A DNA stretch of 42,465 nt from positions 1 through 42,465 of the forward strand of contig JACRDS010000160.1 of the NCBI GenBank assembly GCA_016212825.1. The letters run 5' to 3'. This DNA is from Elusimicrobiota bacterium. Lineage in GTDB: Bacteria; Elusimicrobiota; Elusimicrobia; UBA1565; UBA9628. This document shows positions 1 through 42,465 of the stretch, piece after piece; the stretch's first letter is position 1, and every line of letters starts with the position of its first letter. The position numbers and the translations under genes were made by a program. The notes under the pieces were generated by a model, which was not told the DNA's origin, made no database searches, and saw nothing but the letters and a program-made list of their open reading frames with translations.

Positions 1-1
1 A

Positions 2-402
2 CCCGAGGCCGTGTCCGAGCTCCAGCGCCTGGGCGGCCAGCTCGCCGAGGCGCAGGCGCTGGACAAGCAGAGGGAGGCCGAGTTGGCGGCCCTGGCCGGC
101 CGGCTGGAACAGGCGCAGGCCGATGCCGCGGGGCTGCGCGGCACCGCGCGCAGGAGGAGGCCAAGAAGGCGGCCCAGAGGATCGCGGCCGCGGAGAAGGT
201 GCCCTGGACGGAGGAGCGCGCCGGACTGCTGAGCCGGGTGGAGACGCTGGATCGGGAGCTGCGCCGCGTGCGCGCCATCAACGAGAACATCCAGCGGGAA
301 TGGACCGAGACCTCATCCCGCCAGGACGCCGCGCGCCTCGCGGAGATCGCCGCGCTCAAGAACGAGCTGGAGAAGCTGCACGCACATCACCGGCCGGCTT
401 AG
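2..402 (+). CDS. Partial coiled-coil protein, apparent frameshift
   Basis: The 3' end of a gene that enters from the left edge. One frame, open from base 2, reads an Ala/Glu/Gln/Leu-rich coiled coil up to about base 140, then turns into Arg/Pro-rich sequence typical of a wrong frame. From about base 140 a second frame continues the same coiled-coil composition (an AQEEAKKAAQR segment, then LLSRVETLDREL and RLAEIAALKNELEKL) to a TAG at 400-402. The simplest reading is one coiled-coil protein with a single indel near 137-150, either a real mutation or a sequence error. The C-terminus overlaps the stop of the convergent ZIP gene by four bases. No catalytic domain is visible and the function is unknown. 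Confidence 0.55.
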   Translation, partial: RGRVRAPAPGRPARRGAGAGQAEGGRVGGPGRPAGTGAGRCRGAARHRAQEEAKKAAQRIAAAEKVPWTEERAGLLSRVETLDRELRRVRAINENIQREWTETSSRQDAARLAEIAALKNELEKLHAHHRPA

Positions 403-1148
403 CCGAGCAGCAGCAGGAGGGCCATGAAGCCCACCCCGGAGGCGATGAGCAGGGAATGCCAGAAGGCCGAGGACAGGCTGACGGTCTCCTGCAGCTCCGG
501 GACCAGGTCCGACCCGGCGATGTAGATGAAGCCCCCCGCCGTGATGGGCAGGACCACGGCGGAGAAGCCCTGGACCATGGGACCCACCAGGAGGGCCAGG
601 ACCCCGCCGAGGACCGCGGTGAGAGCCGAAAGGAAGTTCCCCAGCAGGGCCTTGCGCACGCTCAGGCCGCCGTGCACGAGCAGGGCGAAGTCGCCGATCT
701 CGTGGGGCACCTCGTGGAAGACCACGGCGAGCGTGGTGGCGATCCCCATCGGGACGCTCACCCCGTAGCTGGCGCCGATGAGCAGCCCGTCGATGAAGTT
801 GTGCGCGCCGTCCACCAGCAGGATGAGCGGGACCAGCGGCTTGACCCGCGAGGTCCTGGCGAAGGCGCTGCCCTGCCCCCAGCGGATGAGCTTCTCGCCC
901 GCGAAGAAGATGACGATGCCCAGGAGCGCCCAGAACCCGGTGGCCGGCCCCGGCCCCAAGGTCCGGAAGGCTTCGGGCAGGATGTGGAGGAAAGCGTCTC
1001 CGAAGAGCGCCCCCACCGCGAAGCTCACCAGGAGGAAGAGGACCTGCCGCAGCCTCTCCTCCCGCAGGGAGAGCGTGAAGACCCCCATCAGGGAGAGCAG
1101 GCTCACGAAGACCAGGCTGGAGACCGCCCAGAGCCAGGTGCTCACCAC
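399..1148 (-). CDS. ZIP family divalent metal transporter
   Basis: A 249-residue polytopic inner-membrane protein with about eight hydrophobic segments, the usual size for bacterial ZIP carriers, which import Zn2+ and related divalent ions into the cytoplasm. The two hallmark metal-site helices are clear: HNFIDGLLIGAS in TM4 and HEVPHEIGDFALL in TM5. The N-terminal half also carries GDAFLHILPEAF, a typical ZIP TM2 motif. The start is a GTG (followed by a second GTG) preceded by AAGGG, four bases after the stop of the upstream gene on the same strand, so it is probably the last gene of a three-gene transcript. Metal specificity cannot be told from sequence. Confidence 0.9.
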   Translation of the reverse strand: MVSTWLWAVSSLVFVSLLSLMGVFTLSLREERLRQVLFLLVSFAVGALFGDAFLHILPEAFRTLGPGPATGFWALLGIVIFFAGEKLIRWGQGSAFARTSRVKPLVPLILLVDGAHNFIDGLLIGASYGVSVPMGIATTLAVVFHEVPHEIGDFALLVHGGLSVRKALLGNFLSALTAVLGGVLALLVGPMVQGFSAVVLPITAGGFIYIAGSDLVPELQETVSLSSAFWHSLLIASGVGFMALLLLLG

Positions 1149-1152
1149 GCCC

Positions 1153-1860
1153 TTATCTCTTGCTCTGGGCCGCGGCGGCCCAGTCTGCGGGGACCGCGGC
1201 CAGGTCCACGAGGACCGTCTCCTGGCTGGGCATGAAGGTGACGCACGCAGGCTCCACGTAGCCGTCCCTCTGCTCCAGGATGCGCCGGCGCTCGGCCTCG
1301 GGCCTCTTGATCAGGGAAGGATAGAGGTCCTCGAACTGCCCGACATAACCCTGGCTGGAGACCTTGATCCACATCCTGTCGAACTGATCGCTGGCGTCGC
1401 AAACGAAGTGCCCGTTGAGGCTGGTTTGACAGAGTTCGGTGCTGGTGATGAGGCCCTCGCCAGCGGACAGGACGATGGAGGCATGGGAGAGGGGCTTCTT
1501 GGTGGCCAGGTCGAAGACCACCCCGTAGAAGCGCCTCCGGCCGGGAAGCGGGGCGGGAGATGCCGGAGCGGGACGGGCCTCCGGGTCCAGGGCGGGCGCG
1601 GGCATGTTGGCTCCCGTGGAGCCCGCGGCGCCTGGAACGCCTGCGGCGCCCGGAACCCCTGCGACCCTGGCCTCCAGGGCCGCGACCACGGCGGCCCGGC
1701 GGTCCTCGGCCCTCTGGTGCAGCAGCCAGGCGCCCCACCCCGCGGCGACGAGCAGGGCGCAGGAGGCCATCAGGCCCGGATGGCGGCGCGGCGCGGACCG
1801 CGGCCCCTCCGCGTCCTCAGGCAGTTCCTCGCGATAGATATCTTTCTCGTCGAATTTCAT
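1153..1860 (-). CDS. Membrane-anchored protein with carboxypeptidase-regulatory-like domain
   Basis: 235 residues. The start chosen is the ATG at 1860, two bases after the stop of the preceding gene; the frame is open further upstream but that stretch is Gly/Arg-rich shadow. There is a charged cytoplasmic N-terminus (MKFDEKDIYREE), one transmembrane helix around residues 30-50, a short collagen-like GxxG stretch (GVPGAAGVPGAAG), a Pro/Ala linker, then a beta-rich domain. Its pattern GVVFDLATKKPLSHASIVL, a following NGHF and an ISSQGY-like element resemble the CarboxypepD_reg/transthyretin-like fold. That fold usually serves in binding or assembly rather than catalysis. Lies between a small membrane protein and a ZIP transporter. 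Its role is unknown. Confidence 0.65.
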   Translation of the reverse strand: MKFDEKDIYREELPEDAEGPRSAPRRHPGLMASCALLVAAGWGAWLLHQRAEDRRAAVVAALEARVAGVPGAAGVPGAAGSTGANMPAPALDPEARPAPASPAPLPGRRRFYGVVFDLATKKPLSHASIVLSAGEGLITSTELCQTSLNGHFVCDASDQFDRMWIKVSSQGYVGQFEDLYPSLIKRPEAERRRILEQRDGYVEPACVTFMPSQETVLVDLAAVPADWAAAAQSKR

Positions 1861-1862
1861 GC

Positions 1863-2114
1863 TCAATCCGCCAGGCCCGCGGCGGCCCAGACGAAGCCGG
1901 CCAGAGCCGCGGCGCCGCCCGTCCACTTGAGTCCCGAATACTCGCCCCACACTCCCAGTCCCGTGACGATGAGTCCCAGGACGCCCACGCCCGCCCCCCG
2001 GGCCGCAGCCGGATGCGTCCAATCCTTGGCGCGGAAGACGGCCGCATAGAGGAAGGCCCCCGCGCCGACGCAGAGGAGGCCGACGATGGCCCAGCCCAGC
2101 AAAGAATCCCTCAT
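1863..2114 (-). CDS. Small two-helix membrane protein
   Basis: 83 residues, starting MRDSLLGWAIVGLLC. The upstream in-frame extension is short and out of character, so the ATG at 2114 is preferred. Two hydrophobic helices (about residues 5-27 and 40-60) flank a loop containing FRAKDWTHP, followed by a third weakly hydrophobic stretch at the C-terminus. It opens the minus-strand set that continues with the anchored regulatory-like protein two bases downstream. I do not recognise a family. The hydrophobicity and tight spacing support a real gene. Confidence 0.6.
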   Translation of the reverse strand: MRDSLLGWAIVGLLCVGAGAFLYAAVFRAKDWTHPAAARGAGVGVLGLIVTGLGVWGEYSGLKWTGGAAALAGFVWAAAGLAD

Positions 2115-2142
2115 GGGCGCTATTCTAGCACAATGCGCCGCC

Positions 2143-2184
2143 GGCCCCAAAAGGGCCGCCCGGACGCCGATGCGTCCGGGCGGC
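2143..2184 (-). terminator. Rho-independent terminator of the protease gene
   Basis: A perfect 13-bp stem (2155-2167 with 2172-2184) closed by a 4-nt loop, 20 bases past the stop of the protease. Read on the minus strand it is followed by CCTTTT. A second small hairpin (GGCCC/GGGCC at 2143-2147 and 2153-2157) overlaps its 3' side. The T-tract is short, but position and stem strength fit termination of the minus-strand protease transcript before the next minus-strand gene starts at 2114. Confidence 0.7.
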
Positions 2185-2204
2185 TCTCTGAACGGGCGAC
2201 GGCT

Positions 2205-4817
2205 CTAGTTGCTCTCGAGGCTGCGGAACCAGCTCTGGATCGCGTCCGTCACGCGCTGGACCTTGTCCTGCGGGCCGTTGATGACGAGCAGGAAGTCGGA
2301 CTCCACCCAGCCCTTGTACTCCTTGAGCTCATAGGTGATGCCGTCCTGCTGGTCGAGGAACCGCGAGAGCTCGCGCTTGACGCGGCCGCGCAGCAGGGCC
2401 CCGACCGTGAAGGTCATCTTGGCCCGCACCTGAGGCTGCTCGGCCTGGTCGGCCTGGAAACCCATGCGGCCCTCGGCAGCCCCCCCCATCTCGGCGCCCT
2501 TGTAGGAGACGGTCCGGCCCAGCAGCCAGTTGGTCAGGCGCCGAGCCAGCGTCACGATCATGCTCGGGTTCTGCGGCAGGGCGATGCCGTGGGCCTTGGC
2601 CGCGGCCCGGATGTCGGCCTCGTGCGGCAGGTTGCCCTGCGCGTCCATGTCGGAGAGCAGCACCTGGGCCATGGCGGCCGGGATGTTGGAGGCCTTGGCG
2701 AACATGGTCGGCAGGACCAGGCTCTCGGCGAGCGCGGCGCCGGCCGCGTCGCCCAGCTTGGCCATCAGCCCCTTGCGCAGCTTCCAGGCGAAGCCGCCCC
2801 AAGCCTGGCCCTGGTCGTGCACCTCGTCGTAGTCGTTGTACTGGTACTTGTTGTCGCCGTGGCGGATGTAATCGACCAGGTTGCCGTCGGCGTCGGGCCG
2901 CGCCTTCTTGAGGAAGTGCTCCCCGATGATCGGGTTGTTCAGGAGGTACATGGAGACGATGTCGCCCCAGCCCTCGGAGAGCCCGCCATTGACGATGCCG
3001 CCCAGCATGTCGTCCCAGTAATGGCCGTACTCGTGGTCGGCCACGGTGTCGTAGCCGGAGTTGACGCAGTTCTCGCTCGACTTGAAGAAGTTCAAGCTCG
3101 GGCGTCCCGGCGTGTAGTAGGCGTTGCACTCGTCGTCGATGTTGGTGCGCACGACGATGGGCTTGCTGTCCATCTTCTCGTTGGTGACCTTGTGGTCCTT
3201 GAGGAAGCCGTAGGCCAGGTTCACCTTCTGGAAGGCGCTGATCTGGGCCAGCGCGTTCTCGTCGTTGAGGGTGGAGTTCGGGTTGAAGACCACCTGGAGG
3301 CCCGTGTCGCCCGGCTTGACCGCCACGTTGACCGAGAGGGTCTTGCCCGAGCTGTCCTGGAGGTTGACGAACGGCCCGGAGAGGGTCGCGGCGAGCGCCA
3401 GACCTTCCGGCCCGACTTGCAGGGGGGAGTCCGTGGTGAAGCGGCCGTCCTTGTCCGTGACATAGGTCTTGCCGCCGATCTTGACGGAGAGATAGGCCAG
3501 CGGGATATCCTTGAGCTCGGCGCCCGGGACCTGCGGGCCCTTGTCCACGGTCTTGCCGCTGACCGCGCCGGCCACGACGTCCTTCTTGGCGGCCTCGTCG
3601 GCGCCCGCGCGGGGGTTCCACGCGAAGGCCTCGCCCGTGACCACGTCCACGGCCAGCATGATGGGGCCGGGGCCGTTCTCTATGAGGTAGATGTTGGCCG
3701 CGTGCCAGGCGCCCTTGACGTAGACGATCTTCTTCTCGAGGAAGGAGGCTTCGAGGCCGAACATCTGCACGTACGGCCCCAGGCGCTCGAGCGCCTTGTC
3801 CTTGAGCTCCTCGTCCGGGAAGCGCGGCGTGGTGTCGACCGGCGTGTTGGGGTAGAGCTTGGCCATGGTGGCCATGACCACGGGCCGGTTCTGCAGGACC
3901 TTGACCGTGAAGCTCAGCCCGGTGCCATGCATGACCACGCCGTTCTGCTGCTGCTGGAAGTAGGCGTAGATGGTGTCGGCCTGGTGCCCGACGCCGGCCA
4001 CGCGGCGGACGTGCACGGTGGCGAGCTGCGCGCTGGGGATGCCGAACTTGGCCGGGTCCGCGTCGACCATGGCGCGCAGGGCGCGCTCCACATCGGCCTC
4101 GTTGGCCGGGTCGGCGTTGAGCAAGGTGGGGCCGCTGAAGATGTCCGGGCCGGTGGTCAGGGCTCCCGGCAGGTCGAAGTTCTCTATGGAGACGCCGCCG
4201 CCGCCCTTGGTGGGCGGGGTGGTGGGCGCCTCGTCGAGGACCATGCCCTGCGGCAGGTTGCTCTTCTGCGGCAGGATGCCCGCGACCGCGCCGGGCGCGG
4301 CGGGCTTGGAATTGTCGAAGACCCGTCCGAAGCTGAGCTTGGAGGCGATGGCCGAGGCCAGGCGTCCGACCAGACTCTTGCGCCCGGCCGGAACGGCGGC
4401 GGTCTCGGCGGAGGCCTCTTCGGCCAGGACGGAGAGCTGCGCCTGCGGGCCCTGGGCCGGAGCGGCCAGGACCGAGGCGGCGGGGCCCTGGGCGGAGAGC
4501 ACCACGGGGGCTGCGGGCGCGCCCGCTTCGGGGGCCGCGAAGCCCTGGACGGCCGTCACGCCGGGGGCCGCCACGATGGGCGACTGCGGCAGGGCCAAAG
4601 AGCCGCCCAGGTTCAGGCGGCCGGAGGGGGTCAGGAGGGAGCCGTTGCCGATGTTCTGGGAACCGGCGTTGACGGGCAGGCCGGTGAGGCCTCCCGGCAC
4701 GGCGCTCCCGGCGACCTGCGTCTGCACGACGGCGGCGGGGAAGGCCGGCAGGGGCAGGGAGGTCAGGTTGAGAGCGAGGGAGATGAGGACGGCGGAGGTC
4801 TTGCTGATGTTCTTCAT
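2205..4817 (-). CDS. Secreted FTP-containing gluzincin metalloprotease (M4/M36-like)
   Basis: 870 residues, larger than typical thermolysins. A Sec signal (MKNISKTSAVLISLALNL...) precedes about 180 residues of Ala/Pro-rich low-complexity sequence. A region with features of the fungalysin/thermolysin propeptide follows (roughly residues 200-390, with the FTP-like GVVMHGTGLSFTV). The catalytic zinc motif is HEYGH, H595-E596-H599, and the probable third ligand is E615 in LSEGWGD. A C-terminal extension of about 90 residues follows the protease domain. In the family the propeptide inhibits until cleaved and the enzyme degrades extracellular protein. Transcribed alone, with a terminator downstream and about 280 bp of non-coding sequence upstream. 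The exact peptidase family is not certain. Confidence 0.85.
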   Translation of the reverse strand: MKNISKTSAVLISLALNLTSLPLPAFPAAVVQTQVAGSAVPGGLTGLPVNAGSQNIGNGSLLTPSGRLNLGGSLALPQSPIVAAPGVTAVQGFAAPEAGAPAAPVVLSAQGPAASVLAAPAQGPQAQLSVLAEEASAETAAVPAGRKSLVGRLASAIASKLSFGRVFDNSKPAAPGAVAGILPQKSNLPQGMVLDEAPTTPPTKGGGGVSIENFDLPGALTTGPDIFSGPTLLNADPANEADVERALRAMVDADPAKFGIPSAQLATVHVRRVAGVGHQADTIYAYFQQQQNGVVMHGTGLSFTVKVLQNRPVVMATMAKLYPNTPVDTTPRFPDEELKDKALERLGPYVQMFGLEASFLEKKIVYVKGAWHAANIYLIENGPGPIMLAVDVVTGEAFAWNPRAGADEAAKKDVVAGAVSGKTVDKGPQVPGAELKDIPLAYLSVKIGGKTYVTDKDGRFTTDSPLQVGPEGLALAATLSGPFVNLQDSSGKTLSVNVAVKPGDTGLQVVFNPNSTLNDENALAQISAFQKVNLAYGFLKDHKVTNEKMDSKPIVVRTNIDDECNAYYTPGRPSLNFFKSSENCVNSGYDTVADHEYGHYWDDMLGGIVNGGLSEGWGDIVSMYLLNNPIIGEHFLKKARPDADGNLVDYIRHGDNKYQYNDYDEVHDQGQAWGGFAWKLRKGLMAKLGDAAGAALAESLVLPTMFAKASNIPAAMAQVLLSDMDAQGNLPHEADIRAAAKAHGIALPQNPSMIVTLARRLTNWLLGRTVSYKGAEMGGAAEGRMGFQADQAEQPQVRAKMTFTVGALLRGRVKRELSRFLDQQDGITYELKEYKGWVESDFLLVINGPQDKVQRVTDAIQSWFRSLESN

Positions 4818-4855
4818 GGTAACTGGATTCTAGCGCACCTCGCACGCGCCGGTAG

Positions 4856-4917
4856 TGAGTCCTTGGGGCAAATGGACGAAGACATGAGGCCCACGGATTT
4901 CCGGGACCAAGGACTCA
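4856..4917. repeat. 11-bp inverted repeat in the protease/Memo intergenic region
   Basis: TGAGTCCTTGG at 4856-4866 is repeated perfectly inverted as CCAAGGACTCA at 4907-4917, with 40 bases between. It lies just upstream of the minus-strand protease start (4817) in a 277-bp divergent intergenic region. It could be an operator for the protease or a long-range RNA structure in its leader. No protein-coding content is apparent here. Confidence 0.45.
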
Positions 4918-5010
4918 TACGAAAAGCCCGGGGTCCTGACGGCGGCGGGGCCCCTGGTCAACCGAGCTTCTGTTCCGAGGTCCGGTCCGAGCGGAGCGAG
5001 GATCGGACCC

Positions 5011-5036
5011 CCGCGCCGACAGTCCCGTCGGCGCGG
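5011..5036. other. Strong hairpin upstream of the Memo gene
   Basis: A perfect 10-bp stem, CCGCGCCGAC (5011-5020) with GTCGGCGCGG (5027-5036), and a 6-nt loop, 58 bases before the Memo start. It is followed by TTCCGTTTTCG on the plus strand, so it could act as a leader attenuator or a weak terminator, but no plus-strand gene ends upstream of it. A GGTCCG/CGGACC pair flanks the region on the left. Confidence 0.4.
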
Positions 5037-5094
5037 TTCCGTTTTCGCCGCGGGCGGCTGGCCACTCGGCGGCAGAATCGGCTAAAATCCCCTC

Positions 5095-6369
5095 ATGCCC
5101 ATCCTCGGCACCGCCCAGTCCATCCCGGCCCTGCGCCAGGCGCTCGAAGCCGTGCCGGTGCAGGAGAAGGGGCAGACGCTCCTGCTCCTGCGCGACCTCG
5201 AGGACATCGCGACCCAGGCCGTGGGGCTCTCCCCCGCGGGACTGGCCATGGCCACCTGTTTCGACGGCAAGCGCAATGCGGCCGAAGTCGCCGCTCTCTT
5301 CGCGCAGCACACCGGTCATCTGGTCAAAGCCGAGGAGGTCCTCGGCCTGGCGCAGGACCTAGAGAAAAGCCTGCTCCTGGAGACGCCCCGGACCGCGGAG
5401 CGCCGGCGCGCCATCCTCCAGGAGTTCCGCGACGCGCCCGTGAGGAAGGCCAGCGCGGCGGGCCGCTCCTATCCGGATGAGCCCCTGGCGCTGGCCAAGC
5501 AGTTCGGCTCCTACCTCAAGGACGCCAAAGGACCGGGCCGAGAGCTCGCGGCCGGACCCGTCGCCGCGGCGCCGCTGGGCCTCTTCGCCCCGCACATAGA
5601 CTTCGAGCGCGGCGGCCCGGTCTACGCCTGGGCCTATCAGGCGCTCTCGGAATGCCGCCCCCCAGACGCGGTCGTGGCTCTGGGGGTCGCGCACATGTCC
5701 CCGAACTCCCCGTGGGTCATGACTCCCAAGGCCTTCGCCACCCCGTGCGGGGAGGTCCCCCTGCACCGGGAGCTCTACGACGAGCTGCGCGCGACGCTCT
5801 GGTACGACCCGCGCGACGACGAATGGGTCCACCGCAACGAGCACTCCCTGGAGCTGCAAGCCGTCTGGCTGCGCCATCTCTGGAAGGACAAGACCCCGCC
5901 CTGGGTCCCGGTCCTGGTCTCCTCCTTCGAGCGCTTCGCCTCCGACGCGCCGCCCTCGCGCGTGGCGACCGTGGAAGGCTCCCTGGTGAAGATGGGACGG
6001 GTCCTGAAGGCCCGCGTCGAGCGGGGCGAGCGCATCCTGGTCCTGGCCGGGGTGGACCTCGCCCACGTGGGGCCGCGATTCGGCGACGAGAAGGACGTGA
6101 CCGGGGACGAGAAGAAGAACATCGAGGCGGCCGACCGCGCCAGCCTCGAGCACGCCCTGCGCCTGGAGGCCGACGCCTTCTACCTCTCGGTGGTCTCGGA
6201 CGGCAACAAGCGCAAGGTCTGCGGCCTCTCCGCCCTCTACACGGCCCTGCGCCTCATCAAAGCCCTGGCCGGGGACGGGTCTGGGACCGGCAAGCTCCTC
6301 GCCTACGGCCAAGCCGACGACCCGGCCGGAGGCGTGGTGAGCTTCGCCAGCGGGATCTTCCTGGCCTAG
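5095..6369 (+). CDS. Memo family protein (AmmeMemoRadiSam system protein B-like)
   Basis: 424 residues. The last 270 or so match the Memo/AmmeMemoRadiSam-B fold, a relative of class III extradiol dioxygenases. APHIDFERGG supplies the first His/Asp pair, a LGVAHM element and a VHRNEHSLELQ motif follow, and LAGVDLAHVGPRFGD lies late in the domain. The first 150 residues are an extra N-terminal region (LLLLRDLEDIATQAVGLSP, then a winged-helix-like stretch) of a type often seen ahead of bacterial Memo domains. The usual partners, an AMMECR1 protein and an AmmeMemoRadiSam radical SAM enzyme, are not adjacent. Biochemical role is unsettled for the family; a redox or metal-linked function is a guess. 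Confidence 0.85.
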   Translation: MPILGTAQSIPALRQALEAVPVQEKGQTLLLLRDLEDIATQAVGLSPAGLAMATCFDGKRNAAEVAALFAQHTGHLVKAEEVLGLAQDLEKSLLLETPRTAERRRAILQEFRDAPVRKASAAGRSYPDEPLALAKQFGSYLKDAKGPGRELAAGPVAAAPLGLFAPHIDFERGGPVYAWAYQALSECRPPDAVVALGVAHMSPNSPWVMTPKAFATPCGEVPLHRELYDELRATLWYDPRDDEWVHRNEHSLELQAVWLRHLWKDKTPPWVPVLVSSFERFASDAPPSRVATVEGSLVKMGRVLKARVERGERILVLAGVDLAHVGPRFGDEKDVTGDEKKNIEAADRASLEHALRLEADAFYLSVVSDGNKRKVCGLSALYTALRLIKALAGDGSGTGKLLAYGQADDPAGGVVSFASGIFLA

Positions 6370-6378
6370 GAGGCCGGC

Positions 6379-6804
6379 TCAGAGGGCGGGAAGGTCTTCC
6401 TCTATATACGGGACATCCACGAGCCCGCGCAGGGCCGGGCTCTTCCACCAGCCGCGGTCGGTCTCCAGGATGACCTGCCCGCCGCGCCGCATGAGGATGG
6501 GGAGCTCGTGGTTGAAGAGCACGACCACGTCCCCTTGCGCCACCTTCAGCAGGGCCATGACCACCCGGACCAGGCTGAAGTTCCCGGCATAGCCGTCGTC
6601 GGGATTGTGGACGGAGAGGTCGAGGCGCAGGTCCAGGCTGGACTTCGGAGTGAATCCGTAAGCCTCCCTGACGATGTGCGCCCGGGCCGCGGCGGGCCGG
6701 CCCGGGAAAGTGATGAGCCCCGGGATGTCCCCGAGCCCAGCCGCCTTGAGCAATTCCTCGGCCGGGCGTTGGTCCGCGAAGTGCAGCTCGTATTCTATCG
6801 CCAT
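6379..6804 (-). CDS. Candidate immunity protein for the upstream toxin
   Basis: 141 residues, soluble, no signal or membrane segment. Begins MAIEYELHFADQRPAEELL and contains DLRLDLSVHN and VVMALLKVAQGDVVVLFNHE. The ATG at 6804 follows the stop codon of the toxin gene (6805-6807) with no intervening base, the coupling expected of toxin-immunity pairs, where the small cytosolic protein neutralises the toxin domain. The start pattern loosely recalls SitI3-like immunity proteins of myxobacteria, but I cannot confirm the family. The assignment rests on position and size. It ends nine bases from the convergent Memo gene. Confidence 0.6.
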   Translation of the reverse strand: MAIEYELHFADQRPAEELLKAAGLGDIPGLITFPGRPAAARAHIVREAYGFTPKSSLDLRLDLSVHNPDDGYAGNFSLVRVVMALLKVAQGDVVVLFNHELPILMRRGGQVILETDRGWWKSPALRGLVDVPYIEEDLPAL

Positions 6805-8382
6805 CTACTGGGCCGGGACCGGCAGAGGGACCGCCTGGCCGGCCTTGATCAGGGGGATCACCTGCCCTCCCCGCACGACCAGGATGTCCCCCAGATTGGG
6901 GATGGGGAACCGGCGCGCCTGCGCCTGCAGGGCCCCGAGCTCGACGGACGATCCGTCCAGGTTGAGCACGAAGCTGTGCGCCTGGTTCCTGGCTGCCTTG
7001 CTCTCCAGGGTGGTCCAGATGTTGACGGCCTTGCCGGTGAAGGGCGAATAGCAGTCATGCCCGACCCCGTCGATGATGTAGTCGGCCCCGGCCGCGAGCC
7101 CGTTCTGGTGCACGCGGTAGCCGCTCTTGACGAGGAGTTGGGCCGCGTCGTTCTGCCTCTGCAGGGCCAGCTTGTTGGAAGGGGTCTCGGCCGGGTTGAT
7201 GCGGGCCGGCTCCCCGGTGAGCTCCCCCTGGCCCGGCACCGGCCCGAAGACCCGCTCCAGAGGCGCCTTGAGGGCGGCGGGCAGGCGCGCGTCCAGGGCC
7301 GCGGCGCCCTTGCCCACGCCGAGCTTGCCCAGCCGGGACGAGATGGCCGAGGTCATGGAGTCGATCGCGGCCCGGCCGGGCTTGGTCTTGCCGATGCCAT
7401 AGCCGATGGCGCTCATGAGGGCGAGTATCAGGACCGTGCCGCCGACCTTGCCCAGCCTGAGCAGAGAAACGGAGTTCTGCAGCGTCCCGGCCTGGGACTT
7501 CCAGAGCGCGCGGCTGGCGTCCCACCCTTCTTTGACCAGAGGCCCCAAGGTCGCGGCGAGCATGCCCAGAGAGGCGAGGCTCACCGCCACCTTGGCCACC
7601 AGGCCGAAGCCGGAGACCGCGGACATCACCAGGCCCAGCAGGAGGAAGAGCAGCGTGGTGGCGATGCCCGCGATGGTGCCGAACTGGGCCTTGAAGGCTT
7701 CCACGACGCCCGCGATGAGCGGGGCCATGGTGGGATGTTCGCGGCAAAGGGAAGCGATCTGCGGATGTCCGGACAGGGCCTGTCGACAGGAAGCCTCCCC
7801 CGCTGAGACCGGCTCGTCCACCGCTGGCACAGCCGCCGGCTTGAACCCCTTGTTCTGAGGCTGCGCTGGCTGGCCGTCCCTGTAAGCGGCAGGCGCCGCG
7901 GCCACGACGCCCGCCCCGCCCTGTCCCGACGCGCGGTCCAGATCCCAGAAGCGCCGCGACTGGCTGCCGTCCAGGGCCTGCGTCCACTTCTTCGGGTCCG
8001 CCGCGCCCTGGGCGCTCTTGAGGTCTGCCGGCTGCCGGCTCGTCGTTGGAGGAGCAGCTCCGGCAGCCGTCACGGCCGGAGGGAAGAGCCGGTTCAGCAA
8101 CTCCCGGACCTTGTCCACGCGCGGCTGGAACTGCGCGCCGCCCTGCGCCTGCATGGCCGAGGCTGCGGCGTCCTTGACCGCGAAGAGCTCCCGGTCAGCA
8201 GGCTGGACAGAGGCTAAAGACTGCGCGATGACCTTCAAGGAAGCGGCGGCCTGGTCTCCCTGCGCCAGCCGAGGCTGGATGGCGCGGAGTTGCGACAGAG
8301 CGGCGGCACGGTCGAAAGCGCTCCCGGGAAGCGGGAGGGCGAACAAGAGGAATGCGGCTGCTACGGAGGCTCGGGATGGCAT
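6805..8382 (-). CDS. Probable polymorphic toxin with CdiA-type tRNA-nuclease C-terminus
   Basis: 525 residues. A Sec signal (ends near LPLPGSAF), an Ala/Gln-rich linker region, then hydrophobic helices around residues 230-290 and near 315-335 that could insert into a membrane. The last 125 residues match from memory the C-terminal nuclease of CdiA from Burkholderia 1026b: a QRQNDAAQLLVKSGY helix, then ADYIIDG (D434, D438) and GHDCYSP (H442, D443), a Lys-containing helix (LESKAARNQ), VLNLD, and a final PIPNLGDILVVRGG strand. This is the layout of a PD-(D/E)XK-like tRNase. The first acidic position is Asp in NDAA where I recall Glu. Directly followed by a candidate immunity gene. The delivery route is unknown. 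Confidence 0.75.
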   Translation of the reverse strand: MPSRASVAAAFLLFALPLPGSAFDRAAALSQLRAIQPRLAQGDQAAASLKVIAQSLASVQPADRELFAVKDAAASAMQAQGGAQFQPRVDKVRELLNRLFPPAVTAAGAAPPTTSRQPADLKSAQGAADPKKWTQALDGSQSRRFWDLDRASGQGGAGVVAAAPAAYRDGQPAQPQNKGFKPAAVPAVDEPVSAGEASCRQALSGHPQIASLCREHPTMAPLIAGVVEAFKAQFGTIAGIATTLLFLLLGLVMSAVSGFGLVAKVAVSLASLGMLAATLGPLVKEGWDASRALWKSQAGTLQNSVSLLRLGKVGGTVLILALMSAIGYGIGKTKPGRAAIDSMTSAISSRLGKLGVGKGAAALDARLPAALKAPLERVFGPVPGQGELTGEPARINPAETPSNKLALQRQNDAAQLLVKSGYRVHQNGLAAGADYIIDGVGHDCYSPFTGKAVNIWTTLESKAARNQAHSFVLNLDGSSVELGALQAQARRFPIPNLGDILVVRGGQVIPLIKAGQAVPLPVPAQ

Positions 8383-8432
8383 GGGGTCGCCTCAGCCCTC
8401 TTTATATAACCCCTGAACCCCCGATTTTCAAG

Positions 8433-8550
8433 CCCAAATCCGGGGCCCAAATCCGGGGACACCATACTCAATTCCGATGAAATCAGTATGGTGTCCCCAG
8501 ATTCCATACTCAAGTCCGGTGAAATCAGTATGGTGTCCCCAGATTCCATA
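8433..8550. repeat. Tandem 13-bp and 42-bp repeats with a perfect palindrome
   Basis: Two exact copies of CCCAAATCCGGGG (8433-8445, 8446-8458) lead into GGGGACACCATACT (8455-8468), which is perfectly inverted at 8485-8498 across a 16-nt spacer. The block 8462-8503 is then repeated at 8504-8545 (42-bp period, two mismatches) and continues to 8550, so a 30-bp core, 8479-8508, recurs identically at 8521-8550. The patch ends 15 bp from the stop of the phosphoglucomutase gene. It fits a REP/MITE-like palindromic element or remnants of one. No transposase is nearby. Confidence 0.8.
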
Positions 8551-8565
8551 AGTGAGGTCCCCGGA

Positions 8566-10125
8566 TTAGATGTGCAGGCCGAAGAGGGCGCCGCCTTCCT
8601 TGAGAAGGCGCTGGAGGTGCTCCGGCCCTTGGAAGCTCTCGCCGTAGAGCTTGGCGATGGGCTCGGTGCCGGAGAGCCGGGCCAGCAGCCAGGCGTCCTG
8701 CAGATAGATCTTGACCCCGTCCGTGTCGCGCACGCCGGTCACCTTCTGTCCGGCCAGCTCCTTGAGGGAGGAGAAGGTCCCGGCTTTGGCGGCCTTGATC
8801 CTCTGCCGCTGCTCCTCGGTGATGGCCACGTCCACGCGGCGGTAGACCGGGTCGCCGAAGCGCGCGGTCAGCTCCCGATAGAGCTCCCGGAGGTCCTTGC
8901 CCGTGCACGCCATGACCTCGGCCAGCAGCAGCACGGCGAGTATGCCGTCCTTCTCCGCGGTCCAGCGGTAGATGGAGAGCCCCGCGCTCTCCTCGCCGGC
9001 CAGGATGTAGCGGTCCTGGCGGATGCCGTCCACGTACCACTTGAAGCCCACGTTGACCTCGTCGGCCTTGCGTCCCTTGGACTCGGCGATGCGGTCGAGC
9101 AGGTGCGTGGTCCCGATGGTGCGGCCCACGGTGAGCGAGGACGGCCACTGCGGCCGGTTGTCGAACAGGTAGGCGGCCAGGACGCACAAGGCCTGGTTGG
9201 GGGTCAGCAGCCCGGAGCTCTTGGTGGCCGCGCCGAAGCGGTCCGCGTCCGGGTCCGAGGCGCCCACGAAGTCGTACTTGCCGGCCTGCGCCAGGTCGAG
9301 GAGGGGCTTCATGGGATAGACCGAGGAGGGATCCATGCGGATCTGCCCGTCGTGGTCGCGCGGGATGAAGCCGAAGGTGGGGTCCACGGTCTTGTCCACC
9401 ACGCGCAGCCCCTTGAGGCCGTAGTCCTTGCGCAAGGCCTCGTAGTAAGGGATGGAGGCGCCTCCCAGCGGGTGGATGCCGATGCGCAGGCCGGATGACT
9501 TGATGGCCTCGAGGTCCACGACCTGGGAAAGCTTCTGAAGGTAGGGCCCCACGAGGTCCGGGGTCTCCAGGAGGCCCTGCGCCTTGGCCTTGGCCAGAGA
9601 GACGCGCTTGACGAGCTTCGGGTCCTCGAGGCATTCGTTGGCGTACTTCTCGATGACCGATGTGTCCTCCGCTCCCGCGGGCCCGCCGCTGGAAGGGTTG
9701 TACTTGAGGCCCATGTCGTGCGGCGGGTTGTGCGAGGCGGTGCCGTTGAGCGAGGCCGCGGCGCGGCCCGCGATGATCTCGAAGGAGAACACGGGGGTGG
9801 GCAGGGGGAACTCGGAGAGGCGCACGCGCAGGCCGTTGCCGGCCAGGACCTCGGCGCAGATCCTCGCGGTCTCGGCGCTCATCAGGCGCGTGTCGCCGCC
9901 CAGCAGGATCGGCCCGGAGAGGCCGCGCTCCGCGTGGAGCCGGGCCACGGCCTGGGCGATGGCCTCGGCGTGGCGCCGGGAAAAGCCCGCCCCGAGCCGG
10001 CCGCGGTGTCCGGATGTGCCGAATTTGACGCGCTCCAGGGGCGCGCTCGGGGCGTCGAACTCGCGCGCCAGATGGTGGACGTTGATGACTTCCGGGCTCA
10101 GGCGTCCGGCTTCGGGATGGGGCAT
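8566..10125 (-). CDS. pgm: Phosphoglucomutase
   Basis: 519 residues, slightly shorter than the 545 or so usual for alpha-D-phosphohexomutases of this type. Interconverts glucose 1-phosphate and glucose 6-phosphate in the cytoplasm, supplying precursors for glycogen and cell-surface sugars. The start of the fold is KFGTSGHRG. The phosphoserine loop TASHNPP is intact, the Mg2+ site is DPDADRFG, and the sugar-binding loop GEESAGLSIYRW and a C-terminal phosphate-binding LSGTEP are present. The ATG at 10125 has an upstream GGAGGG. Transcribed alone, with a repeat patch at its 3' end. Confidence 0.93.
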   Translation of the reverse strand: MPHPEAGRLSPEVINVHHLAREFDAPSAPLERVKFGTSGHRGRLGAGFSRRHAEAIAQAVARLHAERGLSGPILLGGDTRLMSAETARICAEVLAGNGLRVRLSEFPLPTPVFSFEIIAGRAAASLNGTASHNPPHDMGLKYNPSSGGPAGAEDTSVIEKYANECLEDPKLVKRVSLAKAKAQGLLETPDLVGPYLQKLSQVVDLEAIKSSGLRIGIHPLGGASIPYYEALRKDYGLKGLRVVDKTVDPTFGFIPRDHDGQIRMDPSSVYPMKPLLDLAQAGKYDFVGASDPDADRFGAATKSSGLLTPNQALCVLAAYLFDNRPQWPSSLTVGRTIGTTHLLDRIAESKGRKADEVNVGFKWYVDGIRQDRYILAGEESAGLSIYRWTAEKDGILAVLLLAEVMACTGKDLRELYRELTARFGDPVYRRVDVAITEEQRQRIKAAKAGTFSSLKELAGQKVTGVRDTDGVKIYLQDAWLLARLSGTEPIAKLYGESFQGPEHLQRLLKEGGALFGLHI

Positions 10126-10221
10126 TTTCCCTCCAGGAGATGTCCGGCGCCTGCTATTCTACAACAACGCGGCGCCATTGACAGCCGCGGGCCGGCCTGC
10201 CATAATCTAGGAAGAACCGCC

Positions 10222-11094
10222 ATGGACCAACCCTCCCTCCCCCCGCTCTCCGGCCGCAAGGACAACACCACCATCATCCTCGTCGCCATCGTAGGCGGCG
10301 TGACTTTGGTCATGCTCGCGGCGGTCTTCTTCATGATGGGCGGCTCCGAGACGCCGTCCATCCGGGCGAAGGGCGGCCCGGTCTTCGGCGGCCCTGCCGC
10401 CGGCGGGCCGGGACAGGCCGCGCAGGCGACGGGTGCCATGCCCACTCTCCCGGGCCAGCCCATCCCAGGACAGCCTCAGCCCGCCCCGGACCAGGCCCAG
10501 CCGACCTCGGACTCCCTGTCCTTCGTCACCAACACGGGAGGCGACCAATGGGGAAGCAGGGTGGCCGGGGTGTCCGCGAGCCAGCGCGCCAAGGAGAAGC
10601 AGTTCCTCGTCCAATACGACGAGCTGATCCGGAAGTATCAGGAGCGGCTCAGCGCCATCGGCCTGCGCTACCGGGAGAAGAACCCGGTCGTGCGGCAGGT
10701 GGATGAGGACTTCGGGAAGCTGAACCGGTACATGGCCGTCAAGCGCCGCTACGAAGCGGACCGGGATCTCTACCAATGGGCCCGGGATACGGCCGCCCTG
10801 CCCGAGGTCCGCACCACGATCCGCAAATACCTCTCCAACCCCGAGGCCTGGAAAGTCGCCATCGACATGTCGCTCGAGGCGCTCAAGCAGCCGCCGCCGG
10901 CCCCGATCTACAAAGAGGTCCAGCGCATGATGCTGACCGACCCGGCCTTGATCGACATCACCAAAGACATCGGGGACGAAGCGACGAAGAACGTGGGGCC
11001 CGCGGTCGTGAGCATGGCCACGTCAGGTAAGGACATCGGCCCGCTCAAGCAGGTGGTCGCGGACCTCGGCCTCGGCCCGAAGCCGTCCCATTGA
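10222..11094 (+). CDS. Single-pass anchored protein of unknown function
   Basis: 290 residues. The ATG at 10222 is chosen because upstream in-frame sequence is antisense to phosphoglucomutase; GGAAGAA precedes it. A cytoplasmic start (MDQPSLPPLSGRKDNTT) leads to one transmembrane helix (IILVAIVGGVTLVMLAAVFF), then a Gly/Pro/Gln-rich linker, then an alpha-helical domain from about residue 120 (QFLVQYDELIRKYQERL, KRRYEADRDLYQWARDT) to the C-terminus. No enzyme motif was recognised. Divergent from pgm across 96 bp. Probably a periplasmic helical domain on a membrane anchor. Confidence 0.65.
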   Translation: MDQPSLPPLSGRKDNTTIILVAIVGGVTLVMLAAVFFMMGGSETPSIRAKGGPVFGGPAAGGPGQAAQATGAMPTLPGQPIPGQPQPAPDQAQPTSDSLSFVTNTGGDQWGSRVAGVSASQRAKEKQFLVQYDELIRKYQERLSAIGLRYREKNPVVRQVDEDFGKLNRYMAVKRRYEADRDLYQWARDTAALPEVRTTIRKYLSNPEAWKVAIDMSLEALKQPPPAPIYKEVQRMMLTDPALIDITKDIGDEATKNVGPAVVSMATSGKDIGPLKQVVADLGLGPKPSH

Positions 11095-11126
11095 AAAACG
11101 TGCCTCTCCTCCCCAATGAGAGGCAC
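11095..11126 (-). terminator. Rho-independent terminator of the small-peptide/lgt operon
   Basis: Perfect 9-bp stem GTGCCTCTC (11100-11108) / GAGAGGCAC (11118-11126) with a 9-nt loop. Read on the minus strand it is followed immediately by GTTTTTC, a proper T-tract, 35 bases past the stop of the 45-residue peptide. It ends just beyond the stop of the convergent plus-strand gene, which has no T-tract on its own side. Confidence 0.8.
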
Positions 11127-11161
11127 GCAGCGCAGCCGCGATCCGTCTTGATCCAGCCGCT

Positions 11162-11299
11162 CTAGCCGCAGCAGCCGGTCTGGGTCTGGCCGCCGCTGTT
11201 GTTATTGTTGCTGCTGGCGCTCTGCGAAGACACTCCCAAGAACGCCAATCCGGCCAAGGACAGCGTGATGACCAGAAGCCTGTATATGCTCGTTTTCAT
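11162..11299 (-). CDS. 45-residue secreted peptide ending Gly-Cys-Cys-Gly
   Basis: Read directly from the minus strand. A Sec-type signal peptide (MKTSIYRLLVITLSLAGLAF, then a small-residue stretch VSSQSA) is followed by a tail of about 17 residues, rich in Asn, Ser and Gly, that ends TGCCG. There is no lipobox cysteine behind the signal, so it is not a conventional lipoprotein. An AGGAG lies about 8 bases before the ATG, and a strong terminator follows the stop, which support expression. It lies 78 bp downstream of lgt on the same strand, last in an operon that includes a radical SAM protein. I recognise no family. A modified peptide (RiPP), metal-binding or structural role are all possible. 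Confidence 0.6.
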   Translation of the reverse strand: MKTSIYRLLVITLSLAGLAFLGVSSQSASSNNNNSGGQTQTGCCG

Positions 11300-11377
11300 C
11301 TCGGGTCTCCTGCTCCCGCGCATTGCTCATGAAAGTATAGCCCCCCGGATCGCACTCCGCAATAGGCTAAGCGGGAT

Positions 11378-12169
11378 TTACCGATTTTTATCTTTGCAGC
11401 CCAGCCACAGCCAGGCCAGGCCCGCTCCGAGCAGGCTGAGAAGGGCCAGCAGCTGGCCCGTGCTCAGGCCGCAGAAGAGGAGCCGCCCGGGGTCGCTGGC
11501 CCGGAGGAAATCCTCCGCGAACCGCAGAAGGGCATAGAGCGCCGCGCTGAGCAGGAAAGCCGAGCCTGGCCTCAGCCCCCCCCTGCGGATGCGCGGCAGA
11601 ACGGCCGAGTGCAGCAGGAGGAAGATGAGTCCGGCGCCCACGACCTCGTAAAGCTGCGCGGGATGCAAGGGAACGCCCAACAGTTCGCGCGGGACGCCGC
11701 CCGTGCTCTCCCTGAAGATGATGCCCCAGGAGGAACCCGTGGGCCGGCCGTAGCAGCAGCCGTTGAGCAGGCAGCCCAAGCGCATGAGCACGAGCCCTGA
11801 CATCGCCGCGGCCCCCAGAGCGTCCGCCACGGGAGCGATCGCCAGACCCCGGCGGCGGCAGAACAGGACGGCCGCGGCGGCAGCGCCCCAGAACACGCCG
11901 AAGAAAGAGCCGCCCGCCACGCGCCCGTCCAGAAGCCGTCCCAGATTGGCGGCCAATCCCCGTCCATAGAGCGCGGCGTAGACGCCGACGCTCCCCGCGA
12001 AAACCCCCAGCATCAGGGCGAATATCAGGCCCCAGAAGTCCTCCTCCGTCAGGCCCAGGGCCCGCCTTCGGGACCGCAGGTAGAGCGTCGCGGCCAGGGC
12101 CGCCAGCCAGGCGAAGACGGGCGCGGAATGCAGGTCGTGGCGCAGAAAAGACAGGAGTATCGGCCTCAT
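11378..12169 (-). CDS. lgt: Prolipoprotein diacylglyceryl transferase-like protein
   Basis: 263 residues with about seven membrane helices. Lgt moves a diacylglyceryl group from phosphatidylglycerol to the lipobox cysteine of prolipoproteins at the inner membrane. The signature region MRLGCLLNGCCYGRPT matches the Lgt motif in which the conserved Arg binds lipid, and HPAQLYE follows as expected. The ATG overlaps the stop of the upstream membrane protein (ATGA), so translation is probably coupled. The family includes relatives of other specificity, and the unusual operon (glycosyltransferase, radical SAM, small peptide) leaves open that this copy is specialised. An Lnt-like gene lies 4 kb away. 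Confidence 0.82.
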   Translation of the reverse strand: MRPILLSFLRHDLHSAPVFAWLAALAATLYLRSRRRALGLTEEDFWGLIFALMLGVFAGSVGVYAALYGRGLAANLGRLLDGRVAGGSFFGVFWGAAAAAVLFCRRRGLAIAPVADALGAAAMSGLVLMRLGCLLNGCCYGRPTGSSWGIIFRESTGGVPRELLGVPLHPAQLYEVVGAGLIFLLLHSAVLPRIRRGGLRPGSAFLLSAALYALLRFAEDFLRASDPGRLLFCGLSTGQLLALLSLLGAGLAWLWLGCKDKNR

Positions 12170-12933
12170 TCGCAGGCCTCCAAGGTCAGGCGGGCCGCTT
12201 TCAGGGAAGCGAACACCAGGGCCGAGTCCAGGAACATTCCGTACAGGATGCCCAGGACGATGCCGCCGCCCATCCGACCCTGCAGATAGTAGGCCCAGCA
12301 GCCATTGCTCGTGCCCCAAAAGTCCGCGAAGAAGACGTAGACCAGGCCCGTCAGCAGGAGCCGCGCGTCGCGCGGGTCCGGCCGGTAGAGCAGCCAAGCC
12401 CCGAGAAAAGCGAAGACCGCGGCGCTCGCGGGCCGCGGCGCCGCCGGCAGGACGAAGGCCCAGAAGACCAGCGTGTAGGCGGCCGCATAGCCCCAATAGA
12501 TGGTCCTGCTCCGGACCGCGATCCAGCCGCCCCAGCGGGCCTCGACCGCCCCGGCCGCGCGGTCTATGACCAGAGCGCCGAGGGTCCAGCCGGGGATGAT
12601 CCAGAGGGGAGGCGTCTCGCCCGTATAGTAAGCCCAGACCCCGGTCCGGGTGCCCCAGGCCTCGACGATCCAGCCCAGCAGGGAGGCGTAGAGGACGATC
12701 AAGGCGTCCCTTTTCGGCGTAATCCTGGCCGGGACCGTGCGGATGGTCATGAGCACGATGGCTCCCAGAAGGGCAACCTCCCCAAGGACGCGCCAGCGGG
12801 CCTGACCGCCGCGCTGGAGCTGGCCCAGCGTCACCTGGAACGCCTGGATGAAAAGATCCTGGCGCCAGAGCGCGACGGCCGCCAGAAGGGCCGCAGCGCC
12901 GGCCGCATAGAGGAGCCGCCCGCGGTCACCCAT
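12166..12933 (-). CDS. Polytopic membrane protein, unknown function
   Basis: 255 residues. The start is taken at the ATG at 12933 (MGDRGRLLYAAG), which overlaps the upstream gene by eight bases; sequence further upstream in this frame is shadow. Six or seven hydrophobic helices are visible, with conserved-looking aromatic motifs in loops: EAWGTRTGVWAYYTG, PLWIIPGWTLGALVIDR and FFADFWGTSNGCWAYYLQG. The repeated 'G..WAYY' element suggests an internal duplication. The style recalls lipid- or carotenoid-modifying membrane proteins, but I cannot name a family. Sits between the radical SAM gene and lgt with coupled ends. Confidence 0.65.
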   Translation of the reverse strand: MGDRGRLLYAAGAAALLAAVALWRQDLFIQAFQVTLGQLQRGGQARWRVLGEVALLGAIVLMTIRTVPARITPKRDALIVLYASLLGWIVEAWGTRTGVWAYYTGETPPLWIIPGWTLGALVIDRAAGAVEARWGGWIAVRSRTIYWGYAAAYTLVFWAFVLPAAPRPASAAVFAFLGAWLLYRPDPRDARLLLTGLVYVFFADFWGTSNGCWAYYLQGRMGGGIVLGILYGMFLDSALVFASLKAARLTLEACE

Positions 12934-14746
12934 GCCGCCCCCCGCCGCGGCCGCGGACCAGCAGGACCGCGAATCCGACTGACAGGAGGACGGCCGCCAG
13001 CGCCCACGGGCGGCGCAGGCCGTGGTCTCCCAGCCCGCAGCGGATGAGATAGCCGGACAGATACAGGAGCGCGGCCGCGGCGCTGGCCGCGAACCAGAGC
13101 GCGTTGCCGGACCGCAGCCGCTCCGGATACGGCCGGCGCAGCAGCAGGCCGCCGACGCACTCGGCCGACAGCGAGACCGCCGCGAGGAGGAAGGCCGCGG
13201 CCAGGGCCTCCCGGGCGCGGCCGGCGAGCCCCAATCCGTTGGCCGTGTGCCGGTACACATAGAGCTGCAGCAGCAGGACGAAGGTCAGCCAGGCGGAGAC
13301 CCAGGCGTTCCCGATCCGACAGGCCGGCAGCCAGCGCGCCAGGCCGAGCTTGCCCAGGATGATGTTCCAGAGCAACGCCGCGTCGCCGGGCCGGCTGATG
13401 GTGACGGACCACAGGGACTCGAGGTAGCGTCCCCAGCCGCTGGCCTCGCGCCCGGCATGGCAGGCGCCCCTGGACGCCAGGCCGACGACCGCCCAAGGGC
13501 CCGAGCTCGCCGGGACCGTCGCATGGACCTGCTTGCGCTCGGGGTAGGCTCCCCAGGCCTCCTCCAGGCTGCGTCCGGACCGCAGCGCCGCGGCCCGCAC
13601 GCTGAAGAAGTCCGCGCGCAGCGGCCTGCGGCCGGGAGCGTTGCGCAGATGGTACAGACAGCCGGGGTTGAAGACGTGCGTCCTCAGCATGGCCTCCAGG
13701 TCCTCGGAGGCCTCCGTCCCGTGCAGGAGCAGGACCCAGTCCCGCGCCCGGTCCCCGGCCTCTCGGAGCGCCGGGCCGGCCGGCTCGCCGGACGCCAAGG
13801 TCACGGTGGTCACCTCTCTCGGAACCAAGGCGGACTGCCCTTTGGCCATGCGCATCCGCTCGCCGGAGAAATAGGGCTCCGCGCAGGCCCCGATCCCGTG
13901 CCGTTCTCCGGCGTAGCCGGCCACATCCAGTTCCCGCACCAGGCCCGCGCGGGCTTTGGGCGAACGGAGCTCGTCCAGCTTCTTCCTCCACAGCGGAGAG
14001 ACCTCGTCGACCTCGTCGTTGGCGTCCCGCAGGGGCGTGGGCAGGGCGGCGCCGCACAGCTCGCACCACTTGAGCTGCTCCACGAAATCCGCCGGCGTGC
14101 GCGTCCACCAATCGGGCTCGATCGGCCAGCCCCCCGAGCCGCCCGACAAGGCGTCCAAGGCCCCGGCGACCTCGCAGAAGAAGGCCCCTTTGGGCGTGAC
14201 CGAAGCGCTCCAGTATTTCTGGACCCAGCAGTCGTCCCGCAGTCGCAGCCACTCCGCGTCGGGGATCCCCAGCTCCGCCCGGGTGAGCAGCAAGGCGGAA
14301 TGCCGGCTCGGATGGCTGTGATCGTTGACGATCTGGACCCCGAACGTGTCTTGGATGAGCTCGAGATGCTCGTAGTACTTCTCGCCGAGGGATGTGAACA
14401 GCCCGCGATGATTGTGCCGCAGGATATCCATGCGCTCGGCGATCAGATAGCCCATGAAATCGGACTGCGGCGGATACGATCCGGAGCTGTCCGGGTCGGA
14501 CCCGATGACCGAACGATAGTAGCGGACGAACTCCTCGAACCGCGGGTGCAGGGTGGGCTCGCCGCCCGTGATGCCGACGATCCCCGGGAAGTCCCGGAGC
14601 GAATCCACGGCCTTCTTGAAGGTCTCGAAGTCCATCATCGCGGGCCGGGCATGGTGCCCGCAGAAGCGCGTGCAGTGGGCGCAGCGCCGCGCGCAGACGT
14701 TGGTGATGTCGATCTGGATGACCGTCATCTCGGCTGGAGAACGCAT
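12926..14746 (-). CDS. Radical SAM protein fused to a C-terminal membrane domain
   Basis: 606 residues. Near the N-terminus is the radical SAM cluster motif TNVCARRCAHC (C18-x3-C22-x2-C25), which binds the 4Fe-4S/SAM pair, followed by GITGGEPTLHPRF (the SAM-binding GGE element). A Cys-containing region FFCEVAG ... KWCELCG could hold an auxiliary cluster. The middle (about 290-430) contains LLHGTEASEDLEAMLRTHVF and resembles part of a glycosyltransferase-like fold. The last 150 residues form about four membrane helices. The start overlaps the upstream glycosyltransferase stop (TGATG). The substrate is unknown; the neighbours suggest a lipid-linked or envelope molecule. Confidence 0.8.
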   Translation of the reverse strand: MRSPAEMTVIQIDITNVCARRCAHCTRFCGHHARPAMMDFETFKKAVDSLRDFPGIVGITGGEPTLHPRFEEFVRYYRSVIGSDPDSSGSYPPQSDFMGYLIAERMDILRHNHRGLFTSLGEKYYEHLELIQDTFGVQIVNDHSHPSRHSALLLTRAELGIPDAEWLRLRDDCWVQKYWSASVTPKGAFFCEVAGALDALSGGSGGWPIEPDWWTRTPADFVEQLKWCELCGAALPTPLRDANDEVDEVSPLWRKKLDELRSPKARAGLVRELDVAGYAGERHGIGACAEPYFSGERMRMAKGQSALVPREVTTVTLASGEPAGPALREAGDRARDWVLLLHGTEASEDLEAMLRTHVFNPGCLYHLRNAPGRRPLRADFFSVRAAALRSGRSLEEAWGAYPERKQVHATVPASSGPWAVVGLASRGACHAGREASGWGRYLESLWSVTISRPGDAALLWNIILGKLGLARWLPACRIGNAWVSAWLTFVLLLQLYVYRHTANGLGLAGRAREALAAAFLLAAVSLSAECVGGLLLRRPYPERLRSGNALWFAASAAAALLYLSGYLIRCGLGDHGLRRPWALAAVLLSVGFAVLLVRGRGGGRHG

Positions 14747-15864
14747 CAGCAGCTCCGCACTTCCTGCGGGCCGCGGACGCGGTAGCGCCTTCCCGCCCAG
14801 ACCACGGTGCTGGAGAACAGGGAGTTGCCGAAGTTGACCGCGTAAGCGGCCCAGAGCAGGGGCGCGCTGGCCGCGGCCAGGACCGAGTGATAAAGCCAGC
14901 GCTCCGGGAAACGGGCGCGCAGGATGGCGAAGACCAAACCCAGGTTCGCCGCGTCCGCGCCGTAGAGGCAGAGCGCCGGCGCATAGGTCCCGAGCCAGGC
15001 GCCGCGCAGCACGATCCAGCACTTCAGCAGCGTGACGGAGAGGCCCAGCAGCCACAGGAACGGGTCGTAGACCCGGAAGCACACGATCCAGCGGTTGAAG
15101 ACCGAGAAGAAGCCGCGCGCGTCGCAGCCGTCCGAGGAGTGCGGCATGGCCGCGGAAACGAACTCCACCCTCTTGCCGTGCCGGCGCGCCAGCGTGGTCA
15201 CGGGCATGTCCTCCAGCAGAGACGCCTCCCAGACCCGGGCCACGCCCCAGGCCTCGAAATCGCCGCGCCGCAGGGCCAGGGACTGCCCGGCGGCGCGCTC
15301 CAGGAGGCTGAAATAGACCACGCTGGCCGCCATCCACACCGAGCGCAGGAAGCCCCAGAAGCCGCCGCACGGGAGGTAGATCATGGCGGAGCTCGCCGCC
15401 CCCACGGATGGGTCCCGCAGAGGCGCCAGCATCCGCCGCATCCAATCCGGAGGCACGACCAGGTCCGAATCCGTGAAAAGCAGCGCCTCGCTGTCCGCGG
15501 CCACATGCGGCAGGGCGCCCAGGAGGTTGGCCAGCTTCGCGGAGCACCGCTTCGGCTCGACCCCGGAGACCACCACCCGGGCGCGCGCGCCCGGCGCATC
15601 GGCCAGGATGGCCCGCAGGCGCCCGTACGCCGGGTCCGCGGCATCGGCCACGACGAAGATGAATTCCCTGCGGCCCCCGTATTCCTGCGCCAGCAGGGCC
15701 CGGACGCCGGCCGCGAGGCTGTCCGCGGCCTCACGGCACGGGACGATGACCGACACCGGCGGGACGTGGGGCTCCGCCTCCCGGGAAACCTCCCGTCTCA
15801 GCTTGAGATGGAAGAGCCAGGTGAAAAAGAGCTGCGCCGCCCCCAGCCCGGCCGCCATCAACAT
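14746..15864 (-). CDS. GT21-like membrane glycosyltransferase (HpnI/ceramide glucosyltransferase type)
   Basis: About 372 residues. The start at 15864 is preferred because GGGGAGG sits nine bases upstream; an ATG at 15882 would add six residues. N-terminal anchor helix, then a GT-A domain: VSVIVPCREA opening strand, FTDSDLVVPPDWM with the DxD metal site, LEDMPVTTLARRHGKRVEF with the acidic catalytic region, and FNRWI as the (Q/R)xxRW-type motif. Three C-terminal membrane helices follow. The family transfers a sugar from a nucleotide-sugar to a lipid at the cytoplasmic face. First gene of the minus-strand operon with the radical SAM protein, a membrane protein, lgt and a small peptide. Confidence 0.82.
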   Translation of the reverse strand: MLMAAGLGAAQLFFTWLFHLKLRREVSREAEPHVPPVSVIVPCREAADSLAAGVRALLAQEYGGRREFIFVVADAADPAYGRLRAILADAPGARARVVVSGVEPKRCSAKLANLLGALPHVAADSEALLFTDSDLVVPPDWMRRMLAPLRDPSVGAASSAMIYLPCGGFWGFLRSVWMAASVVYFSLLERAAGQSLALRRGDFEAWGVARVWEASLLEDMPVTTLARRHGKRVEFVSAAMPHSSDGCDARGFFSVFNRWIVCFRVYDPFLWLLGLSVTLLKCWIVLRGAWLGTYAPALCLYGADAANLGLVFAILRARFPERWLYHSVLAAASAPLLWAAYAVNFGNSLFSSTVVWAGRRYRVRGPQEVRSC

Positions 15865-15966
15865 CAAGTCGAGCCTCCCCATGCCGGTCTCAACGATAGC
15901 AACGGCAAAGCGGCCCGTCAAGGTTGCTTTGACAAGGCTCGCCGCCTGCGGTAGGATATGCCGGTC

Positions 15967-17595
15967 ATGCGCCTGCGGCGTCTCTCCCTCGCCCTGCTCT
16001 CCGGCGGGATCCTCGGCGCCGGCTATTGGCCGGGCTCCTGGGGGGTCTTCGCCTGGGCCGCCTATGTCCCGCTCCTGTGGGTCGTCCGGGATTCGACTCC
16101 GCGCCAGGCCTTCCTGTGGGGGATGGCGTTCTCCGGCGCCGAGTTCGCCGCCGCGACGCCCTGGCTCTACGATGTCGTGCGCCGCTGGCTCGAACTGCCC
16201 GCGCCGGCGCGCGCCTTCTGCTTCGCCGCGCTCTGCGCCTATCACGGGCTCATGGCGGGGCTGGCCTGCGCGGCCGGCAGGCGGCTGGCCCAGCTCTGGC
16301 ACGACCGGCGCGGGACAGACCTGACGGCGGCCGCGGCCGCGTTCATGGTCCCGGCCCTGGTGGCGGCGGAAGGGTTCTTCCCCCGCCAGTTCCCCGCGCA
16401 GCTGGCCGAGACGCAGCTCTTCCATCTGCCCTCCGTCCAGCTCCTCGAAGCGGCAGGCCCGGCCGGCCTGGCCTGGCTCATCATCGGGTTCAACGCGGCG
16501 CTCTACCTCTGCTTCCGGTCCTACAAAGCGTCGTCCGACCAGTTCCGAAGGTATGCCGCCCTGCTGGCATGCGTCGTGGTCGTCCTGGCAGCCAATGAAG
16601 CCTGGGGGCGCTGGCGGATGTCCCGGGTCGACTCGGAGACGGCCCTCCGGATCGCGCAGGGGCGCTCGCTGCGGGTCGGGATGGTCCAGGGACGGCTCCC
16701 TCACGACCGGGATTACCTGCGCCTCTCCCATGAGCGGGACCTGCACGCGCACAACCTGTCCGCCTACGACAGGCTCAGCCGGGAGGCCCTGGCCTCGGGT
16801 CCGCTGGACCTGCTCATCTGGCCGGGGAACATACTGCCCGACGTCTTCGATTACGGTTCCGCGGACAGCTTCGACCCGTCCCTGGGAGGCAAGCCCCTGG
16901 GCAGCTTCCTGCGCGAGCGGATCTCCGGCCGCGTCCCGACCATGTTCTACACGGTCGGCCGGGACCGCGACGGGGCCCGGCGCTGGGCCGTCGTGCTGAC
17001 CAGCCCCTCCCAGGAGCCTCTGGCCCTGGCGGAGAAGATGATCCTGACGCCCTTCGGGGACTACACTCCGGGAGGAAGCCTCTTCCCCTTCCTGCGGCGC
17101 CTCAACCCCAACACGCGCGCCATGAGCCGGGGGACACGGCCGGGAGTGCTCCGGCTGCCGGATAAAGCCCGCATCGCCGTCCTCATCTGCTACGAGGACC
17201 TGGTCCCCGGCTACGCCGCGGGGTTCCTCCCCCTGGGCGCCGAGGTCTTCGCGGACATCGCCGGCAACAGCTGGGACGACACGACCATGCTGCCGTACCA
17301 GCACATGCGCTTCGCCGCCCTGCGCGCCGTGGAGAACCGCCGTTACCTCCTGCGCAGCACCATCAGCGGCGTCAGCGCGGTCATCGATCCGGCCGGCCGG
17401 ATCGTGCAGAGCATCGGCGCTCGCGAGGAAGGGGTCATCACGACGACGGTCGCCCTGCTGGACGGCCAGCCTCTCTCCGGTCTGGTCGGCCGCTGGCTCT
17501 ATCGGCTGGCCGCCGGGCTCCTGGCGGGGCTGTGCCTGGCGGGACTCAGCGCGAGAAGGACTGGAGGGCCTCGAACTCGGCCGCGAAGCCCCTGA
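15967..17595 (+). CDS. lnt: Apolipoprotein N-acyltransferase-like protein, catalytic Glu replaced
   Basis: About 542 residues. The ATG at 15967 is preferred over 15958 because AGGA lies ten bases before it. Six or so N-terminal membrane helices precede a nitrilase-fold periplasmic domain. The Lys (EKMILTPFGDYTP, K357) and nucleophile Cys (LICYEDL, C408) of the nitrilase triad are present, and ENRRYLLRSTISGVSAVID is typical of Lnt. The expected WPE of the first triad member reads WPGN (G287, codon GGG at 16825-16827). Lnt N-acylates the lipoprotein cysteine after Lgt and signal peptidase II. With Gly for Glu this copy may be inactive, altered, or carry a one-base sequence error. Its 3' end overlaps the convergent PLD-like gene by 50 bp. 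Confidence 0.85.
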   Translation: MRLRRLSLALLSGGILGAGYWPGSWGVFAWAAYVPLLWVVRDSTPRQAFLWGMAFSGAEFAAATPWLYDVVRRWLELPAPARAFCFAALCAYHGLMAGLACAAGRRLAQLWHDRRGTDLTAAAAAFMVPALVAAEGFFPRQFPAQLAETQLFHLPSVQLLEAAGPAGLAWLIIGFNAALYLCFRSYKASSDQFRRYAALLACVVVVLAANEAWGRWRMSRVDSETALRIAQGRSLRVGMVQGRLPHDRDYLRLSHERDLHAHNLSAYDRLSREALASGPLDLLIWPGNILPDVFDYGSADSFDPSLGGKPLGSFLRERISGRVPTMFYTVGRDRDGARRWAVVLTSPSQEPLALAEKMILTPFGDYTPGGSLFPFLRRLNPNTRAMSRGTRPGVLRLPDKARIAVLICYEDLVPGYAAGFLPLGAEVFADIAGNSWDDTTMLPYQHMRFAALRAVENRRYLLRSTISGVSAVIDPAGRIVQSIGAREEGVITTTVALLDGQPLSGLVGRWLYRLAAGLLAGLCLAGLSARRTGGPRTRPRSP

Positions 17596-18751
17596 GGTCG
17601 GCGGGCGCCGTGGAGAAGAGGGCCGCGCCCAGGCCCCCGTCGGCGAAGGTCTCGAAGGACCCGAGCTGGGCGAGCTCGCCGTCGAGGACCGCGAACTGGG
17701 CGCGCAGGTCCTCGCCGCCGAAGGGGGAGACCTGGACGCCCGCCTGCAAGAGAGGCTGGAGGTCTCCGCCCGAGGCCAGGTCCTGGCCGGCCACGATGCG
17801 CACCACGGCGCCGTGGCCGCGGGCGTCGAGGATGGCTTGCGCGAGCCTGGAGGTCAGGCGGGGCAGGACGGCGTCCACGGAGGTCCTGCAGATCGATATG
17901 GCGGAGGCCAAGCGGTCTTCGCTGACGCCCTGCACGGGCATGGCCCAGGCAGGCCAGGAGCGGCCCTTGAAGCGCAGGGAGCCAAGTTCCTCCTCGGCCT
18001 GGGGGCCTTCTCCGGAGGCCACGGCCAGGCCGGAGAGGGGCTTGGCCTGGGACCAGAGCCAGGCCCAATAGGAGGAGAAGCCCAGCACCGTACCGGGGTC
18101 GTCTCGGAAGGCCAGGCCGTGGTGGGCCGCGGGGGCGTCCCCGGGCTTGAAAGAGCCCATCTCCACGATCCGGCCGTCGAGCAGGGCGAAGCTGCCGGAC
18201 CAGAGACGCACGCGGCCGGCGGCGGGCAAGGAGCGCAGGAGGGCTCCGCTGTAGATGACCGCGCGCAGCTCGGCCGAGCGGGACGCGCCGCCGGCCGGAG
18301 CGACCTGCCCGTAGGAGGTGAGCAGGCGCACGTCCACTTTGCGGCGCTTGGCGCGCACCAGCGCCTCGGAGACCTGCGGCGAAGCGAAGACCGGGGCGGC
18401 CAGGAAGACCGAAGTCTGGGCCGCGTCTATGGCCGAGGCCAGGACCGGCTCAGCCCCGCCGCCGAAGCGGTAGGAGCCCAGGGCCGCGCCGTTGAGGTCC
18501 ACGGCCGGGACCGGGGGCGCCGGCGGCAGCTTCGCCGCCGCGGGGACATCCCGTCCCCGCAGGCTGGGGGAGAAGACGAAGCGGATGGCCGGGCCGCCGT
18601 TGGAGAACAGGTTCTCCAGGGCCTGGCGGTCGGAGGGCAGGGGGGAGGCGCTGACCCCGGCGTGGGCGGCGAAGAGGCTGGCCGGAGCCAGCCAGAGGAG
18701 GAGCATGGACAACGACGCCCGGCGCGCCGCTCGGCGCGGATCTGCCGTCAT
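17546..18751 (-). CDS. Secreted phospholipase-D-fold protein with degenerate HKD motifs
   Basis: 401 residues. A long n-region and hydrophobic core (MLLLWLAPASLFAAHA) form an export signal; an internal ATG at that point is an alternative start. Two PLD-like repeats are visible. The first runs from AIDAAQTSVFLAAPVF to SGSFALLDGRIVEMGSF, the second from AISICRTSVDAVL to LRAQFAVLDGELAQLGSF. In active family members the segment before each 'DG...GSF' reads HxK; here these positions are SGSF and RAQF, so both catalytic His and Lys appear to be lost. It probably keeps the fold as a binding or structural protein. Its end overlaps the convergent lnt-like gene. Confidence 0.72.
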   Translation of the reverse strand: MTADPRRAARRASLSMLLLWLAPASLFAAHAGVSASPLPSDRQALENLFSNGGPAIRFVFSPSLRGRDVPAAAKLPPAPPVPAVDLNGAALGSYRFGGGAEPVLASAIDAAQTSVFLAAPVFASPQVSEALVRAKRRKVDVRLLTSYGQVAPAGGASRSAELRAVIYSGALLRSLPAAGRVRLWSGSFALLDGRIVEMGSFKPGDAPAAHHGLAFRDDPGTVLGFSSYWAWLWSQAKPLSGLAVASGEGPQAEEELGSLRFKGRSWPAWAMPVQGVSEDRLASAISICRTSVDAVLPRLTSRLAQAILDARGHGAVVRIVAGQDLASGGDLQPLLQAGVQVSPFGGEDLRAQFAVLDGELAQLGSFETFADGGLGAALFSTAPADLRGFAAEFEALQSFSR

Positions 18752-18870
18752 AAGAGGATTTTAGCGGTCCCGGGACGACCCCTCCTGAGGACTATGGCCT
18801 ACTCTCCCCTGGGCCCAAAGGCCCACCCTGGACAACCCGCTCTCAGACCGCTACGATAGGACTGCCCGCC

Positions 18871-19218
18871 ATGGAGCCCAAGTACCTCCGCATGATCCGA
18901 GGCATCCGGGAGCCGCCGGACGCGGAGCGCACCTGGTCCGTGTACATGGTGCGCTGCTCGGACGGCTCCCTCTACACGGGCGCGGCCAAGGGCGTGGATG
19001 AGCGGGTGGCCAAGCACAACGCCGGCCGCGGCGCGGCCTACACCCGGCCCCGGCGGCCGGTCCGCCTCGTGTACCGCGAGGACGGCCTCACCCGCTCCGA
19101 AGCCCTGGTCCGGGAAGCAGGCATCAAATCCCTCCCCAAGCCGGGCAAGGAGATCCTCGTCGGAGGGCCCCGTTTGATTTCGAAGAAGAAAAGAGGGAGA
19201 ATAGCCCACCGATGCTGA
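18871..19218 (+). CDS. GIY-YIG nuclease domain protein (UPF0213/YhbQ-like)
   Basis: 115 residues. The GIY-YIG core is clear: WSVYMVRCSDGSLYTG, then a helix with R in VDERVAKHNAG, AAYTRPRRPVRLVY, and a Glu-bearing helix in SEALVREAGIKSL. YhbQ-type proteins are small stand-alone GIY-YIG domains implicated in DNA repair or processing. An N-terminal extension of about 20 residues precedes the domain. The last seven bases overlap the start of the next gene, so the two may be co-transcribed, though their functions look unrelated. Function beyond the fold is not known. Confidence 0.85.
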   Translation: MEPKYLRMIRGIREPPDAERTWSVYMVRCSDGSLYTGAAKGVDERVAKHNAGRGAAYTRPRRPVRLVYREDGLTRSEALVREAGIKSLPKPGKEILVGGPRLISKKKRGRIAHRC

Positions 19219-20729
19219 GGACAGGATTCCTGCTGCTCTTCTGGACGGCCCAGGCCCACGCGGCCCCCGCCCTGGTCAAGGAGCCGGGGGTGCGCCTCTC
19301 CTCCGCGGTCGTGGGAGGCGCGGTGAACGCCCCCCCCGACGCCAACAATCCCATGAAGATCGTCAACGCCGGCACGCGCTTCTACTACATCCGCGGCAGC
19401 ACCGCCGTCTACTCCGCGCTCACCAACGACGGCGGCCAGACCTTCGTGGACGATGCCGGCATCCGCCTGTCGTCGGCCACGCCGCCGCTGCTGCACATCT
19501 CCTCCATCACCGGGCTCTCCATCCTGCCCCTCACCCCCGTCCCCGGCGGGGGCTACCGGATGGTCTACACGGCGGTCTCCACGAGCGCCGCCGGCGACGT
19601 CTACGACGTCTGCAGCGCGACCTCGGCCGACGGCCTGGCCTGGGCCAACGACACCGGCACGCGCATCAGCGGCGGCGGGAACTTCCTGGGCTCCCCCTCC
19701 CTCGTCAAGCTGGGGACCGGGGAGTGGCGCCTCTACTACATCCAGAACACCGGGGCCGCGACCTTGGCCAACCGGCGCATCCACTCCGCCCTGTCCAGCG
19801 ACCAGGGACGCAACTTCCCGACCAAAGGCCAGCTGGCCTTCTCCGCCGGCCAGGCCGGGGATGTGGCCGCCACCAAGCTCACCAACGGCCGCATCCGCCT
19901 CTACTACACCGCCCCCCTCTCCGGAGAGACCACGAACTCCACCCTCGTCAGCGCCCTGTCCCAGGCGGGCGACGCCGGCGGGACCCTCTTCGACGCCGAA
20001 GCCGGGGTGCGCCTGGCCACGGACTCGGCCTCGGGCTTCCTAAGCGCCCCCTTCGTCATCCGCTCCACGGACTCCTGGCGCTGGAAGCTCTATTACAACT
20101 ACGCGCCCTTCGCGACCGCGGTCAGCACCGCCGAGGTCTTCTCCGCCTCGGCCTACGCCCCCGCGCCCTCGGCCATGAGCCCAAGCACCGTCCTGCGCAC
20201 CGCCGGCTCCACCGCCTTCACTGTCACGGGAGACGGCTTCTCGCAGACCGCGGTGCCGGTCCTGACCCTGAACCAGGGCGGGACGGTCATCGCCTCGGAC
20301 GCCGCCGCCACGCGCACGGACGACCAGACCCTCTCCGTCAACTTCACCCTCACCGGGAGAGCCCTCGGCTCCTGGGACCTCAAGGCGGTCAACGACAACG
20401 GCTACAGCGGGACGCTGAGCGGCGCCCTCTACCTGGACTTCGCCCCGGGCACGGTGCGCATGACCGACAACCTCATGCGTCCGAGCCTGGGGACCCAGGC
20501 CCGCATCGACGTCATGACCTTCAGCGCCGGCCCGCTCAGCGTGAAGCTCTACACCCTCGACGGCGGGCTGGTCAAGACGCTCTATGACGGCCCCGCGCCC
20601 GAAGGAACCACCACCCTCTTCTGGGACGGGAAGACCGGCGGAGGCCGCACGGTCGCCAGCGGCGTCTATCTCCTGCGCGCGGTCGGCATGAAGCTCATGA
20701 CCAGCGAGAAGATCGTGGTGATCAAGTGA
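19212..20729 (+). CDS. Secreted beta-repeat protein with C-terminal FlgD-like Ig domain
   Basis: 505 residues. A Sec signal (MLRTGFLLLFWTAQAHA) is followed by beta-rich repeats with recurring 'GVRLSS/GTRISG' and 'RLYYI/RLYYT/KLYYNY' elements, which look like a five-bladed beta-propeller of the glycosidase-like or sialidase-like kind (about residues 20-310). An IPT/TIG-like segment follows (SPSTVLRTAGSTAFTVTGDGF). The end is a FlgD-like Ig fold: SVKLYTLDGGLVKTLYDG, LFWDGKTGGGRTVASGVYLL, finishing in KIVVIK, which resembles sorting domains of proteins displayed by type-9-like export. The next gene, a PorV/PorQ-like barrel, overlaps it by three bases. Confidence 0.7.
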   Translation: MLRTGFLLLFWTAQAHAAPALVKEPGVRLSSAVVGGAVNAPPDANNPMKIVNAGTRFYYIRGSTAVYSALTNDGGQTFVDDAGIRLSSATPPLLHISSITGLSILPLTPVPGGGYRMVYTAVSTSAAGDVYDVCSATSADGLAWANDTGTRISGGGNFLGSPSLVKLGTGEWRLYYIQNTGAATLANRRIHSALSSDQGRNFPTKGQLAFSAGQAGDVAATKLTNGRIRLYYTAPLSGETTNSTLVSALSQAGDAGGTLFDAEAGVRLATDSASGFLSAPFVIRSTDSWRWKLYYNYAPFATAVSTAEVFSASAYAPAPSAMSPSTVLRTAGSTAFTVTGDGFSQTAVPVLTLNQGGTVIASDAAATRTDDQTLSVNFTLTGRALGSWDLKAVNDNGYSGTLSGALYLDFAPGTVRMTDNLMRPSLGTQARIDVMTFSAGPLSVKLYTLDGGLVKTLYDGPAPEGTTTLFWDGKTGGGRTVASGVYLLRAVGMKLMTSEKIVVIK

Positions 20730-21670
20730 GGCCGTCCCTCGCCCTGCTCCTCCTGCTGTCCCTGCCCGCCTCCGGACTGCGCGCCGAGCCGGGGGGCACC
20801 GCGGCCGCCACCCTGCGCCGCCCCCTGACCGCGCGGCCCGTGGGCATGGGCGAGGCCTTCGCGGCGGTGGACGGCGGCCTCGATTCCCTCGGCTACAACC
20901 CCGCGGGAGCGGGCCGGCTCAAGAAGCCGGAGCTGGGCACGAGCTATCTGCGCGGCGCGGCCGGGGACGATTTCGGCTTCCTGGGCTACTCCCACCCCTT
21001 CCCCCTGGCGACCCTCACCGGAGCCATGGTCTATTACAACGCCGGGACCATCGAGCTCAACCTCTCGGACGGCACCCGGGGCCCGCGCACGGCCCAGCAG
21101 GACATGGTCGGCCTGCTCAGCGCCGCGCTCCCCCTGGGCGCAGGCCTCTGCCTGGGCGGCACCGCCAAGTTCTACCGCTTCGAACTGGCCCAGGAAGCCC
21201 GGGCCGCGGGCTTCGCCGGGGACCTGGGAGCCGTCTGGCACACTCCCCTCTCCGGCCTCAACCTGGGAGCAGCCATCCAGAACCTGGGGCCGGATGTGAG
21301 GTACGAATCCGTCGGCGACCCCCTGCCCAGCGCGGCGCGCTTCGGCGCGGCCTACGACTTCAGCCTGGCGAAGCTGCGCTATTTCAGTGAAGGCGGGTTC
21401 AGCTTCAACCGCTTCCTGGTGACCGCCGACGCCGTCAAGCCGCGCGACCAGCGCAGCGTCCTCCCCTCCACCGGCCTGGAGATGGGCATGTCCCTGGGCG
21501 ACGCCAGCGACATGGCCCTGCGCTTCGGCTACCTGTTCGAGCGCGACATCGCCAACTTCACATTCGGCGCGGGCTTCCGCCAGGGGCGCTGGCGCCTGGA
21601 CTACGGCCTGGGCGTCGGCCGCGATGATGTGGAGAGCACGCACCATGTCACCCTCGGCGCGCGCTTCTGA
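20726..21670 (+). CDS. PorV/PorQ-like outer-membrane beta-barrel protein
   Basis: 314 residues, GTG start overlapping the upstream stop (GTGA). A signal peptide is followed by a typical PorV/PorQ opening: RPVGMGEAFAAVDGGLDSLGYNPAGAGRL, quoted here only in part as GMGEAFAAV and GYNPAG. Alternating beta strands follow to a C-terminal aromatic (GARF), usual for barrels. In Bacteroidota, PorV shuttles type IX secretion substrates at the outer membrane; similar proteins occur widely elsewhere. Translational coupling with a secreted protein that ends in an FlgD-like domain suggests a cargo/handler pair, which is inference. Confidence 0.75.
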   Translation: MRPSLALLLLLSLPASGLRAEPGGTAAATLRRPLTARPVGMGEAFAAVDGGLDSLGYNPAGAGRLKKPELGTSYLRGAAGDDFGFLGYSHPFPLATLTGAMVYYNAGTIELNLSDGTRGPRTAQQDMVGLLSAALPLGAGLCLGGTAKFYRFELAQEARAAGFAGDLGAVWHTPLSGLNLGAAIQNLGPDVRYESVGDPLPSAARFGAAYDFSLAKLRYFSEGGFSFNRFLVTADAVKPRDQRSVLPSTGLEMGMSLGDASDMALRFGYLFERDIANFTFGAGFRQGRWRLDYGLGVGRDDVESTHHVTLGARF

Positions 21671-21679
21671 CCGCTGCGC

Positions 21680-23923
21680 ATGAAGCGCTCCCGCGGCAGG
21701 GCCTTCTGGCTGCGGCTCCCGGTCCTCGCCGCGCTGGCCCTGGCCGCGGGCGCCGGGGTCGTGGCCTACCGGGCCGAGGTCCTGCTCTCCCGTCTGGTCC
21801 TGGGCGGCCTGGGACAGAACTTCTCCACCCGGGTCTTCGCGGCTCCGGCCGCCCTGGGCGAGGGAGTCCCCCGCGACCCGCGGCGGTTCCTGGCCCGCCT
21901 CGACCGCCTGAGCTATCGCCGGGTCCGCGAGCCGCGCGCGCCGGGTGAATATTCCTGGACGGCCCCGGTCCTGACGCTCTTCCTGCGCGGCTTCGCCGCC
22001 CCCCTGCCGGCCCAGAACCCCGGGCTCTTCACGGCCTCCTTCCCGGAGGACGGCGGTCCGGCCCGGGTCCAGGACGCCTCCGGAGCCCCCGTGCCGAGGG
22101 TCTGGCTCGAGCCGGAGCCGGCGGCCGAGCTCTCCGGCACCAGGAAGGTCCGCCGCGAGCCGGCCGCCTTCGCGGACGTCCCGCAGGCCCTGCGGGACGC
22201 GGTCGTGGCCACGGAGGACAAGCGCTTCTTCAGCCACTGGGGTCTCGACCCCAGGGCCGTGGCCCGCTCGGTCCTCAGCGACCTCAAGGGCGGCTCGGTC
22301 CTGCAGGGCGGCAGCACCATCACCCAGCAGCTGGCCAAGAACCTGTTCCTCACCCCGCGCCGGACCCTGCGCCGCAAGCTCGCCGAGGCCGGCTTCTCCT
22401 TCTACCTGGAGGCGCGCCTGAGCAAGGAGCGCCTACTCGCCCTCTACCTCAACGAGATCTACATGGGCCAGGACGGCCCCACGGCCGTGGCCGGGGTCAA
22501 GGCCGCGGCCCGCTTCTACTTCGACAAGGACCTGGGCCGCCTCTCTTTGGGGGAATGCGCCATGCTCGCGGGAATAATCCGCTCCCCCTACCGCTACAAC
22601 CCACGCCGGGACCCGCAGGCGGCGCAGGAGCGGCGCGACTTCGTCCTGCGCCGGATGCGCGAGGAAGGCTACATCACGCCGGCGCAGCTGCGCCGCGGAC
22701 TGGGGGAGTCTCTCCTCGTGACCGACCGGCCCTCGCGGGAGCGCCGCGGCCCCTCCTACTTCGTCGCCGAAGTGATCCGCCAGGCCCTGCCGCGCTACGG
22801 CGAGGAAGCCCTCTTCCGCGAAGGGCTGAGCCTCTACACGACCATGGACCCCCTGGCCCAGGCCGCGGCCGAGGGCGCCGTGCGCCGCCTGCCCGCCCAG
22901 GGCGCCCTGGCCGCGCTCTCCCCCGAGGACGGCCGCGTCCTGGCCCTGGTGGGAGGCCGCGATTTCTCGGAGAGCCAGTTCAACCGCGCGACCCAGGCCC
23001 GCCGCCAGCCCGGCTCCGCCTTCAAGCCCTTCCTCTACGGCGCCGCCCTGGAAAGAGGGCACACGCCCGCCTCCCAGCTCGACGACCGTCCGAAAGCCTA
23101 CCCTGGGTCCGCGGGCCCCTGGACGCCGCGCAACTACGACGGCGTCTATCAGGGCACCACCACCATGCGCACGGCCCTGGCCCATTCCCTCAACGCGGCG
23201 GCCGTCGACCTGGCCAACCAGGTCGGCCCTCCCGCCATCGCGGAGTTCGCCCGGCGCATGGGCGTGGCAAGCCCGCTGGAGGAGAGCTTGGCCCTGGCCC
23301 TGGGGACGTCCGAGGTCTCCCTCCTCGAGCTGACCGCCGCCTACGCGCCCTTCGCCAACGGCGGCTTCCGGGTGGAGCCGCGCCTCATCGACGCGGTCTA
23401 CGACGCCCAGGGCTCGGTGCTGGAGTTCGCGCAGGGCCGGAAAGAGGCCGCGCTCGACCCGGCCCGGGCCTACCTGCTCACATCCCTGCTGGAGAGCGTG
23501 GTCGCCGAAGGGACGGCCCGGAGCCTGCCCCTGCTGGGCTTCTCGCGGCCCTGCGCCGGCAAGACCGGCACCACCGAAGAGGGCCGCGACGCCTGGTTCG
23601 TGGGCTACACGCCCCAGCTGCTGGCCGGGGCCTGGGTGGGCGACGACAGGAACCGGCCCCTCAAGCTCACCGGGGCCAAGGACGCCCTTCCGGTCTGGGC
23701 CGCCTTCATGAAGGCGGCCGCAGAAGGCCCGGCGCAGCCCTTCCTCCAGCCGCAGGGTCTGGTGACCGTGGCCATCGACCCCGCCTCCGGCCTGAAGGCC
23801 CGGGCCGGCTGCCCCCAACGTCGGGACGAAGTCTTCGCGGCGGGCACGGAGCCGACCCAGGACTGCCCCCTGCACAAGGGCGGGGTCTGGGGCTGGTTCA
23901 AGAGCCTCTTCCGCCGGCCTTGA
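21680..23923 (+). CDS. Class A penicillin-binding protein (PBP1A/1B-like)
   Basis: 747 residues. Short cytoplasmic start, one membrane helix, a UB2H-like region (about 50-150), then the GT51 glycosyltransferase with EDKRFFSHWGLD (catalytic E179), GGSTITQQLAKNLFL and LYLNEIYMG. The transpeptidase carries SxxK at S446 (GSAFKPF), SLN, and KTGTTEEGRDAWFVGYT (K628). It polymerises and cross-links peptidoglycan at the outer face of the inner membrane. All key residues are present. Starts nine bases after the PorV-like gene. The 3' end is 12 bp from the convergent nonahaem cytochrome gene, with a small CCGGCC/GGCCGG hairpin between. Confidence 0.93.
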   Translation: MKRSRGRAFWLRLPVLAALALAAGAGVVAYRAEVLLSRLVLGGLGQNFSTRVFAAPAALGEGVPRDPRRFLARLDRLSYRRVREPRAPGEYSWTAPVLTLFLRGFAAPLPAQNPGLFTASFPEDGGPARVQDASGAPVPRVWLEPEPAAELSGTRKVRREPAAFADVPQALRDAVVATEDKRFFSHWGLDPRAVARSVLSDLKGGSVLQGGSTITQQLAKNLFLTPRRTLRRKLAEAGFSFYLEARLSKERLLALYLNEIYMGQDGPTAVAGVKAAARFYFDKDLGRLSLGECAMLAGIIRSPYRYNPRRDPQAAQERRDFVLRRMREEGYITPAQLRRGLGESLLVTDRPSRERRGPSYFVAEVIRQALPRYGEEALFREGLSLYTTMDPLAQAAAEGAVRRLPAQGALAALSPEDGRVLALVGGRDFSESQFNRATQARRQPGSAFKPFLYGAALERGHTPASQLDDRPKAYPGSAGPWTPRNYDGVYQGTTTMRTALAHSLNAAAVDLANQVGPPAIAEFARRMGVASPLEESLALALGTSEVSLLELTAAYAPFANGGFRVEPRLIDAVYDAQGSVLEFAQGRKEAALDPARAYLLTSLLESVVAEGTARSLPLLGFSRPCAGKTGTTEEGRDAWFVGYTPQLLAGAWVGDDRNRPLKLTGAKDALPVWAAFMKAAAEGPAQPFLQPQGLVTVAIDPASGLKARAGCPQRRDEVFAAGTEPTQDCPLHKGGVWGWFKSLFRRP

Positions 23924-23935
23924 GAACGGCCGGGG

Positions 23936-25165
23936 TCAGCTCTCCAGGTCGCGGATCTTGAGGCAGAGGACCACCACCAGGAAGGTGATGAGCAGGGTCG
24001 CGACACCCAGGCCGATGCGGCGCCGGCTGAACTCCCAGACCGCCTTGCGCGCCGTCTCCGCGGCCTTCTGCGCCGCGGCCAGGCCCGAGGTGACCTTCTC
24101 CTGGACCGCCGCGACGCGGAAAGAGTGCACCGCGGTCCGGGCCTGGAAGAAGGCCTGCTTGGCCTCCTGAAGCGCGTCCCAGCCCGCGGCCACGTCCATG
24201 CCCTTGGCCTCGGCGGCCTTCAAGCCGCCGTCGGCCGCCTCGTAGGCGGACTGCATCCCGTCGAGCAGGCCCTTCATCTCCTCGGCGGTCCGGCTGCCCG
24301 GGTCCCCCGGGCGGTGGCACTTGCGGCAGACGCCCTTCTCTCCGTCGAGCAGAGCGGTGTCGGGATGGGAGATGTCGTGGTGGCCGTGGCAGGTGGCGCA
24401 GACATGGAAGCGCTTCTTGCCCCAGGTGGACGCCATGGGGCTCTTGGCGAAGAGCTCCATGTTGCCGGCATGGCACTGGCCGCAGGTCAGGCTGATGTCC
24501 GCCACGCCGGGCGGGGTGGCGCCGTGGTTGCCGTGGCAGCTGTTGCAGGCCGGCGCGGCGCTGTCGCCCCGCTCCAGAAGGGCCTTGCCGTGGACGCTGC
24601 CGGAGTACTTGGCGGCCTGGTCCGTAGGCAGCCCGTAGCCCTTCATGCGCTTGGCGTCCGAGTGGCAGGCGCCGCAGGTGGCGGGCACGTTCTTGGCGTA
24701 GACCGTGGAGCGGGGGTCTTTGGGCGGCAGGATGGAGTGCGCGGTGTGGCAGGAGGCGCAGGTCGCGACCTTCTCGTCCCCGGCCTTGAGCCGCTCCCCA
24801 TGGCGGCTGGTCCAGTACTTCTCCTCCTGGTCCACGGGCACGGAGGGGTTGTAGCGCTTCATGAGCCTGGCCTGGGAATGGCACTTGCCGCAGAAGGCCG
24901 GGACCTCGGCGGGCTTGGGCGCTCCCACGAAGCCGGCCTCCGGGCTCATGGCCTCCCCCATGTCCGCCTTGGAGGGGTCGCCCCCGTGGCAGGAGTGGCA
25001 GGAGAGGCCCTTCTGGTTGTGGATGTCCTGCTGGAAAGAGCGCAGAACGGCCTTGTGCTTGGCCTCCAGAGCGGCGTGGCATACGATGCACTGGTTCTTC
25101 CCCTCGGCTCGGGCCGGATGGGGAAGCAGGCAGCCCAGCAGCAGGAGTAGGGCGGCTCGGCTCAT
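23936..25165 (-). CDS. Nonahaem cytochrome c with helical C-terminus and tail anchor
   Basis: 409 residues. Signal peptide (MSRAALLLLLGCLLPHPARA), then nine CxxCH motifs between about residues 25 and 265 (CIVCH, CHSCH, CGKCH, CASCH, CGACH, CNSCH, CGQCH, CATCH, CRKCH). HTAHS, HGNHG and HGHHD pairs provide distal ligands. About 100 residues of Ala/Glu/Lys-rich helix follow, then a membrane anchor near the end (LGVATLLITFLVVVLCL). It would face the periplasm and accept electrons from the membrane module. Last gene of a seven-gene minus-strand operon; its ATG overlaps the cytochrome b stop (ATGA). Confidence 0.88.
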   Translation of the reverse strand: MSRAALLLLLGCLLPHPARAEGKNQCIVCHAALEAKHKAVLRSFQQDIHNQKGLSCHSCHGGDPSKADMGEAMSPEAGFVGAPKPAEVPAFCGKCHSQARLMKRYNPSVPVDQEEKYWTSRHGERLKAGDEKVATCASCHTAHSILPPKDPRSTVYAKNVPATCGACHSDAKRMKGYGLPTDQAAKYSGSVHGKALLERGDSAAPACNSCHGNHGATPPGVADISLTCGQCHAGNMELFAKSPMASTWGKKRFHVCATCHGHHDISHPDTALLDGEKGVCRKCHRPGDPGSRTAEEMKGLLDGMQSAYEAADGGLKAAEAKGMDVAAGWDALQEAKQAFFQARTAVHSFRVAAVQEKVTSGLAAAQKAAETARKAVWEFSRRRIGLGVATLLITFLVVVLCLKIRDLES

Positions 25166-26211
25166 GAGAGATGCCCCCAGACGGTCAAAGCCGCCGTCGC
25201 GGCCAGCGCCCCCCAGCCCAGGACATCCAGCCAGCGTTCCTTGCCCCTGGCCCTGATCAAAGAATCCCAGAAAGGCAGGAGCAGGACCGCCCCGCCCGCG
25301 GCGCCGAACAGGAAAATCCCCCAGAGTTCGCCCGGCACGAGCAGGATCCTGGCCGGCATGACCTTGAGCAGCTGATACTGGGAGAGGAAATACCACTCCG
25401 GCTTGATGCCGGCCGGGGCTGACTTCAAAGCGTCCGCCTTGAGGCCCAGCTCCCAGGGGAAGAAGACCGCCAGGACGCAGATGACGTTGAGCGCCACCAG
25501 CCAGAGCGCGAGGTCGCGCAGCACGAAATTGGGGAAGAACGGCATGTGGGCTTTGGCGTCCTCGCCGTGGGACATGCCCTGGACCTGGACGAAGAGCAGG
25601 TGCACGCCGATGAGGCAGGTGGCCGCGGCCGGCAGGATGGCCACGTGCAGGCCGAAGAAGCGCGAGAGCGTGGCCCCGGTCACCTCCTCGCCGCCGCGCA
25701 CCAGCTTGAGCAGCCAGCCTCCCGCGACGGGAAGCTGGCCGACGATGTCGGTGCCGACCTTGGTGGCGAAGTAGGCCAGCTCGTTCCAGGGCAGCAGGTA
25801 GCCGCTGAAGCCGAAGGCCATCATCAGCCCCAGCAGGAAGCACCCTGTCACCCAGCTCAGCTCGCGGGGGCTGCGGTAGGAGCGCATGACGAATATGCTG
25901 AACATGTGCGCCAGCACGAAGAAGATGAGCAGGTTGGCCGCCCAGCTGTGCACGGAGCGCATGAGCCAGCCGAACTCCACCTGGGAGGTGATGAAGCGCA
26001 CGCTCTCGTAGGAGCTCTCCGCGCCGACCCGGTAGTACATGAGCAGCAGGATGCCGGTCGCGATCTGGACCAGGAACAGGAACAGGCAGACCCCGCCGGT
26101 GTAGTAGAAGATGGTCCAGCGGTGCACGGGCACGGTCTTATGCCTGGCCCACTCCAGGAAGCTGCTGAGCTTGTAGCGCTCGTCGAGCCAGGACAGGACC
26201 AAATCCTTCAC
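25162..26211 (-). CDS. b6-type cytochrome b with fused subunit IV part
   Basis: 349 residues, GTG start at 26211 that overlaps the Rieske stop. Eight or so helices. The haem b ligands are two pairs: SVHSW...LAHMF with 13 residues between the His, and FGLHV...IGVHL with 14 between, the spacing I associate with cytochrome b6 rather than bc1. The N-terminal helix IFYYTGG resembles the b6 segment whose Cys holds the extra haem c; here that position is Tyr, so that haem is probably absent. PEWYF, the Qo-site motif, lies in the subunit IV-like part, so b6 and IV are joined. Oxidises quinol with the Rieske protein encoded just upstream. Confidence 0.9.
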   Translation of the reverse strand: MKDLVLSWLDERYKLSSFLEWARHKTVPVHRWTIFYYTGGVCLFLFLVQIATGILLLMYYRVGAESSYESVRFITSQVEFGWLMRSVHSWAANLLIFFVLAHMFSIFVMRSYRSPRELSWVTGCFLLGLMMAFGFSGYLLPWNELAYFATKVGTDIVGQLPVAGGWLLKLVRGGEEVTGATLSRFFGLHVAILPAAATCLIGVHLLFVQVQGMSHGEDAKAHMPFFPNFVLRDLALWLVALNVICVLAVFFPWELGLKADALKSAPAGIKPEWYFLSQYQLLKVMPARILLVPGELWGIFLFGAAGGAVLLLPFWDSLIRARGKERWLDVLGWGALAATAALTVWGHLS

Positions 26212-26639
26212 GTGAGGGCTCCTCCCAGGACCAGGTTGCCGTCCACGACCTTGACCGCGAACTGCGCCAGGGGCTTGGGCGGCGGGCCGGCGATGTTGCG
26301 GCCGGCGAGGTCGTACTTGCCGCCGTGGCAGGCGCACCAGACCGCGTCCATGTCGTCGCGGTACTGCACCAGGCAGTCCAGGTGGGTGCAGGTCGCGGCC
26401 AGGGCGTGGAAGGCCCCGTCCTTGGTGCGGATCAGGAGCACGGGACGCTTGCCGAACTTGAAGATCTTTCCCGCGCCCCGGGGGAACTGCTCGGCCGGAC
26501 CCAGGCTGAGCGTGTCCGGCTCGGCCTCGGTCGTCTCAGGAGGCAGCAGATAGCGCAGCACCGGGTACACCACCGAACCCAGCCAGCCCGCGGTCCCGAC
26601 GCCCAGCATCGCGTTGAGGAACTTCCTGCGGGTGATCAT
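26208..26639 (-). CDS. Rieske 2Fe-2S protein
   Basis: 143 residues. An RRKFL twin-arginine-like start and a single hydrophobic anchor (about residues 10-32) precede the Rieske domain. Cluster ligands are in CTHLDC and CACHGGKYD, followed by a PPPKPL proline loop, the usual order. The protein takes the first electron from quinol at the Qo site of the cytochrome b and hands it to a c-type haem in the periplasm. No cytochrome c1 or f gene is adjacent; the multihaem cytochromes of this operon would take its place. Both ends overlap neighbours by four bases (ATGA/GTGA), so translation is coupled. Confidence 0.92.
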   Translation of the reverse strand: MITRRKFLNAMLGVGTAGWLGSVVYPVLRYLLPPETTEAEPDTLSLGPAEQFPRGAGKIFKFGKRPVLLIRTKDGAFHALAATCTHLDCLVQYRDDMDAVWCACHGGKYDLAGRNIAGPPPKPLAQFAVKVVDGNLVLGGALT

Positions 26640-27850
26640 GCCGGCTCCTTTCTGCGGTGCGCGCTCTCGCCCCACGGCGGCAGGAGATAGAGCAGCAGGG
26701 CCAAGACCACGAGCGGCATGAAGCCCAGGACCAGGGCGCTCACCAGCCCCTCCCGGCCGGCCAGCTCCATCTTGTAGGTGGTGAAGCCGCGCAGGCTCTT
26801 GGAGAAGAACTGCCCGCCCACCACCACGTTCCAGCGCATGGCCAGAATGCCGATGAGGGAGAGGATCGCCGAGGCGCTGTAGAAGACCTTGCGCACCTTC
26901 TCGGGCAGCTCGAAGAGCTGGCAGAGGCCCAGCAGGAACATGGGGATCAGGGAGCCCATGAACATCTGCACGAAGATCATGCTGAAGTAGAGCTTGCCTT
27001 CGACGAGCAGGGAGATGATGTCGAAGTGCTCCTCCGCCTCGTAGGCGGTCTGCAGGGTCTCCAGCATCTCCAAAGTGAAGGCCACGATGAGCGCGGTCAG
27101 GAAGAACTTGGCCACGGTGTCGATGCAGGGCATCTCGATGTGCTCGTCGCGGGCCCAGCAGAGGAACATGTAGACCAGCAGGACCCCCGCGATGCCGGAG
27201 GCCATGGCCGAGAACAGGAAGATGACCGGCATCAGGGGGGTCGACCACCAGGGGTTGGCCTTGATGGAGCCGAAGATGAAGCCCACGTAGCCATGGAGCA
27301 GCACGGCGGAAGGCAGGCCGATGACCGTGAGGGCCCGGCCGACCTTGTCATCGATGGCCAAAGAACGCGGGGAGACATTGTCCACGCCGAAGGTGAGCAG
27401 CTTGTAGAAGAGCCGCTTGGGCCAGAAGGGCTCGCTCTTGGACCAGGCCACGATCTCGCGCCGGTAGTCGAGCCAGATCTCCACCAGGAGCACCGCCATC
27501 AGGTACCAGACGTACACGAAGCCGAACATGGCCATGGCCGACGAGGTGTTCGGGGTCATGAAGATCTCGAAGGCGCGCTGGGGCTGGCCCAGGTGCACCT
27601 GGAGCGGCAGGGGAGCGATGAGCAGGAAGGCCAGGGCCATGAGCAGGGAGAGCCGGTAGGTGGGCTTGACCGCGGTCACGTTGAAGACCCGCTCCAAAGA
27701 GGCCAGGATGAAGGCGCCGGCCACCAGCCCGGTGATGTAAGGATAGAGCACGATGAGCACGCTCCACTGCAGCTCCAGCTCGTTGGGATAGATGTAGCCC
27801 GAGACCATGGACATGGCCTCGCGCAGGGTCTCCATGTAGGAAGCGTGCAT
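26636..27850 (-). CDS. NrfD/PsrC-type membrane quinol-interacting subunit
   Basis: 404 residues with nine or ten membrane helices and no haem motif. The start region MHASYMETLREAMSMVSGYIYPNE leads to ELQWSVLIVLYPYITGLVAGAF, which fits the NrfD/PsrC pattern in helix 1. LPLQVHLGQPQRAFEIF and TPNTSSAMAMFGFVYVWYL contain the charged and Ser/Thr positions near the quinol site. In the family this subunit passes electrons between quinol and a periplasmic ferredoxin. Overlaps the ferredoxin gene by one base (TGATG) and the Rieske gene by four. Part of a ferredoxin/NrfD pair without a molybdenum subunit. Confidence 0.88.
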   Translation of the reverse strand: MHASYMETLREAMSMVSGYIYPNELELQWSVLIVLYPYITGLVAGAFILASLERVFNVTAVKPTYRLSLLMALAFLLIAPLPLQVHLGQPQRAFEIFMTPNTSSAMAMFGFVYVWYLMAVLLVEIWLDYRREIVAWSKSEPFWPKRLFYKLLTFGVDNVSPRSLAIDDKVGRALTVIGLPSAVLLHGYVGFIFGSIKANPWWSTPLMPVIFLFSAMASGIAGVLLVYMFLCWARDEHIEMPCIDTVAKFFLTALIVAFTLEMLETLQTAYEAEEHFDIISLLVEGKLYFSMIFVQMFMGSLIPMFLLGLCQLFELPEKVRKVFYSASAILSLIGILAMRWNVVVGGQFFSKSLRGFTTYKMELAGREGLVSALVLGFMPLVVLALLLYLLPPWGESAHRRKEPA

Positions 27851-28611
27851 CAGCGCACCTCCTTATGCAGGCCCTTGTAGACCAGCTTGGGCTCGGTGCC
27901 CATGTGGGGCTTGAGGGTCTGGATGCGCTCGGTCTCCCGGAACTTGGTGAGCGCGCTCTCCGGGTCGCTGAGGTCCCCGAACATGCGGGCCCCGGTCGGG
28001 CAGTTCTCCACGCAGGCGGGCTGCAGGCCCTTGGTGATGCGGTGGTAGCACAGGGTGCACTTGTCCGCGACCTGCAGCTCGGGGTGGAAGTAGCGGCAGC
28101 CGTAGGGGCAGGCCTGGATGCAGTAGCGGCAGCCGATGCAGTACTTCCGGTCCACCAGGACGACCCCGTCCACGGTCTTGAAGCTGGCGCCCACCGGGCA
28201 GACCTGCTCGCAGGGAGAGTTCTCGCAGTGGCCGCAGAGCTTGGGCACGAAGAAGCTCTGGGCGATGCTCTCCGGCTCGCGCGGGGCCGGATAGCCGTCC
28301 AGTCCGCCGTTGGGCGAGTCCACGGAGACTTCGCCGGTGCGCCGGAGCACGTAGCGCTCCACCCAGGTCCGGAAGTAGAAGGGCTCGCGGGGCACGTCGT
28401 TCTCGGTCTTGCAGGCGTCGACGCAGCGGCCGCAGCCGATGCACTTGGCGACGTCCACGGCATAGCCCCAGTAAGGCTTCTTCCTCCGCCAGGGAGGCTC
28501 CTTGAAGAACTTCTCCGCCGCGGCCAGGGGCGCCGCCACGGCGCGGCCGGCGAAAGCCGCGACGGCCAGGGCGGCGGTCCGGAGGAAATGCCGGCGGTTC
28601 ATGTGTCGCAT
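27850..28611 (-). CDS. Tat-exported four-cluster ferredoxin subunit (PsrB/HybA-like)
   Basis: 253 residues. A twin-arginine signal (NRRHFLRTAALAVAAFAG) directs folded export. Sixteen cysteines form four 4Fe-4S sets: CIGCGRCVDAC, CGHCENSPCEQVC, CIGCRYCIQAC and CTLC...CVENC, the arrangement of DmsB/PsrB/HybA electron-transfer subunits. It should dock on the periplasmic face of the NrfD protein encoded next and carry electrons to or from cytochromes. The ATG at 28611 lies one base after the tetrahaem stop; an ATG at 28602 is an alternative start. No molybdopterin catalytic subunit is nearby, so the partner is probably the multihaem protein. Confidence 0.9.
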   Translation of the reverse strand: MRHMNRRHFLRTAALAVAAFAGRAVAAPLAAAEKFFKEPPWRRKKPYWGYAVDVAKCIGCGRCVDACKTENDVPREPFYFRTWVERYVLRRTGEVSVDSPNGGLDGYPAPREPESIAQSFFVPKLCGHCENSPCEQVCPVGASFKTVDGVVLVDRKYCIGCRYCIQACPYGCRYFHPELQVADKCTLCYHRITKGLQPACVENCPTGARMFGDLSDPESALTKFRETERIQTLKPHMGTEPKLVYKGLHKEVR

Positions 28612-28612
28612 G

Positions 28613-29065
28613 CTATTTGGGTTGGTGCGGGGGATGGCACTGGCTGCAGGCGACGCCGGGATTATGCTCGCGCGGGTCCACCTGCGGGAACTTGGCCGGC
28701 CGGGACAGGTTCTTCTCATGGCAACGGGCGCAGAAGGCGCGCATCTCGCCCTCCTTGGGCTTGGCAGGCTTCAAGGAGGACGGGGCCTCGGCATGGGCCT
28801 GCAGAGCGCCGTGGCAGCTCTCGCAGCGGATGCCCTTGTGCCGGGAGGAGGCCTTGGCCTTGGCCTGCGCCCGGTGGCAGGGCGCGCAGGCCTGCTCCCC
28901 GGCGTAGCGCAGGGGCAGGGCCTTGATCTCGTCGACCGCGTCGGCCCGGTAATGACCGATCCGGCCGAAGCTCTTGGGGACCACCAGATGGCGCGCGATC
29001 AGGAAGCCGATGATGACCACGACGAAGGCCGCGGCCACATGGAGGAGATGTCGGATGTCTTTCAT
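28613..29065 (-). CDS. Membrane-anchored tetrahaem cytochrome c
   Basis: 150 residues. An N-terminal uncleaved anchor (LLHVAAAFVVVIIGFLIA) is followed by four CxxCH motifs (CAPCH, CESCH, CARCH, CSQCH). The spacing resembles class III-like or Cbc-type tetrahaem subunits found beside ferredoxin/NrfD pairs in Geobacter-type menaquinol:cytochrome oxidoreductases (from memory). It would accept electrons from the ferredoxin at the periplasmic face. It sits directly before the ferredoxin gene and 21 bases after the 15-haem gene in the same operon. Confidence 0.87.
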   Translation of the reverse strand: MKDIRHLLHVAAAFVVVIIGFLIARHLVVPKSFGRIGHYRADAVDEIKALPLRYAGEQACAPCHRAQAKAKASSRHKGIRCESCHGALQAHAEAPSSLKPAKPKEGEMRAFCARCHEKNLSRPAKFPQVDPREHNPGVACSQCHPPHQPK

Positions 29066-29086
29066 GGCTCGAGGGCGGTCAGTATA

Positions 29087-30769
29087 TCAATTCTTATGGC
29101 AGTTCCGGCACGTCGACTTGACGTCCCGGCGCAGGGGGACCTTCTTGTGCCCGCCGATCTCGTGGCACGACACGCAGCCCATGAGCTCGGTGTGGGCCTT
29201 GTGGGGCATGACCTTGCCGAAGGCCTTGACGCTCTCCGGCGGGACCTTGACCCCCACCCGCTGGTGGCAGAGCACGGCGCAGAAGCGGCCCGAGAGCAGC
29301 GGAGTCTCGGAGATGTCGGGCAGCTTGGCCTGGAGCGCCTCCCCCGCCTCGGTGAGGAGAGCGTCGGCCCGGCGCAGCGTCGCGGCCGCGAGGTAGATGT
29401 TGTGCTCGCCGTGCCCCAGCGCCACGAACCGCTCGAGCCTCTCCGCCCGCGCGACGGCCTGGCGCGCCCTCTCAGCCGGAGCGCCCTGGGCCTGGGCCAG
29501 CGCCTCGCGCGCCGCCTTGATGCGTCCGCGCAGTCCCTGAAGACCGGAGGCGAGCTCGTCCTTGGTCTCCTGCCAGACCCCCTTGTAGGCCGGGCCGTGG
29601 CACTTCACGCAGGCCTGGTCCGAGGCCCGGTAGTCGAAGCCGGCGAACTCGGCATCGGCGCCGCCGCCGCGCTTCTCGTAGTGGCAGCCGCCGCAGTCCA
29701 CCTGGGCCAGGAACATGGGGCTGGGCATGCGCGGCAGGCCCAGCGCCGCGGCCGCGCCCGAGTACATGGCACGCGGGCCGGCGTGCTTGTTCTCGTGGCA
29801 GAAAGAGCACTCGAAGGACATGCCCGGAGCCTGCCCCAGCTGCGCGCCGCCGCCGGGCGCCGGCGCAGCCGGGAGGCCGGCGGCCCCGTGTCCCAGGGCC
29901 GGCACGACGGCGGCGCGGTCCCCGGCGAAGCCGTGGCGGATCTCGTCGTGGCAGTGCAGGCAGGCTACGTTGTGCTTGGTGACGTGGTTGTCGTGTATGA
30001 AGGGGATGTCGTTGAACCGGGCGATCTTCTCCGGCTGGTTGTGGCAGGTCAGGCAGCGTTCCTGGCGCGCCTCCCCTTTGCCGGAGACCACCTGCGAGTG
30101 GCAGTCGAGGCAGCCCAGCCCCTGCTTGGTGACGAAGTCGCGGTGGTTGTAGGTCATGTCCCCGATCTTGACCGTCTGGCTCGGCACCTCGTGGCAGCCC
30201 CGGCAGCCGGCCAGGGTCTTGAGGTTGCGCCCTTCGCCGCGGCCTTTGAAGTGGCAGAGGTAGCAGCTCGAGTAGGTGACCTCGATATGGCTGCCCACCA
30301 TGACCTGGGAGTGGCAGGAGACGCAGCGCAGCCGCCGGCCCCGGCGCACCTCGGTCAGGTGCGGCCGATGGTCGAAGCCGATGCCGGTCTTGGCCCGGAC
30401 CCGGCCCTCGAGCAGCCGCGTGGAGTGGCAGCCCGAGCGCAGGCAGGAGGCGTCCTCGACCTCGGCGAAAGGCCGGGAAGAATACGTGCGGGTGACATAC
30501 TTGGCCACCTGCGACATGGCCTGGAATTTCTTCCACAGCAGGGTCTTCTTGCTGCCGGGCGGATAGTGGCATTCGACGCACTTGACGTGGCCGTGCTTGG
30601 AATCCTTCCACGCCTGGTAGTAGGGAGCCATGATGTGGCACGAATTGCAGAAGCCGGGGCTCTCGGAATACTTCATCGACCCGAAGAGCGCGGCCAGGGC
30701 CGCGACGGCGGCGACGGCAAGCAGGGTCGAAACGCTGACGGTCCAGCCGCCGAATCTCAAGGTCTTCAT
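29087..30769 (-). CDS. 15-haem NapC/NrfH-like anchored cytochrome c
   Basis: 560 residues. The ATG at 30769 (MKTLRFGGWT) is chosen because it places one anchor helix right after the start. The first 60 residues look like NapC/NrfH quinol dehydrogenases: an anchor, then SPGFCNSCHIMAPYY and HVKCVECHYPPG. There are 13 CxxCH motifs plus two variants, CLRSGCH (CX4CH) and CAVLCH (CX3CH), giving 15 sites. A helical insertion at about 400-480, with no haems, contains GHGEHNIYLAAATL. It probably carries electrons from quinol or a partner across the periplasm. First gene of the operon; its control region lies between it and the divergent regulator gene. Confidence 0.88.
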   Translation of the reverse strand: MKTLRFGGWTVSVSTLLAVAAVAALAALFGSMKYSESPGFCNSCHIMAPYYQAWKDSKHGHVKCVECHYPPGSKKTLLWKKFQAMSQVAKYVTRTYSSRPFAEVEDASCLRSGCHSTRLLEGRVRAKTGIGFDHRPHLTEVRRGRRLRCVSCHSQVMVGSHIEVTYSSCYLCHFKGRGEGRNLKTLAGCRGCHEVPSQTVKIGDMTYNHRDFVTKQGLGCLDCHSQVVSGKGEARQERCLTCHNQPEKIARFNDIPFIHDNHVTKHNVACLHCHDEIRHGFAGDRAAVVPALGHGAAGLPAAPAPGGGAQLGQAPGMSFECSFCHENKHAGPRAMYSGAAAALGLPRMPSPMFLAQVDCGGCHYEKRGGGADAEFAGFDYRASDQACVKCHGPAYKGVWQETKDELASGLQGLRGRIKAAREALAQAQGAPAERARQAVARAERLERFVALGHGEHNIYLAAATLRRADALLTEAGEALQAKLPDISETPLLSGRFCAVLCHQRVGVKVPPESVKAFGKVMPHKAHTELMGCVSCHEIGGHKKVPLRRDVKSTCRNCHKN

Positions 30770-30836
30770 GGAAGGCGAGAGATGATACCAAAACGCGGCC
30801 TGGGTCTGGCCTTGACGCGCATCATGGATCATGGAT

Positions 30837-30874
30837 GATGACCGTCATCGATAAAAGCATGACGGCCATCATGC
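30837..30874. promoter_or_regulatory. Fnr/Crp-like dyads in the divergent control region
   Basis: Two dyads stand side by side. GATGAC-C-GTCATC is at 30837-30849, and GCATGA-CGGCCA-TCATGC at 30857-30874 has 6-bp arms and contains TGA-N6-TCA, the spacing of Crp/Fnr half-sites. They lie between the leftward cytochrome operon (starts at 30769) and the rightward regulator genes (start at 31037). TATATT at 30917-30922 could be the -10 of the rightward promoter, which would put the second dyad near -64. Binding by the two encoded Fnr-like proteins is inferred. Confidence 0.5.
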
Positions 30875-30931
30875 CCTGGTATGCCGCATATCATAGCGCC
30901 TCAGGGCGGGGCATGCTATATTCTTTCCTGT

Positions 30932-30992
30932 TGCGCCGCCCGGCTAATGACCCCCATGCGCCGGGCGGCGCACCCTTTTCCCCCGCTTTTTT
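30932..30992 (+). terminator. Terminator-like hairpin in the leader of the first regulator gene
   Basis: A perfect 13-bp stem (30932-30944 with 30960-30972) with a 15-nt loop, followed by CCCTTTT and, ten bases later, CTTTTTT (30986-30992). No plus-strand protein gene ends upstream. The structure either attenuates transcription into the regulator gene 45 bases further on, or ends a short RNA begun at the 30.84-30.92 kb promoter region. Confidence 0.55.
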
Positions 30993-31036
30993 GCTAGTAT
31001 GGAATCAAGAGCGCCGTTGCGGCGCCGTCTCCGCGC

Positions 31037-31780
31037 ATGGGATACAAGAGGACGCTAGCGCCGGCGCTGGAATGCCCTTTCCAGCCGGCTGACCATTGCC
31101 GGTCCTGCGACTGCCGCAAGCGTTGCTTCTTCAACTTCCTCTCCCCTGATTCCCTCAAGCGGTTCCGCGCCCAGCGGCAGATGCGCCGCTACAAGGCCCA
31201 TCAGGTCATCTTCCAGGAAGGAGAGCAGCCCCAGGGCATCTTCATCCTGTGCGTGGGCGACGTCAAGGTCAGCAAGGCCGACGAACGCGGCCGCGAGCTG
31301 ACCCTGATGTATCTCTCCTGCGGAGACCTGGTGGGCGAGGTCCCGTTCCTGGGCGGCGAGCCTTACTGCGCCACGGCCGAGACCCTGCGCGACTCCGTGG
31401 TCTGCTTCATGCCCCGGGAGCTCGTCGAGCACGTCATGACCCAGGAGCCGGAGTTCTCCCGCCGGCTCCTGCGCAAGGTCAGCCGCATCGCCTGCCGGAC
31501 CATGGACCGCGCCTTCGGCTTCGCGTTCCGCTCCTCCGAGTCCCGCCTGGCCAGCTTCATCCTCTCCATCAAGCCTCCCGCCGGGTCGCCGACGGCGCTG
31601 CCCTGCCACGGCAAGGCCGATTACAGCCGCCGGGAGATCGCGGAGAACCTGGGGCTCTCCCCGGAGACCGTGATCAGGACCCTGTCCTCGTTCCAGAGCA
31701 GAGGCATCATACGCCTCAACGGCAAGGCCATCGAGGTCCGCAACCGGACCGCCCTCGAGAGCGTCGCCCTGGAGCACTGA
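31037..31780 (+). CDS. Crp/Fnr family regulator with N-terminal cysteine cluster (copy 1)
   Basis: 247 residues. An N-terminal cysteine set at 13, 21, 24, 26 and 30 (ECPF...CRSCDCRKRCFF) precedes a cyclic-nucleotide-binding-like beta roll (IFQEGEQPQGIFILCVGDVKVSK) and a winged helix-turn-helix (SRREIAENLGLSPETVIRTLSSF). Further Cys occur at LSCGD and PYCATAE. In Fnr, four Cys hold an oxygen-labile 4Fe-4S cluster, so oxygen or NO sensing is likely here, though the spacing differs. The recognition helix keeps E-T-V-I-R; Glu and Arg in Fnr/Crp contact the TGA part of the half-site. About 60% identical by eye to copy 2, 87 bp downstream. Confidence 0.9.
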   Translation: MGYKRTLAPALECPFQPADHCRSCDCRKRCFFNFLSPDSLKRFRAQRQMRRYKAHQVIFQEGEQPQGIFILCVGDVKVSKADERGRELTLMYLSCGDLVGEVPFLGGEPYCATAETLRDSVVCFMPRELVEHVMTQEPEFSRRLLRKVSRIACRTMDRAFGFAFRSSESRLASFILSIKPPAGSPTALPCHGKADYSRREIAENLGLSPETVIRTLSSFQSRGIIRLNGKAIEVRNRTALESVALEH

Positions 31781-31790
31781 CAACTGCCCG

Positions 31791-31824
31791 GCATGACGAA
31801 GATCATGGCCGCCGGATGCTTTTT
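31791..31824 (+). promoter_or_regulatory. CATGA-N6-TCATG dyad between the two regulator genes
   Basis: CATGACGAAGATCATG (31792-31807) has the same arms and spacing as the dyad at 30858-30873 upstream of copy 1, so it may be an operator for copy 2, whose likely -10 is TATAAC at 31842-31847. The same bases can also fold as an RNA stem enlarged by CGG/CCG, with TTTTT at 31820-31824 eight bases on, so it could instead be a terminator for copy 1. Sequence alone does not decide. Confidence 0.45.
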
Positions 31825-31867
31825 GTCATTGTCCATGCCAGTATAACGGCGCTAAAGTTTCCATAGC

Positions 31868-32611
31868 ATGGGGTACAAGAGGGCGGCCGCGCCAATCCTG
31901 ACCTGCCCTTTCGAGCCGGCGCAGAACTGCGGCAGCTGCGACTGCCGCAGGCGCTGCTTCTTCGATTTCCTGTCGCCCGAATCCCTCCGGGAATTCCGGG
32001 CGCGGCGCCAGATGCGGCACTGCAAGGCGCACCAGCCCCTGTTCCAGGAAGGCGAGCAACCTCAGGGGATCTTCATCCTGTGCCTGGGCAGCGTCAAGAT
32101 GACCAAGTCTGACCGGCGCGGCCGCGAGCTGACCATGGCCCGTCTCGCGGACGGGGACCTCGTAGGGGAGGTGTCTTTCCTGGGCCATGAGCCCTACTGC
32201 GCCTCCGCCGAGACCCTGAGCGACAGCGTGGTCTGCTTCCTCCCGCGCGACCTCATGGACGACCTCGCGGCACGGGAGCCCGAGCTCGAACGCCGGCTCC
32301 TGGGGCGGGTCAGCCGCTTCCTGTGCCGCTCCATGAACCAGGCCTTCTCCTTCGCCTTCCGCTCATCGCAGTCCCGCCTGGCAGATTTCCTCCTCGCCAT
32401 CAGGCCGCCCCCGGCCGGGGTCACGGCCCTCCCCGAAGGAGGTCGGCACGTCTACAACCGTCGCGAGATCGCCCGCAACCTCGGGTTGTCCCCGGAGACG
32501 GTGATCCGCACGCTCTCCTCCTTCCAGAAGCGGGGCCTGATCCGGATCCAAGGCCGGGCGGTCGAAGTCTGCGACCGGCCCGCTCTCGAAGCCCTGGCCC
32601 ACGAGCAATAG
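31868..32611 (+). CDS. Crp/Fnr family regulator with N-terminal cysteine cluster (copy 2)
   Basis: 247 residues, the same length as copy 1 and colinear with it. The Cys cluster (13, 21, 24, 26, 30) is conserved exactly, as are the beta-roll core (LFQEGEQPQGIFILCLGSVKM), GDLVGEVSFLG and the helix-turn-helix NRREIARNLGLSPETVIRTLSSF. Divergence is concentrated in the loops and the dimerisation helix. An additional Cys (RHCKAH) is found only here. The two copies keep identical recognition helices, so they should bind the same sites and perhaps form heterodimers or sense different signals. Placed directly before the multihaem/b561 genes it may control. Confidence 0.9.
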   Translation: MGYKRAAAPILTCPFEPAQNCGSCDCRRRCFFDFLSPESLREFRARRQMRHCKAHQPLFQEGEQPQGIFILCLGSVKMTKSDRRGRELTMARLADGDLVGEVSFLGHEPYCASAETLSDSVVCFLPRDLMDDLAAREPELERRLLGRVSRFLCRSMNQAFSFAFRSSQSRLADFLLAIRPPPAGVTALPEGGRHVYNRREIARNLGLSPETVIRTLSSFQKRGLIRIQGRAVEVCDRPALEALAHEQ

Positions 32612-32748
32612 ACGACCAGGATGATCGACCCCGCGCGATTCCGCGCATCGGTGCGCACTTCCAAGCAGGGCGTCCGTCGAGAATCATCCTCAACCTTGTC
32701 CTGCCCTGGCTGTTTTGTTGCTTGATTTGGATAATTCATATCGGTAAC
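32612..32748 (+). promoter_or_regulatory. Intergenic region before the 19-haem gene
   Basis: 137 bp without a gene. TTGAT-TTGG-ATAAT at 32722-32735 is a one-sided match to an Fnr box (TTGAT-N4-ATCAA), and its GATAAT end could equally be a -10 element. AGGATGAT (32618-32625) and ATCATCCT (32683-32690) form an 8-bp inverted repeat 57 bases apart. The ribosome-binding site before the ATG at 32749 is weak (ATCGGTAAC). Confidence 0.35.
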
Positions 32749-35499
32749 ATGATGACGCGATATCGGATCCTGCACCCGAGGAACATCCTGGTCCTGGCAG
32801 CCCTGCTGCTGTGCCTCCCGGCCGCGGTCCCGGCCGAAGATGATTCCTGCCTGGGCTGCCACGCCGACCGCGCCAGCGGCGCGCCCGAGATGCCGGTCTC
32901 CAAGTTCCAGACCTCGGTGCACAAGTCCCTCGGCTGCGCGGCCTGCCACCAGGATAAGGACGGCTACCCGCACGAGCCCAAGGGCCGGCCGGTCTCCTGC
33001 GGCGGCTGCCACGCCGAGGCTCAGAAGCTCTTCGAAGACAGCCTCCACGGCAAGGCCCTGGCCCGGGGCGACGCCCTGGCTCCGCGCTGCCAGAACTGCC
33101 ACGGCAGCCACGACATCATCCCGGTACAGGGCGCGGGCTCCGCGGTCTCCCCCGTGAGGGTCCCCTTCGTCTGCGGCTCCTGCCACAGCGAAGGGTCGCG
33201 GGTCCAGAAGCAGAGGAACATCCACCAGAAGAACATCCTGGAGAACTACTCCGAGAGCTTCCACGCCGAGGGCCTGCTCAAGAAGGGCCTGAGCGTGGCC
33301 GCCACCTGCACCTCCTGCCACGGCAGCCACCGCATACTCCCGCACACCGACCCCCGCTCCACCATCGCCCGCGGCAACATCGCCCAGACCTGCCAGCGCT
33401 GCCACACCCTCATCGAGGAGCAGCACCGCAAGATCATCGCCGGCAGGCTCTGGGAGCAGTCCCCCCACATGATCCCGGTCTGCGTGGACTGCCACCAGCC
33501 GCACAAGGCGCGCAAGGTCTTCTACGACCAGGGCATGGCCGACGCGGACTGCCTGCGCTGCCACGGCCGGGCCGGCCTCAGGGCCAAGGACGGCCGCGCC
33601 ATGGGCGTGGACGCGGCCCAGGCGCGGGGCTCCGTCCACGCCAAGGTCGCCTGCGCCCAGTGCCACGCCGGCGCCACGCCCTCCCGCCACCGCCCCTGCG
33701 AGACGGTGCGGCCGGTGGACTGCGCGGTCTGCCACAGCGGACAGGTCGAGCAGTACCGCTCCAGCGTGCACGGCAGCCTCTTCCAGAAGGGCGACCGCAA
33801 CGCCCCCACCTGCGCGGAATGCCACGGCAAGCACGGCATACTCGGCCGCAAGGACAGCCGCTCCGCCACCTACCCGACCAAGGTGCCCACGCTCTGCGCG
33901 CGCTGCCACCGCGAGGGCGAGAGGGCGGCGGTGCGCTACCAGGGCCCCGAGCATGAGATCACCAGCCGCTATGTGGAGAGCGTGCACGGCAAGGGCCTGC
34001 TCAAGAGCGGCCTGACGGTCACGGCCACCTGCACCTCCTGCCACACCGCGCACGGGGAGCTCCCGGCCTCGGACCCGCGCTCCACGGTGCACAAGGACAA
34101 CATCCCGGCGACGTGCTCGCAGTGCCACTTCGGCGTCTACGAGCAGTACGCGGCGAGCGTGCACTCCCCGGCCCTGGCCAAGCCCGGGCAGAAGGTCCCC
34201 GGCTGCAACGACTGCCACACCGCGCACACCATACGCCGCACGGACCAGGAAGGGTTCCGGCTGCAGGTCATGTCCCGCTGCGGCGGCTGCCACGAGAAGG
34301 TGACCCAGACCTATTTCGAGACGTACCACGGCAAGGTCTCCCAGCTCGGCTACGCCAAGACCGCCAAGTGCCACGACTGCCACGGCGCCCACGGCATCTT
34401 CCGCGTCGACGACCCGCGCTCGCACCTGAGCCGACAGAACATCGTGGAGACCTGCCGCAAGTGCCACCCGGGCGCCACGCGCCGTTTCGCGGGCTACCTG
34501 ACCCACGCCACGCACCACGACCCGGTCAAGTACCCCTTCATCTTCGGCACCTTCTGGATCATGACCAGCCTGCTGGTGGGCACCTTCGGCTTCTTCTGGC
34601 TCCACACCTTGCTCTGGCTGCCCCGGGCGCTGCAGCTGCGCCGCGAGCATCCCCCCCAGCCCTACGATCCGGCGCGGCCCCAATACGTCCGCTTCCCCCT
34701 GCTCTACCGCTGGCTGCACGGCCTGCTGATATTCTCCTTCATATCCCTGGCCGTCACCGGCATGACGCTGAAGTTCTCCTACACGCCCTGGGCCCAGGCC
34801 CTCTCGCGGCTGCTGGGGGGCTTCGAGAGCGCGGGCTTCATCCACCGCGCCGCCGCGGTGCTCATGTTCGCGCTCTTCTGCACGCACCTGTGGGACCTGC
34901 TCACGCGCAAGCGCCGGGAAGCGGGCTCCTGGAAGGAGCTGCTGCTGGGGCCCAACACCATGATCCCCACGCTCAAGGACCTCTCCGAGTTCCGGGAGAC
35001 CATCAAGTGGTACCTGGGGCGGGGCCCTCATCCGCGCTACGGCCGCTGGACCTACTGGGAGAAGTTCGACTACTTCGCGGTGTTCTGGGGCGTGACCATC
35101 ATCGGCTCCTCCGGGCTCATGCTCTGGCTGCCCGAGACCTTCACGCGGATACTGCCCGGCTGGCTCATCAACGTCGCCACCATCATCCACAGCGACGAGG
35201 CCCTGCTGGCCACGGGCTTCATCTTCACGGTGCATTTCTTCAACACCCACCTGCGCCCGGACAAGTTCCCCATGGACCTGGTCGTCTTCACCGGCCAGAT
35301 GCCCATGGAGGACATGCCCCGCGAGCGGCCGCAGGAGTACGAGGCGCTCAAGGCCGCCGGCCGGCTCCCCGAAAGGACCTCCGCGCCCCTGCCTCTCTAC
35401 CTGGTCAAGACCCTGCGCCTGCTGGCCTGGTGCGCGCTCAGCGCCGGATTCTGCATCATCATCGGGATCATCTATGCCATGCTCTTCACGTATCGGTAA
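32749..35499 (+). CDS. 19-haem cytochrome c fused to a b561-like membrane domain
   Basis: 916 residues. Signal peptide (LVLAALLLCLPAAVPA), then 19 CxxCH motifs over about 580 residues. Several repeats share the pattern 'SxHGKxL ... CxxCHGSH ... LPHTDPRST ... ATCxxCH', which points to duplication of a cytochrome module. From about residue 600 come four or five membrane helices (TSLLVGTFGFFWLHTLLWL, YRWLHGLLIFSFISLAVTG, FALFCTHLWDLL) with His placed to bind b haems, as in FdnI/HydC/b561-like domains. Such fusions resemble CbcL of Geobacter, a menaquinol oxidase with nine haems c (from memory), but this one has twice as many. The ATG at 32749 is followed by a second at 32752. Confidence 0.9.
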   Translation: MMTRYRILHPRNILVLAALLLCLPAAVPAEDDSCLGCHADRASGAPEMPVSKFQTSVHKSLGCAACHQDKDGYPHEPKGRPVSCGGCHAEAQKLFEDSLHGKALARGDALAPRCQNCHGSHDIIPVQGAGSAVSPVRVPFVCGSCHSEGSRVQKQRNIHQKNILENYSESFHAEGLLKKGLSVAATCTSCHGSHRILPHTDPRSTIARGNIAQTCQRCHTLIEEQHRKIIAGRLWEQSPHMIPVCVDCHQPHKARKVFYDQGMADADCLRCHGRAGLRAKDGRAMGVDAAQARGSVHAKVACAQCHAGATPSRHRPCETVRPVDCAVCHSGQVEQYRSSVHGSLFQKGDRNAPTCAECHGKHGILGRKDSRSATYPTKVPTLCARCHREGERAAVRYQGPEHEITSRYVESVHGKGLLKSGLTVTATCTSCHTAHGELPASDPRSTVHKDNIPATCSQCHFGVYEQYAASVHSPALAKPGQKVPGCNDCHTAHTIRRTDQEGFRLQVMSRCGGCHEKVTQTYFETYHGKVSQLGYAKTAKCHDCHGAHGIFRVDDPRSHLSRQNIVETCRKCHPGATRRFAGYLTHATHHDPVKYPFIFGTFWIMTSLLVGTFGFFWLHTLLWLPRALQLRREHPPQPYDPARPQYVRFPLLYRWLHGLLIFSFISLAVTGMTLKFSYTPWAQALSRLLGGFESAGFIHRAAAVLMFALFCTHLWDLLTRKRREAGSWKELLLGPNTMIPTLKDLSEFRETIKWYLGRGPHPRYGRWTYWEKFDYFAVFWGVTIIGSSGLMLWLPETFTRILPGWLINVATIIHSDEALLATGFIFTVHFFNTHLRPDKFPMDLVVFTGQMPMEDMPRERPQEYEALKAAGRLPERTSAPLPLYLVKTLRLLAWCALSAGFCIIIGIIYAMLFTYR

Positions 35500-37351
35500 C
35501 CTGCCGTCCGCGGTCCTGCTGCTGTGCCTGGCCGCCCCGGCCTGGGGTCAGGAGGAGGCCTGCTTAGGCTGCCACGACAACAAGGGCATGGCGGCCCAGG
35601 CCCCCCAAGTCGCGGCTTCCCGCTTCGCTTCGTCGGCGCACAAGGACCTGGGCTGCGCCGGCTGCCACCAGGGCAAGGATGAAGTGCCCCATCCCAAGAA
35701 GGCGCCGGCTGTCTCCTGCGCCGGCTGCCACGAGGATAGCTCCAAGGCGGTGCGCGCCTCGGACCACGGGCGCATGCTCCTCCAGACCCGCAAGGGCGCC
35801 GCCCTCTGCCTGGCCTGCCATGGTTCCCCCCACGAGCTGCGCAAGACCGCGGACCCGGCGTCGGCGGTCAGCCGGGCCCGCATCCCCGAGACCTGCGATT
35901 CCTGCCACAAGAAGATGGACTTCAAGGGCAAGTTCGGGGTGGAGCCTTTCACGAGCTACGCGCAGACCGTGCACGGCAAGGCCCACCTCGCCGGACACAA
36001 CGGGAAGGCGGCGGTGTGCACGGACTGCCACGGCAGCCACAGTCTCGACTTCTCCAGCGACTCCCGCAGCCGCGCCAACCGGAACAACATCCCGAAGACC
36101 TGCGGCCGCTGCCACCCCGGCCCCCTGGCCCTCTACACCCGCTCCATCCACGGCCGCAAGGCCGCGGCCCGCGTCAAGGACGCCCCGGTCTGCACGGACT
36201 GCCACGGGGAGCACAACATCAAGGACCTGCGCGAGCCCGGCTCCATGGTCTATACCGGTTCCATCGTCAAGACTTGCAGCGCCTGCCACGGCTCGGAGAA
36301 GCTCATCGCCAAGTTCGGCATGCCCCTGGACCCGGCCAAGGCCTACCGGGACGGCTATCACGGCGTGGCCTTCACCGCGGGCAACCTGGCCGCGGCCAAC
36401 TGCGCCTCCTGCCACCACCACCACGACATCCTCCCTTCCGAAGACCCGAAGTCCTCGGTCCATCCCGGCAACCTCCAGAAGACCTGCGGGGCCTGCCACC
36501 CCCGCGCCGGGGACCTGGTCGGGATGGGCAAGGTCCACACCGCCATCACCGAAGCCGCGCGCGACCTGCCCGAGACGATCATGCGCCTGGTGCGCCAGGG
36601 CTATATCCTGCTCATCGTGCTCACCATCGGGGGCATGCTCGCGCACAACTTCCTGGACCACAAGCGCAAGCTGCTCCTGGGCCCCTCCCATCACGCCCAC
36701 GACCTGCAGTCCCTGCGCCTGAGCGTCAACGAGCGGGTCCAGCACCTGTTCCTGCTGGTCTCCTTCATCGGCCTGGCCTACACGGGCTTCTGCCACACCT
36801 ACCCGGAGTCCGTCTTCTCCCGCTACGTCTTCACGGGGGCTACGGGAGCGCACTGGCGCTCGGGCCTGCACCGCGTCTTCGCCCTGGTCCTCATGCTCCT
36901 GGCTTGCTACCATATGGCATGGCTGGCCGGCGCCAAGGAAGGACGCGGCGAATTCAAGGACATGTTCCCGCGCTGGCAGGATGTGCCGGATGTGCTGCAG
37001 CTGCAGCGGTACAATCTGACCCATCGCGGGGAGCCCCCGAAGTTCGGCCGCTTCAACTACATGGAGAAGGCCGAATACTGGGCCTTGGTCTGGGGCACCG
37101 GGGTGATGGTGGTCACGGGCTGCGTGGCTTGGTTCCGGGACATCTCCCTGCACGTGCTGCCCAAATGGTGCATCGACCTGTGCCTGCTCATCCACTTCAT
37201 GGAGGCCGTCCTGGCCTGCCTGGCCATCCTGGTCTGGCACTCCTACTGGACGGTCTTCGACGTCGATGTCTACCCCATGAACTGGGCCTGGATCACCGGG
37301 AAGTTCAAGCTCCCCTCGGCTCAGGTCCGCGATGACGAACAGCCCTCATAA
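35474..37351 (+). CDS. 11-haem cytochrome c fused to a b561-like membrane domain
   Basis: 625 residues, starting inside the end of the previous gene (26-bp overlap). Signal peptide (LPSAVLLLCLAAPAWG), then 11 CxxCH motifs (CLGCH to CGACH) over about 340 residues, with HGSHS, HGEHN and HHHHD providing further His. A membrane part from about residue 375 has helices with His in LAHNFLDHK, GLHRVFAL, ACYHMAWL and LLIHFMEAVL, suited to bind b haems. It is a shorter relative of the upstream 19-haem fusion, probably from gene duplication. It would link the quinone pool to periplasmic cytochromes. The stop overlaps the ResB gene start by 20 bases. Confidence 0.9.
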   Translation: MPCSSRIGNLPSAVLLLCLAAPAWGQEEACLGCHDNKGMAAQAPQVAASRFASSAHKDLGCAGCHQGKDEVPHPKKAPAVSCAGCHEDSSKAVRASDHGRMLLQTRKGAALCLACHGSPHELRKTADPASAVSRARIPETCDSCHKKMDFKGKFGVEPFTSYAQTVHGKAHLAGHNGKAAVCTDCHGSHSLDFSSDSRSRANRNNIPKTCGRCHPGPLALYTRSIHGRKAAARVKDAPVCTDCHGEHNIKDLREPGSMVYTGSIVKTCSACHGSEKLIAKFGMPLDPAKAYRDGYHGVAFTAGNLAAANCASCHHHHDILPSEDPKSSVHPGNLQKTCGACHPRAGDLVGMGKVHTAITEAARDLPETIMRLVRQGYILLIVLTIGGMLAHNFLDHKRKLLLGPSHHAHDLQSLRLSVNERVQHLFLLVSFIGLAYTGFCHTYPESVFSRYVFTGATGAHWRSGLHRVFALVLMLLACYHMAWLAGAKEGRGEFKDMFPRWQDVPDVLQLQRYNLTHRGEPPKFGRFNYMEKAEYWALVWGTGVMVVTGCVAWFRDISLHVLPKWCIDLCLLIHFMEAVLACLAILVWHSYWTVFDVDVYPMNWAWITGKFKLPSAQVRDDEQPS

Positions 37352-38393
37352 TAAGGAAAGCCTCTCACCGCAGCGCGGCGCCAAGCTGCTCGCCTCGCCG
37401 CGCCTGCTCTATTGGCTGCTGCCGGCCATCACGCTGCTGAGCGTGGCCGGGACCCTCATGCCGCAGGGCGAGCCGGCCGCCTGGTACGCGGAGCGCTTCG
37501 GGGCCTGGGCCGGGCTGGTGGCCCTCTGCCGGCTCGATGACATCTATCACTCCGGGCTGTTCACCTTCCTGCTGGGCCTGCTGGGCCTCAACCTGGCCCT
37601 GTGCACCTGGCAGCGCCAGATCCACAAGGGCGCGCGGCGGGACGTGCTCCTCACCCACATCTCCATCCTGACCATCCTGGCCGGCGGCATGGTCACCGGC
37701 ATCTGGGGCCAGCGCGGCAGCCTGCCCCTCGTCGTGGGAGAGACCAAGGACCATGTCGAGGGCAAGCCCGGCTTCAGCCTGCCCTTCGCGGTGAAGCTCG
37801 AGGACTTCCGCATCGAGTACCACGGCTCGGGCAGCCACCGCGTCACGCTCGCCTCGGCCCAGGAAGGGTGGAGCGAGACGGCCGAGATCCAGCCCGGCGG
37901 CTCCGTCCGGCTGCGCGGCGGCTCGGTGCAGGTCAGGGCCCTGGACTACTACCCGGACTTCGTCCTGGACGTCTCCGGCCCGGCCACCAAATCCCAGGCC
38001 CCGAACAACCCCGCCCTGCGCCTGGAGATCTCGGACTCCCAGGGCGCGGAGAAGCATTGGGCCTTCGCCAAGTTCCCGGACTTCCACGCCGACCCCAAGC
38101 ACCGCTACCAGGTGGCCTACGAGCCGGCCGAAGGCCGCATCAAGCAGTTCCGCAGCGAGGTCTCGCTCATCGAGAACGGCTTCATCGCGGCGCGCAGCGC
38201 CCTGCACGTGAACAAGCCCCTGCGCTGGAAGGGCTACACCCTCTACCAGGCCGGCTACGACCCGGAGAACCCGAGCTTCTCGAGCCTGCTGGTCAGCCGC
38301 GACCCGGGGGTGCCCGTGGTCTACGCGGGATTCTTGCTGCTCACGGCCGGCCTGGCCTGGACCTTCGTGCGCGGCATGAGGAGGCCTGCCTAG
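37332..38393 (+). CDS. resB: ResB-like cytochrome c biogenesis protein
   Basis: 353 residues. Two N-terminal membrane helices, then a third (DVLLTHISILTILAGGMVTG), a large periplasmic beta-rich part (about residues 135-310) and a C-terminal helix (VVYAGFLLLTAGLAWTFV). This is the ResB/Ccs1 layout. The protein works with CcsA/ResC in System II to attach haem to apocytochromes outside the inner membrane. Typical elements include SVAGTLMPQGE near the start and NKPLRWKGYTLYQAGYDP before the last helix. The ATG lies within the end of the 11-haem gene, and the next gene starts one base after its stop. Confidence 0.9.
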   Translation: MTNSPHNKESLSPQRGAKLLASPRLLYWLLPAITLLSVAGTLMPQGEPAAWYAERFGAWAGLVALCRLDDIYHSGLFTFLLGLLGLNLALCTWQRQIHKGARRDVLLTHISILTILAGGMVTGIWGQRGSLPLVVGETKDHVEGKPGFSLPFAVKLEDFRIEYHGSGSHRVTLASAQEGWSETAEIQPGGSVRLRGGSVQVRALDYYPDFVLDVSGPATKSQAPNNPALRLEISDSQGAEKHWAFAKFPDFHADPKHRYQVAYEPAEGRIKQFRSEVSLIENGFIAARSALHVNKPLRWKGYTLYQAGYDPENPSFSSLLVSRDPGVPVVYAGFLLLTAGLAWTFVRGMRRPA

Positions 38394-39188
38394 ATGGACG
38401 CCACGACCCTCAACCTGTGCTTCGCCGCCTACCTGGCGGCCCTGGCCTGCTACGCGGCGGCCCACGTCTCCGACCGCCCCCGGGCCCGCCAGGCCGGCCA
38501 CATCCTGCTGGCCGCGGCTTGGCTGCTGCAGACGGTCTTCCTGGCCCAGCGCTGGCGCGTCTCCGGGCACGCTCCCATGTCCAACCAGTTCGAATCCCTG
38601 GTGAGCATGGCCTGGGGCATCACGGCCTTGGCGGGCTGCCTCTGGCGCCTGGCGCCCGGCCGCTGGCTGGGCCCCGCCACCGCCGGGCTCAACCTGGTCC
38701 TGCTCGCGCTGTGCGCCCTGCTCGACAAGAGCGTGGCGCCCCTGGTGCCGGCCCTGCAGTCGAACTGGCTGCTCCTGCACGTGAGCGTCATCATGCTGGC
38801 CTATTCGGCCCTGGCCCTCTCCTTCCTGGCCTCCGCGGCGTATCTCCTGTCCCACCACCGGCGCCCGGCGGAGCAGACCGCGGCCCTGGACCTCTTCAAC
38901 GAGCGCGCCATGGGGCTGGGCTACCTGCTGCTGACCGCGGGCATCATCCTGGGCGCGGTCTGGGCCAACGAGGCCTGGGGCACCTACTGGTCCTGGGACC
39001 CGAAGGAGACCTGGTCGCTGATCACCTGGCTGGTCTACACGGGCGCCATCCACCTGCGCCGCACGCACCGCTGGCACGGCCGCGCCATGGCCTGGTTCTC
39101 GGCGGCGGGATTCGCGGTGGTGCTCTTCACCTACTTCGGGGTCAACTACCTGATGAGCAGCCTGCACTCCTACGCGGGCTCCCGCTGA
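38394..39188 (+). CDS. ccsA: CcsA/ResC-like cytochrome c haem lyase subunit
   Basis: 264 residues with about eight membrane helices. The haem-handling WWD-type motif reads WGTYWSWDPKETWSLITWLVY, quoted here as WGTYWSWD and ETWSLITW, and is intact. Flanking His residues are in LLHVSVIML and THRWHGRAMAW. It exports haem and joins it to CxxCH cysteines with ResB. The ATG follows the ResB stop directly (TAGATG), so the pair is coupled. Its location inside a cluster with 68 haem sites makes a dedicated maturation pair likely, though it could also serve the whole cell. Confidence 0.93.
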   Translation: MDATTLNLCFAAYLAALACYAAAHVSDRPRARQAGHILLAAAWLLQTVFLAQRWRVSGHAPMSNQFESLVSMAWGITALAGCLWRLAPGRWLGPATAGLNLVLLALCALLDKSVAPLVPALQSNWLLLHVSVIMLAYSALALSFLASAAYLLSHHRRPAEQTAALDLFNERAMGLGYLLLTAGIILGAVWANEAWGTYWSWDPKETWSLITWLVYTGAIHLRRTHRWHGRAMAWFSAAGFAVVLFTYFGVNYLMSSLHSYAGSR

Positions 39189-39333
39189 GTTTGACGTCCG
39201 TTTGACCTTAGCTCCATAAATCCTCCTTAAATCCCTGCCGGACCGATCTGCTATTAATATTATCTATATACGCACCATGCTGGCTTAGACCCGACGGCGC
39301 AGCCTCCGCGCGCCTCAGGGCGTCGCATTCATA

Positions 39334-39395
39334 TCATTCATGAATGACAAGAATCATACTTGACCCATGACAATCATGTTATTGATTTTCATCAC
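39334..39395 (+). promoter_or_regulatory. Clustered Fnr-like dyads upstream of the MtrA/MtrB genes
   Basis: Within the 258-bp region between ccsA and the decahaem gene, four dyads occur in about 60 bp: TCATTCATGAATGA (39334-39347, perfect palindrome), ATGACAAGAATCAT (39344-39357, TGA-N6-TCA), CATGACAATCATG near 39366-39378, and TTGATTTTCATCAC (39382-39395). The last differs from the Fnr consensus TTGAT-N4-ATCAA at one base. The surrounding sequence is AT-rich for this genome. These are likely control sites for the regulators encoded upstream. The transcription start cannot be fixed by eye. Confidence 0.6.
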
Positions 39396-39446
39396 TTTCA
39401 GATAGAGTATGTGAGCTTTATGTCAGATCATACGGAGGATTCAACG

Positions 39447-40346
39447 ATGCGCAATCCCGCAAGCCGGATATTCCTTCTTGCCGCGATAGGTCTGCTGTCG
39501 GCGGCGAGCTTCTCGCGCGACGCGGAGACGGCCGCCGAGGTCGGCGCCGCGACCTGCGCGGGCTGCCACGAGAAGCAGGCCGCGTCCTTGAAGAGCACCG
39601 CCCACGGAGCGCGGCTCGAGAAGGTCAAGGGCGTCCCGTTCGAAAAATCCTGCGAGACCTGCCACGGCGCGGGCGGCGCCCACGCCGCGGGCGGGGACGC
39701 GGCCGCCATCTTCAACCCGGGCAAGGCGGCCGGAGAGAAGGCCTCGGAGACCTGCCTGACCTGCCACTCCAGCGACCGGAACCGCATGTTCTGGGAGGGG
39801 AGCGCTCACGCGGGCAAGGGCAACAGCTGCGTCTCCTGCCACAAGGTCCACGGCGGCAACGACCTGCTCCTCAAGAAGGCGGCCGAGAAAGATGTCTGCT
39901 TCTCCTGCCATCCGGACGTGAAAGCCGACATCGCCAAGCGCTCCAAGCACCCGCTGCGCGACTTCGCTTCCAAGACGGGCGCGGGCAAGATGACCTGCTC
40001 CTCATGCCACAACGCCCACGGCTCGCGCGGCGAGAAGCTCATCGCGGCGAAGTCCATCAACGACAAGTGCTACGAGTGCCACGCGGAGAAGCAGGCCCCC
40101 CTCCTCTGGGAGCATGCTCCGGTCAAGGAAGACTGCATGACCTGCCACTCGGCGCATGGGTCATCCAACAACAAGCTCCTGACCATGAAGGTGCCGCGCC
40201 TCTGCCAGTCCTGCCATATACAAGGCCGGCATCAGTCCGGGACTTTGGCCGCGAACTCCGCCTACGCGGTCGGGCGCTCCTGCCTGAACTGCCACATGAT
40301 GATCCACGGCTCGAACCACCCGTCGGGCACGGTCCTGCAGAGATAA
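39447..40346 (+). CDS. mtrA: DmsE/MtrA-type decahaem cytochrome c
   Basis: 299 residues. The start is fixed by GGAGG at 39434-39438, eight bases before the ATG; an in-frame ATG at 39360 lacks this and adds a non-signal-like leader. A signal peptide (MRNPASRIFLLAAIGLLSA) is followed by ten CxxCH motifs: CAGCH, CETCH, CLTCH, CVSCH, CFSCH, CSSCH, CYECH, CMTCH, CQSCH, CLNCH. GSAHAGKGNSC and HSAHGSSNNKLL are typical of the family. In Shewanella, MtrA sits inside the MtrB barrel and carries electrons through the outer membrane. Adjacent MtrB-like gene supports the same role. PioA is the name used in iron oxidisers. Confidence 0.93.
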   Translation: MRNPASRIFLLAAIGLLSAASFSRDAETAAEVGAATCAGCHEKQAASLKSTAHGARLEKVKGVPFEKSCETCHGAGGAHAAGGDAAAIFNPGKAAGEKASETCLTCHSSDRNRMFWEGSAHAGKGNSCVSCHKVHGGNDLLLKKAAEKDVCFSCHPDVKADIAKRSKHPLRDFASKTGAGKMTCSSCHNAHGSRGEKLIAAKSINDKCYECHAEKQAPLLWEHAPVKEDCMTCHSAHGSSNNKLLTMKVPRLCQSCHIQGRHQSGTLAANSAYAVGRSCLNCHMMIHGSNHPSGTVLQR

Positions 40347-40385
40347 GGGCTCCTTTCCCTGGGTATGACGACTCTAGGAGAACAT

Positions 40386-42465
40386 ATGACAAGAAAGCAC
40401 CAGATGATCCGCGCGGCACTGTTCCTGTCCCTGGCGTTCTGGGCGGCGAATGCGTCGGCCCAGACCAAGATAGACTTCGCGGGAGGCGGCGCCATGGTCT
40501 CCGGCGACATCGACCTCGGAGGCCAGAAAACGAGCGTGTCCGGCTCCAAGGAGAAGTTCCAGGAGTACCGCGACCTGCGCGACGGCTTCCTGCTCAACGA
40601 ACTGCGCCTGAACCTGGAGAGCGAATCCAAGCCGTATTACTTCGACTTCCTGATCAAGGACGCGACCCGGGGAGACGAGTCCTATAAGGCCAAGGGCGGC
40701 GCCTACGGCAAGTGGGACATCGGGGTCTCCTTCGACCGCACCCCGCACAACTTCAACACGGGCACGCTCATCCTCGACGGGGCGGGCAACGGGCGGCTGA
40801 CCGTCGCCAACCAGATACAGGTCGGCCTCCAGGCCGTCGAGCAAACCCGGCAGGAGCGCGGCGGACTCGCTTTGGTCGACACGACCGGGGAAGACGCGCA
40901 GCAGCAAGCCATCATCCGCAACATCCTCGGCGCCACGGATCCGACCACCTTCAGGCTGGAGCGCGAGCGCGCCGCTCTGACCATGGGCTACAACGTCACG
41001 CCCGAAGTCAAGACCTGGGTGAAGGTGAACCAGGAGCTGCGCGACGGCGCCCGCTCCATCGGCGCCGGGACCTATGAGCGCTACTCCCAGGGCGCCGCTG
41101 GCATCACGCACACCGAAGACCAGTTCGTCGTGACCGGAATGGAACTGGCTGATCCCATCAACTACCGCACCACGACCTTCAACGCGGGCGGCGGCATCTA
41201 CAAGAAGAGCTGGCAGGCGGACTTGGAGTACACCCTCACGGACTTCGACAACAGCAACAGCGCCCTGCGCTGGGGCAACCCCTTCCGCACCACCGACCTG
41301 GGCGCGAAGGATGCTGTCGGCGGGAACGCCAACAACTACGACCGCGGCCGGTTCGTGACCGGCCAGATGTCGTTGGCGCCGAAGAGCCAGTCCCACGACG
41401 TCTCGGCCTCCGGCTCCGTGGAACTGCCGATGCACAGCCGGTTCACGGGCAACCTGAGCTACGGGATGACCAGCCAGAACGAGCTCCTGCTTCCCTACAC
41501 CCTCAACTCGGGCATCGCCGGCATCGGCGGCGCCCCGGCCAACGTGACCGACGTGGCGGCTCTGCCCACCTCGCGCTTCAACGGCGAGATCCGGACCATC
41601 ACGCAGAGCTACGCGCTCACCACCAAGCCCACCGAGAAGCTCGGGGCCTCGCTGAAGTACCGCTACTACGACTACTCCAACCGCTCCGAGAGCATACTTT
41701 TCCCCGGTTACGCGGCCTTTGGGGAATCCTACTGGAGGGTGTTCAAGAACGATGTCACTGGGGCGAACGACGGCGTCGTGAGGAACGACCCGGCCTCCTA
41801 CGTGAGGCAGACCGCGAAACTCTCGGCCGACTACCAGGTCGCTCAGCCCGTGACCGTCGAGGTCGACGCGCTCTGGGACCGCTACGACCACAAGAACCAG
41901 CGCATCGATGGGACCAACGAGCTCGGAGCGGGCGCGGGCTTCGTCTACAAGCCGGCCGCGACCGCCAGCCTGAAGGGCTCCTACCATTATGCCCGCCGCG
42001 CGATGATGAATTACAAGCTGGGCGACACGGCCGTCAATCCGGAAGCCACCGGCCTGGTCAACTACAACTGGGCCGACCGGGTCCGCCACCGGGCGGACAT
42101 GCGCTTCGACGCTTCGCCCGCTGAAACCGTGTCCTTCGGCGTGGGCGGGCAGTATCAGGACGACTCTTTCGGAGCCTCGGACCGGTTCGGGCTCAAGAGC
42201 CAGAAGAACCTCATCGGCAGCGTGGACGCGACCTACGAACCCTCCGACAAGGTCTCGCTCACCGCGAGCTACAGCCGGGAGCGCCGCAAGGGCCGCATGC
42301 AGAGCGGGGCCAAGGACGACGCGTTCGACGTCGCGGGCAGCGGACTGGATGACAGCTATGCCGCGAACACCGTCAACCCGTTCAACTACTGGGACACGGA
42401 GATCGCCGAGGATGTGGACACGCTCGGGTTCGAAGCCGCGCTGCACCCCATCCCGGAGAAGCTCG
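40386..42465 (+). CDS. mtrB: MtrB/PioB-type outer-membrane barrel, partial at the window edge
   Basis: At least 693 residues; the frame is open to the last base, so the C-terminus lies beyond the window. AGGAG at 40376-40380, five bases before the ATG. Signal peptide (MTRKHQMIRAALFLSLAFWA ... ASA) then the MtrB family opening KIDFAGGGAMVSGDID, FLLNELRLNLESE and YKAKGGAYGKWDIGVSFDRTPHN. Alternating aromatic beta strands with repeated 'YxLTTKPTEKLGASLKYRYYDY' style hairpins follow. MtrB proteins form a 26-strand-like barrel that sheathes the decahaem cytochrome. No cysteine is visible in the translated part, so the N-terminal CxxC of Shewanella MtrB is absent. An extracellular MtrC-like or DmsAB partner may follow outside the window. 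Confidence 0.92.
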   Translation, partial: MTRKHQMIRAALFLSLAFWAANASAQTKIDFAGGGAMVSGDIDLGGQKTSVSGSKEKFQEYRDLRDGFLLNELRLNLESESKPYYFDFLIKDATRGDESYKAKGGAYGKWDIGVSFDRTPHNFNTGTLILDGAGNGRLTVANQIQVGLQAVEQTRQERGGLALVDTTGEDAQQQAIIRNILGATDPTTFRLERERAALTMGYNVTPEVKTWVKVNQELRDGARSIGAGTYERYSQGAAGITHTEDQFVVTGMELADPINYRTTTFNAGGGIYKKSWQADLEYTLTDFDNSNSALRWGNPFRTTDLGAKDAVGGNANNYDRGRFVTGQMSLAPKSQSHDVSASGSVELPMHSRFTGNLSYGMTSQNELLLPYTLNSGIAGIGGAPANVTDVAALPTSRFNGEIRTITQSYALTTKPTEKLGASLKYRYYDYSNRSESILFPGYAAFGESYWRVFKNDVTGANDGVVRNDPASYVRQTAKLSADYQVAQPVTVEVDALWDRYDHKNQRIDGTNELGAGAGFVYKPAATASLKGSYHYARRAMMNYKLGDTAVNPEATGLVNYNWADRVRHRADMRFDASPAETVSFGVGGQYQDDSFGASDRFGLKSQKNLIGSVDATYEPSDKVSLTASYSRERRKGRMQSGAKDDAFDVAGSGLDDSYAANTVNPFNYWDTEIAEDVDTLGFEAALHPIPEKL

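Follow-up and report, generated by a model that had tools for sequence, protein, structure and literature searches.

The window, by which we mean the whole 42,465-nucleotide stretch of Elusimicrobiota DNA analysed here, encodes two tandem regulators of the Crp/Fnr superfamily, FNR1 (31037..31780, + strand) and its paralogue FNR2 (31868..32611, + strand). Both open reading frames are uninterrupted and specify 247 aa each, and the two products are 67% identical. The pair is flanked by genes for multihaem cytochromes. Leftward, on the − strand, are a cytochrome b/b6-type protein (25162..26337), an NrfD/polysulphide-reductase-type membrane subunit (26636..27850), a 4Fe-4S ferredoxin-type subunit (Fer4_11, 27850..28719), a tetrahaem c3/c7-type cytochrome (4 CXXCH, 28613..29065) and a NapC/NirT-type multihaem cytochrome (13 CXXCH, 29087..30832, with a probable true start at 30769). 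Rightward, on the + strand, are two fusions of a CbcL-like multihaem domain to a cytochrome b561-type domain, CbcL1 (19 CXXCH, 32752..35499) and CbcL2 (11 CXXCH, 35474..37351), followed by a ResB-type cytochrome c maturation protein (37332..38393), a CcsA-type cytochrome c assembly protein (38394..39188), an MtrA-like decahaem cytochrome (39447..40346; the frame opens at 39360, and the start at 39447, after a GGAGG, is probably the true one) and an outer-membrane porin of the MtrB/PioB type that continues past the end of the window (40365..42464). The porin matches PF11854 (E = 9.6e-100) and the adjoining cytochrome gene carries 10 CXXCH motifs, as in a locus of the Mtr/Pio type. An earlier note on this DNA had placed the regulators between two cytochrome operons, and we find them linked to both. 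The order FNR(s)-CbcL-(ResB)-CcsA-MtrA repeats in related genomes as far as their contigs extend (G000 denotes the source genome, other G numbers its relatives and L numbers loci). Between CcsA and the MtrA-like gene, the cluster of G006 also encodes another member of the Crp/Fnr superfamily, whose cysteines follow a distinct pattern (L043, 12366-13133).

Both regulators combine a cNMP-binding-type beta-roll (PF00027, E = 1.9e-22 and 5.1e-21) with an HTH_Crp domain (PF13545, E = 5.4e-14 and 3e-15), and each of these matches exceeds its cut-off. FNR of Aliivibrio fischeri is among the best solved-structure matches for both and is the top match for FNR2. Together with the aligned ligands described below, these domains and matches bear out the description of the two proteins as Fnr-like. 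An AlphaFold model computed with a five-sequence alignment reached a pLDDT of 42. Several further Crp/Fnr-type genes with DNA-binding domains are present in the source genome.

The N-terminal cysteine segments, from C13 to C30 (codons 31073..31126, + strand, in FNR1; 31904..31957, + strand, in FNR2), read C-x7-C-x2-C-x-C-x3-C, and both proteins do have the cysteines noted earlier at positions 13, 21, 24, 26 and 30. Their spacing had been considered unlike that of Fnr, which does not hold: the exact Fnr spacing is contained in it, plus two additional cysteines. The C-x2-C-x5-C arrangement was masked because the extra C26, at the position of I25 of E. coli FNR, falls between the second and third ligands. 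A MAFFT alignment pairs C21, C24, C30 and C123 with the [4Fe-4S] ligands C20, C23, C29 and C122 of E. coli FNR, and a HMMER alignment pairs the same four residues with the ligands of A. fischeri FNR. FNR1 and FNR2 both contain the ligand set of a strict FNR (C20-x2-C23-x5-C29 plus C122), including the equivalent of the fourth ligand, C123 (codons 31403..31405 and 32234..32236, + strand), which had been overlooked. As judged from these residues, both proteins very probably bind an Fe-S cluster.

The cysteine signature is no coincidence but a property of the whole clade, as a search of the relatives revealed: C13, C21, C24, C26 and C30 are invariant in all 10 members, as are C72 and C153, even though one member is only about 40% identical, and C111 and C123 are kept in 9 of the 10. 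In the protein of L050, a 40%-identical paralogue from G016, none of the five N-terminal cysteines is missing and C72 is kept, but Thr replaces C123. A class-wide Elusimicrobiota family of Fnr-like proteins (L003, 1483-2184, G000:C5, and 23 homologues in L019-L042) has the C-x2-C-x5-C spacing as well, with the equivalents of C20, C23 and C29 in 24/24 members, C72 in 24/24 and Ser at C122 in 23/24. Because L050 lacks C123, and because this sister family mostly has Ser at C122 and keeps C72, an altered ligation is conceivable, in which C26, C13 or the invariant C72 would join or tune the cluster, possibly replacing C122. It would constitute a new ligation scheme among FNR-type sensors, and we give it little credence. 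The invariance of C13 and C26 (and of C72 and C153), and the retention of the five N-terminal cysteines in the protein that lost C123, might also point to thiol/disulfide redox or metal sensing, instead of or on top of oxygen sensing by an Fe-S cluster. The complete canonical ligand set of the other nine members, the location of C26 between ligands at a position held by Ile in E. coli, and the presence in E. coli FNR of a non-ligand N-terminal cysteine of its own (C16), comparable to the extra C13, make such a function improbable.

Outside the ligands, the likeness to Fnr is partial. The recognition helices (residues 205-220, E--IR; 31649..31696 in FNR1 and 32480..32527 in FNR2, + strand) read LGLSPETVIRTLSSFQ in both proteins, which upholds the earlier observation that they are identical. 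The equivalents of E209 and R213 are kept and S212 is replaced by Ile in all clade members, a departure from the strict E209/S212/R213 set. D154, in the dimer helix of E. coli FNR, is responsible for a charge clash in the apo-monomer; the equivalent residue is T155 in FNR1 and S155 in FNR2. The NCBIfam Fnr model NF008365 scores the two proteins at 71.2 and 68.7 bits against a curated cut-off of 228. Because of the S212 to Ile and D154 to Thr/Ser replacements and a score far under the cut-off, we classify FNR1 and FNR2, by sequence, as FNR-type proteins that possess the canonical ligands, and not as strict Fnr orthologues.

Full five-cysteine regulators are found in 6 of 341 Elusimicrobiota genomes, namely five from the genus to which the window belongs, plus G016; a peptide-motif scan of genome contigs returned two relatives, both Elusimicrobia. 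A close CbcL2 orthologue (>60% identical) occurs in exactly those six genomes among 38 related ones, and two members of the genus are without both the regulator and the CbcL2 orthologue. In the tree, the FNR1 sequences form a clade of their own (support 97/95), apart from those of FNR2; the duplication is therefore older than the species, and it also precedes the genus. Between orthologues, dN/dS is about 0.2-0.35 for both FNR1 and FNR2, indicating purifying selection, and therefore both copies are maintained. In G002, ACG stands where the conserved ATG start of FNR1 is expected (L045, 8534-8536), leaving its start codon uncertain.

Two rival views of the pair can be weighed against this record. 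According to the first, proposed in the earlier note, the paralogues read different signals (oxygen versus NO, or oxygen versus the redox state of the cytochromes) and deliver them to the same sites. Identical recognition helices, purifying selection on both copies in G000, G001 and G002, and precedents with differing oxygen sensitivities in Pseudomonas putida (PMC4505428) or with an Fnr1-Fnr3 interaction in Herbaspirillum seropedicae (PMC5934665) all fit such dual sensing. Yet the two proteins scarcely differ in their ligands, in C13 and C26 or in the stretches between the cysteines, and only positions 12, 81 and 140, none of them a ligand, consistently distinguish the two clades. In some relatives, moreover, a single copy at the locus suffices, of the FNR1 type in G005 and of the FNR2 type in G006. 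The sequences thus lend dual sensing no support, and we consider it unlikely. The same single-copy loci could instead suggest that FNR2 is superfluous and in the course of being lost, all the more as no other copy within the genus has as long a branch as FNR2 of the source genome, which evolves faster and has lost C95 and C190. Decay of this kind is nevertheless rather improbable for a protein whose ligands, C13, C26 and helix residues are all intact, whose dN/dS is 0.29 (FNR2 of G000 versus G002) and whose upstream dyad is conserved in three genomes. Different oxygen thresholds or heterodimers, as in the multi-FNR proteobacteria, are possible.

Candidate DNA sites were searched for with sequence patterns. 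The TGA-N6-TCA sites reported earlier are real (17 in the window, 4.95 expected) and look functional. The extended form CATGA-N6-TCATG occurs twice, at 30858 and 31792, against an expectation of 0.01, with one copy 5′ of each regulator gene. At the regulator and cytochrome promoters the sites take the form ATGAC-N4-RTCAT, and not the TTGAT-N4-ATCAA of the Fnr target; only imperfect TTGAT sites lie near. Upstream of FNR1 we find ATGACGGCCATCAT (30859..30872, + strand), with a −10-like TATATT at 30917-30922 (spacer 44), a second dyad in the space separating FNR1 from the divergent NapC-type gene (ATGATGACCGTCAT, 30835..30848) and a third, weaker one upstream of the NapC-type gene (TTGACGCGCATCAT, 30812..30825). 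Lying 23-24 bp apart, these three (30812-30872) possibly form a cooperative array between the divergent NapC-type operon and FNR1. The dyad upstream of FNR2 is ATGACGAAGATCAT (31793..31806, + strand; TAAAGT at 31853-31858, spacer 46). The MtrA-like gene is preceded by ATGACAAGAATCAT (39344..39357, + strand; TAGAGT at 39403-39408, spacer 45) and by an additional FNR-box-like dyad, TTGATTTTCATCAC (39382..39395, + strand). Equivalent dyads lie 5′ of FNR1 and FNR2 in G001 and G002 and 5′ of FNR1 in G016, upstream of MtrA-like genes in G000 (two loci), G001, G002, G005 and G016 (two loci), and upstream of CbcL1 (G016), c7 and other multihaem genes. We found no clear dyad upstream of the FNR gene of G006. 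A second CcsA-dyad-MtrA arrangement of the source genome lies at a contig end (L091, G000:C130), and its dyad is nearly identical to that of G002.

The distance from dyad to promoter is largely fixed. A TANNNT hexamer begins 44-46 bp past the dyad in 10 of 15 dyads, a set that includes orthologous promoters and is not fully independent (9 of 13 when non-redundant). Rotated-sequence controls gave a mean maximum of 3.3-3.7 and reached the observed value in 0 of 5000 trials; by scanning for the best window, this control allows for the freedom in position but not for that in defining the hexamer, and the width of the 44-46 window was set after tabulating the same sites. Several dyads do not follow the spacing (the FNR1 sites of G001, G002 and G016; L083; L131). 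If the hexamer at 44-46 bp is taken to lie at the usual −10 position, the dyad is centred at roughly −63 to −65. For CRP/FNR-dependent promoters, a centre near −64 corresponds to about the class I activator position.

Counts across whole genomes are less informative. The ATGAC-N4-RTCAT pattern has 27/17/41/30 matches, compared with 5/2/2/1 for a reversed-pattern control and 0/2/4/0 for a control with a 5-bp spacer. A 7-bp spacer, which preserves the reading frame, gives 16/17/28/17, so that the true dyad is only 1.0-1.8 times as frequent as the in-frame coding control. The excess is therefore mostly a coding bias for Met-Thr-x-Ile/Val, and we dropped genome-wide enrichment as functional evidence, as the in-frame control recovers most of it. 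Most matches outside promoters are coding coincidences, and the functional case for the dyads rests on conserved promoter places and fixed spacing, not on counts. Dyads outside the window lie directly 5′ of a multihaem gene in 4 of 54 cases, compared with 0 of 30 control sites, a suggestive link with such genes.

The dyad followed by a −10 pattern had more matches than the same pattern with the spacer shifted by 6 bp in most, but not all, genomes. Genomes that lack the tandem regulators show a surplus as well, and this brought a second flavour of site to light. In relatives with and without the pair, TTGAY-N4-RTCAA dyads are followed at class I distance by TTGAC and TANNNT, and some of them lie directly beside an L003-type gene, whose product has an E--VR recognition helix. 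These sites look like a lineage-wide FNR-like regulon. Those with a TTGAC −35 and a TANNNT −10 (L176, L177, L185, L197, L199, L202 and others) often precede genes for small secreted proteins. Single-CXXCH proteins of about 450-480 aa are also encoded behind class I-spaced dyads (L208, about 2060 onward, in G006; L199, about 1590 onward, in G010), and that of L199 resembles the monohaem cytochrome-porin type. Since the TGA-N6-TCA core is common to much of the superfamily, and class I-spaced sites occur across the relatives, the dyads of the window could belong to another Crp/Fnr protein, such as the three-cysteine L003 type, with the tandem regulators acting elsewhere. The class-wide sites are of the T-TGA..TCA-A flavour and occur also in genomes that lack the pair, whereas the genomes with ATGA..TCAT sites at cytochrome genes also encode the five-cysteine proteins, and we consider it quite unlikely that the latter sites serve a different regulator. 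Most simply, the two flavours would reflect a division in which T-TGA half-sites belong to the L003 type and A-TGA half-sites to the tandem pair.

We favour a model in which FNR1 and FNR2 are FNR-type Fe-S proteins that at low oxygen activate their own genes and those of extracellular electron transfer, and we regard this model as probable. Each subunit would most likely carry one [4Fe-4S] cluster held by C21, C24, C30 and C123. Without oxygen, the holo-dimer, and not another Crp/Fnr protein, would occupy the ATGAC-N4-RTCAT dyads centred near −64 and act by class I activation, not repression. Its targets would be the two regulator promoters (autoregulation) and the promoters of multihaem cytochrome genes. 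The products would form a chain that carries electrons out to extracellular minerals or in from them, comprising the CbcL-like quinone:cytochrome proteins, the MtrA-like decahaem protein with the MtrB/PioB porin and probably the divergent NapC/NrfD operon. As the recognition helices are identical, the two regulators are expected to have the same DNA specificity, in agreement with the earlier note; most likely they would share their sites, being partly redundant or heterodimerising, perhaps with differing oxygen thresholds.

The closest characterized relatives are the FNR proteins of E. coli and A. fischeri (PDB 5CVR, 5E44, 8QTO). By sequence, FNR1 and FNR2 have the same superfamily fold, match all four ligand positions, keep E209 and R213 of the helix and are associated with sites of the same TGA-N6-TCA core. 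They are nevertheless distant in sequence, with the additional invariant C13 and C26 and the replacements of S212 by I and D154 by T/S; the half-site is ATGAC here and TTGAT there, and the genes form a tandem pair within an electron-transfer cluster. With two invariant cysteines more than usual here, and C122 apparently lost from sister proteins, nature has provided a test of how far cluster ligation and oxygen sensitivity may vary among FNR proteins.

In Shewanella oneidensis, Crp (cAMP) reportedly controls the genes of outer-membrane decahaem cytochromes. A member of the Crp/Fnr superfamily may thus be in charge of decahaem cytochromes in both cases, but S. oneidensis uses Crp with cAMP, whereas the protein here is of the FNR type, has Fe-S ligands and is encoded at the cytochrome locus. 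The control of mtr/omcA-type cytochromes in S. oneidensis is the subject of PMC4417206. A survey of CbcL, MtrH and MtoC (PMC6295460) lists two Elusimicrobia homologues in its Table 1 and describes CbcL-like proteins as often encoded beside mtrAB; the available part of its text makes no mention of regulators or of a tandem FNR pair. In the papers that our literature search returned, extracellular electron transfer in Elusimicrobiota has no described regulator, and the gene set of this FNR pair does not appear. The pair supplies a testable regulator, a candidate DNA site (ATGAC-N4-RTCAT near −64) and a set of genes. It implies that control of an Mtr/CbcL conduit may lie with an FNR-type oxygen sensor and not with cAMP-Crp.

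Multiple FNR proteins within one organism have precedents. P. putida has three, ANR, PP_3233 and PP_3287, which differ in oxygen sensitivity (PMC4505428), and H. seropedicae has Fnr1, Fnr2 and Fnr3, of which Fnr1 and Fnr3 interact (PMC5934665). Like the pair described here, these paralogues keep all ligands and have similar DNA specificity, and they control respiratory chains; the accessible portions of both papers contain no description of adjacent genes with a common upstream dyad in a multihaem cluster, nor of C13 and C26. By analogy, either a P. putida-like split in oxygen sensitivity or an H. seropedicae-like interaction could describe FNR1 and FNR2.
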